Source of the DNA: Parvularculaceae bacterium
Lineage (GTDB): Bacteria > Pseudomonadota > Alphaproteobacteria > Caulobacterales > Parvularculaceae
Direction: 5' to 3'
Assembly (NCBI GenBank): GCA_013215175.1
Contig: JABSRH010000002.1
Span: forward strand, 1-56,569
Length of the DNA stretch: 56,569 nucleotides
Under the pieces are notes generated by a model that saw only the letters and a program-made list of their open reading frames with translations, did not search any database and had not been told where the DNA came from. Shown piece after piece: positions 1 to 56,569 of the stretch. The stretch's first letter is position 1. Each line of letters begins with the position of its first letter. A program made the position numbers and the translations under genes.

Positions 1-594
1 AATGAGGGTCTCGCCGCGCTGCTGAACAGTCGGTGCCTCGAGCACAGATTGCTTCTCATCGGGCTCGAAGGGGCAGGTCATGGCCCCAGAATTGACGATC
101 GTCTCAGCCGAAGCGCCCTCGATCGAGTCCCAATCTGCGCTCAGTCCCACGTTCTCCAGGTAGCGAACCAAGAGATCGATGATGCGCTCACGGAGGGCGT
201 CATTTCCTTCGGGGTCATGATGGAGATCAAACGTGAAGCCTGACCAATCCACCGCGGCTTGGCGGAAGCCCTTTGGCGTCAGGTGGTCACTTTCGATGCG
301 GAACCGCGACACGCCTGTCAGCGTGATCAGAAAGCGGCCATCGCCCGTCTCCATGAAGCTCGTGATCCGACCGGCGCAGCCAACATCATAGAGGTTCGGG
401 TCAACATCGTCGTCGTGCCGCGGCCTCACCATGCCAATGAGGCGACGATGGGCCATCGCCTGTTCGACCATCGAAAGATAGCGAGGCTCGAAAATGTTGA
501 GCGGGAGTTGGGCCCGAGGGAGGAGGATGGCACCGCGCAGCGGAAAAATAGGTATCGTGTTCGGCAAAGCCTGAGCTTCGTCGTCATTACGCAT
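1..594 (-). CDS. LON peptidase substrate-binding domain protein (3' end missing)
   Basis: The frame is open from an ATG at 594 to the window edge, 198 codons without a stop, so the C-terminus lies outside. The N-terminus carries the LON substrate-binding signature FPLRGAILLPRAQLPLNIFE followed by PRYLSMV (about residues 17-43). Later parts (YDVGCAGRITSF, RFLITLTGVSRFRI) also match stand-alone LON-N proteins of about 200-220 residues. No ATPase or protease domain fits in that length. In alphaproteobacteria this family usually follows a thioredoxin/TPR gene, as here (60-nt gap, same strand), suggesting a shared protein-quality-control role. An AGGA-like site lies upstream. The molecular function of these short proteins is unknown. 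Confidence 0.85.
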   Translation of the reverse strand, partial: MRNDDEAQALPNTIPIFPLRGAILLPRAQLPLNIFEPRYLSMVEQAMAHRRLIGMVRPRHDDDVDPNLYDVGCAGRITSFMETGDGRFLITLTGVSRFRIESDHLTPKGFRQAAVDWSGFTFDLHHDPEGNDALRERIIDLLVRYLENVGLSADWDSIEGASAETIVNSGAMTCPFEPDEKQSVLEAPTVQQRGETLI

Positions 595-654
595 CGATGC
601 TTGTCCCGTCCTGTCTCCTAAGCCTGCCTAACGACAAGCTCAGCCCACTATGAC

Positions 655-1611
655 TTAGCTGAAGAGCAGCGAAGACAAGCGGCGACGGGCGGTTTTCACG
701 AGGGGATCGGCGGCGCCGAGAGCTTCGAAAACGGTCAAAAGCTTCGTGCGAGCCGCCGCTTCGTTCCACTCACGGTCTTTAGCGATCATGTCCAAGAGCG
801 TTTCCATGCCCGCTTCGGACTGGCCAGCCGCGATCTGGCCCTCGGCTAGAGCGTAGGCAGCCTCTTGGTTTGCGGGGTCTGCCTGATGTGCGGCGAGCAG
901 GGGCTGAAGCTCGTCAGCGACGCCAGGATCACCAGCGAGATCGAGCTGAGCCTTCAGCTGCGACAGCGACGGGTGGTCGGCTTTATCTTCAGGTACTTGC
1001 GACAATGTGGCGCGGGCGGCTTCGACGTCGCCGGCGGCCAGCTGGGTCTTGGCGACACCGCCCAGGGCCTCAACGAATTCGTCAGAGCCAGGCTCCGCAG
1101 TGTTGCCAGCCTGGGCGAAGAGTTGGATCGCTGCGGACAGGTCGCCCGCGTTGAGAGCCTCGTTAGCCGCAGCAAGAACATCAGCAATAGAGGGTTCACC
1201 ACCTGCCGCAGCGCCGCTGAGGCCCATTTGCTGAGCAGCGGCGAGCGTGCGCTCGAGGAAGGTCTTGATTTCACTCTCAGGCACCGCGCCCATAAAGCCG
1301 TCGACGGGCTGGCCGCCAACAAAGGCCATCACGGTTGGCAGAGATTGGATCCGTAGTTGTTGGGCCAGCATCTGGTTCTTGTCGGTGTCGACTTTGACCA
1401 TGCGGACTTGGCCACCAAGCTCAGTGACGGCCTTTTCGAGCATCGGTCCGAGGGTCTTACAGGGGCCGCACCAGGTCGCCCAAAAATCGACAACCACAGG
1501 GACCTTCATCGACATTTCAAGCACATCGGCCTGGAAAGTCTCGATGGTGGCATCCTTGATCAGGTCGGCTGCTGGGGGCGTGGCGCCACCCATCGTGGGC
1601 GTGGAAGACAT
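655..1611 (-). CDS. Thioredoxin-TPR protein, CnoX/YbbN-like
   Basis: This 318-residue protein has an N-terminal thioredoxin fold (about residues 20-130) with the active site WCGPC, C48 and C51. Helical TPR-like repeats rich in Ala, Leu and Glu fill the C-terminal half. That layout matches CnoX/YbbN chaperedoxins, which bind unfolding proteins and protect them from oxidation. E. coli YbbN lacks a full CxxC, whereas this protein keeps both cysteines and could be redox-active. The ATG at 1611 is chosen over an in-frame ATG at 1635 because AAGGAG (1618-1623) sits six bases upstream of it and would lie inside the coding sequence of the longer form. It is cytoplasmic, with no signal peptide, and lies between a ProX-like gene and a LON-domain gene. 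Confidence 0.88.
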   Translation of the reverse strand: MSSTPTMGGATPPAADLIKDATIETFQADVLEMSMKVPVVVDFWATWCGPCKTLGPMLEKAVTELGGQVRMVKVDTDKNQMLAQQLRIQSLPTVMAFVGGQPVDGFMGAVPESEIKTFLERTLAAAQQMGLSGAAAGGEPSIADVLAAANEALNAGDLSAAIQLFAQAGNTAEPGSDEFVEALGGVAKTQLAAGDVEAARATLSQVPEDKADHPSLSQLKAQLDLAGDPGVADELQPLLAAHQADPANQEAAYALAEGQIAAGQSEAGMETLLDMIAKDREWNEAAARTKLLTVFEALGAADPLVKTARRRLSSLLFS

Positions 1612-1659
1612 CCCGAACTCCTTAGGAGAAATCATTGATTGGTGGCGGAGATGGCGGGT

Positions 1660-2163
1660 CTAAGCCGGTTCGGCAAGGGCTAGCTTGATGACCTGCTTTG
1701 CATGGACCGCACAAAAGGCTTCTAGTGCCCGGGCACTGATCGCGGTGGAAGCGTCGTTGCGCAGGGGGTGAGCCCAAACTGGGTCCTGAGCGAGCAGATC
1801 CGCGTCGAGGACCATGCACCCGATCCGCTGAGCCTTGTCATTGACCAGGGCGAAGGGCGTGAGGTGGCCTGGCTCCACGCCGAGAACGCTGACCATTGTC
1901 TCCGGCTTCGCAAAGCTCAGCCGGCCGCGAGCACCGACGGCTTGGCCCACGGCCTTCAAGTCAACGCGGCTGGCGCCCAGTGCGGTCACGAGGGTTAGGC
2001 GGCCATCTTTGTCTTCTAGCAGCAACGACTTGGAGCGTCCGCCGGGTAGGCTCTCAGCGAGATGGCGGCTTTCTGCCACGGTATGCGTGGGTTCGTGCTC
2101 CAGCGTCTCGTGGGCAATGCCCATCTCGTCGAACCGGGCCATCAACAATCGTTCAGCGTGCAT
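1660..2163 (-). CDS. ProX-like aminoacyl-tRNA deacylase (YbaK/EbsC fold)
   Basis: The 167-residue product is a stand-alone trans-editing domain of the INS/YbaK superfamily, a family that hydrolyses mischarged tRNA such as Ala-tRNA(Pro). Supporting motifs are EHEPTHTVAES near the start, GGRSKSLLLEDKDG with the probable substrate-contacting lysine K45, and VEPGHLTPFALVND in the middle. Length agrees with the ProX/PrdX subgroup, often annotated as prolyl-tRNA synthetase associated domain protein in alphaproteobacteria. It is first of three minus-strand genes and ends 48 nt before the thioredoxin start. The exact mischarged tRNA cleaved cannot be read from sequence. Confidence 0.85.
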   Translation of the reverse strand: MHAERLLMARFDEMGIAHETLEHEPTHTVAESRHLAESLPGGRSKSLLLEDKDGRLTLVTALGASRVDLKAVGQAVGARGRLSFAKPETMVSVLGVEPGHLTPFALVNDKAQRIGCMVLDADLLAQDPVWAHPLRNDASTAISARALEAFCAVHAKQVIKLALAEPA

Positions 2164-2262
2164 AGAGGCCGCCTAGCGATGGCCTTGAGTGATCTCAACG
2201 CCTGCTTTTTCAGGGCGTAGCAGTGGCGCGGCAAAAAAAATGCACATTGGGCAAAGAACCGC

Positions 2263-2292
2263 TTGCACCGGCTGAGCTCTTTTGCTTCATAC
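2263..2292 (+). promoter_or_regulatory. Candidate sigma-70 promoter of tRNA-Gly
   Basis: TTGCAC (2263-2268) and TCATAC (2287-2292) are spaced by 18 bases, and the predicted start would fall just before the tRNA at 2308. Position relative to a certain RNA gene is the main support. The -10 match is imperfect. Confidence 0.45.
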
Positions 2293-2307
2293 GCGGCTCG
2301 TCAATGA

Positions 2308-2382
2308 GCGGGCGTAGCTCAGGGGTAGAGCATAACCTTGCCAAGGTTAGGGTCGTGCGTTCGAATCGCATCGCCCGCTCCA
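2308..2382 (+). tRNA. tRNA-Gly (anticodon GCC), CCA encoded
   Basis: A complete cloverleaf can be drawn. The acceptor stem GCGGGCG pairs with CGCCCGC. The D arm has GCTC...GAGC. The anticodon stem AACCT/AGGTT encloses loop TTGCCAA with anticodon GCC. The T arm GTGCG/CGCAT carries the invariant TTCGAAT loop. Discriminator U and the CCA end are encoded (2379-2382). It stands alone between proX and galM and has its own candidate promoter and terminator. Confidence 0.97.
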
Positions 2383-2389
2383 TTGTCGC

Positions 2390-2408
2390 CACGGGTATCC
2401 CGTGTTTT
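2390..2408 (+). terminator. Rho-independent terminator after tRNA-Gly
   Basis: CACGGG, loop TAT, CCCGTG form a perfect 6-bp stem followed at once by TTTT. It begins eight bases after the tRNA 3' end, as expected for an intrinsic terminator. Confidence 0.75.
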
Positions 2409-2460
2409 CCTCCCAACACAGCATGGCTAAGTTGATGCGTTCGGCTGGGAGTTTTTGTCG

Positions 2461-3516
2461 ATGAAGATTGATCAGTTTGGCCGCCTGGCCAGTGGCGAAA
2501 GTGTAGCGCGCTGGCGTTGGGGGCACCCGGACGGTTTCGAGATCGCCGTGACCGCCCTTGGCGGGATCATCACCGAACTTTGGGTGCCCGACGCCAATGG
2601 CAAGTCTGCTGACGTGGTGCTCGGCTTTGATGATCCGAACGACTATCTTATACGACCCGGCTGCTTTGGTGCGTTGCTAGGGCGTTATGCCAACCGCATC
2701 GCCTACGGACGATTTACGCTCAATGGTGCAGATCATCAGCTCACGAAGGGTAGGGCGAAGCATGCTTTGCACGGTGGGTTGGTGGGGTTTCATCAGGTTG
2801 TTTGGGCCGGTGAACCGTTTGAAGGTCCGGAGGGGCCGGGCCTTCGGCTTACCAAGCGGGTTCCCGACGGCGATCAGGGCTTTCCTGGTGCGCTGGATGT
2901 CGAGGTCACATATCAACTCTCTGCCGATCGTCAATTGATCATCGACTATCACGCTTCCACCGATGCGCCAACATTGGTGAACCTTAGTCAGCACAGCTAC
3001 TTTCACCTGTCGGGTCACGCTTCGGGCCAGGTCTATGATCACACGATTCAACTGGATGCAGATCAGTACACGCCCGTTGATGAAGACATGATCCCAACAG
3101 GCGACATCGCCCCGGTGTCGGGCACCAGCGCTGAGCTACGTGAGGCTCGACGCTTGGGCGATATCATTGGCCAAACGGGCGCCACGCCTGATGTGCAGGC
3201 CGGTTTCGATTATAATTGGGTGCTCAACCATCCTGAGGGGCCGCGTCAGTGCCGCGAGGTCGCGCAGGTGATTGACACAGTGAGCGGCCGTTCGATGCGT
3301 GTGCTGACGGACCAGCCTGGACTTCAAGTCTACACGGCCAACCATCTTACCGGTGAATTCAACGGCAAAGGTGGTGTGCCTTATGTTCAACACGCAGGCC
3401 TGGCTCTGGAAACACAGCACTTTCCGGACTCACCCAACAAGCCGAACTTTCCCAGCACCACGTTGATGCCGGGAGAGGAGTATCGGTCGAGAACGGTGTA
3501 CGCTTTCGGCGTTTAG
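2461..3516 (+). CDS. galM: Aldose 1-epimerase (galactose mutarotase)
   Basis: The 351-residue enzyme interconverts alpha and beta anomers of hexoses. The GalM fold is recognisable from LGRYANRIAYGRF, KHALHGG, the catalytic-histidine segment NLSQHSYFHLSG and the C-terminal general-base region GLALETQHFPDSPNKPNFP. No signal peptide is evident, so it should act in the cytoplasm. A TTG at 2455 would give a start two codons longer, but GGGAG (2447-2451) is better spaced for the ATG at 2461. The gene ends in a 4-bp overlap with the convergent cysD. No other galactose gene is nearby, so a general sugar-handling role is likely. Confidence 0.9.
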   Translation: MKIDQFGRLASGESVARWRWGHPDGFEIAVTALGGIITELWVPDANGKSADVVLGFDDPNDYLIRPGCFGALLGRYANRIAYGRFTLNGADHQLTKGRAKHALHGGLVGFHQVVWAGEPFEGPEGPGLRLTKRVPDGDQGFPGALDVEVTYQLSADRQLIIDYHASTDAPTLVNLSQHSYFHLSGHASGQVYDHTIQLDADQYTPVDEDMIPTGDIAPVSGTSAELREARRLGDIIGQTGATPDVQAGFDYNWVLNHPEGPRQCREVAQVIDTVSGRSMRVLTDQPGLQVYTANHLTGEFNGKGGVPYVQHAGLALETQHFPDSPNKPNFPSTTLMPGEEYRSRTVYAFGV

Positions 3517-4406
3517 AAGTAGCCCTGGCGCTTTTGGTCTTCGAGAGAGCCAGCGTCGCTGACGCGGCCCATGCGCTCGGACTTGCCCATGGTTTGGTTC
3601 TCGTACGCGATCCGTGCAGTGTCGGTTGCTGTAGAAGGCGCGGCCCCCGTTACCGGCCAGCAGCCCAACGTCCGGAAACGGACCATTTCCTTGCGAGGCT
3701 TTTCGCCGGGGAAGAAACGCATGGTTTCGTGGTCGTCTACGACGATCATGGTGCCATCGCGATCCACAACTTCCCGCTCAGCGGCGTAGTAGAGCGGCGC
3801 GAGTTTGATTTCTTTGGCGACGATGTAGGCCCATAGGTCGCGTTCGGTCCAGTTGGAGATCGGGAAGGCACGGATCGTCTCGCCTGGGCTCATGCGCCAG
3901 TTATAGAGGGCCCAAAGCTCAGGGCGCTGACGGCGTGGTTCCCAGACGTGGCCCTCGCCGCGCACGGAGCAGATACGCTCCTTGGCGCGGGTGGCTTCTT
4001 CGTCGCGGCGAGCGCCGCCGAAGATGACGTCGTACTTGCCCTTGTCGAGGGCCTGTTTGAGCGCCTCGGTCCGCATCATAGTGGTGTAGGTGTTGCCGTG
4101 GTCGAAGGGGTTCAGGCCTTGGGCGCGGCCCTCCTCGTTGGCGTACACCTCCAGATCGAAACCATGCTCCGCTGCGAAGTCGTCGCGGAACTGGAGGAGC
4201 TCTTTGAACTCCCACGTGGAGTCGATATGCAGCAGCGGCACGGGCGGTTTCGCTGGATAGAACGCACGAGCCGCCAAGTGGGCCAACACCGTGGAGTCTT
4301 TGCCCGCCGAGAACAGGATCACAGGGTTCTCAGCCTCAGCCACGCCGTCGCGCAGGATGTCGATCGCTTCGCTTTCCAGCAGCGCCAAGTGTTTGCTCAA
4401 GCTCAT
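3513..4406 (-). CDS. cysD: Sulfate adenylyltransferase small subunit
   Basis: CysD makes adenosine 5'-phosphosulfate from sulfate and ATP in assimilatory sulfate reduction and normally works with the GTPase CysN. The PP-loop SAGKDS lies near residues 33-38, followed by the family stretches LHIDSTWEFKELLQFRD and FGGARRDEEATRAKERI. The C-terminus ends SLEDQKRQGYF as in CysD, and 297 residues is close to the usual 302. The ATG at 4406 has GAGGG six bases upstream; a TTG at 4412 is less likely. CysN or CysNC, the obligate partner and usual next gene, is absent: downstream lies only the convergent galM, whose stop overlaps this one by 4 bp. Confidence 0.93.
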   Translation of the reverse strand: MSLSKHLALLESEAIDILRDGVAEAENPVILFSAGKDSTVLAHLAARAFYPAKPPVPLLHIDSTWEFKELLQFRDDFAAEHGFDLEVYANEEGRAQGLNPFDHGNTYTTMMRTEALKQALDKGKYDVIFGGARRDEEATRAKERICSVRGEGHVWEPRRQRPELWALYNWRMSPGETIRAFPISNWTERDLWAYIVAKEIKLAPLYYAAEREVVDRDGTMIVVDDHETMRFFPGEKPRKEMVRFRTLGCWPVTGAAPSTATDTARIAYENQTMGKSERMGRVSDAGSLEDQKRQGYF

Positions 4407-4513
4407 GTTCAACCCTCAATCGATGCCACCGAGATCGCCGTGGCGTGTTCCGTCCAAAGGTGGCTTTAGCCACGGAAGTTTGACCCTTCGTCAAGAAGTG
4501 GCCTGCGATCGCC

Positions 4514-5098
4514 TCAATGCTCGAGATAAGTGGCGAGATAGGCCTCGATGGCTCGGCTAGCCTCGGCAAAGAGCCTTGAACACCCGGGCTCTTCCAGCCT
4601 GTGATATTCTCGCTCCACTCCCTCAATCAGCGCGGTGACCGTTGTGGCGATGCCATCGACGTCCAATGCGGAGAGGTCAAGCGCCGGGTCTGATAGGCGC
4701 GAGCGCAAGGCGATCGCGATGGCGCCTTCGGATTGCCCTCCCTTGGGGAGGTAGGTCATGAGCACGCCGTAGATGGGATGGCGTTGGTGGATCGCCTCAA
4801 TGGCTTGCATCACCGTTCGGACATCAGCGCGCCAGTCCTTTGACGGCGCCGTGACCAGCGCGTCGAGGGTGCTTTGGTTGAAATCATCGAGCAGCGCGGA
4901 GAACAGCTCGTCGATATTGGCGAAGTAGCGATAGAGGGAGCCCACCGGGACCTCGGCTTTCGCGGCAAGTTGCCTGGCTTTGATGGCCTCCGGTGGGTGC
5001 TCGGCCAGCAGGTGTTCAGCTGCCTGGAGCAGAGCCTGCCGCGTCTTGGCGGCGCGCGCTTGCTGGGGCTTGCTGCGACTGAGCGATGAAACCGACAT
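4514..5098 (-). CDS. TetR/AcrR-family regulator, divergent to the beta-helix operon
   Basis: The 194-residue protein has a TetR DNA-binding domain at about residues 15-65, with recognition region AIKARQLAAKAEVPVGSLYRYF split across the turn, and a variable helical ligand domain after it. It reads away from the beta-helix/diheme genes, and a 23-bp perfect palindrome lies between the start codons, only 27 bp from its own. Local repression of both promoters is therefore the simplest model (inference). The ligand is unknown. The gene ends 107 bp upstream of cysD on the same strand. Confidence 0.88.
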   Translation of the reverse strand: MSVSSLSRSKPQQARAAKTRQALLQAAEHLLAEHPPEAIKARQLAAKAEVPVGSLYRYFANIDELFSALLDDFNQSTLDALVTAPSKDWRADVRTVMQAIEAIHQRHPIYGVLMTYLPKGGQSEGAIAIALRSRLSDPALDLSALDVDGIATTVTALIEGVEREYHRLEEPGCSRLFAEASRAIEAYLATYLEH

Positions 5099-5124
5099 GC
5101 CCCTCTGTTAGCGGGGCTTGCCAA

Positions 5125-5147
5125 GAAAGTGAACGTCGTTCACTTTC
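5125..5147. promoter_or_regulatory. Perfect 23-bp palindrome, probable TetR operator
   Basis: The arms GAAAGTGAACG and CGTTCACTTTC are exact reverse complements around a single T at 5136. The element sits between the tetR start (5098) and the beta-helix gene start (5167), where a repressor would block both promoters. Size and symmetry fit TetR-family operators. Binding is inferred. Confidence 0.75.
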
Positions 5148-5166
5148 GTCGTGGAGGATTTGTCGC

Positions 5167-6369
5167 ATGCGTCTACTTTTGTCATCGGCCCTGGGCCTTT
5201 CCCTCGTTGCCTGTGGCGGCTCGCATACCGAAACATCGGGTGAGACCGCAGCGGATTTCCAAGAGCAGCTGCAGGTTCAGCTGTTGGATGCGCAGCCCGG
5301 CGATGTGATCGAACTGCCGGAGGGTAAGTTCAGCCTGAACCGGAGCCTCAGCCTGACCCAGGACGGCGTTACCATCCGCGGCGCGGGCATGGACAAGACG
5401 ATCCTCAGCTTCGCTGGGCAGGTGGCGGGCGCCGAGGGGCTGCTGGTCACGGGCGATCAGTTCACCATCGAAGACCTCGCCATTGAGGACACGATCGGCG
5501 ATGCGCTCAAGATCAATGAGGCCGATGGCGTGACGATCCGCCGGGTCCGGACAGAATGGACGGGTGGGCCGAAGACCGAGAACGGCGCTTACGGCATGTA
5601 TCCTGTTCAGACGACCAACGTCCTGATCGAAGACTCCGTAGCCATTGGGGCGTCGGATGCTGGGATCTATGTGGGTCAGTCAAAGAACGTCGTGGTGCGG
5701 AACAACAGAGCTGAGAAGAACGTCGCTGGCATCGAGATTGAGAACACCCAGGACGCTGACGTCTACGGCAATGTGACCACGGGCAATACGGGCGGTATCC
5801 TCGTGTTCAACATGCCCAACCTTTCGCAGTCAGGTGGCCGTGTTCGGGTGTATAACAACGAGGTCTACACGAACAATTATCGTAACTTCGGTCATCCCGG
5901 CACGCCCGTGGCCTCAATCCCTGCGGGGTCGGGTATCGTGGTGAGCAGCCACGATGACGTCGAGATCTTTGAAAACGTCGTGCGCAACAATCGCACAGCG
6001 AACGTGATTATTTCTTCTGTCTACAGCACAAACTATGCCGATGACAGTTGGTCTGATGACTTCGATCCTTATCCTGAGCGGATCCATGTTCACGACAATG
6101 AACTGGAGGGCGGTGGCGGCAATCCCGATGGTGCGATGCTGCAAGCGGCGCGGGTACTGAAGTTTGGGCCGACGGGGCGGTTTCCCCACGTGCTGTGGGA
6201 TGGCTTTGCGCCGGAAGATCGCTCGCACGAGATCTGCATCGCGGACGACGAGGCGGAAGTCTTCAATGCGGACGTGCCGAATGAATCCGCTGATCCTAGG
6301 GTGGAGACGGAGCCGCACCGCTGCTCGCTGGAGCCCTTGGCTGCGGTGGAATTGGCCGCTGCGCTGTAA
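5167..6369 (+). CDS. Parallel beta-helix repeat lipoprotein (TIGR03805-like)
   Basis: A lipoprotein signal ends at the lipobox LVAC (C16), followed by GGSHTE, so the protein should be lipid-anchored. The body shows stacked right-handed beta-helix turns of the NosD/pectate-lyase type, such as DGVTIRRVRTEW, KNVVVRNNRAEKN, DADVYGNVTTGN and DVEIFENVVRNN. Such folds often bind or cleave polysaccharides, but no catalytic set is evident. The ATG at 5167 follows GGAGGA with an 8-bp gap and starts the signal peptide; a longer in-frame opening to 5086 would cross the palindrome and is rejected. The next gene encodes a diheme lipoprotein, the partner with which this family is usually found. Function unknown. 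Confidence 0.82.
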   Translation: MRLLLSSALGLSLVACGGSHTETSGETAADFQEQLQVQLLDAQPGDVIELPEGKFSLNRSLSLTQDGVTIRGAGMDKTILSFAGQVAGAEGLLVTGDQFTIEDLAIEDTIGDALKINEADGVTIRRVRTEWTGGPKTENGAYGMYPVQTTNVLIEDSVAIGASDAGIYVGQSKNVVVRNNRAEKNVAGIEIENTQDADVYGNVTTGNTGGILVFNMPNLSQSGGRVRVYNNEVYTNNYRNFGHPGTPVASIPAGSGIVVSSHDDVEIFENVVRNNRTANVIISSVYSTNYADDSWSDDFDPYPERIHVHDNELEGGGGNPDGAMLQAARVLKFGPTGRFPHVLWDGFAPEDRSHEICIADDEAEVFNADVPNESADPRVETEPHRCSLEPLAAVELAAAL

Positions 6370-6381
6370 GAGGTCTTCACG

Positions 6382-7485
6382 ATGCGGATGATAGCGGCTG
6401 TCGCCAGCTTGTTGTTGGTCCTGGGTGCCTGCACGGAAGAGGCGGGACCCAGGCCGACATTCTTTGCCTCAGAGAACCCGGGCACGCTGTCGGCGTGGGG
6501 TGTGGTGGCTCGTCAGGGGGACCAACTGGTCATCGGCGAGGGTGTGCTGCCTTATGCCCTGAACAGTCCACTCTTCACGGATTACGCTCACAAGATCCGG
6601 ACCGTTTGGACCGGCGGCGGTGAGGTGAGCTTTGCCAGCGAGGGTGTCGGCGATTTTCCGGTGGGTACGGTCATCTCGAAGACCTTTTATTATCCCTATA
6701 AGGATGGTGTGGCATTGAAGCAGTCTGATGCTGAGAGCTTTGACCACGGTCAATCGCTCGCGCTGGCTGAGCATCGCCTCATCGAAACCAGGCTGCTCGT
6801 GCATCGCGAGGACGGGTGGCATCCGATCTCCTACGTCTGGAATGAGGAGCAAACGGAGGCCCGGCTGAAGCGGACGGGGGCGGTGGTGCCCGTAACGCTG
6901 GCGAGCGATGAGGGCCTTTCTGAGTTTGCTTACGTCGTGCCTAACGAAATTCAGTGTGCGGCTTGCCATGCACCCAACGCGACCACCAAGGTGATCACGC
7001 CGCTGGGGCCCACGGCGGCCCAGTTGGATCGGCCCTACGATTTCGCCGACGGCCCGAAGAACCAGCTGACGCACTGGGCTGATAAGGGTGTGCTGGGGCC
7101 GGTGGAAGCTGTGACTGTCCGTATGCCCGCTTGGGCTGATAAGGCCGAAGCGCTGGACGCTCGGGCTAGGGGTTATCTCGCGTCGAACTGTGCGCATTGT
7201 CATAACCCGCAAGGGCCAGCGGACACGTCCGGTCTTGATCTCACGCTCACCGCGACGGGCCCCGCGTTGGGGCGGTGCAAGCCGCCGATCGCCGCCGGTT
7301 CCGGGACAGGTGGGCGCAAGGTGGATATCATGCCCGGCGATGCCGAGGCGTCGATCCTCACCTATCGCGTAGCCTCGACCGATCCCGGTGCGATGATGCC
7401 GGAGCTTGGCCGTGGCCTGGCCCATGAAGAGGGGGCAGCGTTGCTCCGTGATTGGATCAATGCCATGGACGGGACCTGCGGCTAA
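6382..7485 (+). CDS. Diheme c-type cytochrome lipoprotein (SO2930/HNE_0200-like)
   Basis: The 367-residue product begins with a lipobox LGAC (C17) and carries two heme-c attachment motifs, CAACH (192-196) and CAHCH (270-274). It should be exported, lipidated and matured by cytochrome c biogenesis. The family is typically encoded beside the beta-helix protein, and here the gap is only 12 nt, so they are co-transcribed. With just two hemes it is more likely an electron carrier or small oxidoreductase than a terminal enzyme. No substrate can be assigned. Expression is probably governed by the TetR operator upstream of the pair. Confidence 0.85.
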   Translation: MRMIAAVASLLLVLGACTEEAGPRPTFFASENPGTLSAWGVVARQGDQLVIGEGVLPYALNSPLFTDYAHKIRTVWTGGGEVSFASEGVGDFPVGTVISKTFYYPYKDGVALKQSDAESFDHGQSLALAEHRLIETRLLVHREDGWHPISYVWNEEQTEARLKRTGAVVPVTLASDEGLSEFAYVVPNEIQCAACHAPNATTKVITPLGPTAAQLDRPYDFADGPKNQLTHWADKGVLGPVEAVTVRMPAWADKAEALDARARGYLASNCAHCHNPQGPADTSGLDLTLTATGPALGRCKPPIAAGSGTGGRKVDIMPGDAEASILTYRVASTDPGAMMPELGRGLAHEEGAALLRDWINAMDGTCG

Positions 7486-7547
7486 ACGGTCGCTTGTCTT
7501 TCGCCGCGGCAGGGTGTTCCTCAGCTGATAAAGCTTGTGAGAGTGAT

Positions 7548-7778
7548 ATGGAAGAGAAACGCCAGGACCTCGATTCTGAGAAGCAAAAGAAGCTGCTCGA
7601 GCGTCTCGTCAGTGAGCTGAGCCGCGAGCATATCGACTTCTATTATCGCCCTACCAGCGACATCGCTTTCGCCATCGAGAAGCACATCAAAGAGACCGCG
7701 AGCCTCAACCAAGAAGAACGCGCGCTGCTCGACCGCCTCGCCCCGCGCGACATCCAGATTCTGCTGAGCCTGCACTAA
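7548..7778 (+). CDS. Small charged hypothetical protein
   Basis: I do not recognise this 76-residue protein. It is rich in Glu, Lys, Arg and Leu and looks fully helical, with no signal or membrane segment. A GAGAG site lies five bases before the ATG at 7548. The frame stays open upstream to 7452, but that part would overlap the diheme gene and contains Cys-rich, non-family-like sequence. It lies 62 nt after the diheme gene on the same strand and may be the last gene of that operon, or independent. Codon use looks ordinary for the window, supporting a real gene. Confidence 0.6.
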   Translation: MEEKRQDLDSEKQKKLLERLVSELSREHIDFYYRPTSDIAFAIEKHIKETASLNQEERALLDRLAPRDIQILLSLH

Positions 7779-7847
7779 GGTCGCTCGGCGCAACGACGGC
7801 GCACCTGACGCAGTTGGGAGAACAGGGTCTTGACTCTTTTGGCTTGA

Positions 7848-7862
7848 GAACAAATCATGAAC
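7848..7862 (+). promoter_or_regulatory. LexA (SOS) box upstream of imuA
   Basis: GAAC-AAATCAT-GAAC is an exact GAAC-N7-GAAC direct repeat, the LexA site of alphaproteobacteria. It directly precedes the imuA-imuB-dnaE2 cassette, a well-known LexA target. A second pair of GTTC words (GTTC-N4-GTTC, about 7869-7880) lies just downstream with non-standard spacing. Confidence 0.8.
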
Positions 7863-7864
7863 AT

Positions 7865-8593
7865 ATGAATGTTCGTTTGTTCAAGGCAAGGGCTCTTTTG
7901 GGGTCGTCGGAAGGGAAGGAGGCCGAGGCCGAATTCCCTTTCGGGTTAGGTACTTCGGGGGTGCACGAGGTGGCGGAGGCGGCCTATGGCGACCACCCGT
8001 CTGCGCTGGGTTTTGTTCTCTCGGCGGCGCGTGAGGCAGGAGCGAAGAGCCTCCTTTGGATCACGCGCTATGGCGCTCGCCGTGAGCATGGGACGCTGAT
8101 CGAGCGGTGGGCAGCCAGTGCCTTGGGGAAGGCGCCGCCGGCCTGTTTCTTTGTGGAGCCGAGCAAGCCTGACCATGCGCTGTGGGTGGCGGAAGAGGCG
8201 ATCAAGTCTCGCGCCGTGTCATTGGTCCTTGCCGAGACCCCGTTGCCGAGTTTCACCGCTTCGCGACGGCTGAGCCTCGCCAGTGAGCAATGGGGCACGC
8301 CGGCCATCCTACTGCTGCCTCACAGCGCTAAGGGAACGAGCGCAGCGCAAGCCCGCTGGCGGGTGGCCGCCGCGCCTTCGGCACCGAACCTCTACGATCC
8401 GCAGGCCCCGGGGGAGCCTCTTTGGCAAGTCACCTTGGAGCGGTGCCGAGCAGCGCCGCATTTGGTGGGGCATACTTATCGTCTGGGTGGAAACCATGCG
8501 CCGTTATCTGGTGATCAAGTTGATCGATTGGCCCCTCACAAGGTGGCAACGGGCGCAAGCCCCTATCCTTTCCTCGCCCGACGAACAGGATAG
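7865..8593 (+). CDS. imuA: ImuA, SOS mutagenesis accessory protein
   Basis: ImuA is a RecA-like protein without a clear P-loop that helps ImuB and DnaE2 carry out error-prone translesion synthesis. Family-like stretches are GTSGVHEVAEAAYGDHPSAL and ALGFVLSAAREAGAKSLLWI near the start and FTASRRLSLASEQWGTPAIL later. The start is uncertain: the ATG at 7865 lies two bases after the LexA box, and a TTG at 7898 with an upstream AAGG would put the box entirely in the promoter. The annotated ATG gives 242 residues. The 3' end overlaps imuB by 98 bp, longer than usual, so a longer-than-typical C-terminus or a local frameshift are both possible. Confidence 0.82.
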   Translation: MNVRLFKARALLGSSEGKEAEAEFPFGLGTSGVHEVAEAAYGDHPSALGFVLSAAREAGAKSLLWITRYGARREHGTLIERWAASALGKAPPACFFVEPSKPDHALWVAEEAIKSRAVSLVLAETPLPSFTASRRLSLASEQWGTPAILLLPHSAKGTSAAQARWRVAAAPSAPNLYDPQAPGEPLWQVTLERCRAAPHLVGHTYRLGGNHAPLSGDQVDRLAPHKVATGASPYPFLARRTG

Positions 8594-10058
8594 TCCGCCT
8601 ACGCCTTTGGCGATGGTGGAGAAGAACCAGCACGGTCTTCGTGTGGTCTGCGCTAATGCGACAGCACGGTCGGAGGGGGTGGCCAATGGCTTGCCCTTCA
8701 CTGATGCGCGGGCCCGTTGCCCCGCCATCGGTTCAGTGGAGGTGGACCGCACAGCCGACGCCAAGGTGCTGAAGAAGCTTGCCCATTGGATGGTGGTGTG
8801 GACGCCCCTCGTGATGGTGGACGGCATCGATGCCCTGATCCTCGACACTACCGGCTGCGATCACTTGCATGGCGGTGAGGAGGCGATGATGCAGGCCATG
8901 GCGAAACGTCTTTATGCGGCGGATATTCCGCATAGCATGGGGATGGCAGGCACGGTGGGGGCTGCCTATTCACTGGCCCTGACGGGGGGAGGACACTTTT
9001 TTGCTGGGGATGAGAAAGCTGGCCTCAAGGATTTGCCGTTGGAAGCCTTGCGGATTTCCGGTGAGACCCTGACCCTGCTGCGCCGCTTTGGTTTGACCCG
9101 AATTGGCCAGCTCTATGGCCTCGACCGCAGCGCGTTGAAACGGCGCTTTCCGGCTAAGCTAGGTTCCGATGCCGTGATGCTGCGTTTGGATCAGGCTCTG
9201 GGGAACATCCGTGAGCCGCTCAATCCTTTGCTGCCTCAACCGCAATATGCCGCGCGACTGGCCTGCGCGGAGCCCCTTCTGTCATCGGATGGTGTGAAGG
9301 TGGGATTGGAGAAGCTAATCCATCAGTTGGCAGAGCACCTTGGTAAGATGGGGCAGGGGGCGCAGCGCTTTACCTTGCATGCCTTTCGCACCGATGGCAC
9401 CTCGGCGCTTTGTTCAATTGCTACGGCGCGCCCTGAGCGCAAGGTGGAGCGGATCAATCATCTGTTCCAAGAGCGTGTGGAGACGATTGACCCTGAGTTC
9501 GGCATTGATGCCTTGCTTCTAACGGCTCACCGGGCGGGTGCGATGACGGAAGCGGTCAAGCCCTTGTCGGCGGATATGGCAGGGGATGACTTCGATCTGC
9601 AAGAAGTTGCTCAGCTAGCGGATAAGCTCAACGCCCGGTTGGGTGATGGCGCGGTGCAGGTTCGCCGAGCTGTGGAGAGCCATGTGCCTGAGCGAGCAGA
9701 GGTGACGATTCCCTTCGAGGGAGAGCTGCCGCGACCACTTATACGTCAGCCGAAGGCAAAGGTTCGCCCTCTGACGTTATTCCCACGCCCGGAAGCGATA
9801 GAGGTCCTCGCCGCGGTGCCCGATGGTCCGCCCATGCGCTTCGTATGGCGCAAGGTGTCGCGACGGGTGAAGCGGACTGACGGCCCTGAACGAATTGCTC
9901 CCGAATGGTGGAAGCTGACGGAGAAGGGCGCGCGGGCCCGGGATTATTACCGGGTCGAGGACGAAAGCGGCAGACGATACTGGGTCTTTCGCGATGGTCT
10001 CTATGATGATGGCCGCGGTGGTCCGCCGCAATGGTTCATACACGGACTGTTTCCGTGA
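8496..10058 (+). CDS. imuB: ImuB, catalytically dead Y-family polymerase homologue
   Basis: The 520-residue protein has Y-family polymerase architecture and acts as an adaptor linking DnaE2 to the sliding clamp. The catalytic signature SIDE of active Y-family enzymes reads GIDA at residues 110-113, and the N-terminal DMDAF-like aspartate is absent (YLVIKLIDWPL), matching the non-catalytic status of ImuB. The DTTGCDHLHGG segment follows as in the family. The ATG at 8496 follows GGGTGG; a GTG at 8487 is an alternative. It overlaps imuA by 98 bp and dnaE2 by 28 bp, so the three are translated from one SOS-controlled message. Confidence 0.9.
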   Translation: MRRYLVIKLIDWPLTRWQRAQAPILSSPDEQDSPPTPLAMVEKNQHGLRVVCANATARSEGVANGLPFTDARARCPAIGSVEVDRTADAKVLKKLAHWMVVWTPLVMVDGIDALILDTTGCDHLHGGEEAMMQAMAKRLYAADIPHSMGMAGTVGAAYSLALTGGGHFFAGDEKAGLKDLPLEALRISGETLTLLRRFGLTRIGQLYGLDRSALKRRFPAKLGSDAVMLRLDQALGNIREPLNPLLPQPQYAARLACAEPLLSSDGVKVGLEKLIHQLAEHLGKMGQGAQRFTLHAFRTDGTSALCSIATARPERKVERINHLFQERVETIDPEFGIDALLLTAHRAGAMTEAVKPLSADMAGDDFDLQEVAQLADKLNARLGDGAVQVRRAVESHVPERAEVTIPFEGELPRPLIRQPKAKVRPLTLFPRPEAIEVLAAVPDGPPMRFVWRKVSRRVKRTDGPERIAPEWWKLTEKGARARDYYRVEDESGRRYWVFRDGLYDDGRGGPPQWFIHGLFP

Positions 10059-13000
10059 CCAACGACAGTGACTATGCCGAGCTTGCGGTCACGACGAATT
10101 TCTCCTTTCTCTATGGTGCCTCGCACCCAGAGGAATTCGTCAAGATGGCCCAGGCTCTAGGGCTAACCGCCATCGGCGTCGCTGACCGGAACACGCTGGC
10201 CGGTGTTGTGCGCGCTCACGTGGCGGCCAAGGAATTGGGTATGCGCCTTCTCGTCGGCGCACGCCTGGTGCCTAGGGATGGTCCAGAGCTGCTTTGCTAT
10301 CCGAAGGACCGAGCTGCTTATGGCAGACTGTCGGCTCTGCTGTCGCAAGGCAAGATGGGTGATACGGCGAAGGGCGAGTGCCATATCACCCTTGCTGATA
10401 TTCATCGGTATAGTGAAGGGCAGGTCTTCGTCATTATGCCACCAACGGATCATGACGATGCGTTCGGTGCTCATCTAGAGACGTTCCGTACTTGGTGGCG
10501 CGGGCGCGTTTATCTTGCGACACACTATGCCTATCACGGTGCCAATCGCGAGCAGGTGAGCCGTCTTGCCTCTCTTAGTCAGCAGGCGAATATCCCTCTC
10601 GTTGCGACTAATGATGTGCTCTATCACGCGCCGAACCGGCGACCTCTGCAGGATGTGCTTACGTGTGTTCGTGAAGGCTGCACCGTCCATGAGGCTGGCT
10701 ATCACCTGGAGGCACATGCTGAGCGTCACCTCAAACCGGCTACGGAGGTTCGGCGTCTTTTCAAGGGATATGAGGATGCAGTGAGCCGGACAATGGATAT
10801 CGTTCGTGCGTGTACGTTTTCTCTTGATGAGCTTTCTTATTGCTACCCCAACGAGCCGGTGCCGGATGGAAGCCATCCCCAAGCGCACCTCGAGGACTTA
10901 GCCTGGAAGGGGGCCGATTGGCGGTACCCTTACGGTGTGCCTGACCACGTCACAGCTTTGTTAAAGAAAGAGCTATCGCTAATCGATGAGCTTGAAGTGG
11001 CGCCTTACTTTCTTACAGTGCATGACATCGTCGCCTGGGCACGCGAGCGGAAAATTTTGTGCCAGGGGCGCGGCTCTGCGGCCAATTCGGCCGTGTGTTT
11101 TTGTCTTGGGGTGACCTCTGTTGATCCGGCCACGAGCAATCTCTTGTTCGAGCGGTTCTTGTCGAAGGAGAGGAAAGAACCACCCGATATCGACGTTGAT
11201 TTCGAGCATGAGCGGCGTGAGGAAGTCATTCAGTATGTCTACGAACGATATGGCCGCCACCGTGCTGCACTCACCGCAACAGTCATTTCCTATCGCCCGC
11301 GTTCAGCGGTCCGCGACGTCTGTAAGGCATTAGGGGTGAGTCCTGACATTGCTTCGGTTTTGGCCGGTACGGTCTGGGGTAGCTTTGGTAGCGACGTCCA
11401 CGAGGAGCAGGTGAAAAAGAGTGGCCTTGATCCTCAGAACCCTTCCTTGCGGCGGGTCCTACAGCTGACCAGGCAGTTGATCGGCTTTCCTCGGCACTTG
11501 TCTCAGCATGTCGGAGGCTTTGTGTTGACCGAGGGGCCTTTGGTTGAGACCGTTCCGATTGGCAACGCGGCGATGCCCGACCGAACGTTTATTGAGTGGG
11601 ACAAGGACGATATCAACGCGCTGGGCATCATGAAGGTCGATGTGCTGGCGCTTGGTATGCTCACGTGTATCCGAAAAGCATTCGATTTACTCGCCGAGCA
11701 TAAGGGCATTCGGCACGACCTCGCTTCGATCCCTCCCGATGACAAAGCCACCTACGATATGCTCTGTCGAGGGGATAGCCTCGGCGTCTTCCAAGTCGAA
11801 AGCCGTGCACAGATGAATATGCTGCCCCGTCTTCGGCCACGGAAGTTCTATGACCTGGTCATCGAAGTGGCGATCGTTCGGCCTGGTCCCATTCAAGGCG
11901 ATATGGTGCATCCTTACTTGCGGCGTCGCCAGAAAATCGAGAGTGTCGATTATCCGAGCCCAGCGCCGGAGCATGGCCCCCCCGATGAGCTGGAGGCGAT
12001 CCTGAAGCGCACCTTGGGTGTACCGCTTTTTCAAGAGCAGGCCATGCAGATTTCCATTGATGCCGCCAAGTTCACACCAGAAGAGGCGAATGGTCTGCGG
12101 CGGGCCATGGCCACTTTCCGCCGTGTTGGGACTATCTCTAACTACCAAAGCATGATGGTGGATCGCATGGTAGCTCGTGGCTATGACGCGGATTTCGCCC
12201 AGCGCTGTTTTGATCAAGTGAAAGGGTTTGGTGAGTACGGATTTCCGGAAAGCCATGCGGCCAGTTTCGCGTTGTTGGTCTACGTCTCTTCCTGGCTAAA
12301 ATGCCATCATCCCGAGATTTTCTGCGCGGCGCTGTTGAACAGCCAGCCTATGGGATTTTATGCCCCTGCCCAGATAGTGCGGGACGCTGTCGAGCACGGT
12401 GTGCACGTGCTGCCACCTGATGTGAATGCTTCGCACTGGGATAATAGTCTTGAGCATCGCGAGGAGGGGGATCCATCGGTGCGGCTCGGCTTCCGTCAGG
12501 TGGACGGCCTGCAAGAGAATGAAATTGATCGCCTTACGGAGGAGCGGGGACTCGGTTATGAAGATGTTGATGCCCTTCGTCGGCGTGCGGGGCTTCACAA
12601 ACGAACCCTGGAACTATTGGCGAGTGGCGATGCTTTTGGCTCGCTGGCTCTATCACGCCGTCAGGCCCTTTGGGCTGTGAAAGGCAAGCCTGGCAGCAAG
12701 GCTCTCCCCCTTTTCGAGGCTGGCGATGTTCCTGATCAGGGAGCGGAGGAGGTTGTGAGCTTGCCAACCATGCCCACTTCCGAGGAAGTCCTGCAGGATT
12801 ATCAGACCACGCGCTTATCCGTGAAGGCGCATCCTTTGTCCTTTCTTCGCAGCCACTACGCTCGCAAGGGCTTGCTCAGTACAGCGAGCGCGACCTCAAG
12901 TGGTAAAGGCCGTTGGGTCAAGACGGCAGGCCTTGTTCTTGTGCGCCAGATGCCAGGTTCGGCGAAGGGCGTCGTCTTCATCACCATCGAGGACGAGACT

Positions 13001-13306
13001 GGGGTTGCTAACCTTGTGGTTTGGCAGAAGGTTTTCCAACGATATCGAGCGGTGGTGATGGGAGCACGGATTATTGAAGTTCGTGGCCTTGTACAGCGTG
13101 CCGATAACGTCACACACATTGTTGCGCAGAAGCTCTTTGATCGAACCGAAGATCTTCAGCGGTTATCCGAGGATAGTCTACGTGATCCTATGAAAAATGT
13201 TATCTCCCATGCTGACGAGGTGAAGCGGCCGGTGCCTGAACCCGCACCTCGCCATGGGCACCCTAGGAATGTTCGAACGATTCCAAAGAGTCGTGACTTT
13301 CACTGA
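10031..13306 (+). CDS. dnaE2: Error-prone DNA polymerase III alpha subunit DnaE2
   Basis: DnaE2 is the C-family polymerase that carries out SOS mutagenesis with ImuA and ImuB. The 1091-residue length is typical. The N-terminal PHP domain begins YAELAVTTNFSFLYGASHPE. The palm carries the catalytic carboxylates in PDIDVDF (D386, D388, D390) followed by EHERREEVIQYVYERYGR. Fingers and helix-hairpin-helix regions follow, and an OB-fold lies near VKTAGLVLVRQMPG. The C-terminus ends in the DnaE2-typical HPRNVRTIPKSRDFH. The ATG at 10031 overlaps imuB by 28 bp; a GTG at 10055 is a shorter option. Only 14 bp separate its stop from the convergent DUF1501 gene. Confidence 0.96.
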   Translation: MVHTRTVSVTNDSDYAELAVTTNFSFLYGASHPEEFVKMAQALGLTAIGVADRNTLAGVVRAHVAAKELGMRLLVGARLVPRDGPELLCYPKDRAAYGRLSALLSQGKMGDTAKGECHITLADIHRYSEGQVFVIMPPTDHDDAFGAHLETFRTWWRGRVYLATHYAYHGANREQVSRLASLSQQANIPLVATNDVLYHAPNRRPLQDVLTCVREGCTVHEAGYHLEAHAERHLKPATEVRRLFKGYEDAVSRTMDIVRACTFSLDELSYCYPNEPVPDGSHPQAHLEDLAWKGADWRYPYGVPDHVTALLKKELSLIDELEVAPYFLTVHDIVAWARERKILCQGRGSAANSAVCFCLGVTSVDPATSNLLFERFLSKERKEPPDIDVDFEHERREEVIQYVYERYGRHRAALTATVISYRPRSAVRDVCKALGVSPDIASVLAGTVWGSFGSDVHEEQVKKSGLDPQNPSLRRVLQLTRQLIGFPRHLSQHVGGFVLTEGPLVETVPIGNAAMPDRTFIEWDKDDINALGIMKVDVLALGMLTCIRKAFDLLAEHKGIRHDLASIPPDDKATYDMLCRGDSLGVFQVESRAQMNMLPRLRPRKFYDLVIEVAIVRPGPIQGDMVHPYLRRRQKIESVDYPSPAPEHGPPDELEAILKRTLGVPLFQEQAMQISIDAAKFTPEEANGLRRAMATFRRVGTISNYQSMMVDRMVARGYDADFAQRCFDQVKGFGEYGFPESHAASFALLVYVSSWLKCHHPEIFCAALLNSQPMGFYAPAQIVRDAVEHGVHVLPPDVNASHWDNSLEHREEGDPSVRLGFRQVDGLQENEIDRLTEERGLGYEDVDALRRRAGLHKRTLELLASGDAFGSLALSRRQALWAVKGKPGSKALPLFEAGDVPDQGAEEVVSLPTMPTSEEVLQDYQTTRLSVKAHPLSFLRSHYARKGLLSTASATSSGKGRWVKTAGLVLVRQMPGSAKGVVFITIEDETGVANLVVWQKVFQRYRAVVMGARIIEVRGLVQRADNVTHIVAQKLFDRTEDLQRLSEDSLRDPMKNVISHADEVKRPVPEPAPRHGHPRNVRTIPKSRDFH

Positions 13307-13320
13307 GTTCGATTGCAGAC

Positions 13321-14694
13321 TTAGAAGAGTTGCAGGCTCTGCAGATCAAAGCGACCCCGATTGGGGAAGATGGAATTCAGCTCGCTTTCACTCAATCCGA
13401 ACCAGCTGCCTAACGAATAAGCATACTGATCGATCGAGTGTTGCGGGATCAGTGCACCACGATCTCTATATTCAAGCTCGTGTCCTGAATCGAACGATGG
13501 AACCGAGCCATGGATACGACCGCCACGTACCGAACCACCCACAACAAGCTGGTGACCACCCCATCCGTGGTCGGTACCGGTTGCATTGGCTGTCAGGGTG
13601 CGGCCAAAATCGGACGCAGTGAACAACGTCACTTGATCGGCCAGCCCCGCCGACTCAATCGCATTGTAGAAGCTCGTCACCGCGTCAGATAGCTGACCAA
13701 GAAGGGCTGGCATGCGCGTCGCGTGATCATTGTGCGTATCGAAACCGCCCATGCCCACGAAGAAAATCTGACGGTTCACGTCGAGTGCGCTCCGCGCCGC
13801 GATGAGATCGGCAACGGTACCCAGTTGCGATGAGAGACGGTTGTCCTCCAGCTCGATTTGTTCTCCCAATGAAATACCGTCGAGCACCGTTGCAAGCATC
13901 TCCGTATCGTCGATGGCTTTTCTTTGTGTGCTAATCAAATCACGCATCATGGGATTCTGCAGATGCGCTGCGCTGTTGGCATAAAAGGCCCTCAAGCGAT
14001 CAGTCGCTTCGTCGCTACTATAAACCCGCCGGTCCGTTCCGTAGGCGCGCCTAATATTGTTGGATGATGATAGCTGCAATTGTCTTGTCTGGTTTCCTGA
14101 CAGGAAAACCGCCTGACCTGAGATAGAGATCGCGCTGTATGGGGACGATTTGTTGAAGGCATCTAGAACTTGGCCGCCCCAACCTTGCCCTGCACCCTCA
14201 ACTGAAAACGCTTGCCAGGTGGATTGTTGGTCATTGTGCGATTGCAAACGAGCAGGAAGCCGCGCCAATCCGTCTTCGATGTCGCGCCGGTTGGTTGGTT
14301 CGAGCAAAGGCCCGACGTTAGGGACGAAAGCCGCTGCTTGTCGGTTGAATAGAGAGTGGATGCCTGACATCTCTGGGGGCAGTGCCACCTGAGGACCGCT
14401 CAGCTGGCTAGCATTCAAGGGGGCAAGCGCGAGTAAGCTCTCGCGTGCCCGGGCGCTCGCATTGCCGCTCTCTTCAAACCGCTCGAGAATAGACTGTCTA
14501 GCTGTCGCCCAAGCATCGTACGATGACTGATCATGACCAATCAGAATGTCCTGGCTATCACAGCCGCCGTAGAGGAAGACACAGACCAGTGCTTTGTATC
14601 CGGAGCTGTCGGCTGCTAGACTTGCCACGGGTGCGAGACCGGCAGCGCCAAAGGTCATGGCGGAGCTCTTCAGGAAGCCGCGTCGAGAAAACAT
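13321..14694 (-). CDS. DUF1501 protein, Tat-type signal (copy A)
   Basis: The 457-residue protein begins MFSRRGFLK, a twin-arginine motif, then a hydrophobic stretch and ALA-type cleavage region, so it should be exported folded. The core matches DUF1501, a sulfatase/alkaline-phosphatase-like fold of unknown substrate: ALVCVFLYGGCDSQDIL near the start, FFVGMGGFDTHNDH, TLFTASDFGRTL and GTDHGWGGHQLVVGG later. The Asp and His residues of the last two motifs resemble metal ligands of that superfamily. It lies 14 nt after a DUF1800 gene, the family's usual partner. A paralogue is at 16554-17930, and the pair is probably co-transcribed with it. Confidence 0.88.
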   Translation of the reverse strand: MFSRRGFLKSSAMTFGAAGLAPVASLAADSSGYKALVCVFLYGGCDSQDILIGHDQSSYDAWATARQSILERFEESGNASARARESLLALAPLNASQLSGPQVALPPEMSGIHSLFNRQAAAFVPNVGPLLEPTNRRDIEDGLARLPARLQSHNDQQSTWQAFSVEGAGQGWGGQVLDAFNKSSPYSAISISGQAVFLSGNQTRQLQLSSSNNIRRAYGTDRRVYSSDEATDRLRAFYANSAAHLQNPMMRDLISTQRKAIDDTEMLATVLDGISLGEQIELEDNRLSSQLGTVADLIAARSALDVNRQIFFVGMGGFDTHNDHATRMPALLGQLSDAVTSFYNAIESAGLADQVTLFTASDFGRTLTANATGTDHGWGGHQLVVGGSVRGGRIHGSVPSFDSGHELEYRDRGALIPQHSIDQYAYSLGSWFGLSESELNSIFPNRGRFDLQSLQLF

Positions 14695-14708
14695 ATCTAA
14701 CTCCGTTC

Positions 14709-16439
14709 CTACCGCTGAACCATATATTCGGGTGATGTGACTGCCATCAGCAGTGCTAGTTCTACCCTCCGGCGCCGATCGCCATCTAAGTCGCCACCCG
14801 CTACAGCCACCGCATCGACAGCAGCTTCGATGGTTTGGATATTCTCCGTGGACATCAAGCCACCTGTCATGATCCGGTCGATTTCCGTGACCAGTGCCTG
14901 GGGGTCATCAGCAAGCGTCAGAAGCGCGGTGGTGTTCGTGAGGGCAACATTAGGAGCTGAATCGCTGAGTGGAGGGCCATCGATGAAATCCTCCATCGTA
15001 TTGATATAGCCCACCATCGAAGGCGTAGTCGCAATCTGGTATTCTGGGGTTACGAGGCCTTGTGCTGCACTCTCCGTTCCCGGACCAACGTACCCGGGAC
15101 GGTAAAAGTTGAAGACCGATGGAGAGACAAAGGCATTAATGCCGAACGCACGTCCATCCTCTAGCCGGTCGAGTGTCCATGCTCGGGGGATCTCACCGGA
15201 GCTCGTCACGGTTGCTTCAACGCGGAAGGTCCGAATGAGCTGCGCCAAGCGCAGAACAGGATTGCGGATTTTTCCGTAGTTGACGTCGGTCGGCTCTTCT
15301 CGAGCCTCTGGGTCCATTAGTATCGCTGCCGTGGTGGCCGCGAGATCGCACCGTGTTCCAGTGCCGACGGTCTCGCCTGATGCGAGGCGAAAGCTACCTG
15401 CCTCGAAAGCCTCAGCGACCCGTCCGACATAGGCTGGTGACGGATTCGACGTTACTAGTTTTTGGATAAGCTGTTTACTGATGAATGGAGCGACGTTGGG
15501 ATTGCCCAGCAAATGGTCCAGAGCTGCTTCAACGCTGACAATGGCATCGGTACCAAGATCGATTGTTGTGCCGAGAAACGATTTTGGCGCTTCTTCATGC
15601 TGTGCCAAAAAGCTCTCCATGGGCAGGTAGCGGTTGAAGTCGCTGACGCGGGGGTAGAAAAAGTCCGTGTCACCCCAACCCAGACCGGTAAACACCGCTG
15701 CCAGGCCCCGCACGTCATCGCCGGTATACGACTCCGTTCCTGTTGGTCGGCCTTGGGGGTCCAAATCCTCCAACCCAATGGTGAAGAGCTGCATCACTTC
15801 CCTGGCATAGTTCTCATCAGGAACAAAACCAGCTTCTTCGTCAGCGCGGGGATTACCCAAATGGGTAAGAAACAGACCCATTGCCGGGTTCAAAGAGATA
15901 TCGCGGATCAGTTGGCAATAGTTGCCGAGTGCTTGTTCCTGTAACAAATCGGCATACGTTGCGAAACTCAATCGTTGACCGCGCACCTGTGGATCTAGCA
16001 ATGACACCACAACGATTTGAGAAAGAGCGTAGGCCATGCGTTGACGGAGTTGGTCTTCTCCGTGAACTGCGCGTTCCCAGAATAGCCGTTGGAAAGTGTT
16101 GTCGCTGACCCAATTTGAAAGCGCCTCTTCTTCAATACGATCCCTATACGGTACATAAGGCATAGCGAGTTGCGCCTGAAACCAAGCATCGAAGCCGGCG
16201 TTCTTCAGTCCGTCCAAGTCTGTGGGCGATGCGCCAAACGTTGCTTGCTGAGCAATCCGAAACGCTTCTGCATCTGTAATTACGGCTGGCGGTGTGAATT
16301 GCGCACCGGGGCCGTTCGATGATCCGCTTCCAGATGCCGTCTCGGAATCCGGTTCCTCGTTAGGAAAACAAGCCGAAAGGGCGAGGATAGAGAGCCCCGC
16401 CATCATACTGCTACGAACAAGCCGAACATACCTGGTCAT
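14709..16439 (-). CDS. DUF1800 lipoprotein (copy A)
   Basis: The 576-residue protein has a lipobox LSAC (C24), so it should be lipid-anchored, and a short Ser/Gly-rich linker (about 26-46). DUF1800 motifs follow: EAFRIAQQATFGASPTDL, FWERAVHGEDQLRQRMAYAL, MGLFLTHLGNPRADE and NYAREVMQLFTIGLEDL. Its biochemical role is unknown; the family is nearly always encoded next to a DUF1501 gene, here downstream by 14 nt. The ATG at 16439 has GGAG six bases upstream, whereas a TTG at 16463 would put the ribosome site inside the gene. A 10-bp-stem hairpin lies directly upstream of that ribosome site. Confidence 0.88.
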   Translation of the reverse strand: MTRYVRLVRSSMMAGLSILALSACFPNEEPDSETASGSGSSNGPGAQFTPPAVITDAEAFRIAQQATFGASPTDLDGLKNAGFDAWFQAQLAMPYVPYRDRIEEEALSNWVSDNTFQRLFWERAVHGEDQLRQRMAYALSQIVVVSLLDPQVRGQRLSFATYADLLQEQALGNYCQLIRDISLNPAMGLFLTHLGNPRADEEAGFVPDENYAREVMQLFTIGLEDLDPQGRPTGTESYTGDDVRGLAAVFTGLGWGDTDFFYPRVSDFNRYLPMESFLAQHEEAPKSFLGTTIDLGTDAIVSVEAALDHLLGNPNVAPFISKQLIQKLVTSNPSPAYVGRVAEAFEAGSFRLASGETVGTGTRCDLAATTAAILMDPEAREEPTDVNYGKIRNPVLRLAQLIRTFRVEATVTSSGEIPRAWTLDRLEDGRAFGINAFVSPSVFNFYRPGYVGPGTESAAQGLVTPEYQIATTPSMVGYINTMEDFIDGPPLSDSAPNVALTNTTALLTLADDPQALVTEIDRIMTGGLMSTENIQTIEAAVDAVAVAGGDLDGDRRRRVELALLMAVTSPEYMVQR

Positions 16440-16452
16440 GCACTTCTCCAAG

Positions 16453-16482
16453 AAGGTCAGCAATCACCTGGCTGCTGACCTT
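16453..16482 (-). repeat. 10-bp inverted repeat (hairpin) just upstream of the DUF1800-A ribosome site
   Basis: The arms AAGGTCAGCA and TGCTGACCTT are perfect complements around a 10-nt loop. In the minus-strand transcript the 3' arm ends three bases before the GGAG ribosome site of DUF1800 copy A. No U-tract follows, so an intrinsic terminator is unlikely. It lies in the 114-nt space between the two paralogous gene pairs. A role in differential expression, or protein binding to DNA, is inference. Confidence 0.6.
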
Positions 16483-16553
16483 GTCAGGAAGATGGCAAGT
16501 TCATGCTCTTCCGAGGAACGATCTGTGGGCCCCGCAGACCTGTTCCTGGCTTG

Positions 16554-17930
16554 TTAAGTGAAGAGGCCGAGCGGTGTTGTGTCAAACCGATCTCGGTTGG
16601 TAAACACTTCGTTCAGTTCACTGTTCGAAAGTCCAAACCAGCTGCCCATTTCCGCGCCATATTGCTCAACAGCGATCTGAGGAATCATCGTGCCGCGTTT
16701 CCAGTGCTGGTCATTCCCCAGCTCGAAGCTCGGTACACTGCCAGCGATGCGTCCACCAGCCACCTGGTTGCCGATGACGAAGTGATGGCCACCCCAACCA
16801 TGGTCGGTACCTGTCGCGTTGCTGACAAGCGACCGACCGAAGTCACTGCCAGTGAAGGTCGTGACGAGGTCGGCGAGGCCAGCATTTTCGAGGGCTGTCT
16901 GGAATGACGTTACGGCTTCAGACAGCGTACGAAGCAGTTCAGGCATGGCGCTGACATGGTTCTTATGCGTGTCAAATCCGTCGAGGCGTGCGAAGAAAAT
17001 CTGACGCGAAACGCCGAGCTGAGAGCGTGAGGCGATGACGTTGGCGATCATCGCCAACTGCTCAGAGAGGTAGTTTCTCGGAACGACGACACTGTCGCCC
17101 AGGGTTTGCCCACTCAAGACCGTCGAAAAACGCTCCGTGTCTGCAATAGCTCGACCCTGAGCGTTGATGACGTCACGCATCAGAACATTCGACGTGTTGT
17201 TGCTCGGGTTGCTGAGATAGTCTGTCAGCATAGAGGATAGTTCTGCGGAGCCCCACAGTTCGTCTTCAGTACCGAAGGCTCGCTTGATGTCACCATCAGG
17301 CTTCAGGGCGACCTGTCTCGTTTGGCGTCCTTGCAAGAACACATTCTCGCCGCGGAGCGAAACCGCCGTGTAAGGAGAGCTTTGGGTGAAAGCATCAAGC
17401 ATGGCGCCGCCCCAACCGTTGCTGGCGCCTTCACCGGAAAATGCTGTCCAGGTTGACGCCTGGTCGTTGTGCGAAAAGAGCCTGTCGGGCAGGAGCGCTG
17501 TTTCCGCGTCGATCATCGACCGTGAGGTCGGCTCTAGCAGCGGACCGACATTGGGAACAATAGCGAGGCGCCCTGTTTCAAACAGGTTGTGCATCCCGGC
17601 CATCTCTGGGGGCATGGCGAACTCGCGGCCACCAAAGTCCCCTGAATTGCTGGGGTTCAGCTTCAACAGGTTGTCACGGGACCGACTTCCCCGTTCCCCG
17701 AACTCATCGATCTGGGCGATGATCGAACTCCGGGCCGATGCCCAGTTATCGTATGAAGGCTGATCATACCCAATCAACATGTCGTGCGCGTCAGCGCCGC
17801 CGTTGAGGAAGATGAACACGAGGGCCTTGTACCCAGACTGGTCAGCCGCTCGCGCAGCAAGAGGTGCGAGTCCAGTGGCGCCAAGACCCAGAGCGGAAGT
17901 TTGTAAGAAACGACGACGTGATAACAACAT
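16554..17930 (-). CDS. DUF1501 protein, Tat-type signal (copy B)
   Basis: This 458-residue paralogue of the gene at 13321-14694 begins MLLSRRRFLQ, a twin-arginine motif, then GLGATGLAPLAARAA as export signal. It keeps the DUF1501 landmarks ALVFIFLNGGADAHDML, FFARLDGFDTHKNH, TTFTGSDFGRSL and GTDHGWGGHHFVIGN. The ATG at 17930 is preferred because AGGTGG lies upstream; a GTG at 17942 directly abuts the stop of DUF1800-B and would leave no room for a ribosome site. The gene is tightly coupled to DUF1800-B. Similarity to copy A runs end to end, indicating gene-pair duplication, but the copies differ at many positions and so are not recent. Confidence 0.88.
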   Translation of the reverse strand: MLLSRRRFLQTSALGLGATGLAPLAARAADQSGYKALVFIFLNGGADAHDMLIGYDQPSYDNWASARSSIIAQIDEFGERGSRSRDNLLKLNPSNSGDFGGREFAMPPEMAGMHNLFETGRLAIVPNVGPLLEPTSRSMIDAETALLPDRLFSHNDQASTWTAFSGEGASNGWGGAMLDAFTQSSPYTAVSLRGENVFLQGRQTRQVALKPDGDIKRAFGTEDELWGSAELSSMLTDYLSNPSNNTSNVLMRDVINAQGRAIADTERFSTVLSGQTLGDSVVVPRNYLSEQLAMIANVIASRSQLGVSRQIFFARLDGFDTHKNHVSAMPELLRTLSEAVTSFQTALENAGLADLVTTFTGSDFGRSLVSNATGTDHGWGGHHFVIGNQVAGGRIAGSVPSFELGNDQHWKRGTMIPQIAVEQYGAEMGSWFGLSNSELNEVFTNRDRFDTTPLGLFT

Positions 17931-17942
17931 ATGAGCCCCCAC

Positions 17943-19787
17943 CTACTGCTGAACCATGTATTCTGGTGATGTGACCGTCATGAGGGCCGCAAGGGTCCAC
18001 CGACGAGCATTTGTCTTTTCCGGCTGCTTCTGAGTAACCGGCACGGCTTCAACAGCTTCTATGATCCGTGCACGGTTCTCTTCGCTGAACTGACCGCCCA
18101 TCAGATCGGCGATCACTTGATCCACCAAGCCGGGTATGTCTTCAGCAGCGAGTTCGTAATTGTACGAAACGTCAAAGTCCGCGACCAAATCTTCGCCATC
18201 CTCGATCTCGAAGATCTCGATGAACGACCTCATCACGTTGATGTAGGCTACCATCGCTGGCGCACTGGCAATCTGCAGTTCAGGCGTTTTCAGTCCGAGT
18301 TCTGCGGACTCCGTACCTGGCGCAACATAGCCAGGCCGGAAGTCGTTGAACACTGATGGAGCGGCAAAGGCGTTCTGTTCCAGCAGTCTCTCGGAATCGA
18401 GATTGTCGAGGGACCGGCCTGATGGCAAAACCCCAGAAGTCGTCACGTCCTTCTCATTCCGATAGGCACGAATGAAATGTGCAACACGGAGTAAAGGTGA
18501 GCGGATCTTACCAAAATTCTCGTCCGTGGTTTCACCGCGGGCTTCGGGGTCCGTTAAGATGGCTGCTGCTGTGGCTGCCAAGTCGCAACGTTGACCCGTA
18601 CCCACGAAATCGCCATTGGGCAGCTCATATTGGCCGGCTGAGAACGCCTCAGCAACTCGCCGAACATAGTCAGGCGACGGATTTGACGTCACCAGTTTTT
18701 GGATAAGTTGCTTCGAAATGAACGGCGCAACGTTTGGATGCTCAAGCAGGTAGTCCAAGGCAGCGTTGATGCTATCCACGGCATCGTTGCCGACGTTGAC
18801 CGTGGTCTGCATAAACGTCTTGGCCCGATCTTCATGCTGAGCGCGGAAGCTCTCCATGGGAAGGTACCGGTTGTTATCGGTGACACGCGGACGGTCGAAG
18901 TCCGTGTCCGCCCAACTTAGTCCTGTGAAGACTTCGGCCAGACCCTCAATGTCATCTTGCGAATAAGTTGCATGACCCAAGCCACGACCTGATTCGTCGA
19001 GTTCTTCCAAACCGATGGTGAACAGCTGAAGAATCTCGCGAGCGTAGTTTTCGTCAGGGACGAACCCGTTCTGTACGTCTTCTTTTCTGTTCCCAAGGTG
19101 TGTCAGGTACATCCCCATCACAGGGTTGAAAGAGATGTCGCGGATGAGGCTGCAGTAGTTGCCTAGGGCATGGTCCTGGAGGAGGTCCGCATAGATACCA
19201 AATTCGCTGATATGCTCTGCAATTTGAGGATCTCGGAGCGATGCGACGACGATCTGCGAGAGCGCATACGTCATTCTCTGACGCAGCTGATCCTCTCCAT
19301 GGATCGCACGCTCCCAGAATAGCGTCTGCAGGATGTCTTCCCGAATGCGGACCTCCGCATTCCGGAGATCCTCAATCCTTGGCGTATACGGCACGTGAGG
19401 CTCTTCGAGTTGATCTTGAATCCACGCTGAAAGGTTGAGCTCCTTAAGTTCAGCCAAATCCTCTGCATTCGCGCCGAAGGTGGCCTGCTGTGAGAAGCGA
19501 AAGGCTTCTTTGTCCGTCAGCTCGGCTTCCATCGCCACCGGAGGAGGCGGAGGAGGCGGAGGAGGAGGCGGCGGGGGCGGTGGTGCTGGTGGCGCAGCCG
19601 GTGGTGGCGGCGGCGGCGGCGGAGGAGGTGGAGGTGGAGGTGGAGGAGGGGCCGGAGGCGCGATCGGAGCAACAGGCGCCGGCTCCTCGACAACGGGCGG
19701 CTCCTCCGGCGCTTCGGCCACAGGTTTACACGCTGAAATGGCTGCTACGGCGGTGGTCATCGCCAGGGCCGTCCAACTCAGTTTCAT
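17943..19787 (-). CDS. DUF1800 lipoprotein with polyproline linker (copy B)
   Basis: The 614-residue lipoprotein has a lipobox ISAC (C20) and then an Ala/Pro/Glu spacer leading into two uninterrupted proline runs of 17 and 15 residues split by AAPPA. The DUF1800 domain follows: EAFRFSQQATFGANAEDL, FWERAIHGEDQLRQRMTYAL, MGMYLTHLGNRKEDV, NYAREILQLFTIGLEEL. The linker should form an extended rod holding the domain away from the membrane anchor and would need EF-P for translation. The ATG at 19787 is chosen because GGGAG lies six bases upstream; GTG 19808 and ATG 19793 fit worse. It is first of four minus-strand genes forming two DUF1800/DUF1501 pairs. Confidence 0.88.
   Translation of the reverse strand: MKLSWTALAMTTAVAAISACKPVAEAPEEPPVVEEPAPVAPIAPPAPPPPPPPPPPPPPPPPPAAPPAPPPPPPPPPPPPPPPVAMEAELTDKEAFRFSQQATFGANAEDLAELKELNLSAWIQDQLEEPHVPYTPRIEDLRNAEVRIREDILQTLFWERAIHGEDQLRQRMTYALSQIVVASLRDPQIAEHISEFGIYADLLQDHALGNYCSLIRDISFNPVMGMYLTHLGNRKEDVQNGFVPDENYAREILQLFTIGLEELDESGRGLGHATYSQDDIEGLAEVFTGLSWADTDFDRPRVTDNNRYLPMESFRAQHEDRAKTFMQTTVNVGNDAVDSINAALDYLLEHPNVAPFISKQLIQKLVTSNPSPDYVRRVAEAFSAGQYELPNGDFVGTGQRCDLAATAAAILTDPEARGETTDENFGKIRSPLLRVAHFIRAYRNEKDVTTSGVLPSGRSLDNLDSERLLEQNAFAAPSVFNDFRPGYVAPGTESAELGLKTPELQIASAPAMVAYINVMRSFIEIFEIEDGEDLVADFDVSYNYELAAEDIPGLVDQVIADLMGGQFSEENRARIIEAVEAVPVTQKQPEKTNARRWTLAALMTVTSPEYMVQQ
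19539..19658 (-). repeat. GC-rich proline-codon repeat tract
   Basis: About 120 bp of nearly pure CCN codons on the minus strand encode P15 (19539-19583) and P17 (19599-19649) with short Ala/Pro breaks. The third codon positions vary, so it is a coding low-complexity tract, not a perfect microsatellite. It may still vary in length by slippage. The opposite strand reads as poly-glycine and should not be called a gene. Confidence 0.9.
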
Positions 19788-20176
19788 GTCCATCTCCCAG
19801 GTGCGCACAGCGGCACCAATTATTCACCCCGGTGAGACTTGCCTGGGGAATATGACCTGGGTGCGGACGCATTTGCGGCCATTTCAAGGCACAGGCGTCT
19901 CGCCACCTGAGGTTGGCAAGCTGTTCGTACCGAGAGTTAGGAAACGAGTATTGATTGCACCCTACACGGATGGCGTGAAATGAGAGCTTTTGATTAGCTA
20001 TGACGCGTAAACAGAAAATGGTGAATTGGCATGAAAACAATTAGTTACGCAGCCTTTAGGCTTAAGCTGCGTGTTGTTATCTGTATATAATTTTCGCTGC
20101 TGTTCGTGGCGCGCGGTATTGGTGGTCGCGTAGCCAGGGTGCGCAACGGCCTGGATCAGCTTAAGGTCAATACGGA
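19788..20176. other. 389-bp intergenic region, no gene seen
   Basis: This space separates the DUF1800-B start from the end of the TIGR03084-like gene, so it must hold the promoter of the DUF1800/DUF1501 locus and any 3' end of the atu-like operon. The part from about 19980 to 20095 is visibly AT-rich. A 7-bp inverted repeat, ACGCAGC (20047-20053) with GCTGCGT (20066-20072), is followed on the minus strand by a T-containing stretch and may be a weak terminator. A TATAAT word at 20086-20091 reads plus, but I find no matching -35 or gene. Short frames here look spurious. Confidence 0.5.
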
Positions 20177-20977
20177 TTAACCGTGTTCGGTCATATGACG
20201 TTGGCCGGGTGCAGGAGGCGCTTCTGGTGGCCCGGCGAAGCATTGAGCTTTATGCATCCAATCTGTCGCAACATCGCCTTTCACAACAAGATCGACATCA
20301 GCGATGTTCCGCGTTTGTGTGACGACCTGGCAGAACGCTGTAGCCGAGCCCTCGATGCGTTCATCCGGGTGCTCAGGATTGAAGGTCCAGATCGCTCCTG
20401 ACGGAGCGGTTAGACGCACATGGGGTTTGATAGATGGCTTCTGTTCGCCGCGAACCTGATAGGTCCAACCGAATGTTCGGACACCGAGTTCTGCAATCGG
20501 CCGAATGTGATCACCATCGATGCGTGCGCGACCTGCTAGATCATAAAGAGCTTGTCCGTGGGCCCATGTCTCCATCAGCCGTGCGCTGATTGAGGATTGC
20601 GCACTCATCGGTGGACCCGCCCAGGGAAGCCGTCGTTCAGGATCAATCGACCGGAAGACACCAGCCGTCCTTTCGGCAGATGCCTGCCACGTTGAGATCA
20701 GTTCACTGCCGGTTAGGTGTTGGAAGGCTTCGTCCTCATACCCTCGCATGCCACCCGCGGCGACTTTCGGCAGAGCCTCCATCAACATCGCTTGGAAGGC
20801 TTCGGTGCTTTCGGTCGACAGCAGTGCTGCTTCGTTCCAACAGTGGAGGTGACGGATAATCTGTGTGCCCGTCCATGATTTGAACAGCGTTGGTTGGTCG
20901 AGGTCCAGGTTTGCGTCCAGTAGCAGTTTCGCCAACCCGGTGGTCTCTTTCAAGAAATCGTCAGCCTCGTGGATCAT
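20177..20977 (-). CDS. TIGR03084-like metal-binding protein (DinB/MDMPI fold)
   Basis: The 266-residue protein has the N-terminal four-helix domain of DinB / mycothiol-dependent maleylpyruvate isomerase proteins. Likely metal ligands lie in IIRHLHCWNEAALL and in METWAHGQALYDLAGRA, the E/H-G-Q signature of the family. A C-terminal domain with SGAIWTFNPEHPDERIEGSA resembles an SCP2-like part. TIGR03084-type proteins recur in acyl-CoA and terpene-utilisation clusters, which fits its place as last gene of this operon, overlapping the preceding gene by 4 bp (ATGA). Alphaproteobacteria do not make mycothiol, so a glutathione-dependent or thiol-independent role is more likely. Substrate unknown. Confidence 0.72.
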   Translation of the reverse strand: MIHEADDFLKETTGLAKLLLDANLDLDQPTLFKSWTGTQIIRHLHCWNEAALLSTESTEAFQAMLMEALPKVAAGGMRGYEDEAFQHLTGSELISTWQASAERTAGVFRSIDPERRLPWAGPPMSAQSSISARLMETWAHGQALYDLAGRARIDGDHIRPIAELGVRTFGWTYQVRGEQKPSIKPHVRLTAPSGAIWTFNPEHPDERIEGSATAFCQVVTQTRNIADVDLVVKGDVATDWMHKAQCFAGPPEAPPAPGQRHMTEHG

Positions 20978-22101
20978 GCGCCAATCGCCTCGCTCAATTG
21001 CTCAAAGGCCTCGGCGAATTCCTGTTTGAAGCGCTGGACAATCTGACCAGACGTTTCTTTTTCATTCATCAAACCAACAGCCTGGCCCACCCAGTAGGTG
21101 GCGAGCTCGCGCGCACCTTCGTGACCTCCGTCAGCAAGTTTGTCGAGCTTCCGCAGAGCCGGTTCGGACACTAGGGTTTGTAGCGGCATGGGTAGAGCTT
21201 GCGGGCCTTCCGTCTCCCAAGCTTCAGTCCAAGGACTTTTCAGCTGGCGCGATGGCTTACCTGTGCGCGAACGAGAGCGTACTGTGTCCGCAGAGCTCGC
21301 TTCGATCATCTTGTCCTTAACCGACTCGCTGGTTTCAGCCTCGGCTGAGGTGAGCCAAACCGACCCGCACCAAGCGCCGGCCGCGCCCATGGCCATGAGC
21401 CCCGCCATTTGGCTGCCTGTGGCAATGCCGCCAGCGGCTAGTACGGGGGTGCCTTGCGCTACACGGACGACTTCAGGGACGAGCACCAAGGTCGAGATCT
21501 CGCCACAATGGCCGCCTGCCTCGCCACCCGCTGCGATGAGGACATCGACACCGGCTTCAACCTGCTTTGCAGCGTGTGCCGCCGAACCGACGAGTGCGCC
21601 GACTTTGACGCCGTTAGCGCGGGCCTTGTCGATCATCATTTGAGGGGGCACACCGAGAGCATTCACCAGAAGTTTGACGGGGTGTTCAAAGGCAGTGTCG
21701 AGCGCCGTTGTTGCTCCATCGGGCGTTAGGTTGCTCAAGAAATGGGTATGGTCGAGCCGGCTCTCGTCCAAATCTTCTGTCGACACACCGCCATCTTCTA
21801 AGAGCTTTGCGGCAAAGTCTTTATGCTCTGCTGGGATCATTCCGAGGAGCGCCTGCTCGTCGACTGGGCCAGCTTGCAATACACTCTTGGTAGGGACGAT
21901 CAAGTCAAGCCCGTAGGGTTTGCCGTCGACGTGGTCGTCAATCCACGTAAGCTCTTCCTTCAGTTGTTCCGGTGTATGATTAACGGCGCCAAAGACACCC
22001 ATGCCGCCGGCTTTCGAAACGGCCGCAACCACATCTCGGCAATGACTGAAGGCCAGTAGAGGGAATTCGATCCCAAACATGTCACAAATAGGGGACTTCA
22101 T
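20974..22101 (-). CDS. Nitronate monooxygenase / 2-nitropropane dioxygenase family protein
   Basis: This 375-residue FMN-dependent TIM-barrel protein starts MKSPICDMFGIEFPLLAFSH, as the family does. It carries AAGGEAGGHCGE, the segment with the conserved catalytic histidine, and VLAAGGIATGSQMAGLMAMGAAG for flavin phosphate binding. Members inside fatty-acid clusters often do not act on nitronates and may oxidise or reduce unsaturated acyl intermediates; that is inference here. Start and stop both overlap neighbouring genes by 4 bp, so it is translated together with the carboxylase alpha subunit and the TIGR03084-like protein. Confidence 0.85.
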   Translation of the reverse strand: MKSPICDMFGIEFPLLAFSHCRDVVAAVSKAGGMGVFGAVNHTPEQLKEELTWIDDHVDGKPYGLDLIVPTKSVLQAGPVDEQALLGMIPAEHKDFAAKLLEDGGVSTEDLDESRLDHTHFLSNLTPDGATTALDTAFEHPVKLLVNALGVPPQMMIDKARANGVKVGALVGSAAHAAKQVEAGVDVLIAAGGEAGGHCGEISTLVLVPEVVRVAQGTPVLAAGGIATGSQMAGLMAMGAAGAWCGSVWLTSAEAETSESVKDKMIEASSADTVRSRSRTGKPSRQLKSPWTEAWETEGPQALPMPLQTLVSEPALRKLDKLADGGHEGARELATYWVGQAVGLMNEKETSGQIVQRFKQEFAEAFEQLSEAIGA

Positions 22102-24083
22102 TCGTTGACCTCCGTCTGATTACTGATGATAATCATCAGATCGTCTGTGCTCACTTGCGATCCTGTTTCGACGCGTACTTCCGTTATGGTGCCGTCGACC
22201 ATCGCCTTAATTTCATGTTGCATTTTCATGGCTTCGAGGAGTGCCAGACGCTGCCCGGCCGTAACGCTCTGGCCCACGTTGACGAAAACGTCTGTTACGA
22301 GACCGTGCATGGGCGCCGTGATGTCACCTTCGCTGCCGGCTCCATCGTTGCTGCCCGACAAGGCTAGAAGGTTTGTAAGCTGAAATTCACCGTCGGTTGT
22401 CTGAAGGTCAATCATGGCGTCTTCATGCCTGAATTGAACAGCCACCCGCTTGCCATCCACTGTCAGAATACCAAAGTGAGCAGACAGTTCGGTCACCGTA
22501 ACCTTGATGTCTGCGTCTCCGACTTGAGCTGCGTAGCCAGAGCCGCTGCTTGAGACCCGAACGTTCGTTTCACCTTCGTCGCTATTGTAGCGGTAAGGCG
22601 TGTAGAGATGGTCGGCACTGCTCCAGTTCAGAAGTTCGCTCGGTACTTCAATTTCGTTTTGCCTGCGTACGAGTGCTTTCATGTGTTGCAGCACCGCCGC
22701 GATAGCGTATGTCTGGGCCGTGATAGAGGGCTGCGTAAACGCCGCCATGCGATCAAGGTCATCGGTCCGCATTTCTCCCTGAGCGAAGCGTTTGGCTCCA
22801 ATCATGTCGATGAGAAATGTTCGGTTCGTGTCGATGCCGAATAGCGTTGTCTTTTGAAGGGCCTGTATGAGCTTACGGCAAGCTTCCTCGCGAGAACGAC
22901 CGTGAACAATGACTTTCGCGACCATCGGGTCATAGAACGGCGTTACTGCGCCACCCGTTTCGATACCTGCGTCAGTCCGACAATTGTCAGCAGGCTGCCA
23001 TAGCTGAATTGGTCCCGTCGAGGGCAAAAAGCCTTCGCTTGGATTCTCTGCATAAAGACGGGCTTCGATGGCGTGCCCGTTCAGACTGATATCTTCTTGG
23101 TTTAATCCGAGGGCTTCATCGCTGGCTACCCGAAGCTGAAGCTCAACAAGATCAAGGCCTGTGATCTCTTCCGTTACGGGATGCTCGACCTGTAGTCTTG
23201 TATTCATTTCAAGGAAGTAGAATGATCCGTCGTCAGCGAGTAGAAACTCAACGGTCCCCGCGCCACTATAATCCACCGCCTTCGCGGCGGCGACTGCAGC
23301 AGCGCCCATCCGTCCACGCAGCTCAGCATTGACAGCTGGTGAGGGTGCTTCTTCGACAATCTTTTGATGTCGGCGCTGCATCGAGCAATCACGCTCACCA
23401 AGATGGATGACGTTACCGTGGTTGTCCCCAAAGACTTGCACCTCAACATGCCGAGCATGCTCGACGGCTTTCTCGAGGATCAGATCCGACGAACCGAAGG
23501 CTGATAGAGCCTCCTGGCGAGCGTCAGCCAAGGCGGCGACTAGGTCGTCAGGCGACCGAACGATCCGCATGCCACGGCCACCGCCGCCGGCCGCGGCTTT
23601 CACCATCACCGGGAACCCGGCCGCGTTTGCGGCATCGATGAAGAGTTGGTCGGCCTGGTCTGCGCCTTGATAGCCTGGGATGCAAGGCACGTCCGCTTCA
23701 ACCATCGACCGCTTGGCTGCCGCCTTGTCACCCATTAGTTCGATAGCAGATGGTGGAGGACCGACGAACACCAGGCCCGCATCGGCGACGGCCTGAGCGA
23801 AACCGGCATTTTCCGAAAGAAAACCGTAGCCTGGGTGGATAGCATCAGCACCTGTCGCTCGGGCTGCCTCCAGAATGGCGGCCTGGTTCAAATAGCTCTG
23901 TGCGGATGGTGCTGGCCCGATTGTCACGCATTCATCGGCAAACTGAGCGTGAGGTGTGTTGGCGTCCGCTTCTGATGCAACCGCAACGGTCCGCAGCCCC
24001 ATGCGACGGGCTGTTTTCATGACTCTTAGGGCGATTTCGCCGCGATTGGCGACGAGGAGAGTGTTGATCACAGCCATGCTCAT
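22098..24083 (-). CDS. Acyl-CoA carboxylase alpha subunit (biotin carboxylase plus biotinyl domain), AtuF/LiuD-type
   Basis: The 661-residue subunit loads CO2 onto biotin using ATP. The biotin carboxylase part starts INTLLVANRGEIALRVMKTA, has the ATP-grasp glycine loop KAAAGGGGRGM and FLEMNTRLQVEHPVTEEITG. A linker domain follows, and a C-terminal biotinyl domain has EAMKM with the biotinylated lysine near K620. Size matches geranyl-CoA and 3-methylcrotonyl-CoA carboxylases. The ATG at 24083 forms an ATGA overlap with the hydratase gene; the TTG at 24092 is rejected. Its beta partner lies two genes upstream. The substrate is not fixed by this subunit. Confidence 0.92.
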   Translation of the reverse strand: MSMAVINTLLVANRGEIALRVMKTARRMGLRTVAVASEADANTPHAQFADECVTIGPAPSAQSYLNQAAILEAARATGADAIHPGYGFLSENAGFAQAVADAGLVFVGPPPSAIELMGDKAAAKRSMVEADVPCIPGYQGADQADQLFIDAANAAGFPVMVKAAAGGGGRGMRIVRSPDDLVAALADARQEALSAFGSSDLILEKAVEHARHVEVQVFGDNHGNVIHLGERDCSMQRRHQKIVEEAPSPAVNAELRGRMGAAAVAAAKAVDYSGAGTVEFLLADDGSFYFLEMNTRLQVEHPVTEEITGLDLVELQLRVASDEALGLNQEDISLNGHAIEARLYAENPSEGFLPSTGPIQLWQPADNCRTDAGIETGGAVTPFYDPMVAKVIVHGRSREEACRKLIQALQKTTLFGIDTNRTFLIDMIGAKRFAQGEMRTDDLDRMAAFTQPSITAQTYAIAAVLQHMKALVRRQNEIEVPSELLNWSSADHLYTPYRYNSDEGETNVRVSSSGSGYAAQVGDADIKVTVTELSAHFGILTVDGKRVAVQFRHEDAMIDLQTTDGEFQLTNLLALSGSNDGAGSEGDITAPMHGLVTDVFVNVGQSVTAGQRLALLEAMKMQHEIKAMVDGTITEVRVETGSQVSTDDLMIIISNQTEVNE

Positions 24084-24880
24084 TCTGCCCAATTTGGTTT
24101 CCGTTTACCGAGGAAGCTCGCGATACCTTCGGCTCCTTCCTCAGACAGCAAACAATCTGTGAAGGCTGTTGCTGCATCGTCTTGCAACGAAGTGGGCGCT
24201 GCTATGGCCGCCTGGAGAGCGATCCGCTTTGTCGCTGCCAGTGCCTCGGGGGCGCATTGCAGAACCTGGCTCTTGATGGTTGCCAGCCAAGTCTCGAGAT
24301 CTGAGCCGTCCGCTGCCATATGATCTGCCAGGCCGATTTGCATCGCTTCCTCTGCACCGAACGTTGCGGCCGTCAGCATAAGGCGTTTTGCTGTAGAGAG
24401 CCCTAGGCGTGCAACGAGATAAGGCGCGATTTGTGCTGGTGGAATACCCAGTTTGACCTCGGTGAGAGCGAACTTCGCCGACTGCGTCACCGCGATCAGG
24501 TCAGCACAGCAAGCCATGCCCAAGCCGCCGGCCATGGCGGGGCCATCGATGACAGCAACAACCACTTGAGGTTGTTGCTGTATTTGTGCAAACAGCCTGC
24601 CACCGGCTTGGCTCATCTGATGGATAGCTTGCTGGTCGCGCCCCATGATGAAGCGGCCCATGCCTTTTAGGTCGCCTCCGGAGCAAAAAACGCCATTGGC
24701 GCCACGTAAGGTTATGCCGCGTAGGGAGCGATCACCTGTGGCCTGCTCAAGCACGGACGAAAGGGCGGCTGACATGTCTTCGGAGAGAGCGTTGCGGCGC
24801 TCGGCATCTTTCATGGTCAGGGTCAGCCAGCGGCCTTCAGCTTCGGCAATCAAAAGCTCGGAGGGGGATTTGATTGTCAT
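24080..24880 (-). CDS. Enoyl-CoA hydratase, AtuE/LiuC-type
   Basis: The 266-residue crotonase-fold protein has oxyanion-hole segments ANGVFCSGGDLKGMGRF and AMAGGLGMACCADL. The catalytic region ALTEVKLGIPPAQIAPYLVARLG resembles the (S/T)EV(K/R)xGxxPAxIxPYV form of AtuE and LiuC, which hydrate the carboxylated branched intermediates of terpene or leucine breakdown, rather than ordinary fatty-acid hydratases. The ATG at 24880 follows the stop of the beta-subunit gene by one base and uses its GAGGG ribosome site; a longer frame up to 24919 would overlap that gene. It sits between the two carboxylase genes, as in atu and liu operons. Confidence 0.86.
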   Translation of the reverse strand: MTIKSPSELLIAEAEGRWLTLTMKDAERRNALSEDMSAALSSVLEQATGDRSLRGITLRGANGVFCSGGDLKGMGRFIMGRDQQAIHQMSQAGGRLFAQIQQQPQVVVAVIDGPAMAGGLGMACCADLIAVTQSAKFALTEVKLGIPPAQIAPYLVARLGLSTAKRLMLTAATFGAEEAMQIGLADHMAADGSDLETWLATIKSQVLQCAPEALAATKRIALQAAIAAPTSLQDDAATAFTDCLLSEEGAEGIASFLGKRKPNWAE

Positions 24881-24881
24881 C

Positions 24882-26495
24882 TTAGACCCTCGCAATGCCG
24901 AAGTTGTTGGGTTTAGCATTAATGCGCGCTGCTTCTGTCACGGTACCCAACACGAATCCGAGGACGCGCCGTGTGTCGCGAGGATCGATCATGCCGTCGT
25001 CAAGGTTACGGCCCGATGTGGTGAAGGCGTCGGCTTGATTGTCGAAGACGTGTTTGAGGGCGGCTTCTTGGAAGGCTAGCATGTCCGTGTTCGGTTCTTC
25101 ACCCTTTGCTGCAGCGGCTTGCTCAGCGACGATGCGCATGACTTTGCCGGCCTGCTCGCCACCCATGACGCCTGTCATGGCGTTGGGCCACGTGAAACAG
25201 AAATCGGGCTCAAAGCCTCGTCCGCACATGCCGTAATTGCCGGCGCCGAAACTAGCGCCGATCTGTATCGTGATGCGAGGTACGCTGATATTGGCGACGG
25301 CCTGGATCATCTTGGACCCATTCTTGATCATGCCGCCGCGTTCGGTTTCCGTTCCAACCATATAACCTGTTGTATTTTGCAGAAATATGACTGGGGTGTG
25401 CGTGCTGTCGCAGAGTTGAAGGAACTGCGTGGCCTTGTGGGCTCCCGCGTTGTCGATGGGTCCGTTGTTGCCCATCAACGCACAGCGGTGCCCCATAATG
25501 TCGGCAAACACGCACACCGTTGCTGAACCAATGCGCTCCTTAAAGTCAGTGAACGACGATCTGTCGACCAGCCTGCTGATCACTTCTCGAACGTCGTAGG
25601 GGCGCCGATAGTCGGTGGGTACCACTCCCGCTATTTCGTCCGTGCTAAGTGTTGGCGCTGCGTAATCACCTGGGTGTGTCGACGGCGTTTCGGGCAAGCG
25701 TCCAACGACGTCACGAACCATTTGGATAGCGTGGGCGTCATCATCGGCTAGGTAGTCAACCAGGCCCGAAACCTCCGCGTGCATAGCCGCTCCACCCAAG
25801 CTCTGGTCATCGGCGACTTCGCCCGTGGCAGCTTTCAACAGCGGTGGTCCAGCGAGGAAAGCTTTGCCATGTTCCTTCACGGCCACAACGTGGTCTGATA
25901 AACCTGGCATATAGGCGCCACCTGCTGTGGAGGAGCCGTGGAGGCATGCGACCGTTGGAATGCCCGCAGCCGACAGTCTAGCGAGATTGGCAAAAATAGC
26001 CCCGTACTGAACAAATCCTTCAACGAGATAGTTTTTCAGATCGCCGCCAGCGCTCTCGACGAGGTGTACGAAGGGCAACTTTTGTTCGAGTGCGATCTGT
26101 TCGCATCGCATAAAACGATAGGCCGAGCCTGCCTTTATGGCGCCGGCGGAGATGGCGCTATCGTCAACGGTGACCACACATCGCCGTCCGGCGATATAGC
26201 CTATGCCCGCGAGGATCGTTGATCCTGGAACAGATCGTTCCTCTTTATCCGTGTCCAGCATGTACCCAGACAAATTGCCAATGGTCAGGAACGGCATGCC
26301 CGGATCGAGTAAGTGGGCCAAGCGCTCACGTGGCAACAATTGTCCACGTTTATGAAACTTATCGGCTTTTGCGGATGATATCTTCTCGCCGCGGCCGTTC
26401 AGTTCCTTAAGCCTATCGACAAGTGCGAGCATATCGGCGCGGTTCTTCGCAAAGTCCTCGCTGCCGGCATCGATGCGGGAGGTGAATGTCGTCAT
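24882..26495 (-). CDS. Acyl-CoA carboxylase beta subunit (carboxyltransferase), AtuC/LiuB-type
   Basis: The 537-residue carboxyltransferase moves CO2 from biotin to an acyl-CoA. Two crotonase-like halves are clear: HLVESAGGDLKNYLVEGFVQ and HGSSTAGGAYMPGLSDHVV in the first, FLQNTTGYMVGTETERGGM and GASFGAGNYGMCGRGFEPDF in the second. The GGAYxPGLSD form recalls geranyl-CoA carboxylase AtuC more than methylcrotonyl-CoA carboxylase, whose version is usually GGAYVPAMSD; this is recollection of family differences, not an alignment. It overlaps the AtuA-like gene by 4 bp and is followed after one base by the hydratase. Confidence 0.9.
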   Translation of the reverse strand: MTTFTSRIDAGSEDFAKNRADMLALVDRLKELNGRGEKISSAKADKFHKRGQLLPRERLAHLLDPGMPFLTIGNLSGYMLDTDKEERSVPGSTILAGIGYIAGRRCVVTVDDSAISAGAIKAGSAYRFMRCEQIALEQKLPFVHLVESAGGDLKNYLVEGFVQYGAIFANLARLSAAGIPTVACLHGSSTAGGAYMPGLSDHVVAVKEHGKAFLAGPPLLKAATGEVADDQSLGGAAMHAEVSGLVDYLADDDAHAIQMVRDVVGRLPETPSTHPGDYAAPTLSTDEIAGVVPTDYRRPYDVREVISRLVDRSSFTDFKERIGSATVCVFADIMGHRCALMGNNGPIDNAGAHKATQFLQLCDSTHTPVIFLQNTTGYMVGTETERGGMIKNGSKMIQAVANISVPRITIQIGASFGAGNYGMCGRGFEPDFCFTWPNAMTGVMGGEQAGKVMRIVAEQAAAAKGEEPNTDMLAFQEAALKHVFDNQADAFTTSGRNLDDGMIDPRDTRRVLGFVLGTVTEAARINAKPNNFGIARV

Positions 26496-28261
26496 GCTTT
26501 GGTCTCGTTGAGGAGGGTCTGGGGTACACGAACGGGTAGGCGCAAGAGAACTTGAGAGAAGCCCTTGCCTTGTGGGTCATTGCGCAGGCTGGCGATACCG
26601 CCACCGCCGAGCGATTTGGTCAGGAGGAAGTTTATCGCAGCAGCGCCGGGCATAGCGAAGCGTCGGACGTTGCCCTCCAGAACATGGCTGAATTGAGCGG
26701 CTACGCGATCTTCGGTTAACTGGTCCCAGAGATACGGTAGGAGGTCAGGGTGCCGAGCAATCACACCGACATTTGCGCTGTTACCTTTGTCTCCAGATCG
26801 AGCCCATGCCACATCGATCAGAGGAACTTCGGCGAGGTCTCCCAGGTCCGTCGGTTTGGGAGGGTCGGCGATCTCGACTGTGGCTGCTGTTGGCTGTGGT
26901 GCGAACGCCCACGGTCGCGGGCTTTCTTCACCAACGATAACGTGTTGGTCTACAGAGTCTTTGGGTGTTAGGAATGAGAACAGCTGCACCACGGGCGATG
27001 GCTTGGGGCGCCCGCCAGCGAAGCCGCAGAGTCCAGGGGGTGTTGCCAAACCCATTCCCATGGCTTCTTTCAGCAAGATGCCAATGCCGGCCTCATCGGA
27101 GTGGCGCACGCCAATCTTGATGACCACCTCATCCGCATCATGATCATCACCAAATTGAGCACCACTGCCAAGAACCTCAACGGATGTATCCGTGTAAGGA
27201 GGCATGTTGCGTGCCGCTAAAGCAGCGTTGGACCGGTCAAAGACGCATCGAGCAAATTCTCTCGATTTTTCATTGGCTTCATCCCCGTAAAAGCTGAACA
27301 CATGACCGCCGCGCCAGCCTGCTACGTGTGTGGCGCACACCTTTAGGTCGGGCGGTGGCGTTGAGCCCTTGGCGCCGGTTACGCGCACCCGGTCGTTACC
27401 GATGTCTTCCAAAGTCACCGTACGGAAATCGCAGGTGACATCAGGCAATTGGTAGGCGGAGGGGTCACCGATCTCGTACACCAGTTGCTCGGAGACGGTG
27501 CCGCGAGACACGAGGCCGCCAGAGCCTTCGGGCTTGGTGATAACAGCTGTGCCGTCGGCCTCCACTTCGGCAATGGGATAACCGATAGCTTCCCGCCGTG
27601 GCACGTCGCGCCAGTCCGTGAAGTTGCCGCCTGTCGCTTGCGGACCGCATTCGAGTAGATGGCCCACCAAGCTGCCTGCCGCGAGTTTATCAAGGTCGTC
27701 CGCTCGCCAATCATAGCGATGGATCAGTGCGCCGAGCGATAGAGCGCTATCTACCACGCGGCCTGTGATGACGATATCGGCACCCTGCTCAAGAGCCCTC
27801 GCAATCGGGAAGGCGCCGAGATAGGCGTTCATGCTGATGACATGAGCCGCGGGCGAGAGGGGTTCGTTGGTGTCAAGATCGCGAGGCTGCGTATCGCGAA
27901 TGGCGGGAAGCTGACCAATGAGATCGTCGCCGGTCACCACCGCGACTGTGAGATCGAGTTCGGACTTTTTGATCAATGCCCGGAGGGCCGCGCCGCAGGC
28001 CTCTGGGTTCAGGCCCCCAGCATTGCTGATCACCTTCACACCGCGCTCAGCAATGGTGCGCAGGTGAGGGGCCATCGCCGTACTGACGAAATCTGGCGCG
28101 TAACCTTTGCTCGGGTCCTTCATCTTCGCACGGGCCAAGAGGCTCATCGTGATCTCGGCGAGATAGTCATAGATCAGGACGTCCACACCGGCGTTGAGCA
28201 GCTGCGGTGTCGCCATCGCGCTCTCGCCCCAATACCCGCTGGCACCGCCGATCCTGATCAT
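26492..28261 (-). CDS. AtuA-like protein (DUF1446 with C-terminal extension)
   Basis: The 589-residue protein opens MIRIGGASGYWGESAMATPQ, the hallmark of the acyclic terpene utilisation AtuA/DUF1446 family, and has ISNAGGLNPEACGAALRAL and DIVITGRVVDSALSLG. A second region with IDVAWARSGDKGNSANVGVIA forms the C-terminal domain fused in full-length AtuA. AtuA is required for citronellol and geraniol catabolism in Pseudomonas, but its reaction is unknown. The ATG at 28261 has GGGAG six bases upstream; an open frame to 28465 would run into the divergent acyl-CoA dehydrogenase gene. It leads a six-gene operon in which four junctions are ATGA overlaps and one is a 1-nt gap. Confidence 0.9.
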   Translation of the reverse strand: MIRIGGASGYWGESAMATPQLLNAGVDVLIYDYLAEITMSLLARAKMKDPSKGYAPDFVSTAMAPHLRTIAERGVKVISNAGGLNPEACGAALRALIKKSELDLTVAVVTGDDLIGQLPAIRDTQPRDLDTNEPLSPAAHVISMNAYLGAFPIARALEQGADIVITGRVVDSALSLGALIHRYDWRADDLDKLAAGSLVGHLLECGPQATGGNFTDWRDVPRREAIGYPIAEVEADGTAVITKPEGSGGLVSRGTVSEQLVYEIGDPSAYQLPDVTCDFRTVTLEDIGNDRVRVTGAKGSTPPPDLKVCATHVAGWRGGHVFSFYGDEANEKSREFARCVFDRSNAALAARNMPPYTDTSVEVLGSGAQFGDDHDADEVVIKIGVRHSDEAGIGILLKEAMGMGLATPPGLCGFAGGRPKPSPVVQLFSFLTPKDSVDQHVIVGEESPRPWAFAPQPTAATVEIADPPKPTDLGDLAEVPLIDVAWARSGDKGNSANVGVIARHPDLLPYLWDQLTEDRVAAQFSHVLEGNVRRFAMPGAAAINFLLTKSLGGGGIASLRNDPQGKGFSQVLLRLPVRVPQTLLNETKA

Positions 28262-28291
28262 TCGAGTCTCCCTGACACTGTGAATATGACC

Positions 28292-28321
28292 TTGACGAGA
28301 GAAATGAGCAAGCCTCATTAT
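28292..28321 (+). promoter_or_regulatory. Candidate promoter and operator between the atu-like operon and its acyl-CoA dehydrogenase
   Basis: In the 92-bp divergent spacer, TTGACG (28292-28297) and CATTAT (28316-28321) are 18 bp apart and could drive the plus-strand genes. An inverted repeat, AATGAG-CAAGC-CTCATT (28303-28319), sits in the spacer and over the -10. That is where a repressor such as the TetR protein encoded at 29493 would act. The arms are only 6 bp. Confidence 0.45.
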
Positions 28322-28353
28322 TAGTGAAGACCACCCATTTTGGAGATTTCGAG

Positions 28354-29496
28354 ATGCGCAGTCCCTTTGAAACCGCCGAACGGCAGGCCTTTCGCGAGAG
28401 TGTGCGGTCTTTTGTCGAACAGGAAGTGACCCCGTTCGTGGACGATTGGGATGAGGCTGGCTCAATTCCGCCGGAGCTCCACGAGAAAGCGGGGGCGTTG
28501 GGCGTTTTCGGGTTCGCCGTGCCGGAAGAGCTTGGCGGCATCGGCTTCGACGATGTCTTTATGCGGCGGATTTGGGGGGAAGAGTTGGCACGCTGCGGCG
28601 CCGGTGGGGTCGGCGCAGCACTCGGCGCGCGATCGATCTCCATTGATCCGATTGTGAAGCACGCTGATCCTTCCATTCGCGACCGGGTGGTTCCGGAGGT
28701 TGTCTCAGGACGGAAGTGTTGCAGCCTTGGCATCACAGAGCCGTCGGGTGGGTCCGATGTCGCGAACCTCAAGACGAAGGCCGTGCGCGACGGCGAGGGT
28801 TGGCGCCTTTCAGGTAGCAAGACCTTCATCACGGGTGGGATGACGTCGGACTATTTCGTGGTCGGCGCTCGCACGGGCGGAGCCGGTCCAGCTGGTGTTT
28901 CGCTGTTCTTCGTTGAGTGGGGTGCGGAGGGTTTTACCCGTACAGAGCTCGATAAGAAGATGGGCTGGTGGTGTTCGGACCAGGCCACGCTCTATTTCGA
29001 TGACGTCTATGTTCCGCAGACAAACATGATTGGCCCTGAGAATTTGGGCTTCATGGCGATCATGCAGAACTTTAACCTTGAGCGCGTGGCGTTGATCGCA
29101 GGTTGTCTTGGTGCGTGCCAGACGCTCTATGATGATGCGGTATCTTGGGCGCGAGAACGTGAGACGTTCGGTAAGCCGCTGATCAAGCATCAAGTTATCC
29201 GGCACAAGCTCGTGGACATGTCGATGCGTGTGGACGCGCTCGACGGCTATCTCAATCAAGTTTGTTGGCTGATCAATGAGGGTGAGAGCCCTGTCGCTGA
29301 GATATCGAAGGCGAAAGTGTTCGCGACGAAGGCGCTAGAATTCTGTGCGTCGGAGGCGATGCAGATCCTTGGTGGGGCGGGATACTTGCGCGGTAATCGC
29401 GTGGAGCGGATCTATCGCGAGGTGAAGGTCATGGCTATTGGGGGCGGATCGGAAGAGATCATGCGCGACCTCGCGGCGCGGCAGATGGGGCTATGA
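28354..29496 (+). CDS. Acyl-CoA dehydrogenase (IVD/AtuD-like candidate)
   Basis: The 380-residue flavoprotein should oxidise an acyl-CoA to the 2-enoyl-CoA. FAD-binding signatures are CSLGITEPSGGSDVANLKT and the SGSKTFITGG strand; the C-terminus has QILGGAGYLRGNRVERIYRE. At the MCAD catalytic position the sequence is GGGSEE and lacks the YEGT glutamate, while LERVALIAG provides a glutamate (E243) where isovaleryl-CoA and long-chain dehydrogenases keep theirs. That fits a branched or long substrate such as citronellyl-CoA. The ATG at 28354 follows GGAG; GTG 28324 is less likely. It is divergent from the carboxylase operon and overlaps the tetR gene by 4 bp. Confidence 0.88.
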   Translation: MRSPFETAERQAFRESVRSFVEQEVTPFVDDWDEAGSIPPELHEKAGALGVFGFAVPEELGGIGFDDVFMRRIWGEELARCGAGGVGAALGARSISIDPIVKHADPSIRDRVVPEVVSGRKCCSLGITEPSGGSDVANLKTKAVRDGEGWRLSGSKTFITGGMTSDYFVVGARTGGAGPAGVSLFFVEWGAEGFTRTELDKKMGWWCSDQATLYFDDVYVPQTNMIGPENLGFMAIMQNFNLERVALIAGCLGACQTLYDDAVSWARERETFGKPLIKHQVIRHKLVDMSMRVDALDGYLNQVCWLINEGESPVAEISKAKVFATKALEFCASEAMQILGGAGYLRGNRVERIYREVKVMAIGGGSEEIMRDLAARQMGL

Positions 29497-30185
29497 CTGT
29501 ACGGACCAAGACGAAACGCGAGCGCGTTGCGGCCAAGGAAGAGGCCATCGTGGCTGCGGCTACGGACGCTTTCTTGCAAGGCGGCCTCCGGGCTGCGCGG
29601 ATGGCGGAGATCGCCAAAGCGGCGGATGTTGCTGAGGGCACGCTCTACCTTTACTTCCGGAACAAAGAAGCGCTGTTCGCTGCGGTGGTCGAACGGCATT
29701 GGCAGGGTCTCACCGCTGGCGCCAAGAAGGCCGTGGGCCAACACGATGAGCCGATGGACCAGCTCGAGAGCCTCGCGCGCTTCACGCTGACGCGCATCCT
29801 CGACGACTGGGCCCTCTTTGAACTGACTTTTGCAGTCCATTATGGCAGTGAAGGCGGCGATGCACCGGACAATCGCCGTGACTATGTCAAGGAGTTTGAC
29901 CGGGTCATCGAGCGAGGCATCGATCGGGGACAGTTTCCTGCGACAGTGCCAGTGCGGAACCTGAGGGACTTATTCTTCGGCTGCCTCGAATACTCATCGC
30001 GGTCGATGCTGGCTCGTCGCCGGAGTAAGCCTGACGATTACGAGGCCACGATCCGTATGGTGATGGCAGCAATTGCCGGTGCTGCTGGGGCGCGTCAGCC
30101 CACACCAGCTCGCGCTGCACCCGACCGTCTAGAAGCCGCTGTCGACCGGCTTGAAGAGCTCTTGGCGCAGCATGAGCCCGGCTAG
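29493..30185 (+). CDS. TetR/AcrR-family regulator, probable control of the atu-like cluster
   Basis: The 230-residue protein has a TetR helix-turn-helix at about residues 12-60 ([20 protein letters not shown], then [21 protein letters not shown]) and a long helical effector domain. It overlaps the acyl-CoA dehydrogenase by an ATGA, so dehydrogenase and regulator are translated together. TetR proteins of fatty-acid and branched-chain degradation usually respond to acyl-CoAs; an acyl-CoA or terpenoid-CoA ligand is inferred. The candidate operator is the inverted repeat at 28303-28319. Its stop codon shares a CTAG with the convergent glutaryl-CoA dehydrogenase stop. A C-terminal Ala/Arg-rich segment may be disordered. 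Confidence 0.87.
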
Positions 30186-31354
30186 CTAAAGGCCTGCAGG
30201 CCGGTCATCGCCCGACCCAAGATAAGGGCGTGCACGTCGTGCGTGCCCTCATAGGTATTGACGGTTTCGAGGTTCATTGCGTGCCGCATCACGTGGTACT
30301 CGTCCGCGATACCATTCCCTCCGTGGATGTCGCGGGCGAGCCTGGCGATATCCAGTGCCTTGCCGCAATTATTTCTTTTCATGAGAGAAATGGCTTCTGG
30401 TCTTCCCGTACGTTCGTCCAGCATTCGGCCGAGTCGTAGGGCGCCTTGCAGGCCCAGAACGATCTCCGTTTGCATGTCAGCGAGTTTCTTCTGCACCAAT
30501 TGGGTCGCCGCGATGGGCTTGCCGAAGACTTCTCGGTCGAGGGCGTAATTACGGGCTGCATGCCAACAGAACTCCGCTGCACCCATGGAGCCCCAGGCAA
30601 TCCCGTACCGCGCTTTGTTCAGGCAGGAGAAAGGACCCTTCAGCCCACGGACATGGGGAAGGATCTGATGCTCAGCGATGAAAGCGTCGGTGAGGGCAAT
30701 CTCACCCGTGATCGATGCTCGCAAAGACAGCTTGTGCTCGATCGTCGGTGTGGTGAAACCCTCCGTATCACGATCAACCAAGAAACCACGAATGTCACCG
30801 TCGAGCTTAGCCCAAACGAGCGCCACGTCAGCGATGGGCGCGTTGGTGATCCACATCTTCGAGCCGTTGAGGATGAAGCCGCCGTCAACCCGCTCCGCAT
30901 GCGTCCTCATCGCGCCAGGGTCTGAGCCACCTTCCGGTTCGGTGAGGCCGAAACAGCCGACCGTTTCGCCGCTGGCGAGCTTGGGCAGATAGGCTGCTTT
31001 CTGCTCCTCGCTACCAAACGCTTCGATGGGGTACATGACCAGGGAAGACTGGACGGACATCGCTGAACGGTACCCGGAGTCCACAGCCTCGATGGCCTTG
31101 GCGATTAATCCGTAGGCCACATGGTTGACCCCAGCGCCGCCGAATTCAGGCGAGACCATGGCGCCGAGCAGACCACGCTCGCCCATCTCCGTCATGATGC
31201 AACGGTCAAAAACGCCTAAGCGATTAGCTTCGACAATCCGCGGGAGAAGGTGTTCGTTCGCATACGTTCGTGCGGTCTGCGCAATCGCACGTTCTTCCTC
31301 GGTGAGCTGATCGTCAAGGAGAAAAGGATCGTCCCAACAAAAGCCGTCACTCAT
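30182..31354 (-). CDS. gcdH: Glutaryl-CoA dehydrogenase
   Basis: The 390-residue enzyme should convert glutaryl-CoA to crotonyl-CoA and CO2 in lysine, tryptophan and benzoate catabolism, passing electrons to ETF. GcdH features are [16 protein letters not shown] at the start, [36 protein letters not shown], and the C-terminal catalytic glutamate in [17 protein letters not shown] (about E369). The arginine in GYRSAMSVQ fits the site that binds the glutarate carboxylate. It overlaps the upstream DUF2306-like gene by 4 bp (ATGA), an odd partner. It is not linked to the atu-like genes by strand. Confidence 0.92.
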
Positions 31355-31767
31355 CCGAAGAACACCTCATGCATGATGCGGCCGGGAGCGAAGGTGAAAA
31401 TCCCAGCGATGATCAATCCAAATAGAAAGATGGCGCCGAAGGGCTTCGCGTGTTTTTTCATGTTCGGGCCGCCTTGGACGATGAAGATTAAGCCGCGGAT
31501 CAAGCCGAACGTCGTCACGGCAGTGAGGATGTGGATCCACGACATGCGATCAATGAGGCTTTTGCCCTCGGCGGGAGGGGCGAGGATAAAGGCTGATGAC
31601 ACGGCGACGATGGCCATCGCCACGACCCAGATTGAACCGAGGGTGCGGTGGGGCAGGGTCCCCTTGGGCGCGGTGAACTGCACAATGCCCAAAAAGAAAG
31701 CCAGCATCGCAGCGAGTGCATGCGCTTGAATGAACCAAGGAGCAGATAAAAGCGGCGACCAGTCCAT
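31351..31767 (-). CDS. Small membrane protein, DUF2306-like
   Basis: This 138-residue protein has four probable membrane segments: about residues 12-32 ([15 protein letters not shown]), 45-63 ([17 protein letters not shown]), 76-96 ([19 protein letters not shown]) and 108-127 ([16 protein letters not shown]). The [16 protein letters not shown]...[12 protein letters not shown] pattern matches DUF2306 inner-membrane proteins of unknown function, whose conserved His residues could bind heme. It is first in a two-gene unit with gcdH, overlapped by 4 bp. No signal for a soluble domain is present. Confidence 0.72.
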
Positions 31768-31933
31768 GCGTTCCTCCCGAACAACCCACCACAGCGTGCC
31801 GGTATCCGCCGATTATTCAAGCGCCGACGGCGTTCTTTGATCCTGGTTGGTGGCAAGACCGGATGTCCAACGAGAAAGGAGCTAGTATCATCTCGCTGCC
31901 GTAAGACTCTCGTGTGAGCTTGCGACGGGGACG

Positions 31934-32386
31934 CTAGCGTTTGAGCCGGTTCACGGCGCGGTCCAGCTCCGAAAGAAACCGTGACCGGTCCTTCTTCTGA
32001 AAAGGCGGCGGGCCGCCGCCCACTTGATCGCCGCTACCGCGCAGATCGGCCATGATGGCGCGGGTGGCGATGGCACCGCCGATCGTGTCAGCGGTGAAGG
32101 GCTTGCCGTTCGGCGCCAGCACGGCGCCGGCCTCGGCCTTGAGGCAGCGATCGGCGAGCAAGATATCCGCTGTGATAACAATAGATTGAGCCGTGACAAG
32201 TTCAACGATTCGGTCGTCCGCTGCATCGAAGTGATCGCTCACCACCTCGAGCGCAACCCAAGGTTCACGCGGGATGCGCATAAAGGCGTTGGCCACAAGT
32301 TTGACGTTGAGGCCGTAGCGCTCAGCGACCCGGTAGATCTCATCCTTCACCGGGCAGGCGTCGGCATCGACTAGGATTTCTGTCAT
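31934..32386 (-). CDS. YaiI/YqxD family protein (DUF188, PIN-like)
   Basis: The 150-residue protein starts with the family signature [20 protein letters not shown] and continues with [20 protein letters not shown] and [19 protein letters not shown]188 proteins have a PIN-like nuclease fold with clustered aspartates, but their role is unknown. Length is typical (about 150). It is monocistronic: 166 bp without a gene lies downstream, and 169 bp separates it from the divergent lpdA. Confidence 0.9.
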
Positions 32387-32555
32387 GGGCTCGTCTCGTT
32401 TCGCGGGGCTGGCCTAGCCCGGGCGAGGGGCGAACCTCAAGAAGCGCTCGCGGGTGAAGAAAAAACTGTAGTACCTTCGTGAGGTTCGCGCTTGCACCAT
32501 GGCGCAGGTGCTGATTGAACGCGAAACGTCAATTGAGTGCGCAAAGGAGTTCGCT

Positions 32556-33977
32556 GTGGCTGATACCCAATTCGATATGATTGTTATTGGCGCGGGCCCT
32601 GGCGGCTATGTGGCGGCCATTCGTGCAGCGCAGCTGGGCATGAAGACGGCCATCGTGGAGCGGGAGCACCTGGGTGGCGTTTGCTTGAACTGGGGCTGTA
32701 TCCCGACGAAGGCGCTGCTGCGCACCGCTGAAGTCTATACCAACATGAAGCACGCCAGTGCCTATGGTTTGAAGGCAGAGAACATCGGCTTCGACCTCGA
32801 GGGTGTTGTCCAGCGCTCGCGCAAAATCGCGAAGCAGCTCGCCGGTGGCGTCGCGTACCTCATGAAGAAGAACAAGATCACCGTGATCGACGGTGAGGCA
32901 CGCTTGGCGGCGGCGAACGGCTCGGGGCCTTCGATCATCGTCAAGGCGAAGGACGGCAAAGAGACCACCTACCTCGCCAAGAACACGATCATTGCTACCG
33001 GCGCCCGTGCACGGACGATCCCAGCAGCTGGGCTTGAACCCGATGGTAAGTTCATCTGGACAGCCCGCGAGGCCATGACGCCGGACACGTTCCCTAAGCG
33101 CCTTCTCGTCGTGGGCTCTGGCGCCATCGGCATTGAGTTCGCTAGCTTCTACAATGCTCTGGGTGCGGATGTGAAGGTCGTGGAGATGGTCGACCGTATT
33201 CTGCCTGCGGAAGACAAAGAAGTTTCAGCTTTCGCCCGCAAGGCCTTTGAAGGCCAAGGCATGAAGATCATGACCGAAGCCAAGCTCGACAAAGTCGAGA
33301 AGGGCGCCGAAACGATCAAGGCGACCATTGTTGACAAAGCAGGCAAGGCAACCACGGAAGAGTATGATCGGATCATCCTCGCCATCGGTATTGTGGGGAA
33401 CACAGAAGGTATTGGCCTTGAGCAGGTCGGCGTGAAAGTCGACCGCGGCCACGTCCAGGTTGATGAGTGGCTCTCCACCGGTGTGAAGGGCGTTTACGCC
33501 ATCGGCGACGTCTGCGGCCCACCATGGCTTGCCCACAAGGCGGAGCATGAAGGCGTCATCTGTGTCGAGAAGATCGCTGGCTCGAATTCCGTGCACCCCC
33601 TCGATGTCAGCCGTATCCCGGGCTGTACCTATTGCAGCCCGCAAGTGGCATCAGTGGGCCTGACCGAAGAGAAAGCGAAGGCCGCTGGCAAGAAGGTCAA
33701 GGTTGGCAAGTTCCCGTTCCAAGCGAACGGCAAGGCCATTGCGCTGGGTGAGCCGGAAGGCTTCGTGAAGACAGTGTTCGATGCGGAGACCGGCGAATTG
33801 CTAGGTGCCCACATGATTGGTGCTGAGGTGACCGAGCTGATCCAAGGCTACGGCATCGGAATGGCCATGGAAGCGACGGAGGAAGACTTCTTCCATACCA
33901 TCTTCCCGCACCCGACACTGTCGGAGATGATGCACGAGTCAGCACTCGACGCTTATGGGCGTGTGATCCACACCTAA
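32556..33977 (+). CDS. lpdA: Dihydrolipoyl dehydrogenase
   Basis: The 473-residue E3 enzyme reoxidises dihydrolipoamide of 2-oxoacid dehydrogenase complexes and makes NADH. An N-terminal FAD loop GAGPGG precedes the redox disulfide motif GGVCLNWGCIPTK (C43, C48). An NAD loop VVGSGAIGIEFASF lies mid-protein, and the C-terminal dimer domain has the catalytic pair in HPTLSEMMHE. The GTG at 32556 is chosen because GGAG lies six bases upstream; the frame runs to an ATG at 32499, but that extension is not family-like. No E1 or E2 gene is in the window. Confidence 0.94.
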   Translation: MADTQFDMIVIGAGPGGYVAAIRAAQLGMKTAIVEREHLGGVCLNWGCIPTKALLRTAEVYTNMKHASAYGLKAENIGFDLEGVVQRSRKIAKQLAGGVAYLMKKNKITVIDGEARLAAANGSGPSIIVKAKDGKETTYLAKNTIIATGARARTIPAAGLEPDGKFIWTAREAMTPDTFPKRLLVVGSGAIGIEFASFYNALGADVKVVEMVDRILPAEDKEVSAFARKAFEGQGMKIMTEAKLDKVEKGAETIKATIVDKAGKATTEEYDRIILAIGIVGNTEGIGLEQVGVKVDRGHVQVDEWLSTGVKGVYAIGDVCGPPWLAHKAEHEGVICVEKIAGSNSVHPLDVSRIPGCTYCSPQVASVGLTEEKAKAAGKKVKVGKFPFQANGKAIALGEPEGFVKTVFDAETGELLGAHMIGAEVTELIQGYGIGMAMEATEEDFFHTIFPHPTLSEMMHESALDAYGRVIHT

Positions 33978-33996
33978 CGTCGCTGTCCGTCAGCTT

Positions 33997-34045
33997 GCCT
34001 CAAGGTTCGGACGCCTTTACCGAGAAGGTTGCAAAACCTTGAGGC
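33997..34045 (+). promoter_or_regulatory. Leader stem-loop that can mask the DUF853 ribosome site
   Basis: GCCTCAAGGTT (33997-34007) is an exact reverse complement of AACCTTGAGGC (34035-34045), an 11-bp stem with a 27-nt loop. The 3' arm contains the GAGG used by the ATG at 34050. A second, mutually exclusive hairpin is possible: AAGGTT (34025-34030) with AACCTT (34035-34040), loop GCAA, which would leave part of the GAGG free. Two exclusive folds around a start site resemble a translational switch; a plain lpdA 3' structure is the alternative. Confidence 0.5.
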
Positions 34046-34049
34046 TGAC

Positions 34050-35534
34050 ATGCTGACGTCTGATCCAAAGTCAATTCTGATGGGCGCCGACCATAACGGC
34101 GACGACGTCCAACTCCCTCTGAAAATGTGCAACCGCCATGGCTTGGTGGCGGGCGCGACCGGTACGGGTAAGACTGTCACGGTACAGATCATGGCCGAGG
34201 CGTTCAGCCGCGCGGGCGTGCCGGTTTTTGTCTCAGACGTGAAAGGTGACCTGTCGGGCCTGGCTGCTGCTGGGGCGGATAAGGACTTCCTTCACAAGCG
34301 CGCTGAGACCATTCAGCTCCCGGATTATGAGGGTGAGAGCTTTCCCGTTCGCCTGTGGGATTTCTTCGGTGAGGGCGGCCTGCCGATCCGCGCCAGCGTC
34401 AGCGAGGTCGGGCCGCTTCTCCTTTCGCAGATGCTGGATCTCAATGACACCCAAGAGGGCGTTCTGGCGATTGCGTTCCGCGTTGCCGACGATGACGGGC
34501 TGCCGATCCTCGACCTCAATGACTTGCGCGCGCTGCTGGCCCATGTCTCTGAGCGCCGGGCCGAGCTGTCGGCGATGTATGGCAATGTTTCGCCGTCGAC
34601 GGTGGCGGCTATTCAGCGCCGCTTGCTGCAATTGGAAGACCAGGGCGGCAAGCTGTTCTTCGGCGAGCCTGCCCTCAATGTCATGGACCTGATCCGTACC
34701 GAGAGGGATGGTCGCGGTGTCCTGAATGTGCTGAAGGCTGACAAATTGATGATGTCGCCACGGCTCTACGGTGCGTTTCTGCTGTGGATGCTGTCGGAGC
34801 TTTTCGAAGAGCTGCCTGAGGTCGGTGATCCCGAGAAGCCGAAGCTCGTGTTCTTTTTTGATGAGGCGCACCTGCTGTTCGATCATGCGAGCAAGTCGCT
34901 GCTGGAGAAGGTCGAGCAAGTCTGCCGTCTGATCCGCTCCAAGGGCGTCGGCATTTTCTTCGCTACGCAAGATCCCGGTGATATCCCCGACGGCGTTGCC
35001 GGTCAAATGGGTACGCGGGTGCAACACGCCTTGCGTGCCTTCACGCCTGCCCAGCAGAAGCGCGTGAAGGCAGCGGCCGACAGTTTCCGTCCGAACCCAG
35101 CGTTCAAGACCCGCGATATCATTACTGAGTTAGGCGTAGGCGAAGCACTCGTCAGTACGCTACAGAAGAAAGGCGTGCCGACGCCAGTCGCTCGGACGTT
35201 GATCCGTCCTCCCGCTTCGCGCCTCGGCCCGCTGCTGAAGAAGGAGCGTACCGCGATCATCAACGCCGATGGTCTGGGTGCGCAGTACGCGAAGGTGGTC
35301 GACCGACACTCCGCGCACGAGATGTTGGCGGAGCGTGCCGACCGCATGGCCGCTGAAGCGGAGAAAGCTGAAAAGAAGGCCACCCGCGAAAAGCGGAAAA
35401 AGACGACGACCCGGCGTCGTTCGAGCCGCATGTCCATGAGCGAACGCGCCGTGGCGCAAGCCACCCGGACCGTGTCCAGCACGCTGGTCCGTGAGCTGAT
35501 GCGCGGTCTGCTCGGCGGCTTGCGTCGTCGCTAG
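34050..35534 (+). CDS. HerA-like ATPase, DUF853 (YjgR-type)
   Basis: The 494-residue protein belongs to the HerA/FtsK-like P-loop family DUF853 (E. coli YjgR). Walker A GATGTGKT is at residues 35-42, Walker B is in KLVFFFDEAHLLF, and an arginine-finger-like region follows (FATQDPGDIPDGVAGQMGTR). A basic tail of Lys/Arg repeats ends the protein. Family function is unknown; a DNA or membrane-associated motor is only suggested by the fold. The ATG at 34050 has GAGG seven bases upstream; a TTG at 34029 would bury the leader structure in the gene. It is convergent with the next gene, and the stops share a CTAG. Confidence 0.88.
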   Translation: MLTSDPKSILMGADHNGDDVQLPLKMCNRHGLVAGATGTGKTVTVQIMAEAFSRAGVPVFVSDVKGDLSGLAAAGADKDFLHKRAETIQLPDYEGESFPVRLWDFFGEGGLPIRASVSEVGPLLLSQMLDLNDTQEGVLAIAFRVADDDGLPILDLNDLRALLAHVSERRAELSAMYGNVSPSTVAAIQRRLLQLEDQGGKLFFGEPALNVMDLIRTERDGRGVLNVLKADKLMMSPRLYGAFLLWMLSELFEELPEVGDPEKPKLVFFFDEAHLLFDHASKSLLEKVEQVCRLIRSKGVGIFFATQDPGDIPDGVAGQMGTRVQHALRAFTPAQQKRVKAAADSFRPNPAFKTRDIITELGVGEALVSTLQKKGVPTPVARTLIRPPASRLGPLLKKERTAIINADGLGAQYAKVVDRHSAHEMLAERADRMAAEAEKAEKKATREKRKKTTTRRRSSRMSMSERAVAQATRTVSSTLVRELMRGLLGGLRRR

Positions 35535-36082
35535 CGCTTGCGGCGCATCATAGGGGCCGCTTTTGCCGAAGCCTTGAGGGCCGTTGGCGGCTCTGCACCT
35601 GGCTCGGCGATAGACTTCTCCGCAGCCCAAGCCGCAACTTGATCAGCATCGGGAGCACCGGTCGCTCGGTAGAGCGTGATGAAGGCTGATGTGACGCTAC
35701 CCCAGCGGCGACGAGCGTTGCGGCAATTCATGTAGGACGCCACCATGTCTTGAATGACGGCTTCGGCTTCATCCGTGTACGCTGTCGCTTGTTTGCGTGT
35801 TGCCTTACCTGACGAAGTCTTGAGGCCGTTCAATCGAGAGCGCACGTCGGCGACGCTTGCGTTGGTGATCGAGGGGCCAGGCTGGGCGAGGGTGTGGATG
35901 AGTTGTTCGTGTACCGCCAATGCTGAAGCAGCCACCTCGGTCCGTTCCGCACCCATTTTGGTGGCTAGCGCGGGCTTGTCCGAGCTCCGACGGAAGGCCG
36001 GGATGGCAAGGCCAACGGCCAAGACGAGGCCGACGCTGGCGGCGGCGATCGGGTGGTCAGTGACGTAAGACCACAATTCCAT
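35531..36082 (-). CDS. Hypothetical single-pass membrane protein
   Basis: I do not recognise this 183-residue protein. One N-terminal membrane segment (about residues 12-29, IAAASVGLVLAVGLAIPAF) is followed by a helical, Ala-rich soluble part and a basic tail ending MMRRKR. The orientation and role are unknown. A good ribosome-like GGAGG (read on the minus strand) lies just before the ATG at 36082. The stop overlaps the convergent DUF853 stop by 4 bp. Confidence 0.65.
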   Translation of the reverse strand: MELWSYVTDHPIAAASVGLVLAVGLAIPAFRRSSDKPALATKMGAERTEVAASALAVHEQLIHTLAQPGPSITNASVADVRSRLNGLKTSSGKATRKQATAYTDEAEAVIQDMVASYMNCRNARRRWGSVTSAFITLYRATGAPDADQVAAWAAEKSIAEPGAEPPTALKASAKAAPMMRRKR

Positions 36083-36147
36083 GGTGATCCTCCCAAGAAG
36101 TTTTTCGCGATAGTGTCACGAAGTCTTGGGACAGGAAAGAGGGGACC

Positions 36148-36729
36148 TCAGCGGCCCAGCGCCTCACGCCAGTGCTTGCGACAAAGCGAGATGTAATCGG
36201 ACTTCTCCAAGCCCACTTGATCGCCCTCGATCACCGCGTCGCCTGCATCGTCTCGCCGCAAGTTCATCGTCGCCTTGCGCCCGCAATGACAGATCGTGCG
36301 CGCCTCGCGCAGGTCGTCAGCAATGGCGAGCAGGGTCGCTGCGCCTTCAAAGAGCTGGCCCTGAAAGTCGGTGCGCAAGCCATAGCAAAGAACAGGAACG
36401 CCTAGCTCGTCGCCGACCTCGGCCAATTGCCAGACCTGATCGCTCGTAAGAAACTGCGCCTCGTCAAAGAAAGCGGCGCTGATCTTGTGCTCGGCCACTT
36501 CTTTGGAGAGTGCTTCGAACAGATCCGTCTCGGGGTTGAAGGGATGGGCCTCAGCCTCAAGGCCGATGCGCGATTTGATCAGCGGCCGTTCGTGAGCATC
36601 ATCGTCGGCTGAGCGGAACGTCCATAGACTCACTGTCATGCCGGATTCGCGATAATTGTGAGCGGCCTGCAGCAAGATCGCCGACTTCCCGGCATTCATG
36701 GCGCTGTAGGTGAAATACAGTTTGGACAT
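36148..36729 (-). CDS. tdk: Thymidine kinase
   Basis: This 193-residue class II kinase phosphorylates thymidine for salvage into dTMP. It has the P-loop YSAMNAGKS (residues 8-16), the Walker B/lid region FFDEAQFLT, the substrate-binding loop LCYGLRTDFQGQLFEG, and a zinc site from CHCGRK plus CRKHW. Length and order match E. coli Tdk (205). The ATG at 36729 gives MSKLYFTYSAMNAGKS, the family start; the frame opens further to 36804 but that part is not family-like. No clear ribosome site is visible. It stands alone on the minus strand, with 80 bp to the next gene upstream. Confidence 0.93.
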   Translation of the reverse strand: MSKLYFTYSAMNAGKSAILLQAAHNYRESGMTVSLWTFRSADDDAHERPLIKSRIGLEAEAHPFNPETDLFEALSKEVAEHKISAAFFDEAQFLTSDQVWQLAEVGDELGVPVLCYGLRTDFQGQLFEGAATLLAIADDLREARTICHCGRKATMNLRRDDAGDAVIEGDQVGLEKSDYISLCRKHWREALGR

Positions 36730-36809
36730 GGCGCAGATGTGCGCCGATTCTTGCGCGAGGCTGACGGCGCTACAGTCAGCCTCCGGTTCTCTGCAAAAGT
36801 TCAAGTGCC

Positions 36810-37163
36810 TTATGAGCTGGCGGGGGCGCTTTTGGTCGCGTCTGCGGCCACCTCAGCCTTGCGCTTTTTGATGGTTGATAGCGTGGACCAAATGCCCAAC
36901 CCGACCAGCACGGCGATCACGCCCCAGACCCAAACAGGAATGTTCTCTCCCACCAGCGCCACATAAACGTATGGCTGGATCGCAAGGTATCCGGCCAGGA
37001 TGGCCTGCACCGTGATCGATTTCTTCTGCCGCAACCGCGCAACCAGCCAGGCAGTGACGCCCAAAAACAGTGGAATTCCGCCGATGTAGAGAACGCCGAA
37101 GATCCAAGGGTTCACACCATAGTTCTCACTCAGGCTCAGAACAAACGCGTTGATGGCTTCCAT
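36810..37163 (-). CDS. Hypothetical small membrane protein
   Basis: This 117-residue protein of unknown family has three probable membrane segments (about 19-41, 53-73 and 76-93; GVLYIGGIPLFLGVTAWLVA, AILAGYLAIQPYVYVALVG, VWVWGVIAVLVGLGIW) and a charged, probably disordered Lys/Ala tail. It is read away from the beta-barrel gene at 37324 across a 160-bp divergent spacer. No neighbour suggests a role. Confidence 0.6.
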   Translation of the reverse strand: MEAINAFVLSLSENYGVNPWIFGVLYIGGIPLFLGVTAWLVARLRQKKSITVQAILAGYLAIQPYVYVALVGENIPVWVWGVIAVLVGLGIWSTLSTIKKRKAEVAADATKSAPASS

Positions 37164-37323
37164 GGTGGCCTCTCCTCATGTCTTGGCCAGGTGTTCGGCC
37201 GTTCGGTGCGAAACGTTACGCTACCCGGTTTGCTCCAATAAGTGGTATCGGCACAACCGTGCGTTAATTCATAACATGCATACTGGGCAGGGTTTGCAGT
37301 CAACGTTTCCGGGAGAAAACAGA

Positions 37324-38001
37324 ATGCGCCGTCTTGCTCTAGTGCTCACTGCCTCAACGGCGGCCCTGATCGGTACAGCTTCGGCTGGCATCGGCGTGGA
37401 CGCTTCTGTCTCGACTGCTGGTCTCAGCGGCAACGTTCACTTTGACGTGATGCCGATGGTCACGCTTCGTGGCGGCATCAACTACTTGGAATATGAGGCC
37501 GAAGACATCGAATTCGATGGCGTTGAGTATGACACCGACCTCGATTTCACGCAGTTCGGCCTCTACGCCGATCTTCATCCGCTACCGATCCTGCGGAGCT
37601 TCACCATCACCGCAGGCTACGTCTTTGGTGAGCGAGAATTCGAGGCTATCGCGACGCCGTTGGAAGACACCCAAATCGGCGACGTGACCTTTACGCCCGA
37701 GCAGTTCGGCAGCCTTATCGGCAACGGTAGCCTCGGTGATTCAGGCTTCTATGGCGGTTTAGGCTTTGACAGCACGACCCGCGGCTTCATTCCAATTAGC
37801 TTCGTGCTGCGCGCAGGCGTGATCGTAAGCGACTCGCCAGAATTCAGCCTTCGGTCCGAAGGTGGCTTGGCCGATACCGATCCTACCCTGCGTGCCCAGC
37901 TGGACGAGGAGATCGCTCGCGAGGTCGCCAACATCAACGACGAGATCGAAGACTTTAAGTTCTACCCGGTCATTTCGTTTGGCATTGGCATCGGCTTCTA
38001 A
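37324..38001 (+). CDS. Outer-membrane beta-barrel protein candidate
   Basis: A Sec signal peptide ends at the ALIGTASA site (cleavage near residue 21). The mature 204 residues alternate polar and hydrophobic in strand-like stretches (VTLRGGINYLEYEAED, FTITAGYVFGEREF, FIPISFVLRAGVIVS) and end in phenylalanine (FGIGIGF), the usual outer-membrane barrel signal. An acidic loop ELDEEIAREVANINDEIEDF-like helix precedes the last strand. No named family is recognised. The ATG at 37324 has GGGAG eight bases upstream, while an open frame to 37150 lies over an adjacent promoter region. It lies 88 nt before the regulator at 38090. Confidence 0.7.
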   Translation: MRRLALVLTASTAALIGTASAGIGVDASVSTAGLSGNVHFDVMPMVTLRGGINYLEYEAEDIEFDGVEYDTDLDFTQFGLYADLHPLPILRSFTITAGYVFGEREFEAIATPLEDTQIGDVTFTPEQFGSLIGNGSLGDSGFYGGLGFDSTTRGFIPISFVLRAGVIVSDSPEFSLRSEGGLADTDPTLRAQLDEEIAREVANINDEIEDFKFYPVISFGIGIGF

Positions 38002-38044
38002 TTTTTCCGCCATTTCGGCAAAAATCTGCGAGCCCTTCGATTGA

Positions 38045-38068
38045 CGATATAAAGATTTCTTTATATCG
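38045..38068. promoter_or_regulatory. 24-bp palindrome, probable autoregulatory operator of the methionine regulator
   Basis: CGATATAAAG and CTTTATATCG are perfect 10-bp arms around ATTT, 21 nt before the GTG start of an ArsR-type regulator that heads metF-metH. AT-rich palindromes of this kind are expected for ArsR-family SahR regulators of methionine and S-adenosylhomocysteine metabolism. Binding is inferred. Confidence 0.7.
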
Positions 38069-38089
38069 CATGCGCGAAGGGTTTTCGCT

Positions 38090-39058
38090 GTGGAATTTGC
38101 TCTAAGTCTCGATCAATTGCGCGCGGTGGGTGAAGAAACCCGCCTGCGCATTGTTGCGCTGTTACGGCATAGCGATCTCACGGTGAGTGAGTTGGTTCGC
38201 TGTCTCGATCAGCTGCAGCCGCGGGTGAGCCGCCATCTCAAGATCCTTGTTAGCGCCGGGATTGTTGCCCCTTACCAAGAGGGATCTTGGCGGTTCTATC
38301 GGCTTGCAAGCTTGCCGCCATGGTTGGCCACGTTGATCGATGAGCTCGCCGGCGATGACCTTGAGCCTGATCTCCGAGCGCTACAGCAAATTCGAGCCGA
38401 ACGGGCAGAGAAGGCTCAGGCCTACTTTGCTGAGAACGCTGCTGCCTGGGATGCGGTACGTCGGTTGCACGCCGATGATCATATCATCGAGCGGGCCATG
38501 TTGGACATAGCGCCCGCGACCATCGACCGGTTCTTGGATCTCGGCACCGGTACGGGCCGTATGCTGACTTTATTCGCGGAGCGGTTTGACCACGGCATTG
38601 GCTACGATGCATCGCCGGAGATGCTGGCGGTTGCGCGCACCAACCTTGATCAGGCCGGTTTGCGCTCGATCACGCTCCGTCGCCGCGATATCCTCAAGCC
38701 TGACCAGGTGGCCGCCGAGAGCGCCGACGTGGTTTGCTTCCATCATGTCCTGCACTTCCTGGCTGAGCCGGAGCGGGCCATGGCCGTGGCTGCAGAAGCC
38801 TTGTCGCCGGGTGGATCCTTGATTGTTGCAGATTTTGCTCCGCATACCCGCGAAGAGTTGCGCGATGAGTATGCTCATCGTCGCTTGGGGTTCGGATCCG
38901 ATGAGATGGTCGCCTATGCTCGTGAGGCTGGCCTTGAGCTAGCGCACGAGAAATCGGTTGCCCCCGGAACGCCCGGCGGTCTGACCAGCATGATTTGGCG
39001 ATTTGATAAGTCGCCGTCCCTTATTCCTATTCCCCATGATGGAGCCGTCCATGCCTGA
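38090..39058 (+). CDS. ArsR-methyltransferase fusion regulator, SahR-like
   Basis: The 322-residue protein joins an N-terminal ArsR winged helix (about residues 5-85, with LTVSELVRCLDQLQPRVSRH as recognition region) to a SAM-dependent methyltransferase-like domain (motif I LDLGTGTGRML). SahR-type regulators of methionine genes in Proteobacteria are ArsR proteins that sense S-adenosylhomocysteine, and the methyltransferase-like domain could be the sensor. Metal-binding cysteines of classical ArsR are not apparent. It starts with GTG, close after GAAGG. It overlaps metF by 8 bp, so it likely autoregulates and controls metF-metH through the palindrome 21 nt upstream. Confidence 0.82.
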   Translation: MEFALSLDQLRAVGEETRLRIVALLRHSDLTVSELVRCLDQLQPRVSRHLKILVSAGIVAPYQEGSWRFYRLASLPPWLATLIDELAGDDLEPDLRALQQIRAERAEKAQAYFAENAAAWDAVRRLHADDHIIERAMLDIAPATIDRFLDLGTGTGRMLTLFAERFDHGIGYDASPEMLAVARTNLDQAGLRSITLRRRDILKPDQVAAESADVVCFHHVLHFLAEPERAMAVAAEALSPGGSLIVADFAPHTREELRDEYAHRRLGFGSDEMVAYAREAGLELAHEKSVAPGTPGGLTSMIWRFDKSPSLIPIPHDGAVHA

Positions 39059-39920
39059 CCTCTCCGTAAGTTTTGAGTTTTTTCCTCCTAAGACGGAGAA
39101 AATGGCGGAGACACTCTGGTCTTCGATCAAAAAGCTCAGCCCGCTGAGCCCGACCTTTGTTTCGGTGACCTATGGTGCAGGAGGCTCGACCCGTGAGCGA
39201 ACCCATTCCACAGTCAAGCGCATTATCGAAGAGACCGATTTGCAGGTGGCGGCTCACCTGACGACTGTGGATGCAACACGCGAGGACGTGGATGCGGTCC
39301 TGCGCGACTATTGGTCGATCGGTGTACGCCACATCGTTGCGCTTCGCGGTGACCCTTCTGCGGGTGTTGGTGAGGCTTATGTGCCGATGGCGGATGGCTA
39401 TGCCGGTGCGGCAGACCTCGCGCGGGGTGCGCGAGCCGTGGCGCCATTCGATATCACAGTGGGTTGTTATCCTGAGAAGCACCCGGAGAGCCCGAGCCTC
39501 GATTTTGATCTTGATCTTCTCAAGAAGAAGATCGATGGCGGGGCGACCCGCGCTATTACCCAGTTCTTCTACGAGAACGATCTCTACGAGCGCTACGTCG
39601 AAAAGGTGCGGGCGGCGGGCATCAGCATACCGATCATTCCTGGTATCATGCCTGTGACCAACTATGGTGCGCTGCAGCGCATGTCGAAGCTTTGTTCAGC
39701 AACCGTACCAAGCCGTTATGATCGGCTGTTCGGTGACCTTGATAGCGACCCCAAGACCCGTGCGTTGGTCGCTGCCACCGTGGCTGCTGAACAGTGTCTA
39801 GACTTGATGGAGCGCGGCGTTACGGACTTCCATTTCTATACGCTGAATAAGGCTGATCTCGCCTTTGCGCTGTGCCACCTTCTCGGTGTACGGCCGACCT
39901 GTCGGGAAGAAGCGGCCTAA
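39051..39920 (+). CDS. metF: Methylenetetrahydrofolate reductase
   Basis: This 289-residue FAD TIM barrel reduces 5,10-methylene-THF to 5-methyl-THF, the methyl donor for methionine synthase. The start [19 protein letters not shown] is family-typical, and [23 protein letters not shown] and [14 protein letters not shown] follow in order. The ATG at 39051 has GGAG six bases upstream and overlaps the regulator gene's end; ATGs at 39036 and 39039 are in frame but lack a good site. It overlaps the metH start by one base (TAATG), so it is co-translated with it. Confidence 0.95.
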
Positions 39921-42544
39921 TGCGCCCAACGTTCGTTAATATCGGCGAGCGGACCAACGTCACAGGCTCAGCCAAATTTCGTAAGCTGATCAAAGCTGGT
40001 GATTACGCGACGGCGGTGGATGTCGCACGCCAGCAGGTCGAGAACGGTGCTCAGGTCATTGACGTGAACATGGACGAGGGCATGCTCGACGGTGTCGAGG
40101 CGATGACCACGTTCCTGCGTCTCATTGCATCCGAGCCCGACATTGCTCGTGTGCCGATCATGATCGATAGCTCGAAATGGGAGGTGATTGAGGCCGGACT
40201 GCGCCAGGTTCAGGGTAAACCCATCGTCAATTCCATCAGCCTGAAAGAAGGCAAAGAGCCCTTCTTCGAGCACGCGCGCAAGTGTATGCGTTATGGTGCC
40301 GCTGTTGTGGTAATGGCGTTCGATGAGGACGGGCAAGCGGACACCGCTGCTCGCAAGATCGAGATTTGTCAGCGTAGCTATGATCTTCTCATCGGCATTG
40401 GATTTCCGCCGGAAGATATCATCTTCGACCCCAATATCTTCGCGGTGGCGACCGGTATTGAGGAGCATGCGAACTATGGCGTCGATTTCATAGAGGCGAC
40501 CGCATTCATCAAGCAGAACCTGCCGGGCGCGAAGGTGTCAGGTGGCGTCTCCAACGTGTCGTTTAGCTTCCGCGGCAATGATGCTGTGCGCGAAGCGATG
40601 CACTCGGTGTTCTTGTACCATGCCATCCGTGCGGGGATGGATATGGGTATCGTCAATGCTGGTCAGCTTGCGATCTACGACGAGATTCCAGCGGACCTGA
40701 AAGAGCCAGTTGAGGACGTGATCCTCAATCGTCGCGAGGATGCGACGGAGCGTTTGCTTGATGTGGCTGAACGGTATCGGGGGCAGGGCGCCAAGGCGCG
40801 CGAGAAGGACCTCACTTGGCGCGAAGATGGCGTTGAGAGGCGCCTCCAGCATGCGCTTGTTAAGGGCATCACGGAGTATATCGAGGAAGATACCGAAGAG
40901 GCACGGCAAAGGCTCGGCCGGCCTTTGTTCGTTATCGAAGGGCCGTTGATGGACGGCATGAACATCGTTGGCGACCTCTTTGGGTCGGGCAAGATGTTCT
41001 TGCCGCAAGTGGTGAAATCAGCCCGCGTGATGAAGAAGGCCGTGGCTTATCTCGAGCCCTTTATGGAAGCCGAACGCCTTGCGGGCGGTGCGGAGCCTGA
41101 AGCCAAGGGCCGCGTGTTGATGGCGACGGTCAAGGGTGACGTGCACGACATTGGCAAGAACATTGTCGGCGTTGTTCTTCAGTGTAACAACTATGAAGTG
41201 GTCGACCTCGGCGTGATGGTCCCCGCCAACGATATCTTGGACAAAGCCGTCGAACACAAATGCGACGTCATCGGTTTGTCGGGCCTAATCACGCCTTCGC
41301 TCGACGAAATGGTAGGTGTCGCGAAGGAAATGACACGCCGCGGGATGAACCAGCCGCTGCTCATCGGCGGCGCGACCACGTCAAAGGCGCATACGGCGGT
41401 GAAGATCGCGCCAGCCTATGACAACGGTGTGGTCTACGTAACCGATGCGAGCCGAGCTGTTGGCGTTGTAAGTGATTTGTTGTCTGAGGAACGCCGCGGC
41501 GACTACCTTGGTGGCATCGCCAACGAGTATGAACGCGTTCGTCAGTCCTTTGCTGCGCGCCAGAAAAAAGATGACCGGGTGACGATCGCCCAGGCTCGTG
41601 ACAACGCCTTCGCCCTCACGGGGCGCCCGCCGATCGCGCCGAAGAAGCCCGGTGTTCATGTCATCAAAGACGTTCCGCTAGCGGATCTTGTGCCTTATAT
41701 CGACTGGACGCCGTTCTTTGCTTCGTGGGAGCTCTACGGGAAATACCCGGCCATCCTCACGGACGACATTGTGGGCGAGGCAGCAACCTCTCTCTTCGAG
41801 GACGCCCAAAAAGCCCTCAAGACGCTGCTTGAAGAAGGGTGGTTTAAGGCCCACGCTGTTTGTGGGCTTTTCCCGGCGAACCGAGACGGCGATGATATTG
41901 TTGTGTGGACGGATGAGTCGCGCACGAAGGAGCGGGCTCGGTTCTATTCAATCCGCCAGCAGATGAACAAGAAGGGCAAGGCTGCGAACCTAGCATTGGG
42001 CGATTTCGTGTCGCCGGATGAGCCCGATTGGGTCGGTGCCTTTGCGGTTACCGCAGGGCATGGGGAAGACGAGGCCGTCGCTCGGTTCAATGAGGCAGGC
42101 GACAATTATGGATCCATCATGGCTTCCGCGCTGGCGGATAGGTTCGCCGAGGCCATGGCCGAATGGCTGCACGAGAAAGTGCGACGTGAATATTGGGGTT
42201 ATGAAACGGGTGCGGCGCTCTCGCCGGAAGCTCTCATTGCGGAGAAATACCAGGGCATCCGCCCAGCGCCGGGTTACCCAGCTCAGCCGGACCATACCGA
42301 AAAGGACGTGCTGTTTGAGCTTCTGTCGGCCACTGAGCATACTGGCATCACCATGACTGAGAGCTATGCGATGCAGCCGGGTGCTAGTGTCTCGGGTCTC
42401 TATTTTGGCCATCCTGAGGCCCACTATTTCGGTACGGGTAAGATCGGCCGGGATCAGGTTGCCGATTACGCTCAGCGCAAGGGCTGGGATTTGACCGCAG
42501 CTGAGAAATGGCTCGCTCCTATTCTCGCCTACGATACGGACTGA
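39920..42544 (+). CDS. metH: Cobalamin-dependent methionine synthase lacking the homocysteine domain
   Basis: The 874-residue protein contains the folate-binding domain (starts [19 protein letters not shown]), a B12-binding module with the cobalt-ligand histidine in [17 protein letters not shown], and the C-terminal AdoMet reactivation domain ([15 protein letters not shown]). The N-terminal zinc-binding homocysteine methyltransferase domain of full MetH (about 350 residues) is missing: the frame begins at folate binding. In many alphaproteobacteria it is a separate gene, but none is in this window. The ATG at 39920 overlaps the metF stop. A bidirectional terminator follows at 42554. Confidence 0.93.
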
Positions 42545-42553
42545 TCCAACAAA

Positions 42554-42579
42554 AAAGGCGCCGCAAATGCGACGCCTTT
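42554..42579. terminator. Bidirectional intrinsic terminator between metH and the cold-shock gene
   Basis: AAAGGCG and CGCCTTT form a 7-bp stem, continued by CGC/GCG after one mismatch, around loop AAAT. An A-tract precedes and a T-tract is included, so it can stop both the plus-strand metH and the minus-strand csp transcripts. Confidence 0.75.
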
Positions 42580-42601
42580 GATCAACTCGTCGGCCGAGAG
42601 C

Positions 42602-42811
42602 TTAGAGGACTTTCAGGTCCACTGCGCTCGTCTTGCCACGACGATCATCTGTGTAGAGCTCATAAGAGACTTGTTGGTTCTCTTGAAGGCCTTGCAGGCC
42701 CGAGCGCTGAACAGCTGAGATGTGAACGAAAATGTCCGCACCGCCGTCGTCAGGCTGGATGAAACCGTAGCCCTTTTGATCGTTGAACCACTTTACTTTG
42801 CCGACTGCCAT
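42602..42811 (-). CDS. Cold-shock-domain protein
   Basis: This 69-residue protein is a single CSD that binds single-stranded nucleic acid as an RNA chaperone. RNP1 KGYGFI and RNP2 DIFVHI are intact, framed by KVKWFNDQ and YELYTDDRRGKTSAVDLKVL. Start ATG 42811 has GGAG seven bases upstream. A leader of up to 170 nt with two inverted repeats precedes it, as is common for cold-shock genes. It sits downstream of the sigma-54 regulator on the same strand, but the structured spacer suggests its own promoter. Confidence 0.94.
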   Translation of the reverse strand: MAVGKVKWFNDQKGYGFIQPDDGGADIFVHISAVQRSGLQGLQENQQVSYELYTDDRRGKTSAVDLKVL

Positions 42812-42876
42812 GTCGTGCTCCTTCGTCTTCCTACCCGAGGTGCCGGGCCGCAGCATGCGGGGGTAACAAAAGAGTG

Positions 42877-42932
42877 CCGTCGGTCCGACGGTAGTCCTAG
42901 TCCGAGACCGACCGTATGCACGGATGCCGTGC
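42877..42932 (-). repeat. Two inverted repeats in the cold-shock gene leader
   Basis: CCGTCGG-T-CCGACGG (42877-42891) is a perfect 15-bp palindrome. GCACGG-ATG-CCGTGC (42918-42932) is a perfect 6-bp hairpin with loop ATG. Both lie between the end of the sigma-54 regulator (42984) and the csp start (42811). They may form a structured leader that responds to cold, or end the regulator's message. Neither is followed by a strong U-tract; the first has CTCTTTT nearby. Confidence 0.45.
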
Positions 42933-42983
42933 GCGCTCGCAGCGACGTCGTCAAGCGAATTTCTTGTTACAATTGTAGGCAGT

Positions 42984-44489
42984 TCAACCGGTTCGTTTGA
43001 TCTCAATGCCTTGCTCTTGAACCTTGCGGTAGAGCGTAGAGCGGCCAATGCCCAAACGGCGCGCCACTTCAGACATCTGCCCACGGTACATCTCGATGGC
43101 AGCTGCGATCAGATCACGTTCAATTTGCTGAAGTGAGCGCAAGTGACCGTGATTATCATACACTTCGATGCCTTCAGAAGACGTACTAGAACCTATGGTT
43201 GCGGATGCAACGGATGCGGAAGACAGAACTTCTGTCGGGCCCTCGATCGTTACACTACCTTGGTCAGCGCCGACAGTTGGCGGTCCCGCGAAGACGCCTG
43301 CATCCTCGAAAGCTGATGCCATGGTGGGGAAGTCGCTGGCCGATAGCCACGCGTCCTCGCAGAGGACCACTGCGCGGTAGATGGTGTTTTCCAGCTGACG
43401 GACGTTGCCAGGCCAGTCTTGCGCGACCAACACGTCCATGACTTCGTTGCGCACGCCGCGGACATCGCGTCCTTCTTCAGCGTTATAACGTGAAATGAAG
43501 TGGTTGATCAGGTCAGGAATATCTTCCCGGCGCTGACGAAGAGGCGGAACCTCCACAGGGAAGACGTTCAGGCGGTAGAACAAGTCTTCGCGGAAGGTAC
43601 CGTCTTGGACGGCTTCTGAGAGGTCTCGGTTGGTGGCCGAGATCACGCGAACGTCGACCTTCACAGGACGCTTAGAGCCCACAGGGTCGACTTCACCCTC
43701 TTGCAGGGCACGGAGCAACTTCACCTGGGTCTCAAGCGGCAATTCACCAACCTCATCGAGGAACAGGGTGCCGCCATCGGCCTCCTGGAACTTGCCGATA
43801 TGCTTGCCTGTGGCGCCTGTGAAAGCGCCTTTCTCGTGACCGAAGAGGATCGATTCCACGAGGTTTTCTGGAATGGCACCACAGTTCACGGTGACGAACG
43901 GCGCGCTCGTTCGGTCGGAGCTGCCTTGGATGGCGCGGGCGATCATTTCCTTACCCACACCGCTCTCACCAGTGATGAGGATCGGAATGGTGGAAGCAGC
44001 TGCGCGCTCCGCTAGCTTCAAGCACTGGCGGAAGGCGGGCGAAGTTCCGACGACGTCCGTGAACGTCATTTCGCCTTTGTCTTTGCGCTTGAGGCGGGAC
44101 ACCTCCGTGCGAAGGTTCTTTACGTTGAGAGCATTGGCGATGCCCACGGTGACCCGCTCAGGCGAGGCTGGCTTCACGAAGAAGTCCACGGCGCCAGCTT
44201 GCATGGCCTTCACGACCGTCTCGACCCCACCTTGTGCCGTCAGCATGATGACCGGCAGCTCGGGCTTAAGGGTCTTCAACTCCGCCAGAACTTCCATGCC
44301 GTCTACATTCGGCATCACGAGGTCCAGCATCATCAAGTCGATGGATGCGCCTTTATCGCTGCGCAGCATGTCGAGCGCTTCCTCGCCACCACCGGCCTGT
44401 TTCACAAAATACCCTGCGCGTTCGCAGACAGCCTGCATCAGGCGGCGCTGGGTCGGATCATCATCAACAAGAAAAATAGTCTTCGGCAT
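42984..44489 (-). CDS. Sigma-54-dependent response regulator, TacA/NtrC-type
   Basis: The 501-residue protein has a receiver domain (residues 1-120) with the phospho-aspartate D56 in LMMLDLVMPN, an AAA+ activator domain, and a C-terminal Fis-type helix-turn-helix (EVARRLGIGRSTLYRKVQEQ). The AAA+ part has Walker A GESGVGKE, the sigma-54 contact loop GAFTGA, and GGTLFLDEVGELP. The opening IFLVDDDPTQRRLMQAVCER resembles Caulobacter TacA, which activates cell-cycle and stalk genes; the specific orthology is inferred. No histidine kinase is next to it, so phosphorylation probably comes through a distant partner. Confidence 0.9.
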   Translation of the reverse strand: MPKTIFLVDDDPTQRRLMQAVCERAGYFVKQAGGGEEALDMLRSDKGASIDLMMLDLVMPNVDGMEVLAELKTLKPELPVIMLTAQGGVETVVKAMQAGAVDFFVKPASPERVTVGIANALNVKNLRTEVSRLKRKDKGEMTFTDVVGTSPAFRQCLKLAERAAASTIPILITGESGVGKEMIARAIQGSSDRTSAPFVTVNCGAIPENLVESILFGHEKGAFTGATGKHIGKFQEADGGTLFLDEVGELPLETQVKLLRALQEGEVDPVGSKRPVKVDVRVISATNRDLSEAVQDGTFREDLFYRLNVFPVEVPPLRQRREDIPDLINHFISRYNAEEGRDVRGVRNEVMDVLVAQDWPGNVRQLENTIYRAVVLCEDAWLSASDFPTMASAFEDAGVFAGPPTVGADQGSVTIEGPTEVLSSASVASATIGSSTSSEGIEVYDNHGHLRSLQQIERDLIAAAIEMYRGQMSEVARRLGIGRSTLYRKVQEQGIEIKRTG

Positions 44490-44625
44490 ACGCTCAAAGG
44501 GTTTTCGCCCTTCCCCGTCTCAACTGAGGACGTTGTGCCGTTATGTTGTAAAGATCGGGTTCATTCCGGGACATGTTTTGGGTGGGGCAGTTTGACATTT
44601 CCGCACCAAAGCCACTTCACGTGAA

Positions 44626-44645
44626 CGCCTAACCGTTGCTAGGCG
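44626..44645 (+). repeat. Inverted repeat in the pntAA leader
   Basis: CGCCTA (44626-44631) and TAGGCG (44640-44645) pair around an 8-nt loop, 38 nt before the pntAA start, in the 194-bp divergent spacer from the sigma-54 regulator. A TTGACA word occurs at about 44592-44597, but no convincing -10 lies 17 bp downstream. A hairpin or operator is possible; function not determined. Confidence 0.3.
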
Positions 44646-44683
44646 CCCTCCTTAGACAACCAACACAAGAGAGGTTCGAGCTC

Positions 44684-45775
44684 ATGAAGCTTGCTGGTGT
44701 TAACGCAGCCTCGGAGAAGCGGTCACCGCTGACCCCAGAATCCATCAAGAAATTGAAGGGACTGGGCTATGATGTAGCGGTCGAGCCAGGGCTCGGTGCT
44801 GGCGCTGGGTTCAGCGACAGCGTTCTCGAATCCGCGGGCGCGACGGTGACTGCTGACGCGGCCTCTGGTGCTGAATTGGTTTTAGCATCAGGCGTCTTGG
44901 CCGATGAGGCTGTGAGCAAATTGGCTCGCGGGACCCGCCTGGTAGGAGTGTTGAACCCCTATGACCATGCCGAATCACTGGCGTCCTATGCGAATGCGGG
45001 CGTCGATGCCTTTGCCATGGAGCTCATGCCGCGGATCACCCGTGCTCAGTCCATGGACGTGCTGTCGAGCCAGGCGAACCTTGCTGGCTACAAGGCGGTG
45101 ATTGACGCGTCGGCGCATTACAGCCGCGCTTTCCCGATGATGATGACGGCAGCAGGCACCGTGCCGCCGGCCAAGGTCTTTGTGATGGGTGCTGGCGTGG
45201 CGGGGCTGCAAGCCATCGCTACTGCTCGTCGTCTCGGCGCTGTGGTTTCCGCAACCGACGTGCGCGCCGCGGCTGGTGAGCAGGTCGAGAGCCTGGGCGG
45301 AACCTTCATCTTCGTCAAAGAGGCGATGGAAGAGGGCGAGGGCACCGGCGGTTACGCCAAGGAACTCACGCCGGAACAACAGAAGGCTCAGCAAGAGCTG
45401 GTGGCAGAGCACCTGAAGAAGATGGACGTGGTCATTACGACGGCCCTCATCCCTGGCCGTCCCGCGCCAAAATTGATCACGGCTGAGATGCTGGCGGGCA
45501 TGAAACCGGGTAGCGTTATCGTTGACCTTGCAGCACCGCGCGGTGGGAACGTCGATGGTGAAGCCGAAGGCGTCACCATCCTTCAGCCGGACAACATTCT
45601 CGACGGCTTGGCTGGCGAGGCTTCAAACCTCCTGGCCCGCAACTTCCTCAGCTTCGTGACTTTGATCACGGACAAGGAGGGCGGCAAGGTCCACGTCGAT
45701 CCTGAGGATGAGATCATCCAAGGCATTCAACTGACGCGCGACGGCGACGTCGTGCACGAACGATTTTTGAAATAG
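44684..45775 (+). CDS. pntAA: NAD(P) transhydrogenase subunit alpha part 1 (soluble NAD(H) domain)
   Basis: The 363-residue domain I binds NAD(H) for the proton-translocating transhydrogenase, which makes NADPH at the expense of the proton gradient. It starts MKLAGVNAASEKRSPLTPES, has VLNPYDHAESLASY, the alanine-dehydrogenase-like HYSRAFPMMMTAAGT and the dinucleotide fold GVAGLQAIATARRLGA. ATG 44684 follows GAGG; the frame opens to 44636 but is not family-like there. Three-gene forms (PntAA, PntAB, PntB) are typical of Rhodospirillum and relatives. pntAB follows after 12 nt. Confidence 0.95.
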   Translation: MKLAGVNAASEKRSPLTPESIKKLKGLGYDVAVEPGLGAGAGFSDSVLESAGATVTADAASGAELVLASGVLADEAVSKLARGTRLVGVLNPYDHAESLASYANAGVDAFAMELMPRITRAQSMDVLSSQANLAGYKAVIDASAHYSRAFPMMMTAAGTVPPAKVFVMGAGVAGLQAIATARRLGAVVSATDVRAAAGEQVESLGGTFIFVKEAMEEGEGTGGYAKELTPEQQKAQQELVAEHLKKMDVVITTALIPGRPAPKLITAEMLAGMKPGSVIVDLAAPRGGNVDGEAEGVTILQPDNILDGLAGEASNLLARNFLSFVTLITDKEGGKVHVDPEDEIIQGIQLTRDGDVVHERFLK

Positions 45776-45787
45776 GGAAAGCGGACG

Positions 45788-46258
45788 ATGTCAGACAAAA
45801 AGACAAACGAACAAACCGCTGAAGAGCTTGAAGCCGCTGCGAAAGAGCTTCGCGAAGCCTCCGAGCAACTGGCTGCTGCGTCTGAGCAAGCCGATGCCGC
45901 TGCAGCACAGACCGAAAGCCTGCTGGGTGCCATCGATGCCTTGGCGCACACCGGTGGTCCGGGCCAGTTCATCTACTTGGCGGCCATCTTCGCGTTGGCG
46001 TGCTTCGTTGGCTATTACGTGGTCTGGTCGGTGACGCCCGCACTCCACACACCGCTTATGTCTGTGACCAACGCGGTGTCCTCGGTGGTGATCGTCGGTG
46101 CGCTGATCGCGGTTGGCGCGGATGTCGCTCAGTCGCCCGCTGGTGGTTTGAGCCGCGCTTTAGGTGTGGTTGCCGTGGCCTTGGCATCGGTGAACATCTT
46201 TGGCGGCTTTATGGTCACCAACCGGATGCTCGCGATGTACAAGAAGAAGGAGGGATGA
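45788..46258 (+). CDS. pntAB: NAD(P) transhydrogenase subunit alpha part 2 (membrane), with N-terminal helix
   Basis: The 156-residue protein contains the three or four membrane helices of the PntA membrane part (FIYLAAIFALACFVGYYVVW, SVTNAVSSVVIVGALIAVG, ALGVVAVALASVNIFGGFMV). A distinct N-terminal extension of about 50 residues is very rich in Ala, Glu and Gln (EELEAAAKELREASEQLAAA) and should form a coiled coil or amphipathic helix, longer than in many PntAB. It follows pntAA by 12 nt. Its stop lies just before the alcohol dehydrogenase start, so both are in one operon. Confidence 0.92.
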   Translation: MSDKKTNEQTAEELEAAAKELREASEQLAAASEQADAAAAQTESLLGAIDALAHTGGPGQFIYLAAIFALACFVGYYVVWSVTPALHTPLMSVTNAVSSVVIVGALIAVGADVAQSPAGGLSRALGVVAVALASVNIFGGFMVTNRMLAMYKKKEG

Positions 46259-46265
46259 GCCCTTC

Positions 46266-47438
46266 ATGGTCCGTCCCTTTGCGTTCCACGCTGTGAAGAC
46301 GATTTGCTTCGAGCCCGGCGCCAGCGCTTCGCTGGCCGATCACCTTGGCAATATGCTGGGTGATCGCGTGCTCGTGGTCACAGATCCCGGGCTCGTCGAG
46401 CTTGGTCTTCCGGATGGAGCGATCAATAGCCTCAAGAAGGCGGGTGCTGACGTTTCGGTGTTCTCCGACGTCGAGGCGGACCCGTCGCTCGCCACCGTAG
46501 AGAAAGCGGTAGCCGTGGCCAAAGGTGAGGGCGCGACGGGTATCCTCGGTTTTGGCGGCGGCTCCTCGCTGGACGTTGCCAAGCTGGCCGCCCTGTTGGC
46601 CGGTTCGGGCGAAGACATCGACGACGCATGGGGGGTCGGCAATGCCAAGGGGCCTCGCTTGCCTCTAGCGGCTATCCCCACGACAGCAGGCACAGGCTCG
46701 GAAGTGACGCCTGTCGCCATTGTGACGCTTCCGGATGATGAGAAACGCGGCGTCAGCTCGCCCGTGCTCATTCCGGATGCCGCCATCCTCGACCCGGATC
46801 TGACCTTGGGGCTCCCCGCCCACGTCACGGCGGCGACGGGCATCGACGCAATGGTCCACGCCATCGAGGCATTCACGTCCACTAGCGCGAACAACAATCC
46901 GTTGAGCCAGGCGTCTGCCGTCGAGGCGCTATCGCTCTTGGGGCAGAATATCGAAGCCGCGGTGCGAGAGCCTGCTAACCGCGAGGCTCGCGGCGCCATG
47001 CTGCTCGGCGCGATGCTCGCGGGCCAAGCCTTTGCCAATTCGCCCGTCGCGGCGGTTCATGCGCTCGCCTATCCGCTCGGCGGGACCTTCCATGTGCCGC
47101 ACGGCTTGTCGAATTCTTTGGTGCTGCCGCAGGTGCTGCGCTTCAATGCAGCGGGTTCGGACGATGCACGGGCAGCTTACGCAGCCTTGTCGGATCACGC
47201 TTTTCCAGGCCTTGGCGCTGCGGATGGGACGCAGGCCCAAGCGGCAGCCTTTATCGATCGGTTGGCACAGTTGAGTGCCGACCTTGGTCTCGAGACACAG
47301 CTGCGACAGGTGGGTGTTACGCAGGCGGATCTACCGAAGCTCGCGGCAGACGCGATGAAGCAGACCCGCTTGCTGCAGAACAATCCGCGCCCCGTCACCG
47401 AAGCCGACGCGCTCCACATCTATGAGCAGGCCTTCTGA
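46266..47438 (+). CDS. Iron-type (group III) alcohol dehydrogenase
   Basis: The 390-residue enzyme is an NAD(P)-dependent Fe-ADH. Nucleotide-binding region GFGGGSSLDVAKLAALLA, then the metal site: ATGIDAMVHAIEAFTS with Asp and His, and HALAYPLGGTFHVPHGLSNSL with two more histidines. The substrate is unknown; family members act on aldehydes, alcohols and hydroxyacids. The ATG at 46266 lies 11 nt after a GGAGGG and 7 nt after the pntAB stop. It overlaps the next gene by one base (TGATG). Its place between pntAB and pntB is unusual and may tie its NADPH demand or redox state to the pump (inference). Confidence 0.88.
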   Translation: MVRPFAFHAVKTICFEPGASASLADHLGNMLGDRVLVVTDPGLVELGLPDGAINSLKKAGADVSVFSDVEADPSLATVEKAVAVAKGEGATGILGFGGGSSLDVAKLAALLAGSGEDIDDAWGVGNAKGPRLPLAAIPTTAGTGSEVTPVAIVTLPDDEKRGVSSPVLIPDAAILDPDLTLGLPAHVTAATGIDAMVHAIEAFTSTSANNNPLSQASAVEALSLLGQNIEAAVREPANREARGAMLLGAMLAGQAFANSPVAAVHALAYPLGGTFHVPHGLSNSLVLPQVLRFNAAGSDDARAAYAALSDHAFPGLGAADGTQAQAAAFIDRLAQLSADLGLETQLRQVGVTQADLPKLAADAMKQTRLLQNNPRPVTEADALHIYEQAF

Positions 47439-47875
47439 TGACAGAGCGCAAGGCCCCCTCGACCCGCGACGCCTACAAAGCGTTCCGCACACTCACCACT
47501 CGGTGGGCGGACAATGACGTTTATGGCCACATGAACAATGTGGTTCACTATGCGCTCTTCGATAGCGCCGTGAACGGTTACCTGATCGCTCAGGGTGCTC
47601 TCGTCATTCAGCACAGCGACCAAATCGGACTGGTGGTCGAAACGCGCTGCACTTATCATCGGGAGATCGTTTTCCCAGATGTGGTGCACGCTGGCATTCG
47701 CACCGACCGCGTGGGCAATAGCTCCGTCACCTATGGCATCGGCCTTTTCCGCAACGACGAGACCGAAGCTGCCGCCGAAGGGCAGTTCACCCACGTCTAC
47801 GTGGATCGTGAAAGCCGCCGGCCTCAACCGCTCAACGCGGCCCTCCGTCAAGCCGTGGAGGCCATCGCCGCATGA
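47438..47875 (+). CDS. Acyl-CoA thioesterase (hot-dog fold, 4HBT family)
   Basis: The 145-residue protein is a 4-hydroxybenzoyl-CoA-thioesterase-type hot-dog. The motif TTRWADNDVYGHMNNVVHYALFDS contains the family's catalytic aspartate (in WADND) and the helix that follows. It hydrolyses acyl-CoAs; the chain length is not predictable. It shares one base with the alcohol dehydrogenase (TGATG) and precedes pntB by 73 nt. The ADH/thioesterase pair looks like an insert in the transhydrogenase operon. Confidence 0.9.
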   Translation: MTERKAPSTRDAYKAFRTLTTRWADNDVYGHMNNVVHYALFDSAVNGYLIAQGALVIQHSDQIGLVVETRCTYHREIVFPDVVHAGIRTDRVGNSSVTYGIGLFRNDETEAAAEGQFTHVYVDRESRRPQPLNAALRQAVEAIAA

Positions 47876-47948
47876 CATTCAACGAATGCTTCCCAGCTCT
47901 CTCCAGCGAGAGACGTGAGGGACCCACTGATCAACTCAAGGACGCGCT

Positions 47949-49364
47949 ATGAGCACTGACCTAACAGCCATCCTCTATATCGCTGCTGGTATTCTTTTCA
48001 TTCTTGCCCTGAGGGGTTTGTCGAGCCCGGCAACGTCGCGGCAGGGTAATCGCTACGGCATTATCGGCATGGCGTTGGCCATTGGCGCGACGCTGTTGAG
48101 CGAACAGTTTCTGGCGAGCGCTGGAGCAGGGGCTTGGCTCCTCGTCCTGCTCGGTGTCGGCGTCGGTGGTGCCGTGGGCGGACGGATCGCTCAGAAGGTG
48201 GCGATGACAGATATGCCTCAGCTCGTGGCCGCGTTCCACGCCCTGGTCGGCCTGTCCGCAGTTCTGATCGCCTGGTCGGCTTTCCTGGCTCCCACCGCAT
48301 ACGGCATTGGTGAGCCTGGCGCCATCAAGGCGCAGGCGATTGTTGAGATGGCCATCGGTGTCTTCGTCGGTGCCGTGACCTTCTCGGGCTCGGTGATCGC
48401 TTTCCTTAAGCTCTCCGGCAAGATGTCCGGTGCGCCGATTCTGCTTCCGCAGCGTCACCTCATCAACATCGCGATGGCGGTCGCTTCGGTGCTGTTGATC
48501 GTCATCCTCTGCACCGGTGCGCAAAGCCCGATCTTCTTCCTATTGCTGACGCTGATCGCCTTCGTCATGGGTGTCACGCTGATCATCCCGATCGGCGGCG
48601 GCGACATGCCGGTCGTGGTGTCGATGCTGAACTCCTACTCCGGCTGGGCCGCAGCGGGTATCGGCTTCACGCTACAGAACATGGCGCTGATCATCACGGG
48701 TGCGCTCGTCGGCGCCTCGGGTGCGATCCTCAGCTACATCATGTGTAAGGGCATGAACCGGAACTTCTTCGAGGTGATCCTGGGCGGCTTCGGTGGCGAC
48801 GACGCGGCTGCCGCGGCGAGTGGCCAGGCCGAAGAGCGTCCGATCAAGCAAGGCTCTGCCGAAGACGCGGCCTTCATCATGGCCAACGCTGGCAAGGTCA
48901 TCATCGTGCCGGGCTATGGCATGGCCGTGGCACAGGCGCAGCACGCCCTTCGCGAGATGTGCGACAACCTCAAGGCCGCGGGCGTTGAAGTGAAATACGC
49001 CATCCACCCCGTGGCGGGCCGGATGCCGGGTCACATGAACGTGCTGCTGGCCGAGGCGAACGTGCCTTACGACGAAGTCTTCGAGCTCGAGGACATCAAC
49101 TCCGAGTTCAGCACAGCCGACGTAGCCTTCGTCATCGGCGCGAACGACGTCACGAACCCGGCAGCCAAGACCGACAAGACCTCCGCCATTTATGGCATGC
49201 CGATCCTCGACGTGGAGAACTCCGGTACGGTGCTGTTTGTGAAGCGGGGCATGTCCGCGGGCTATGCCGGCGTTCAGAACGAGCTGTTCTTCCGCGATAA
49301 CACCATGATGCTCTTCGGCGACGCCAAGAAAATGTGCGAGGAAATCGTCAAGTCGATGGACTAA
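47949..49364 (+). CDS. pntB: NAD(P) transhydrogenase subunit beta
   Basis: The 471-residue subunit has eight or nine membrane helices in its first 270 residues, then the soluble NADP(H)-binding domain III with KVIIVPGYGMAVAQAQHALR, HPVAGRMPGHMNVLLAEA and GANDVTNPAAKTDKTS. It completes the pump of PntAA and PntAB. It is separated from pntAB by the alcohol dehydrogenase and thioesterase genes, but all read in the same direction with a gap of 73 nt, so one message is possible. A 6-bp hairpin (AGCGCT twice, 49372-49388) follows its stop, without a U-tract. Confidence 0.95.
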   Translation: MSTDLTAILYIAAGILFILALRGLSSPATSRQGNRYGIIGMALAIGATLLSEQFLASAGAGAWLLVLLGVGVGGAVGGRIAQKVAMTDMPQLVAAFHALVGLSAVLIAWSAFLAPTAYGIGEPGAIKAQAIVEMAIGVFVGAVTFSGSVIAFLKLSGKMSGAPILLPQRHLINIAMAVASVLLIVILCTGAQSPIFFLLLTLIAFVMGVTLIIPIGGGDMPVVVSMLNSYSGWAAAGIGFTLQNMALIITGALVGASGAILSYIMCKGMNRNFFEVILGGFGGDDAAAAASGQAEERPIKQGSAEDAAFIMANAGKVIIVPGYGMAVAQAQHALREMCDNLKAAGVEVKYAIHPVAGRMPGHMNVLLAEANVPYDEVFELEDINSEFSTADVAFVIGANDVTNPAAKTDKTSAIYGMPILDVENSGTVLFVKRGMSAGYAGVQNELFFRDNTMMLFGDAKKMCEEIVKSMD

Positions 49365-49468
49365 CGGCGATAGCGCTTTCTTAGCGCTGGCGACATAGAC
49401 GTCAGGCGGGGGCTGCGCTATGCGCGGCTCCAGCAAAGTTCCACCCTGAGTGCAGAGGGCCAGACGCC

Positions 49469-49705
49469 ATGAGCATTGTACGCAACGAAAACGACAAACT
49501 TCCTCAAGATTTGGTCGATGGCCGTGCTGAGGCCTACACCAACATGATGAACATCGCTTACCTCGTCGGTCTGCCGGTGAGCTTGGCCATCGTCATGTTC
49601 ATCACCTTGATCATGCTCGGCACCGGCTTCTTCAGCTCCGTGTTCCTGGGTGCTGTCACCGGCGTGTTTGTGCTCGTTTTTGCGAAGCTTTTCTTCGTCC
49701 ACTAA
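49469..49705 (+). CDS. Small two-helix membrane protein
   Basis: This 78-residue protein of unknown family has an acidic, soluble N-terminus (about 1-26) and two probable membrane helices (29-53, 55-77; YLVGLPVSLAIVMFITLIML, SSVFLGAVTGVFVLVFAKLFF). ATG 49469 has GAGGG nine bases upstream. It is independent of pntB by 104 nt and precedes a lipoprotein gene by 22 nt. It may be a subunit of a membrane complex, but no partner is identified. Confidence 0.65.
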   Translation: MSIVRNENDKLPQDLVDGRAEAYTNMMNIAYLVGLPVSLAIVMFITLIMLGTGFFSSVFLGAVTGVFVLVFAKLFFVH

Positions 49706-49727
49706 CTCGATTTCAGAGGGGGCCATC

Positions 49728-50933
49728 ATGCGTCAGTTCTTCTTGGGGCTGATCGCCCTCGCTGCTTGCGCAGAGCCAGCTGAAGAGGCGCCGCACCCTG
49801 GCGGGCACGACTTTGCCCCGACGGTCCGCGTCGCGACCTTCAACGTCTCTCTCTACCGCGATGCGCCCGGCGCGTTACTTGAAGATCTCCGCACGAACGA
49901 TGGTCCTCAACTGGCGGCGGTTCGCGAGATCATCCGGCGGGTCAATCCTGACATCCTCGTGCTCAATGAGTTCGACTACGAACAAAGTGAAGATTCGCTG
50001 ACGCTGTTTGCTGAGCAGTTGGGACAAGGCTACGACTACCAAATCGCGATCCCTTCCAATACAGGCGTCCCGAGCGGTATCGATTTCGACGGCGATGGAA
50101 CGAGCGATCATCCCCTAGGCGCGCGCGAATATGGCAACGACAGCTTCGGCTATGGCATCCACCCCGGCCAGTATGCCTTCGCTGTTCTCTCCCGATATCC
50201 TATCGACCGAGAAGCGGTACGGACCTTTCAGAAGTTGCTCTGGAAAGACTTGCCAGACAACCTTCTGCCTACAGATTTCTATTCCGAAGAAGCACAGGGC
50301 GTTTTTCGCCTGAGCTCAAAGAACCACGCTGATGTGCCTATCGATGTTGAGGGCCAGACCGTACACATGGTTTTGGCGCACCCAACGCCGCCAGGGTTCG
50401 ACGGGCCAGAAGATCGCAACGGTCGCCGCAATTTCGACGAGCTACGCTTGGTCCATCACTATGTGACGGGCACAGACGAGATGTGGTTGCGCGATGACCA
50501 GGGTCAAGTAGGTGGATTGTCAGACAACGCCCTGTTCGTGGTGGCTGGCGACTTGAACGCTGACCCCGTTGATGGCGACCGCCCCGAAGGGCAAGAGAAG
50601 CATGCTATCCAGCTTTTGATCGAGCATCCTCGGATCACCGATCCCTTGCCGATGAGCGCTGGCGGCGCTGACGCAGCCCAACGCCAGGGCGGAGGAAACC
50701 TCGAGCAAAAGGGCGACCATCGCCTGGACACCGGCGATTTCAACGATCGATACGTCGGCAACCTGCGCATTGATTACGTCTTACCCTCATCGAACATGAC
50801 GGTCCTGGGCAGCGGGGTGTTTTGGCCCGCTGAGGATGAGCCGGGCTATGACCTCGTGGGCCCTGGCTATCCGCCGGTGAGCTCTGACCACAGACTTGTG
50901 TGGGTTGATTTAGAACTGCCACCGACGCCCTAG
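49728..50933 (+). CDS. Endonuclease/exonuclease/phosphatase-fold lipoprotein
   Basis: The 401-residue protein has a lipobox ALAAC (C15 or so), so it should be lipid-anchored. The rest is an EEP (DNase I-like) domain: VRVATFNVSLYRD at the start, VLNEFDYE with the metal-binding glutamate, AHPTPPGFDGP, VAGDLNADPVDG with the catalytic Asp/Asn, and SSDHRLVWVDL with the terminal Asp-His pair. Secreted members act as nucleases or phosphatases, including phosphate scavenging from DNA. ATG 49728 follows a GAGGGGG; an upstream frame overlaps the previous gene and lacks a signal. Substrate unknown. Confidence 0.86.
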   Translation: MRQFFLGLIALAACAEPAEEAPHPGGHDFAPTVRVATFNVSLYRDAPGALLEDLRTNDGPQLAAVREIIRRVNPDILVLNEFDYEQSEDSLTLFAEQLGQGYDYQIAIPSNTGVPSGIDFDGDGTSDHPLGAREYGNDSFGYGIHPGQYAFAVLSRYPIDREAVRTFQKLLWKDLPDNLLPTDFYSEEAQGVFRLSSKNHADVPIDVEGQTVHMVLAHPTPPGFDGPEDRNGRRNFDELRLVHHYVTGTDEMWLRDDQGQVGGLSDNALFVVAGDLNADPVDGDRPEGQEKHAIQLLIEHPRITDPLPMSAGGADAAQRQGGGNLEQKGDHRLDTGDFNDRYVGNLRIDYVLPSSNMTVLGSGVFWPAEDEPGYDLVGPGYPPVSSDHRLVWVDLELPPTP

Positions 50934-50992
50934 CGCGGGCTGGCACACCTGGGGACGTTTCGCTAAGCACCCTGCAACTTGAGGAGATCTCG

Positions 50993-51706
50993 ATGACGAC
51001 GCTCGCATTGCTTCGCCACGGCCAATCGCAGTGGAACCTGGAAAATCGCTTCACCGGCTGGGTGGATGTGCCGCTCACGGAAAAAGGGGAGGCCGAGGCC
51101 AGCAAGTCAGGCAGCCTGCTGAAAGAGAGCGGCGTGGCGTTTGATGCCTGCTTCACATCGGTCCAGACGCGAGCCATCCGTACCCTGAACCTAGCGCTCG
51201 ATAGCCTGGGTGAAGCCTGGCTGCCAGTAACGAAAGACTGGCGCCTGAATGAGCGCCACTATGGCGGTCTCACGGGCCTCGACAAACAAGAGACGCGTGA
51301 CAAGCACGGCGACGAGCAAGTCCACATCTGGCGTCGCAGCTATGATACCCCACCGCCGGTGCTTGAAGACGCTACGCCGTTTCCCTCTCTGACGGACCGC
51401 CGTTATGCTGGCATCGATGTTCCGAAGACGGAGAGCTTGAAGCTGACGCTTGATCGGGTTGAGCCCTATTGGCAGTCGGACATCGTGCCTGTGATCCAAG
51501 GCGGCAAGAACTTGATCATCGCGGCGCATGGCAACTCGCTTCGGGCGTTGGTGAAGATCCTCTTCGACGTCTCGGACACAGATATTCCGGGTATCGAAAT
51601 CCCCACAGGTAACCCGCTGCTGATCGACCTCGACGGCGCGCTGCAGCCTACGGCAGCACGCTATCTCGATGCTGACAGGGCGAAGTCGCTGCCCGCAGGC
51701 TTCTAG
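50993..51706 (+). CDS. gpmA: 2,3-bisphosphoglycerate-dependent phosphoglycerate mutase
   Basis: The 237-residue enzyme interconverts 3- and 2-phosphoglycerate in glycolysis. The phosphohistidine motif LLRHGQSQWN has H9, followed by NRFTGWVDVPLTEKGEAEA; further motifs are WRLNERHYGGLTGLDK, VEPYWQSDIVP and IIAAHGNSLRALVK with the second catalytic histidine. Length matches GpmA. ATG 50993 has AGGAG six bases upstream. It precedes an alpha/beta hydrolase by 11 nt, likely in one operon. Confidence 0.94.
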   Translation: MTTLALLRHGQSQWNLENRFTGWVDVPLTEKGEAEASKSGSLLKESGVAFDACFTSVQTRAIRTLNLALDSLGEAWLPVTKDWRLNERHYGGLTGLDKQETRDKHGDEQVHIWRRSYDTPPPVLEDATPFPSLTDRRYAGIDVPKTESLKLTLDRVEPYWQSDIVPVIQGGKNLIIAAHGNSLRALVKILFDVSDTDIPGIEIPTGNPLLIDLDGALQPTAARYLDADRAKSLPAGF

Positions 51707-51717
51707 TCTTGGCTGCC

Positions 51718-52620
51718 ATGCCTCCTTTGCCAGACCCAAAAGCCCTCCGTGAGCGGAAGGCCTGCGTAGGGCGGCTGAACCTGCACCTTCGCCTTTGGGG
51801 CGACCCGAGCAAGCCGCTTGTCCTGCTCCAGCATGGAGGCAAGGACCACGGGCGGTCGTGGGACTGGACCGTGGCTGCACTGTTGGATGAGTACTGCGTC
51901 GCCGTTCCCGATTTGCGAGGCCATGGTGACAGTGATTGGCCCACTGGCGGCGGCTACGATACCTTTGACTTCGTCACCGACATGGCCGGTGTGGTAGAGG
52001 CCTTAATAGCCGAGGGTTTTGCAGGCCCGTTCGACCTGATCGGTCACTCGCTCGGCGGAAACATCGTTCTTCACTACGCCGCCTCTCACCCAAACCGTGT
52101 ACGTCGGATCATCAGCCTTGAGGGGCTTGGCTTTAGTGACAAGAGCTATGCCGACATGTCGGCTGCGCCGTTGCAGGAGCGTATGTCCAAAGCTGTGGGT
52201 CGTCGCCTGAAGGTAGCCAGCCGAGAACAACGCTTCTTCGCTGAGCAAGAGGAAGGGATTAAACGCCTCCGCCATCTTCATAGCCAGCTATCTGATCAGC
52301 AGGCTGAGCACCTCGCGGTTCACGCATTGGCGCAGGGTGAGGGCGGTTGGCGTTGGAAGCATGATCCGCATCTCGGCATGCTACCCATCCGCCCCATGCC
52401 ACCGGCGGAATACCTCCCGGTTTATGCCTCCATCGAGGCACCCGTGCTGCTGATGTATGGGCGGGACAGTTGGGCTTCGAGCCCGAAGGGCGACGGCCGG
52501 GTGGAGGCTTTCCAGAACGCGCAGCTGATCGAGTACGAAGCTGCAGGTCACTGGTTGCATCACGACCGATTTGACGATTTCATCAGGGACGTTCGAGCCT
52601 TTTTGGGGAAACCGTCATGA
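51718..52620 (+). CDS. Alpha/beta hydrolase
   Basis: The 300-residue alpha/beta hydrolase has the oxyanion motif HGGKDHGRSWDW, the nucleophile elbow GHSLGGN with the serine, a probable acid in MYGRDSW, and the catalytic histidine in AAGHWLHHDRF. Substrate unknown; esters or epoxides are common in this group. The ATG at 51718 is annotated; a TTG at 51709 is three codons longer and neither has a strong ribosome site. It overlaps the next gene by 4 bp (ATGA). Confidence 0.88.
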   Translation: MPPLPDPKALRERKACVGRLNLHLRLWGDPSKPLVLLQHGGKDHGRSWDWTVAALLDEYCVAVPDLRGHGDSDWPTGGGYDTFDFVTDMAGVVEALIAEGFAGPFDLIGHSLGGNIVLHYAASHPNRVRRIISLEGLGFSDKSYADMSAAPLQERMSKAVGRRLKVASREQRFFAEQEEGIKRLRHLHSQLSDQQAEHLAVHALAQGEGGWRWKHDPHLGMLPIRPMPPAEYLPVYASIEAPVLLMYGRDSWASSPKGDGRVEAFQNAQLIEYEAAGHWLHHDRFDDFIRDVRAFLGKPS

Positions 52621-52919
52621 GCACCGTCCGCGCCGCCAAGATGAAGCTTGCCGTTGCCATCGTCTTTGACGCTGCCGACTTCGTGGGAGGCTGGATCCCG
52701 GGCTTTGGCACCGCTTTCGACGCGCTTCTGACGGTGGTTGCGGTGGTCCTATTTGGCTGGAAGGGCTTGTTTCAGCTCTGGGAAGTCGCTGCTTTCCCGC
52801 CGGGCATGGACCTCGTCGACGGCTTCATTCCAACGCTGACGCTATTGGCAATTGCGGAGCTGCGAGAAGCGAAGAAGCAGGAGGCCGCTCTCGCCGCAGA
52901 GCAGGTGGAACAGTCATAA
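52617..52919 (+). CDS. Small hypothetical protein with hydrophobic helices
   Basis: This 100-residue protein has two moderately hydrophobic segments (about 10-28 and 34-56; LTVVAVVLFGWKGLFQLWEV is part of the second) and a charged C-terminal helix (EAKKQEAALAAEQVEQ). Family not recognised. It begins within the last codons of the alpha/beta hydrolase gene (ATGA overlap) and is translated with it. Convergent with fcl, 103 bp away. Confidence 0.6.
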   Translation: MSTVRAAKMKLAVAIVFDAADFVGGWIPGFGTAFDALLTVVAVVLFGWKGLFQLWEVAAFPPGMDLVDGFIPTLTLLAIAELREAKKQEAALAAEQVEQS

Positions 52920-52967
52920 ACTGGGCGACGGTTCCGCTATTGATGTTAGGTATCTCACCCTTTCGCG

Positions 52968-52983
52968 CGCTAAGCGGTTAGCG
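52968..52983. terminator. Possible weak terminator hairpin between convergent genes
   Basis: CGCTAA-GCGG-TTAGCG is a perfect 6-bp inverted repeat in the 103-bp gap between the small membrane gene (plus) and fcl (minus). No U-tract follows on either strand. Confidence 0.3.
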
Positions 52984-53022
52984 AGGCCGCGCTTGAGCTT
53001 CTGGCCAGGGAGCACATTGGTC

Positions 53023-53979
53023 TCAGTTCTGGTACCTATCCAAGTAGTCGGCGTAGGCATTCTGAATACCTGATTTCAGCTCGATGGAGGATTGCCAGCC
53101 GAGTTCACGAAGTCGGTCAACGTTCATGAGCTTTCGTGGCGTTCCGTCGGGTTTGCTCAAGTCCTTCGTGAGGTCGCCTTCGAAGCCCACAACCTCCATC
53201 ACGGTGTGTGCAAGCTGCTCGATCGACTGATCGGTGCCTGAGCCCAGGTTGAGAAAGCCAGCGGCAGAATGATGCTTCATAATGAAGACCAGACCGTCAG
53301 CACAGTCATCAACGTGAAGGAACTCGCGCAATGGGGTCCCCGTGCCCCAGATCTCGACGCTGCTGCTGCCGTTTGCCTTGGCGTCATGGACCTTCCTGAT
53401 CAAAGCCGGCAGCACATGGCTGTTCTGCGGATGGTAGTTATCGCCCGGTCCGTACAGATTACACGGCATGGCTGAGATGAAATCAGCCCCATGCTGCTTT
53501 CTATACGCATCACAGAGCTTAATGCCTGCGATCTTTGCGATCGCATACCACTCGTTCGTCTGCTCGAGAGGGCCCGTCAACAGCGCTTCCTCTACGAGGG
53601 GTTGCGGGGCTAATTTGGGAAATATGCAAGACGAACCGAGAAAAAGTAGCTTCTCTGCGCCGGCTTCATGAGCTGCATGAATGACGTTCGAAGCCATGAT
53701 GAGGTTGTCGTAAAGGAAATCAGCCGGGTACGAATCGTTGGCTACGATTCCACCAACTTTCGCGGCGGGCATGAATACCGCCTCGGGCTTTGTGTCACCA
53801 AACAGCTCTCGGGTGGCCCGTTGGTCTCTCAGGTCGACTTCGCTGCTGGTGGCAGTGATGATCTCGGCTGGATTTTCACTCTGCAGCCTGCGGACAATAG
53901 CGGATCCCACCATGCCCCGGTGTCCGGCAACATAGACTCGCTTTCCCGCCAAATCGTATTGTGGGGCTCGGTCAGCCAT
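53023..53979 (-). CDS. fcl: GDP-L-fucose synthase
   Basis: The 318-residue SDR enzyme epimerises and reduces GDP-4-keto-6-deoxymannose to GDP-L-fucose. The dinucleotide fold [14 protein letters not shown], the substrate motif [19 protein letters not shown] and the catalytic YAIAKIAG (Tyr-x-x-x-Lys) are present. [11 protein letters not shown] and [13 protein letters not shown] are family features. It overlaps gmd by 8 bp, so both are co-translated. Together they supply GDP-L-fucose for a surface polysaccharide. Confidence 0.95.
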
Positions 53980-55042
53980 CGCGGTTCAGTCTCCAGCGTT
54001 CCGTCTTGACCACTTCAAGGTCGGCCGTAACCATCTCTTCGACCAGGTCTTTGAATGACGTCTGGCTCTCCCAGCCGAGTTTTTCTTTGGCCTTTGTCGG
54101 GTCGGAAAGCAGCAAGTCGACTTCGGCAGGACGGAAGTAACGCGGGTCAATTTTGACAAGTATGTCGCCGGAGGCGGCATCACGACCAACTTCGTTGACG
54201 CCTTCGCCTTCCCACTGAATCTTTCGATCCACTAGCGCAAAGGCTCTTTCCACAAACTCGCGAACAGAATGCATCTCGCCTGTGCCCAAGACGTAGTCGT
54301 CGCCGGATTCTTGCTGGAGCATCCGCCACATCCCTTCGACATAGTCTTTGGCGTGGCCCCAGTCTCTCTGCGCATCCAAGTTGCCAAGATAAAGCGTCTC
54401 CTGGAGCTTCAGGTGGATAGCCGCGACAGCGCGTGTGATTTTTCGTGTCACGAAGGTTTCCCCACGTAGCGGGCTTTCGTGGTTGAAAAGGATCCCGTTG
54501 GATGCGTGCATCGAATAGGCTTCACGGTAATTGACGGTGATCCAATAGGCATAGAGTTTTGCAGCCGCATAGGGCGAGCGCGGATAAAACGGCGTCGTTT
54601 CTCGCTGAGGCGTCTCTTGAACAAGGCCGTAGAGTTCTGACGTTGAAGCCTGATAGAATTTTGTTTTATCGACCAGATCCAGGAGTCGAATGGCTTCCAA
54701 AAGCCTCAGTGTGCCAATGGCGTCTGAGTTGGCGGTGTATTCAGGCGTCTCGAAACTGACCTGGACATGGCTCTGTGCACCGAGATTGTAGATTTCGTCA
54801 GGCCGCGTCTCTTGGACGAGTCGAATGAGGTTGGTGCTGTCGGTCAGGTCACCATAGTGTAGGTGGAAGCGGCTATCCTGCTCATGGGGATCGACATAGA
54901 TATCATCGACGCGCGCTGTGTTGAATGACGATGAGCGTCGCTTAATGCCGTGTACGGTGTAACCCTTGTCTAGCAGAAGTCTGGATAGGTACGCGCCGTC
55001 CTGGCCTGTTACCCCTGTGATCAATGCAACCTTACCGGTCAT
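53972..55042 (-). CDS. gmd: GDP-mannose 4,6-dehydratase
   Basis: This 356-residue SDR enzyme makes GDP-4-keto-6-deoxymannose from GDP-mannose, the first step to GDP-L-fucose. It opens [20 protein letters not shown], has [16 protein letters not shown], the active-site [15 protein letters not shown] and [20 protein letters not shown] (Tyr-x-x-x-Lys). Start ATG 55042 has an AGGAAAA site upstream. It is first in the gmd-fcl operon, divergent from a glycosyltransferase gene. Confidence 0.96.
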
Positions 55043-55375
55043 ATTTTTGTTTTCCTGTCGACGTTTATCGTTCGCAAACGCTGTCTCTGAAATCGCTTCA
55101 ATACACAGCGCAACTGACCCTCGAAACAGCAGATTCCATACTATCTAGCAAGCTCCCCGCTATCAGAGATCTTGTTCACGGTTGAGGCGGCGTTAAGTGG
55201 GCTGGTAGGGCGCGAGAAGGTGGCCAGGCCGTCACCATCGACAGGCTAGCACAATCCGACCACAGCTCGCCGGCGACCGGCTTTACCATTGCCAGCGGTT
55301 AGCGAGCGGACATAAGCACAGCTCGCCACAGTTTGGCAGCGTGGCGTATCATTGAACAAAACGTTGGGCGGCTCG
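55043..55375. other. 333-bp divergent intergenic region, no gene seen
   Basis: This spacer between gmd and the glycosyltransferase must hold both promoters. CACAGCTCGCC is repeated directly at 55261-55271 and 55317-55327. No strong promoter consensus was found and short frames here look like chance. Confidence 0.5.
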
Positions 55376-56449
55376 ATGCTCGAATATTGCATTTCGGTTC
55401 CGGTGGGATCTTATCATCCTTTGCTACGCGACTGTTTAGCCAGTCTACGGGCGCAAACGGTGCCGCTGAAGATTGCTCTCTTAGATGCATCCGGCGATCC
55501 CCGGGTTGCCGACCTCGCCGATCATTTCAACGATTGTTTGTCATACCGCCGCCACGGACCCGATGGCGGGCAGTCAGCAGCGATCTTAGAAGGCTGGGAC
55601 AAGCTTGGAGGAGAAGTGTTGGGCTGGCTCAACGCTGACGACGTCCTGTTGCCGGGCGCCCTTGAAGCTGTCGAGAGTCGCTTCGCTACTGATCCTACCC
55701 CCGACATCGTATTTGGTCATAGTCAAATCGTTGATGATGATGGTTGGTTCGCCGGGTTTCATTGGAACGTGTCACCATCCACGGATGCTCTTCCAACGAG
55801 CTGCACGATTTCGCAGCCGTCCTGTTTTTTCAAACGAGAAGCCTACGAACGTGTAGGTGGATTGGACCGCTCCCTTCATTACGTCATGGACTGGGATTTG
55901 TGGATCAGACTCCATCGGGCTGGCTGCTCTTTCGGCTTTCTCGATGAAGTGCTCTCCAGTGTCTTGTGGTCGTCCGATGCGAAGACCGGCAGCTTAAATT
56001 CGGGGCGGCGCAAAGAGCTGATGGCGCTCATCGGGTCCGATCATTCGATTGGTGCACGGCTGAATAGCATGATGGGTTTTTTTAGCCACCACGTCATCGA
56101 GTACGTGCTCCCGAGTCGAACTAAGAAGTCGATCCGCCGTCGACAGTGCAACAAGGAAGCTGGCCCCTTTCGATTAGGGTCGGGGGGCACTCTCGTAGAT
56201 ACGACCGTATTGCCCCTATTTCACTATGGCGACAAGCCCGTCCGACGGGTCGAGATCAAGTTCGAAGCAACAGACGCTTCTCTCGAAGCATCCGTTGACG
56301 GAGAAAGGTTAAACAGTGAGCGGATCGACGAACATACCTTTGTTTTGACTCTGAATACGGGCCTCGTGCGGAATGAAAAGAAGAGCCTTCAGCTCAACAA
56401 GCTTGGGATTGGCGACTTGTATTTGGACGGCATGATTCTGCGCCCATAA
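55376..56449 (+). CDS. Family-2 glycosyltransferase
   Basis: The 357-residue protein has a GT-A fold in its first 220 residues: a start CISVPVGSYHPLLRDCLASL, the GDQSA-like GPDGGQSAAILEGWDKL, and the metal/sugar-nucleotide-binding LNADDVLLPGAL. The C-terminal 120 residues are a beta-rich extension (KPVRRVEIKFEATD...LDGMILRP) not typical of small GT2 enzymes and possibly a substrate-binding module. No membrane segment is seen. The ATG at 55376 is chosen; an ATG at 55352 is in frame eight codons upstream. It is divergent from gmd-fcl, suggesting use of GDP-fucose or sugars in the same polysaccharide; donor unknown. Confidence 0.85.
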   Translation: MLEYCISVPVGSYHPLLRDCLASLRAQTVPLKIALLDASGDPRVADLADHFNDCLSYRRHGPDGGQSAAILEGWDKLGGEVLGWLNADDVLLPGALEAVESRFATDPTPDIVFGHSQIVDDDGWFAGFHWNVSPSTDALPTSCTISQPSCFFKREAYERVGGLDRSLHYVMDWDLWIRLHRAGCSFGFLDEVLSSVLWSSDAKTGSLNSGRRKELMALIGSDHSIGARLNSMMGFFSHHVIEYVLPSRTKKSIRRRQCNKEAGPFRLGSGGTLVDTTVLPLFHYGDKPVRRVEIKFEATDASLEASVDGERLNSERIDEHTFVLTLNTGLVRNEKKSLQLNKLGIGDLYLDGMILRP

Positions 56450-56569
56450 GGGCTAATCTAGCTTGCGGGCCTGGCGTCGTTCACTTTGCTCGTCTCAGCA
56501 TGAACGGCGGCGTCCGCTTGGTGCATGACGGACAACGATCGCCGCGCGGCGTAGAACCGAAAAAATCGA
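56450..56569. other. End of window, no supported gene
   Basis: A minus-strand frame from the window edge stops at 56495 and could be the C-terminus of another gene (25 codons with IFSVLRRAAIVVRH-like sequence). Too short to assign. A plus frame opening at 56500 also reaches the edge. Confidence 0.3.

Follow-up and report, generated by a model that had tools for sequence, protein, structure and literature searches.

Two old paralogous DUF1800-DUF1501 operons in a Parvularculaceae bacterium, each predicted to encode an envelope lipoprotein and a Tat-exported metallo-hydrolase

The window analysed in this study (the whole 56,569-nucleotide stretch of DNA), from what is probably a Parvularcula species, carries, at 13321-19787 on the minus strand, two two-gene operons, named A and B, each consisting of a DUF1800 lipoprotein gene (PF08811) followed by a DUF1501 gene whose product has an RR signal (PF07394). 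We propose that these are two old paralogous operons, each encoding an envelope lipoprotein (DUF1800) and a Tat-exported metallo-hydrolase (DUF1501), a reading to which we assign a probability of about 0.5. The features concerned are the following.

13321..14694, minus strand: DUF1501-A, 457 aa, RR (Tat-type) signal, predicted alkaline-phosphatase-superfamily fold (PF07394, AlphaFold2, VIA-align)
14709..16439, minus strand: DUF1800-A lipoprotein, 576 aa from ATG, short Ser/Gly linker, lipobox LSAC (PF08811)
16453..16482, minus strand: 11-bp stem-loop without a clear T-run, located between the two pairs and directly upstream of where DUF1800-A begins
16554..17942, minus strand: DUF1501-B, 462 aa from GTG (ATG at 17930), RR (Tat-type) signal, invariant Asp/His/Ser kept (PF07394)
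17943..19787, minus strand: DUF1800-B lipoprotein, from ATG, long polyproline linker with 17 Pro in a row, lipobox ISAC (PF08811)
20177..24092, minus strand: upstream flank, outside the module, with an MDMPI_N protein and an NMO-family protein (both by Pfam) and a third protein, presumably biotin-carboxylase-like

That the four minus-strand genes form two DUF1800/DUF1501 pairs, as the preliminary description had it, is confirmed by the gene calls, the Pfam matches, the lipoboxes and the RR motifs. PF07394 is matched by DUF1501-A with an E-value of 1.7e-36 (127 bits, model positions 2-342 of 390) and by DUF1501-B with 1.3e-29 (104 bits, positions 2-341), for a curated cut-off of 27 bits. PF08811 is matched over the whole model (2-419 of 419) by DUF1800-A (1.4e-74, 252 bits, scored on the frame that starts at an in-frame TTG 24 bases upstream of the ATG) and by DUF1800-B (6.7e-83, 280 bits), the curated cut-off being 26.1 bits. 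Pfam lists both families as of unknown function, and an NCBIfam search with the four proteins assigned no family. The genome to which the window belongs (G000; 89.65% complete, 322 contigs) shows two DUF1800 and two DUF1501 genes, which are those of the window.

Direct reading of the DUF1800 proteins revealed a bacterial lipoprotein signal with a lipobox in both, LSAC in A and ISAC in B, from which lipidation is predicted. The lipobox cysteine is present in 113 of 125 aligned DUF1800 rows, and the +2 residue that follows it is Phe/Lys, not Asp. Both DUF1501 proteins carry the RR motif, a pattern found in 110 of 119 DUF1501 sequences, and its two arginines are invariant in 59/59 aligned sequences, of which the Pfam TAT_signal model matches only 3. 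With this motif, and with TatC found in the genome, both copies are predicted Tat substrates. Between lipobox and domain the two DUF1800 proteins differ markedly: the linker of A has 36 residues (14% Pro), that of B 76 residues (56% Pro). The earlier remark that a short linker stands against a polyproline one thus holds, and the same contrast is found again in the congeneric genome G009. The idea attached to it, that the copies act at different reach or on different partners, is weak, since linker length and make-up vary widely throughout the family.

The fold of DUF1501 is predicted to be that of the alkaline-phosphatase superfamily, from an AlphaFold2 model of copy A (pLDDT 87.8). VIA-align gave a Z-score of 17.6 to a nucleotide pyrophosphatase/phosphodiesterase (rmsd 3.2 over 240 aligned residues), and 490 of 998 Foldseek candidates reached Z 8 or more. 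The top 50 listed (Z 15.3-17.6) are all NPP/ENPP-type enzymes, including autotaxin and snake-venom PDE, PafA/SPAP alkaline phosphatases or choline sulfatases. Foldseek itself yielded an E-value of 3.7e-5 to choline sulfatase, with low TM-scores (0.24-0.38 by query among the 50 matches listed), so the superfamily placement rests on the structural aligner. D46, S152, H153, D319, H321, D375 and H376, as well as D155, are invariant in all 59 aligned DUF1501 sequences (57 rows out of 72 usable plus the two window copies), which span several proteobacterial classes and Acidobacteria. By a presumed match to known ligands, the first seven are candidate residues of a bimetal site and its nucleophile. 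The likeness to NPP, PafA/SPAP and choline sulfatase lies in predicted fold and invariant Asp/His/Ser, whereas identity to the superfamily members in the top 50 is only 9-14%. This remoteness could mean that DUF1501 has lost catalysis and is a binding protein or chaperone, and the accessible part of the literature naming the DUF1501 and DUF1800 families reports no activity for either; to our knowledge none has been demonstrated experimentally for DUF1501. However, a scaffold would hardly need Asp, His and Ser residues held invariant over such a taxonomic range, and both window copies retain them; we therefore consider loss of catalysis unlikely. For DUF1800-A, the AlphaFold2 model (pLDDT 88.7) has no match among solved structures (best Foldseek E-value 1.0; best VIA Z 3.0 among Foldseek candidates), which is no proof of a new fold. 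Two extra cysteines are present in the DUF1800 clade. One match below E 0.001 was obtained in a viral library, to an uncultured phage protein itself annotated DUF1800. A PDB sequence search with both families retrieved no solved structure at a useful E-value.

The association of the two genes extends far beyond the window. A profile search with a 24-sequence alignment found at least 585 relatives; at the best 80 named loci, 78 of 81 DUF1800 frames are followed by DUF1501 on the same strand and two more are cut by contig ends (some of the counted open frames overlap, and one further DUF1800 frame is ambiguous). Likewise, 67 relatives' loci and the window together hold 70 frames for DUF1800 and 68 for DUF1501, and the two that lack a partner lie at contig ends. 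Where it could be tested, the order of the two genes is almost universal. Within the order, 178 of 298 sampled genomes have a DUF1800 match, 175 of them above the family cut-off. Distances among DUF1800 and among DUF1501 proteins correlate (r 0.81 over 119 pairs), a value reached by none of 1000 within-genome partner swaps, which supports the pair as the unit of inheritance. Exchanging the partners of A and B changes the correlation from 0.808 to 0.807, i.e. the two copies are interchangeable in this test. Such co-inheritance is expected from linkage alone and is therefore not evidence that DUF1800 and DUF1501 touch.

The two window pairs are old paralogous two-gene operons. DUF1501-A and DUF1501-B align end to end with 250/457 identical residues (55%), and the DUF1800 domains with 312/529 (59%), the N-terminal linkers being excluded. 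The claim that both members are alike end to end hence applies to DUF1501 in full and, in DUF1800, to the domain but not to the N-terminal linkers. At fourfold sites identity between A and B is 0.33 (139 sites) and 0.27 (171 sites), chance being 0.26 and 0.25; they are close to saturated, which makes the duplication an old one. Recent gene conversion was considered and rejected: 35-36% of third positions are identical, and nucleotide identity stays at or below 0.72 in every stretch of 40 codons. In a concatenated tree of 25 of the 43 long-type pairs (relatives and window), A and B fall within one five-pair clade (support 100/99) with pairs from two congeneric genomes, and are therefore close paralogues, not members of unrelated clades. 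This clade is nested in a nine-pair clade (100/100) in which every member comes from the genus itself.

Two probable counterparts of A and B lie about 327 kb apart in G009. One of them, L092, is the positional counterpart of B: it has B's flank, whose three genes are syntenic (67, 80 and 58% identity, order and strand kept), and it shares B's run of 17 Pro. The other, L089, has the short linker of A. An additional alpha/beta hydrolase gene lies between flank and pair in G009, and the corresponding gap in the window holds no detectable trace of it. We propose that A and B parted no later than roughly the time at which this genome and G009 diverged. Alternatively, B, beside the MDMPI/NMO genes, was copied head to tail in place after the split from G009, the likeness of A to L089 being due to chance or convergence. 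The adjacency of the pairs would fit this, and so would the identities, as B is nearer to A (56/55%) than to L092 (50/48%). The best concatenated tree separates A from B, yet trees with A and B as sisters are only 5.1 log units worse and are not rejected (AU p 0.20); in this tree L092 branches off first in the five-pair clade rather than with B, and the internal order is weakly supported. On the other side, the DUF1800 trees group A with L089 (95) and B with L092 (92), although they use overlapping data and are not independent; among quartet sites 31 favour A,L089|B,L092, against 26 that favour A,B|rest and 16 the third arrangement, a small excess in the same direction, and the linker types are shared along the same lines. 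A late duplication in place thus seems possible, with the odds against it. Two independent gains by horizontal transfer that ended up next to each other are much less probable still, indeed very unlikely. DUF1800 copy number varies from 0 to 8 across the genus, and transfer together with chitin synthase genes has been published for other lineages (PMC5122149), but the two nested clades consist of this genus throughout, and the GC content of the four genes (55-57%) lies inside the 54-63% of the window, though below the 59-63% of its first 9 kb. Under the preferred reading of two old paralogous operons, what stands of the notion that the pair was duplicated as a unit is that its members are inherited together and fall in one clade; its in-place tandem origin is less certain, the G009 copies lying far apart and a sister grouping of A and B not being rejected by the AU test.

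Of 147 fetched loci, 12 have VirB-type IV secretion genes no more than 2 kb away from the pair; each of these carries from two to six of VirB4/6/8/9/10/11, except L063 with one (Pfam on representatives). On a FastTree tree this neighbour label is clustered, and well-supported branches force at least five changes. Across 61 genomes, 7 VirB4 matches score above 900 bits, and 6 of these are no more than 6 kb from a long-type DUF1800 gene; the genome of the window has type II secretion genes (gspC, D, E, F, G and K) as a T2SS cluster. These data could suggest that the pair serves envelope secretion machines as cargo or accessory, at a T4SS or T2SS exit, and is not an enzyme module in its own right; DUF1800 would then be the surface anchor. 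However, 135 of the 147 loci show no VirB genes in the DNA examined, which reached up to 6 kb with flanks of uncontrolled length, and several of the 12 are close kin (L065/L067/L072; L151/L157). No VirB4 match was found in the genome of the window (at 89.65% completeness), and we have dropped the idea that its pairs work with a T4SS. A general accessory role appears rather improbable.

For the two old paralogous operons, we infer the catalysis and substrate of DUF1501, its contact with DUF1800, the surface position and the export route as follows. DUF1800 would be a lipoprotein borne by a flexible linker, and the outer membrane is its most probable location. DUF1501, exported folded by Tat, would be a metal-dependent hydrolase or transferase of phosphate or sulfate esters. 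The most probable task of DUF1800 is to hold, mature or present this enzyme, either in the periplasm or on the cell surface, and the type II secretion system may provide its way over the outer membrane. The 'secretion pair' and 'cell-surface complex' of the preliminary description stand at this same level. By now, the A and B copies probably have different partners or substrates. A bolder and more doubtful generalisation is that DUF1800-DUF1501 constitutes a widespread surface metallo-hydrolase system, in which a mostly helical lipoprotein carries a Tat-exported enzyme of the alkaline-phosphatase superfamily, repeatedly recruited beside VirB4/6/8/9/10/11 T4SS genes in several alphaproteobacterial lineages and beside TonB receptors, and duplicated in Parvularcula into anchors of different reach.

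The doubling of the pair, although real, is a fairly ordinary finding. Agrobacterium vitis has already been reported to carry a tandem of two DUF1501-DUF1800 pairs, in a paper describing such operons next to bacterial chitin synthase (chs) genes in other lineages (PMC5122149). These share with the window the two families in one operon and the Tat signal on DUF1501. As presented there, the chs-adjacent pair is nearer to gammaproteobacterial than to alphaproteobacterial homologues and hence transferred, whereas the window pairs are close paralogues with no neighbour identified as chitin synthase; the accessible portion of that paper gives no DUF1501 fold. Like the DUF1800 proteins of the window, Caulobacter ElpS, considered here together with TonB receptor and T2SS genes, is an alphaproteobacterial lipoprotein; its secretion is T2SS-dependent, and it may serve as a working model for export (PMC2996285). 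The portion of that report available to us describes no functional domain beyond the lipoprotein signal and offers no ElpS-DUF1800 homology in support of a phosphate-starvation link by analogy, which we rejected.

The predicted fold, the candidate catalytic residues and the linked secretion and receptor genes make the pair assayable, and two diverged pairs in one cell provide a natural test of partner specificity. The most useful leads are the phosphatase/sulfatase-type predicted shape of DUF1501 and the repeated position of the unit near secretion genes elsewhere. Concerning expression signals, promoter and terminator scans stayed close to the shuffle level (3 vs 2.8; 6 vs 5.7). The 124-nt stretch that holds the stem-loop between the pairs has a folding z-score of -1.92, with 9 of 200 shuffles folding as well or better.

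The layout of four minus-strand genes, which the preliminary description had read as two DUF1800/DUF1501 pairs (here A and B), is borne out by coordinates, strand and Pfam families (PF08811 and PF07394), with matches far over the cut-off for all four proteins.

Features of the pair region
17943-19787, minus strand: DUF1800-B, first in transcription order
16554-17942, minus strand: DUF1501-B, second in transcription order
16453-16482: 11-bp stem-loop between the pairs, immediately upstream of the DUF1800-A start, with no clear T-run
14709-16439, minus strand: DUF1800-A, third in transcription order
13321-14694, minus strand: DUF1501-A, fourth in transcription order
8283-13306, plus strand: IMS-family and DnaE-type polymerase genes (Pfam), on one flank of the pairs
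Other flank of the pairs: genes for an MDMPI_N and an NMO protein (Pfam)

DUF1501-A and DUF1501-B are 55% identical over their full length, and the two DUF1800 proteins 59% identical across 529 residues. The 114-base gap between the pairs contains hairpins; the folded stretch holding the 11-bp stem-loop has a z of -1.92. We take the flanking polymerase genes to be imuB and dnaE2, and the third gene of the other flank presumably encodes a biotin-carboxylase-like protein. The DnaE-type protein of the window shares 69% identity with its counterpart in G003 versus 52% with that in G009, both genomes of the same genus.

DUF1800 is present in 42 of the 61 sampled genomes of the genus, family and order (own genome counted). 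In an order-wide sample, 178 of 298 genomes gave a match, 175 of them over the cut-off. Within the genus (G000-G009), matches per genome range from none in the near-complete G001 and G005 to eight in G007, a large fragmented assembly with 6% contamination. A DUF1501 frame is found at the locus for 68 of 70 DUF1800 frames in the window and 67 loci of relatives, the other two lying at contig ends. For 78 of the 81 DUF1800 frames at the 80 named loci, a same-strand DUF1501 was scored as coming next; of the remaining three, two are truncated at contig ends and one is ambiguous. Across 119 long-subfamily pairs (A and B are of this type; a few contigs are counted twice), the DUF1800 and DUF1501 distances correlate with r = 0.81, against a mean of 0.00 and a maximum of 0.15 for random partners. 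Swapping partners within the seven multi-pair genomes gave a mean of 0.72 and a maximum of 0.80, none of 1000 swaps reaching the observed value. The pair is therefore a unit of inheritance. Exchanging the partners of A and B lowers r only from 0.808 to 0.807. Such co-inheritance follows from gene linkage and is no proof of contact between DUF1800 and DUF1501.

In a tree built from 25 selected pairs, A and B fall within one five-pair clade, together with both close pairs of G009 (L089 and L092) and one pair of G002 (100/99, concatenated tree), and not in unrelated clades. This clade and the co-inheritance make duplication as a unit followed by divergence, as proposed previously, the best reading. 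The in-place tandem step of that proposal is not settled by AU tests, which reject no grouping (A with B, p 0.20; A with L089, 0.46; B with L092, 0.37). Agreement between A and B at fourfold sites is barely over chance (0.33 vs 0.26 and 0.27 vs 0.25), and their identity never exceeds 0.72 in 40-codon windows. We read A and B as two lineages that separated at about the time of the divergence from G009, or earlier. In this reading, with the two G009 pairs lying about 327 kb apart, either a tandem was dispersed there or the copies were brought together in the own genome. G009 was picked for carrying both pair types, and the nearest overall relative may be another, the DnaE-type neighbour being closer to G003.

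Flank synteny and the linkers (the N-terminal stretch after the DUF1800 lipobox) favour L089 as the counterpart of A and L092 as that of B. Three genes flanking B keep their order and strand beside L092, with one extra gene in G009; the linker has 36 residues in A and 33 in L089, and a run of 17 Pro is common to B and L092. In the DUF1800 trees, which use overlapping data, A joins L089 (95) and B joins L092 (92). Against this pairing, B is closer in sequence to A than to L092, and polyproline runs can recur independently, since runs of at least 8 occur in 11 of the 119 pairs. The DUF1501 tree joins L089 to the G002 pair (92) and does not settle the positions of A and B; in the concatenated tree L092 branches off first and B second, leaving A together with L089 and the G002 pair, at low support (80/70, 84/88). 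The suggestion that linker length reflects function, strictly read, is spoken against by its variability, from 23 to 113 residues in 63 rows and longer in 5 (68 of 119 rows to which the length pattern was applicable).

Two head-to-tail pairs within a few kb of each other occur at just one of the DUF1800 places listed for the 61 genomes, namely in the window; assemblies as fragmented as that of G007 are only partly assessable. G004 has two convergent pairs, of different subfamilies. No second head-to-tail locus was found among the 80 named loci (DNA of at most 10 kb on each side, many shorter), where the sole double, L154, has two divergent pairs. Two DUF1501-DUF1800 pairs in tandem are described for Agrobacterium vitis in PMC5122149. 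Given this published case and the window as the only one sampled, the tandem arrangement is uncommon in these samples and already known.

The doubled pair is real and, as a phenomenon, fairly ordinary; what is gained beyond it is a predicted enzyme superfamily for DUF1501 and the recurrent gene neighbourhood of the pair. DUF1501 was without a known biochemical function as of 2015 according to PMC4452313, and the accessible portions of that paper and of PMC5122149, PMC6653060, PMC4960237, PMC3597751, PMC6329079 and PMC6946804 report none for DUF1501 or DUF1800. PMC2996285 describes ElpS, a Caulobacter lipoprotein whose secretion depends on a type II system. The AlphaFold2 model of DUF1501-A (59 sequences, pLDDT 87.8) retrieved sulfatases, phosphoethanolamine transferases and phosphatases with Foldseek; the E-values were modest (3.7e-5 for the best hit) and the TM-scores low. 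With a structural aligner it matched Xanthomonas NPP (Z 17.6, rmsd 3.2, 240 residues), and all 50 entries among the matches listed belong to the alkaline-phosphatase superfamily. R4, R5, D46, S152, H153, D155, D319, H321, D375 and H376 are invariant in 59 of 59 sequences (57 chosen from 72 usable named rows, plus both window copies); these residues would provide metal ligands and nucleophile.

The DUF1800-A model (pLDDT 88.7) is mostly helical, with a PDENYARE motif, and neither Foldseek nor the structural aligner found a solved-structure match for it. Foldseek listed BFVD A0A6J5M749, an annotated DUF1800 protein in an uncultured Caudovirales phage record (E 6.3e-22). Two extra cysteines, C219 and C408 (621-residue frame of copy B; genes 17943-19787 and 14709-16439), co-occur in 7 of 125 DUF1800 sequences, and neither is seen in any other. 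These seven make up a seven-pair Parvularcula-genus clade including the window pairs, and the cysteines stand in place of the usual Arg (115/125) and Gly (118/125). A putative C219-C408 disulfide suggests itself for this clade.

Of the 147 loci fetched, which comprise 67 from relatives (both subfamilies) and 80 named ones, with some contigs represented twice, 12 have VirB-type genes no more than 2 kb from a pair. These 12 come from several alphaproteobacterial lineages: L063, L065, L067, L069, L072, L102, L121, L130, L149, L151, L157 and L172. Pfam identified one representative gene each of VirB4, 6, 8, 9, 10 and 11. Per locus, between one (L063) and six (L149) of these six types are seen, and in five loci (L065, L067, L069, L072 and L102) VirB11 stands immediately upstream of the pair in the same orientation. 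On a 125-row FastTree tree, the VirB label takes 7 changes; shuffled labels take 11.6, and none of 500 shuffles gets down to 7 (flank lengths varied, and the tree came with a long-branch warning). Because well-supported branches force at least five changes, this linkage arose or was lost several times. Seven VirB4 matches in the 61 genomes exceed 900 bits. Six of them have a long-type DUF1800 gene at most 6 kb away, and the seventh, in G054, is on another contig; none of the lower-scoring matches was found beside a long-type DUF1800 gene, and several are on other contigs. Literature combining DUF1501 or DUF1800 with type IV secretion came down to a paper on Dickeya genomics and one on T6SS, whose mentions of these families, in the portions available, deal with other subjects than such a link. 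No VirB4 match was found in the own genome (assembly 89.65% complete). In five Marinicaulis-group loci (L071, L074, L081 and L114 on the same contig, and L108), a TonB-dependent receptor gene follows the pair at a distance of 26-116 bases. The own genome has TatC, and its gspC, D, E, F, G and K adjoin a TonB receptor gene.
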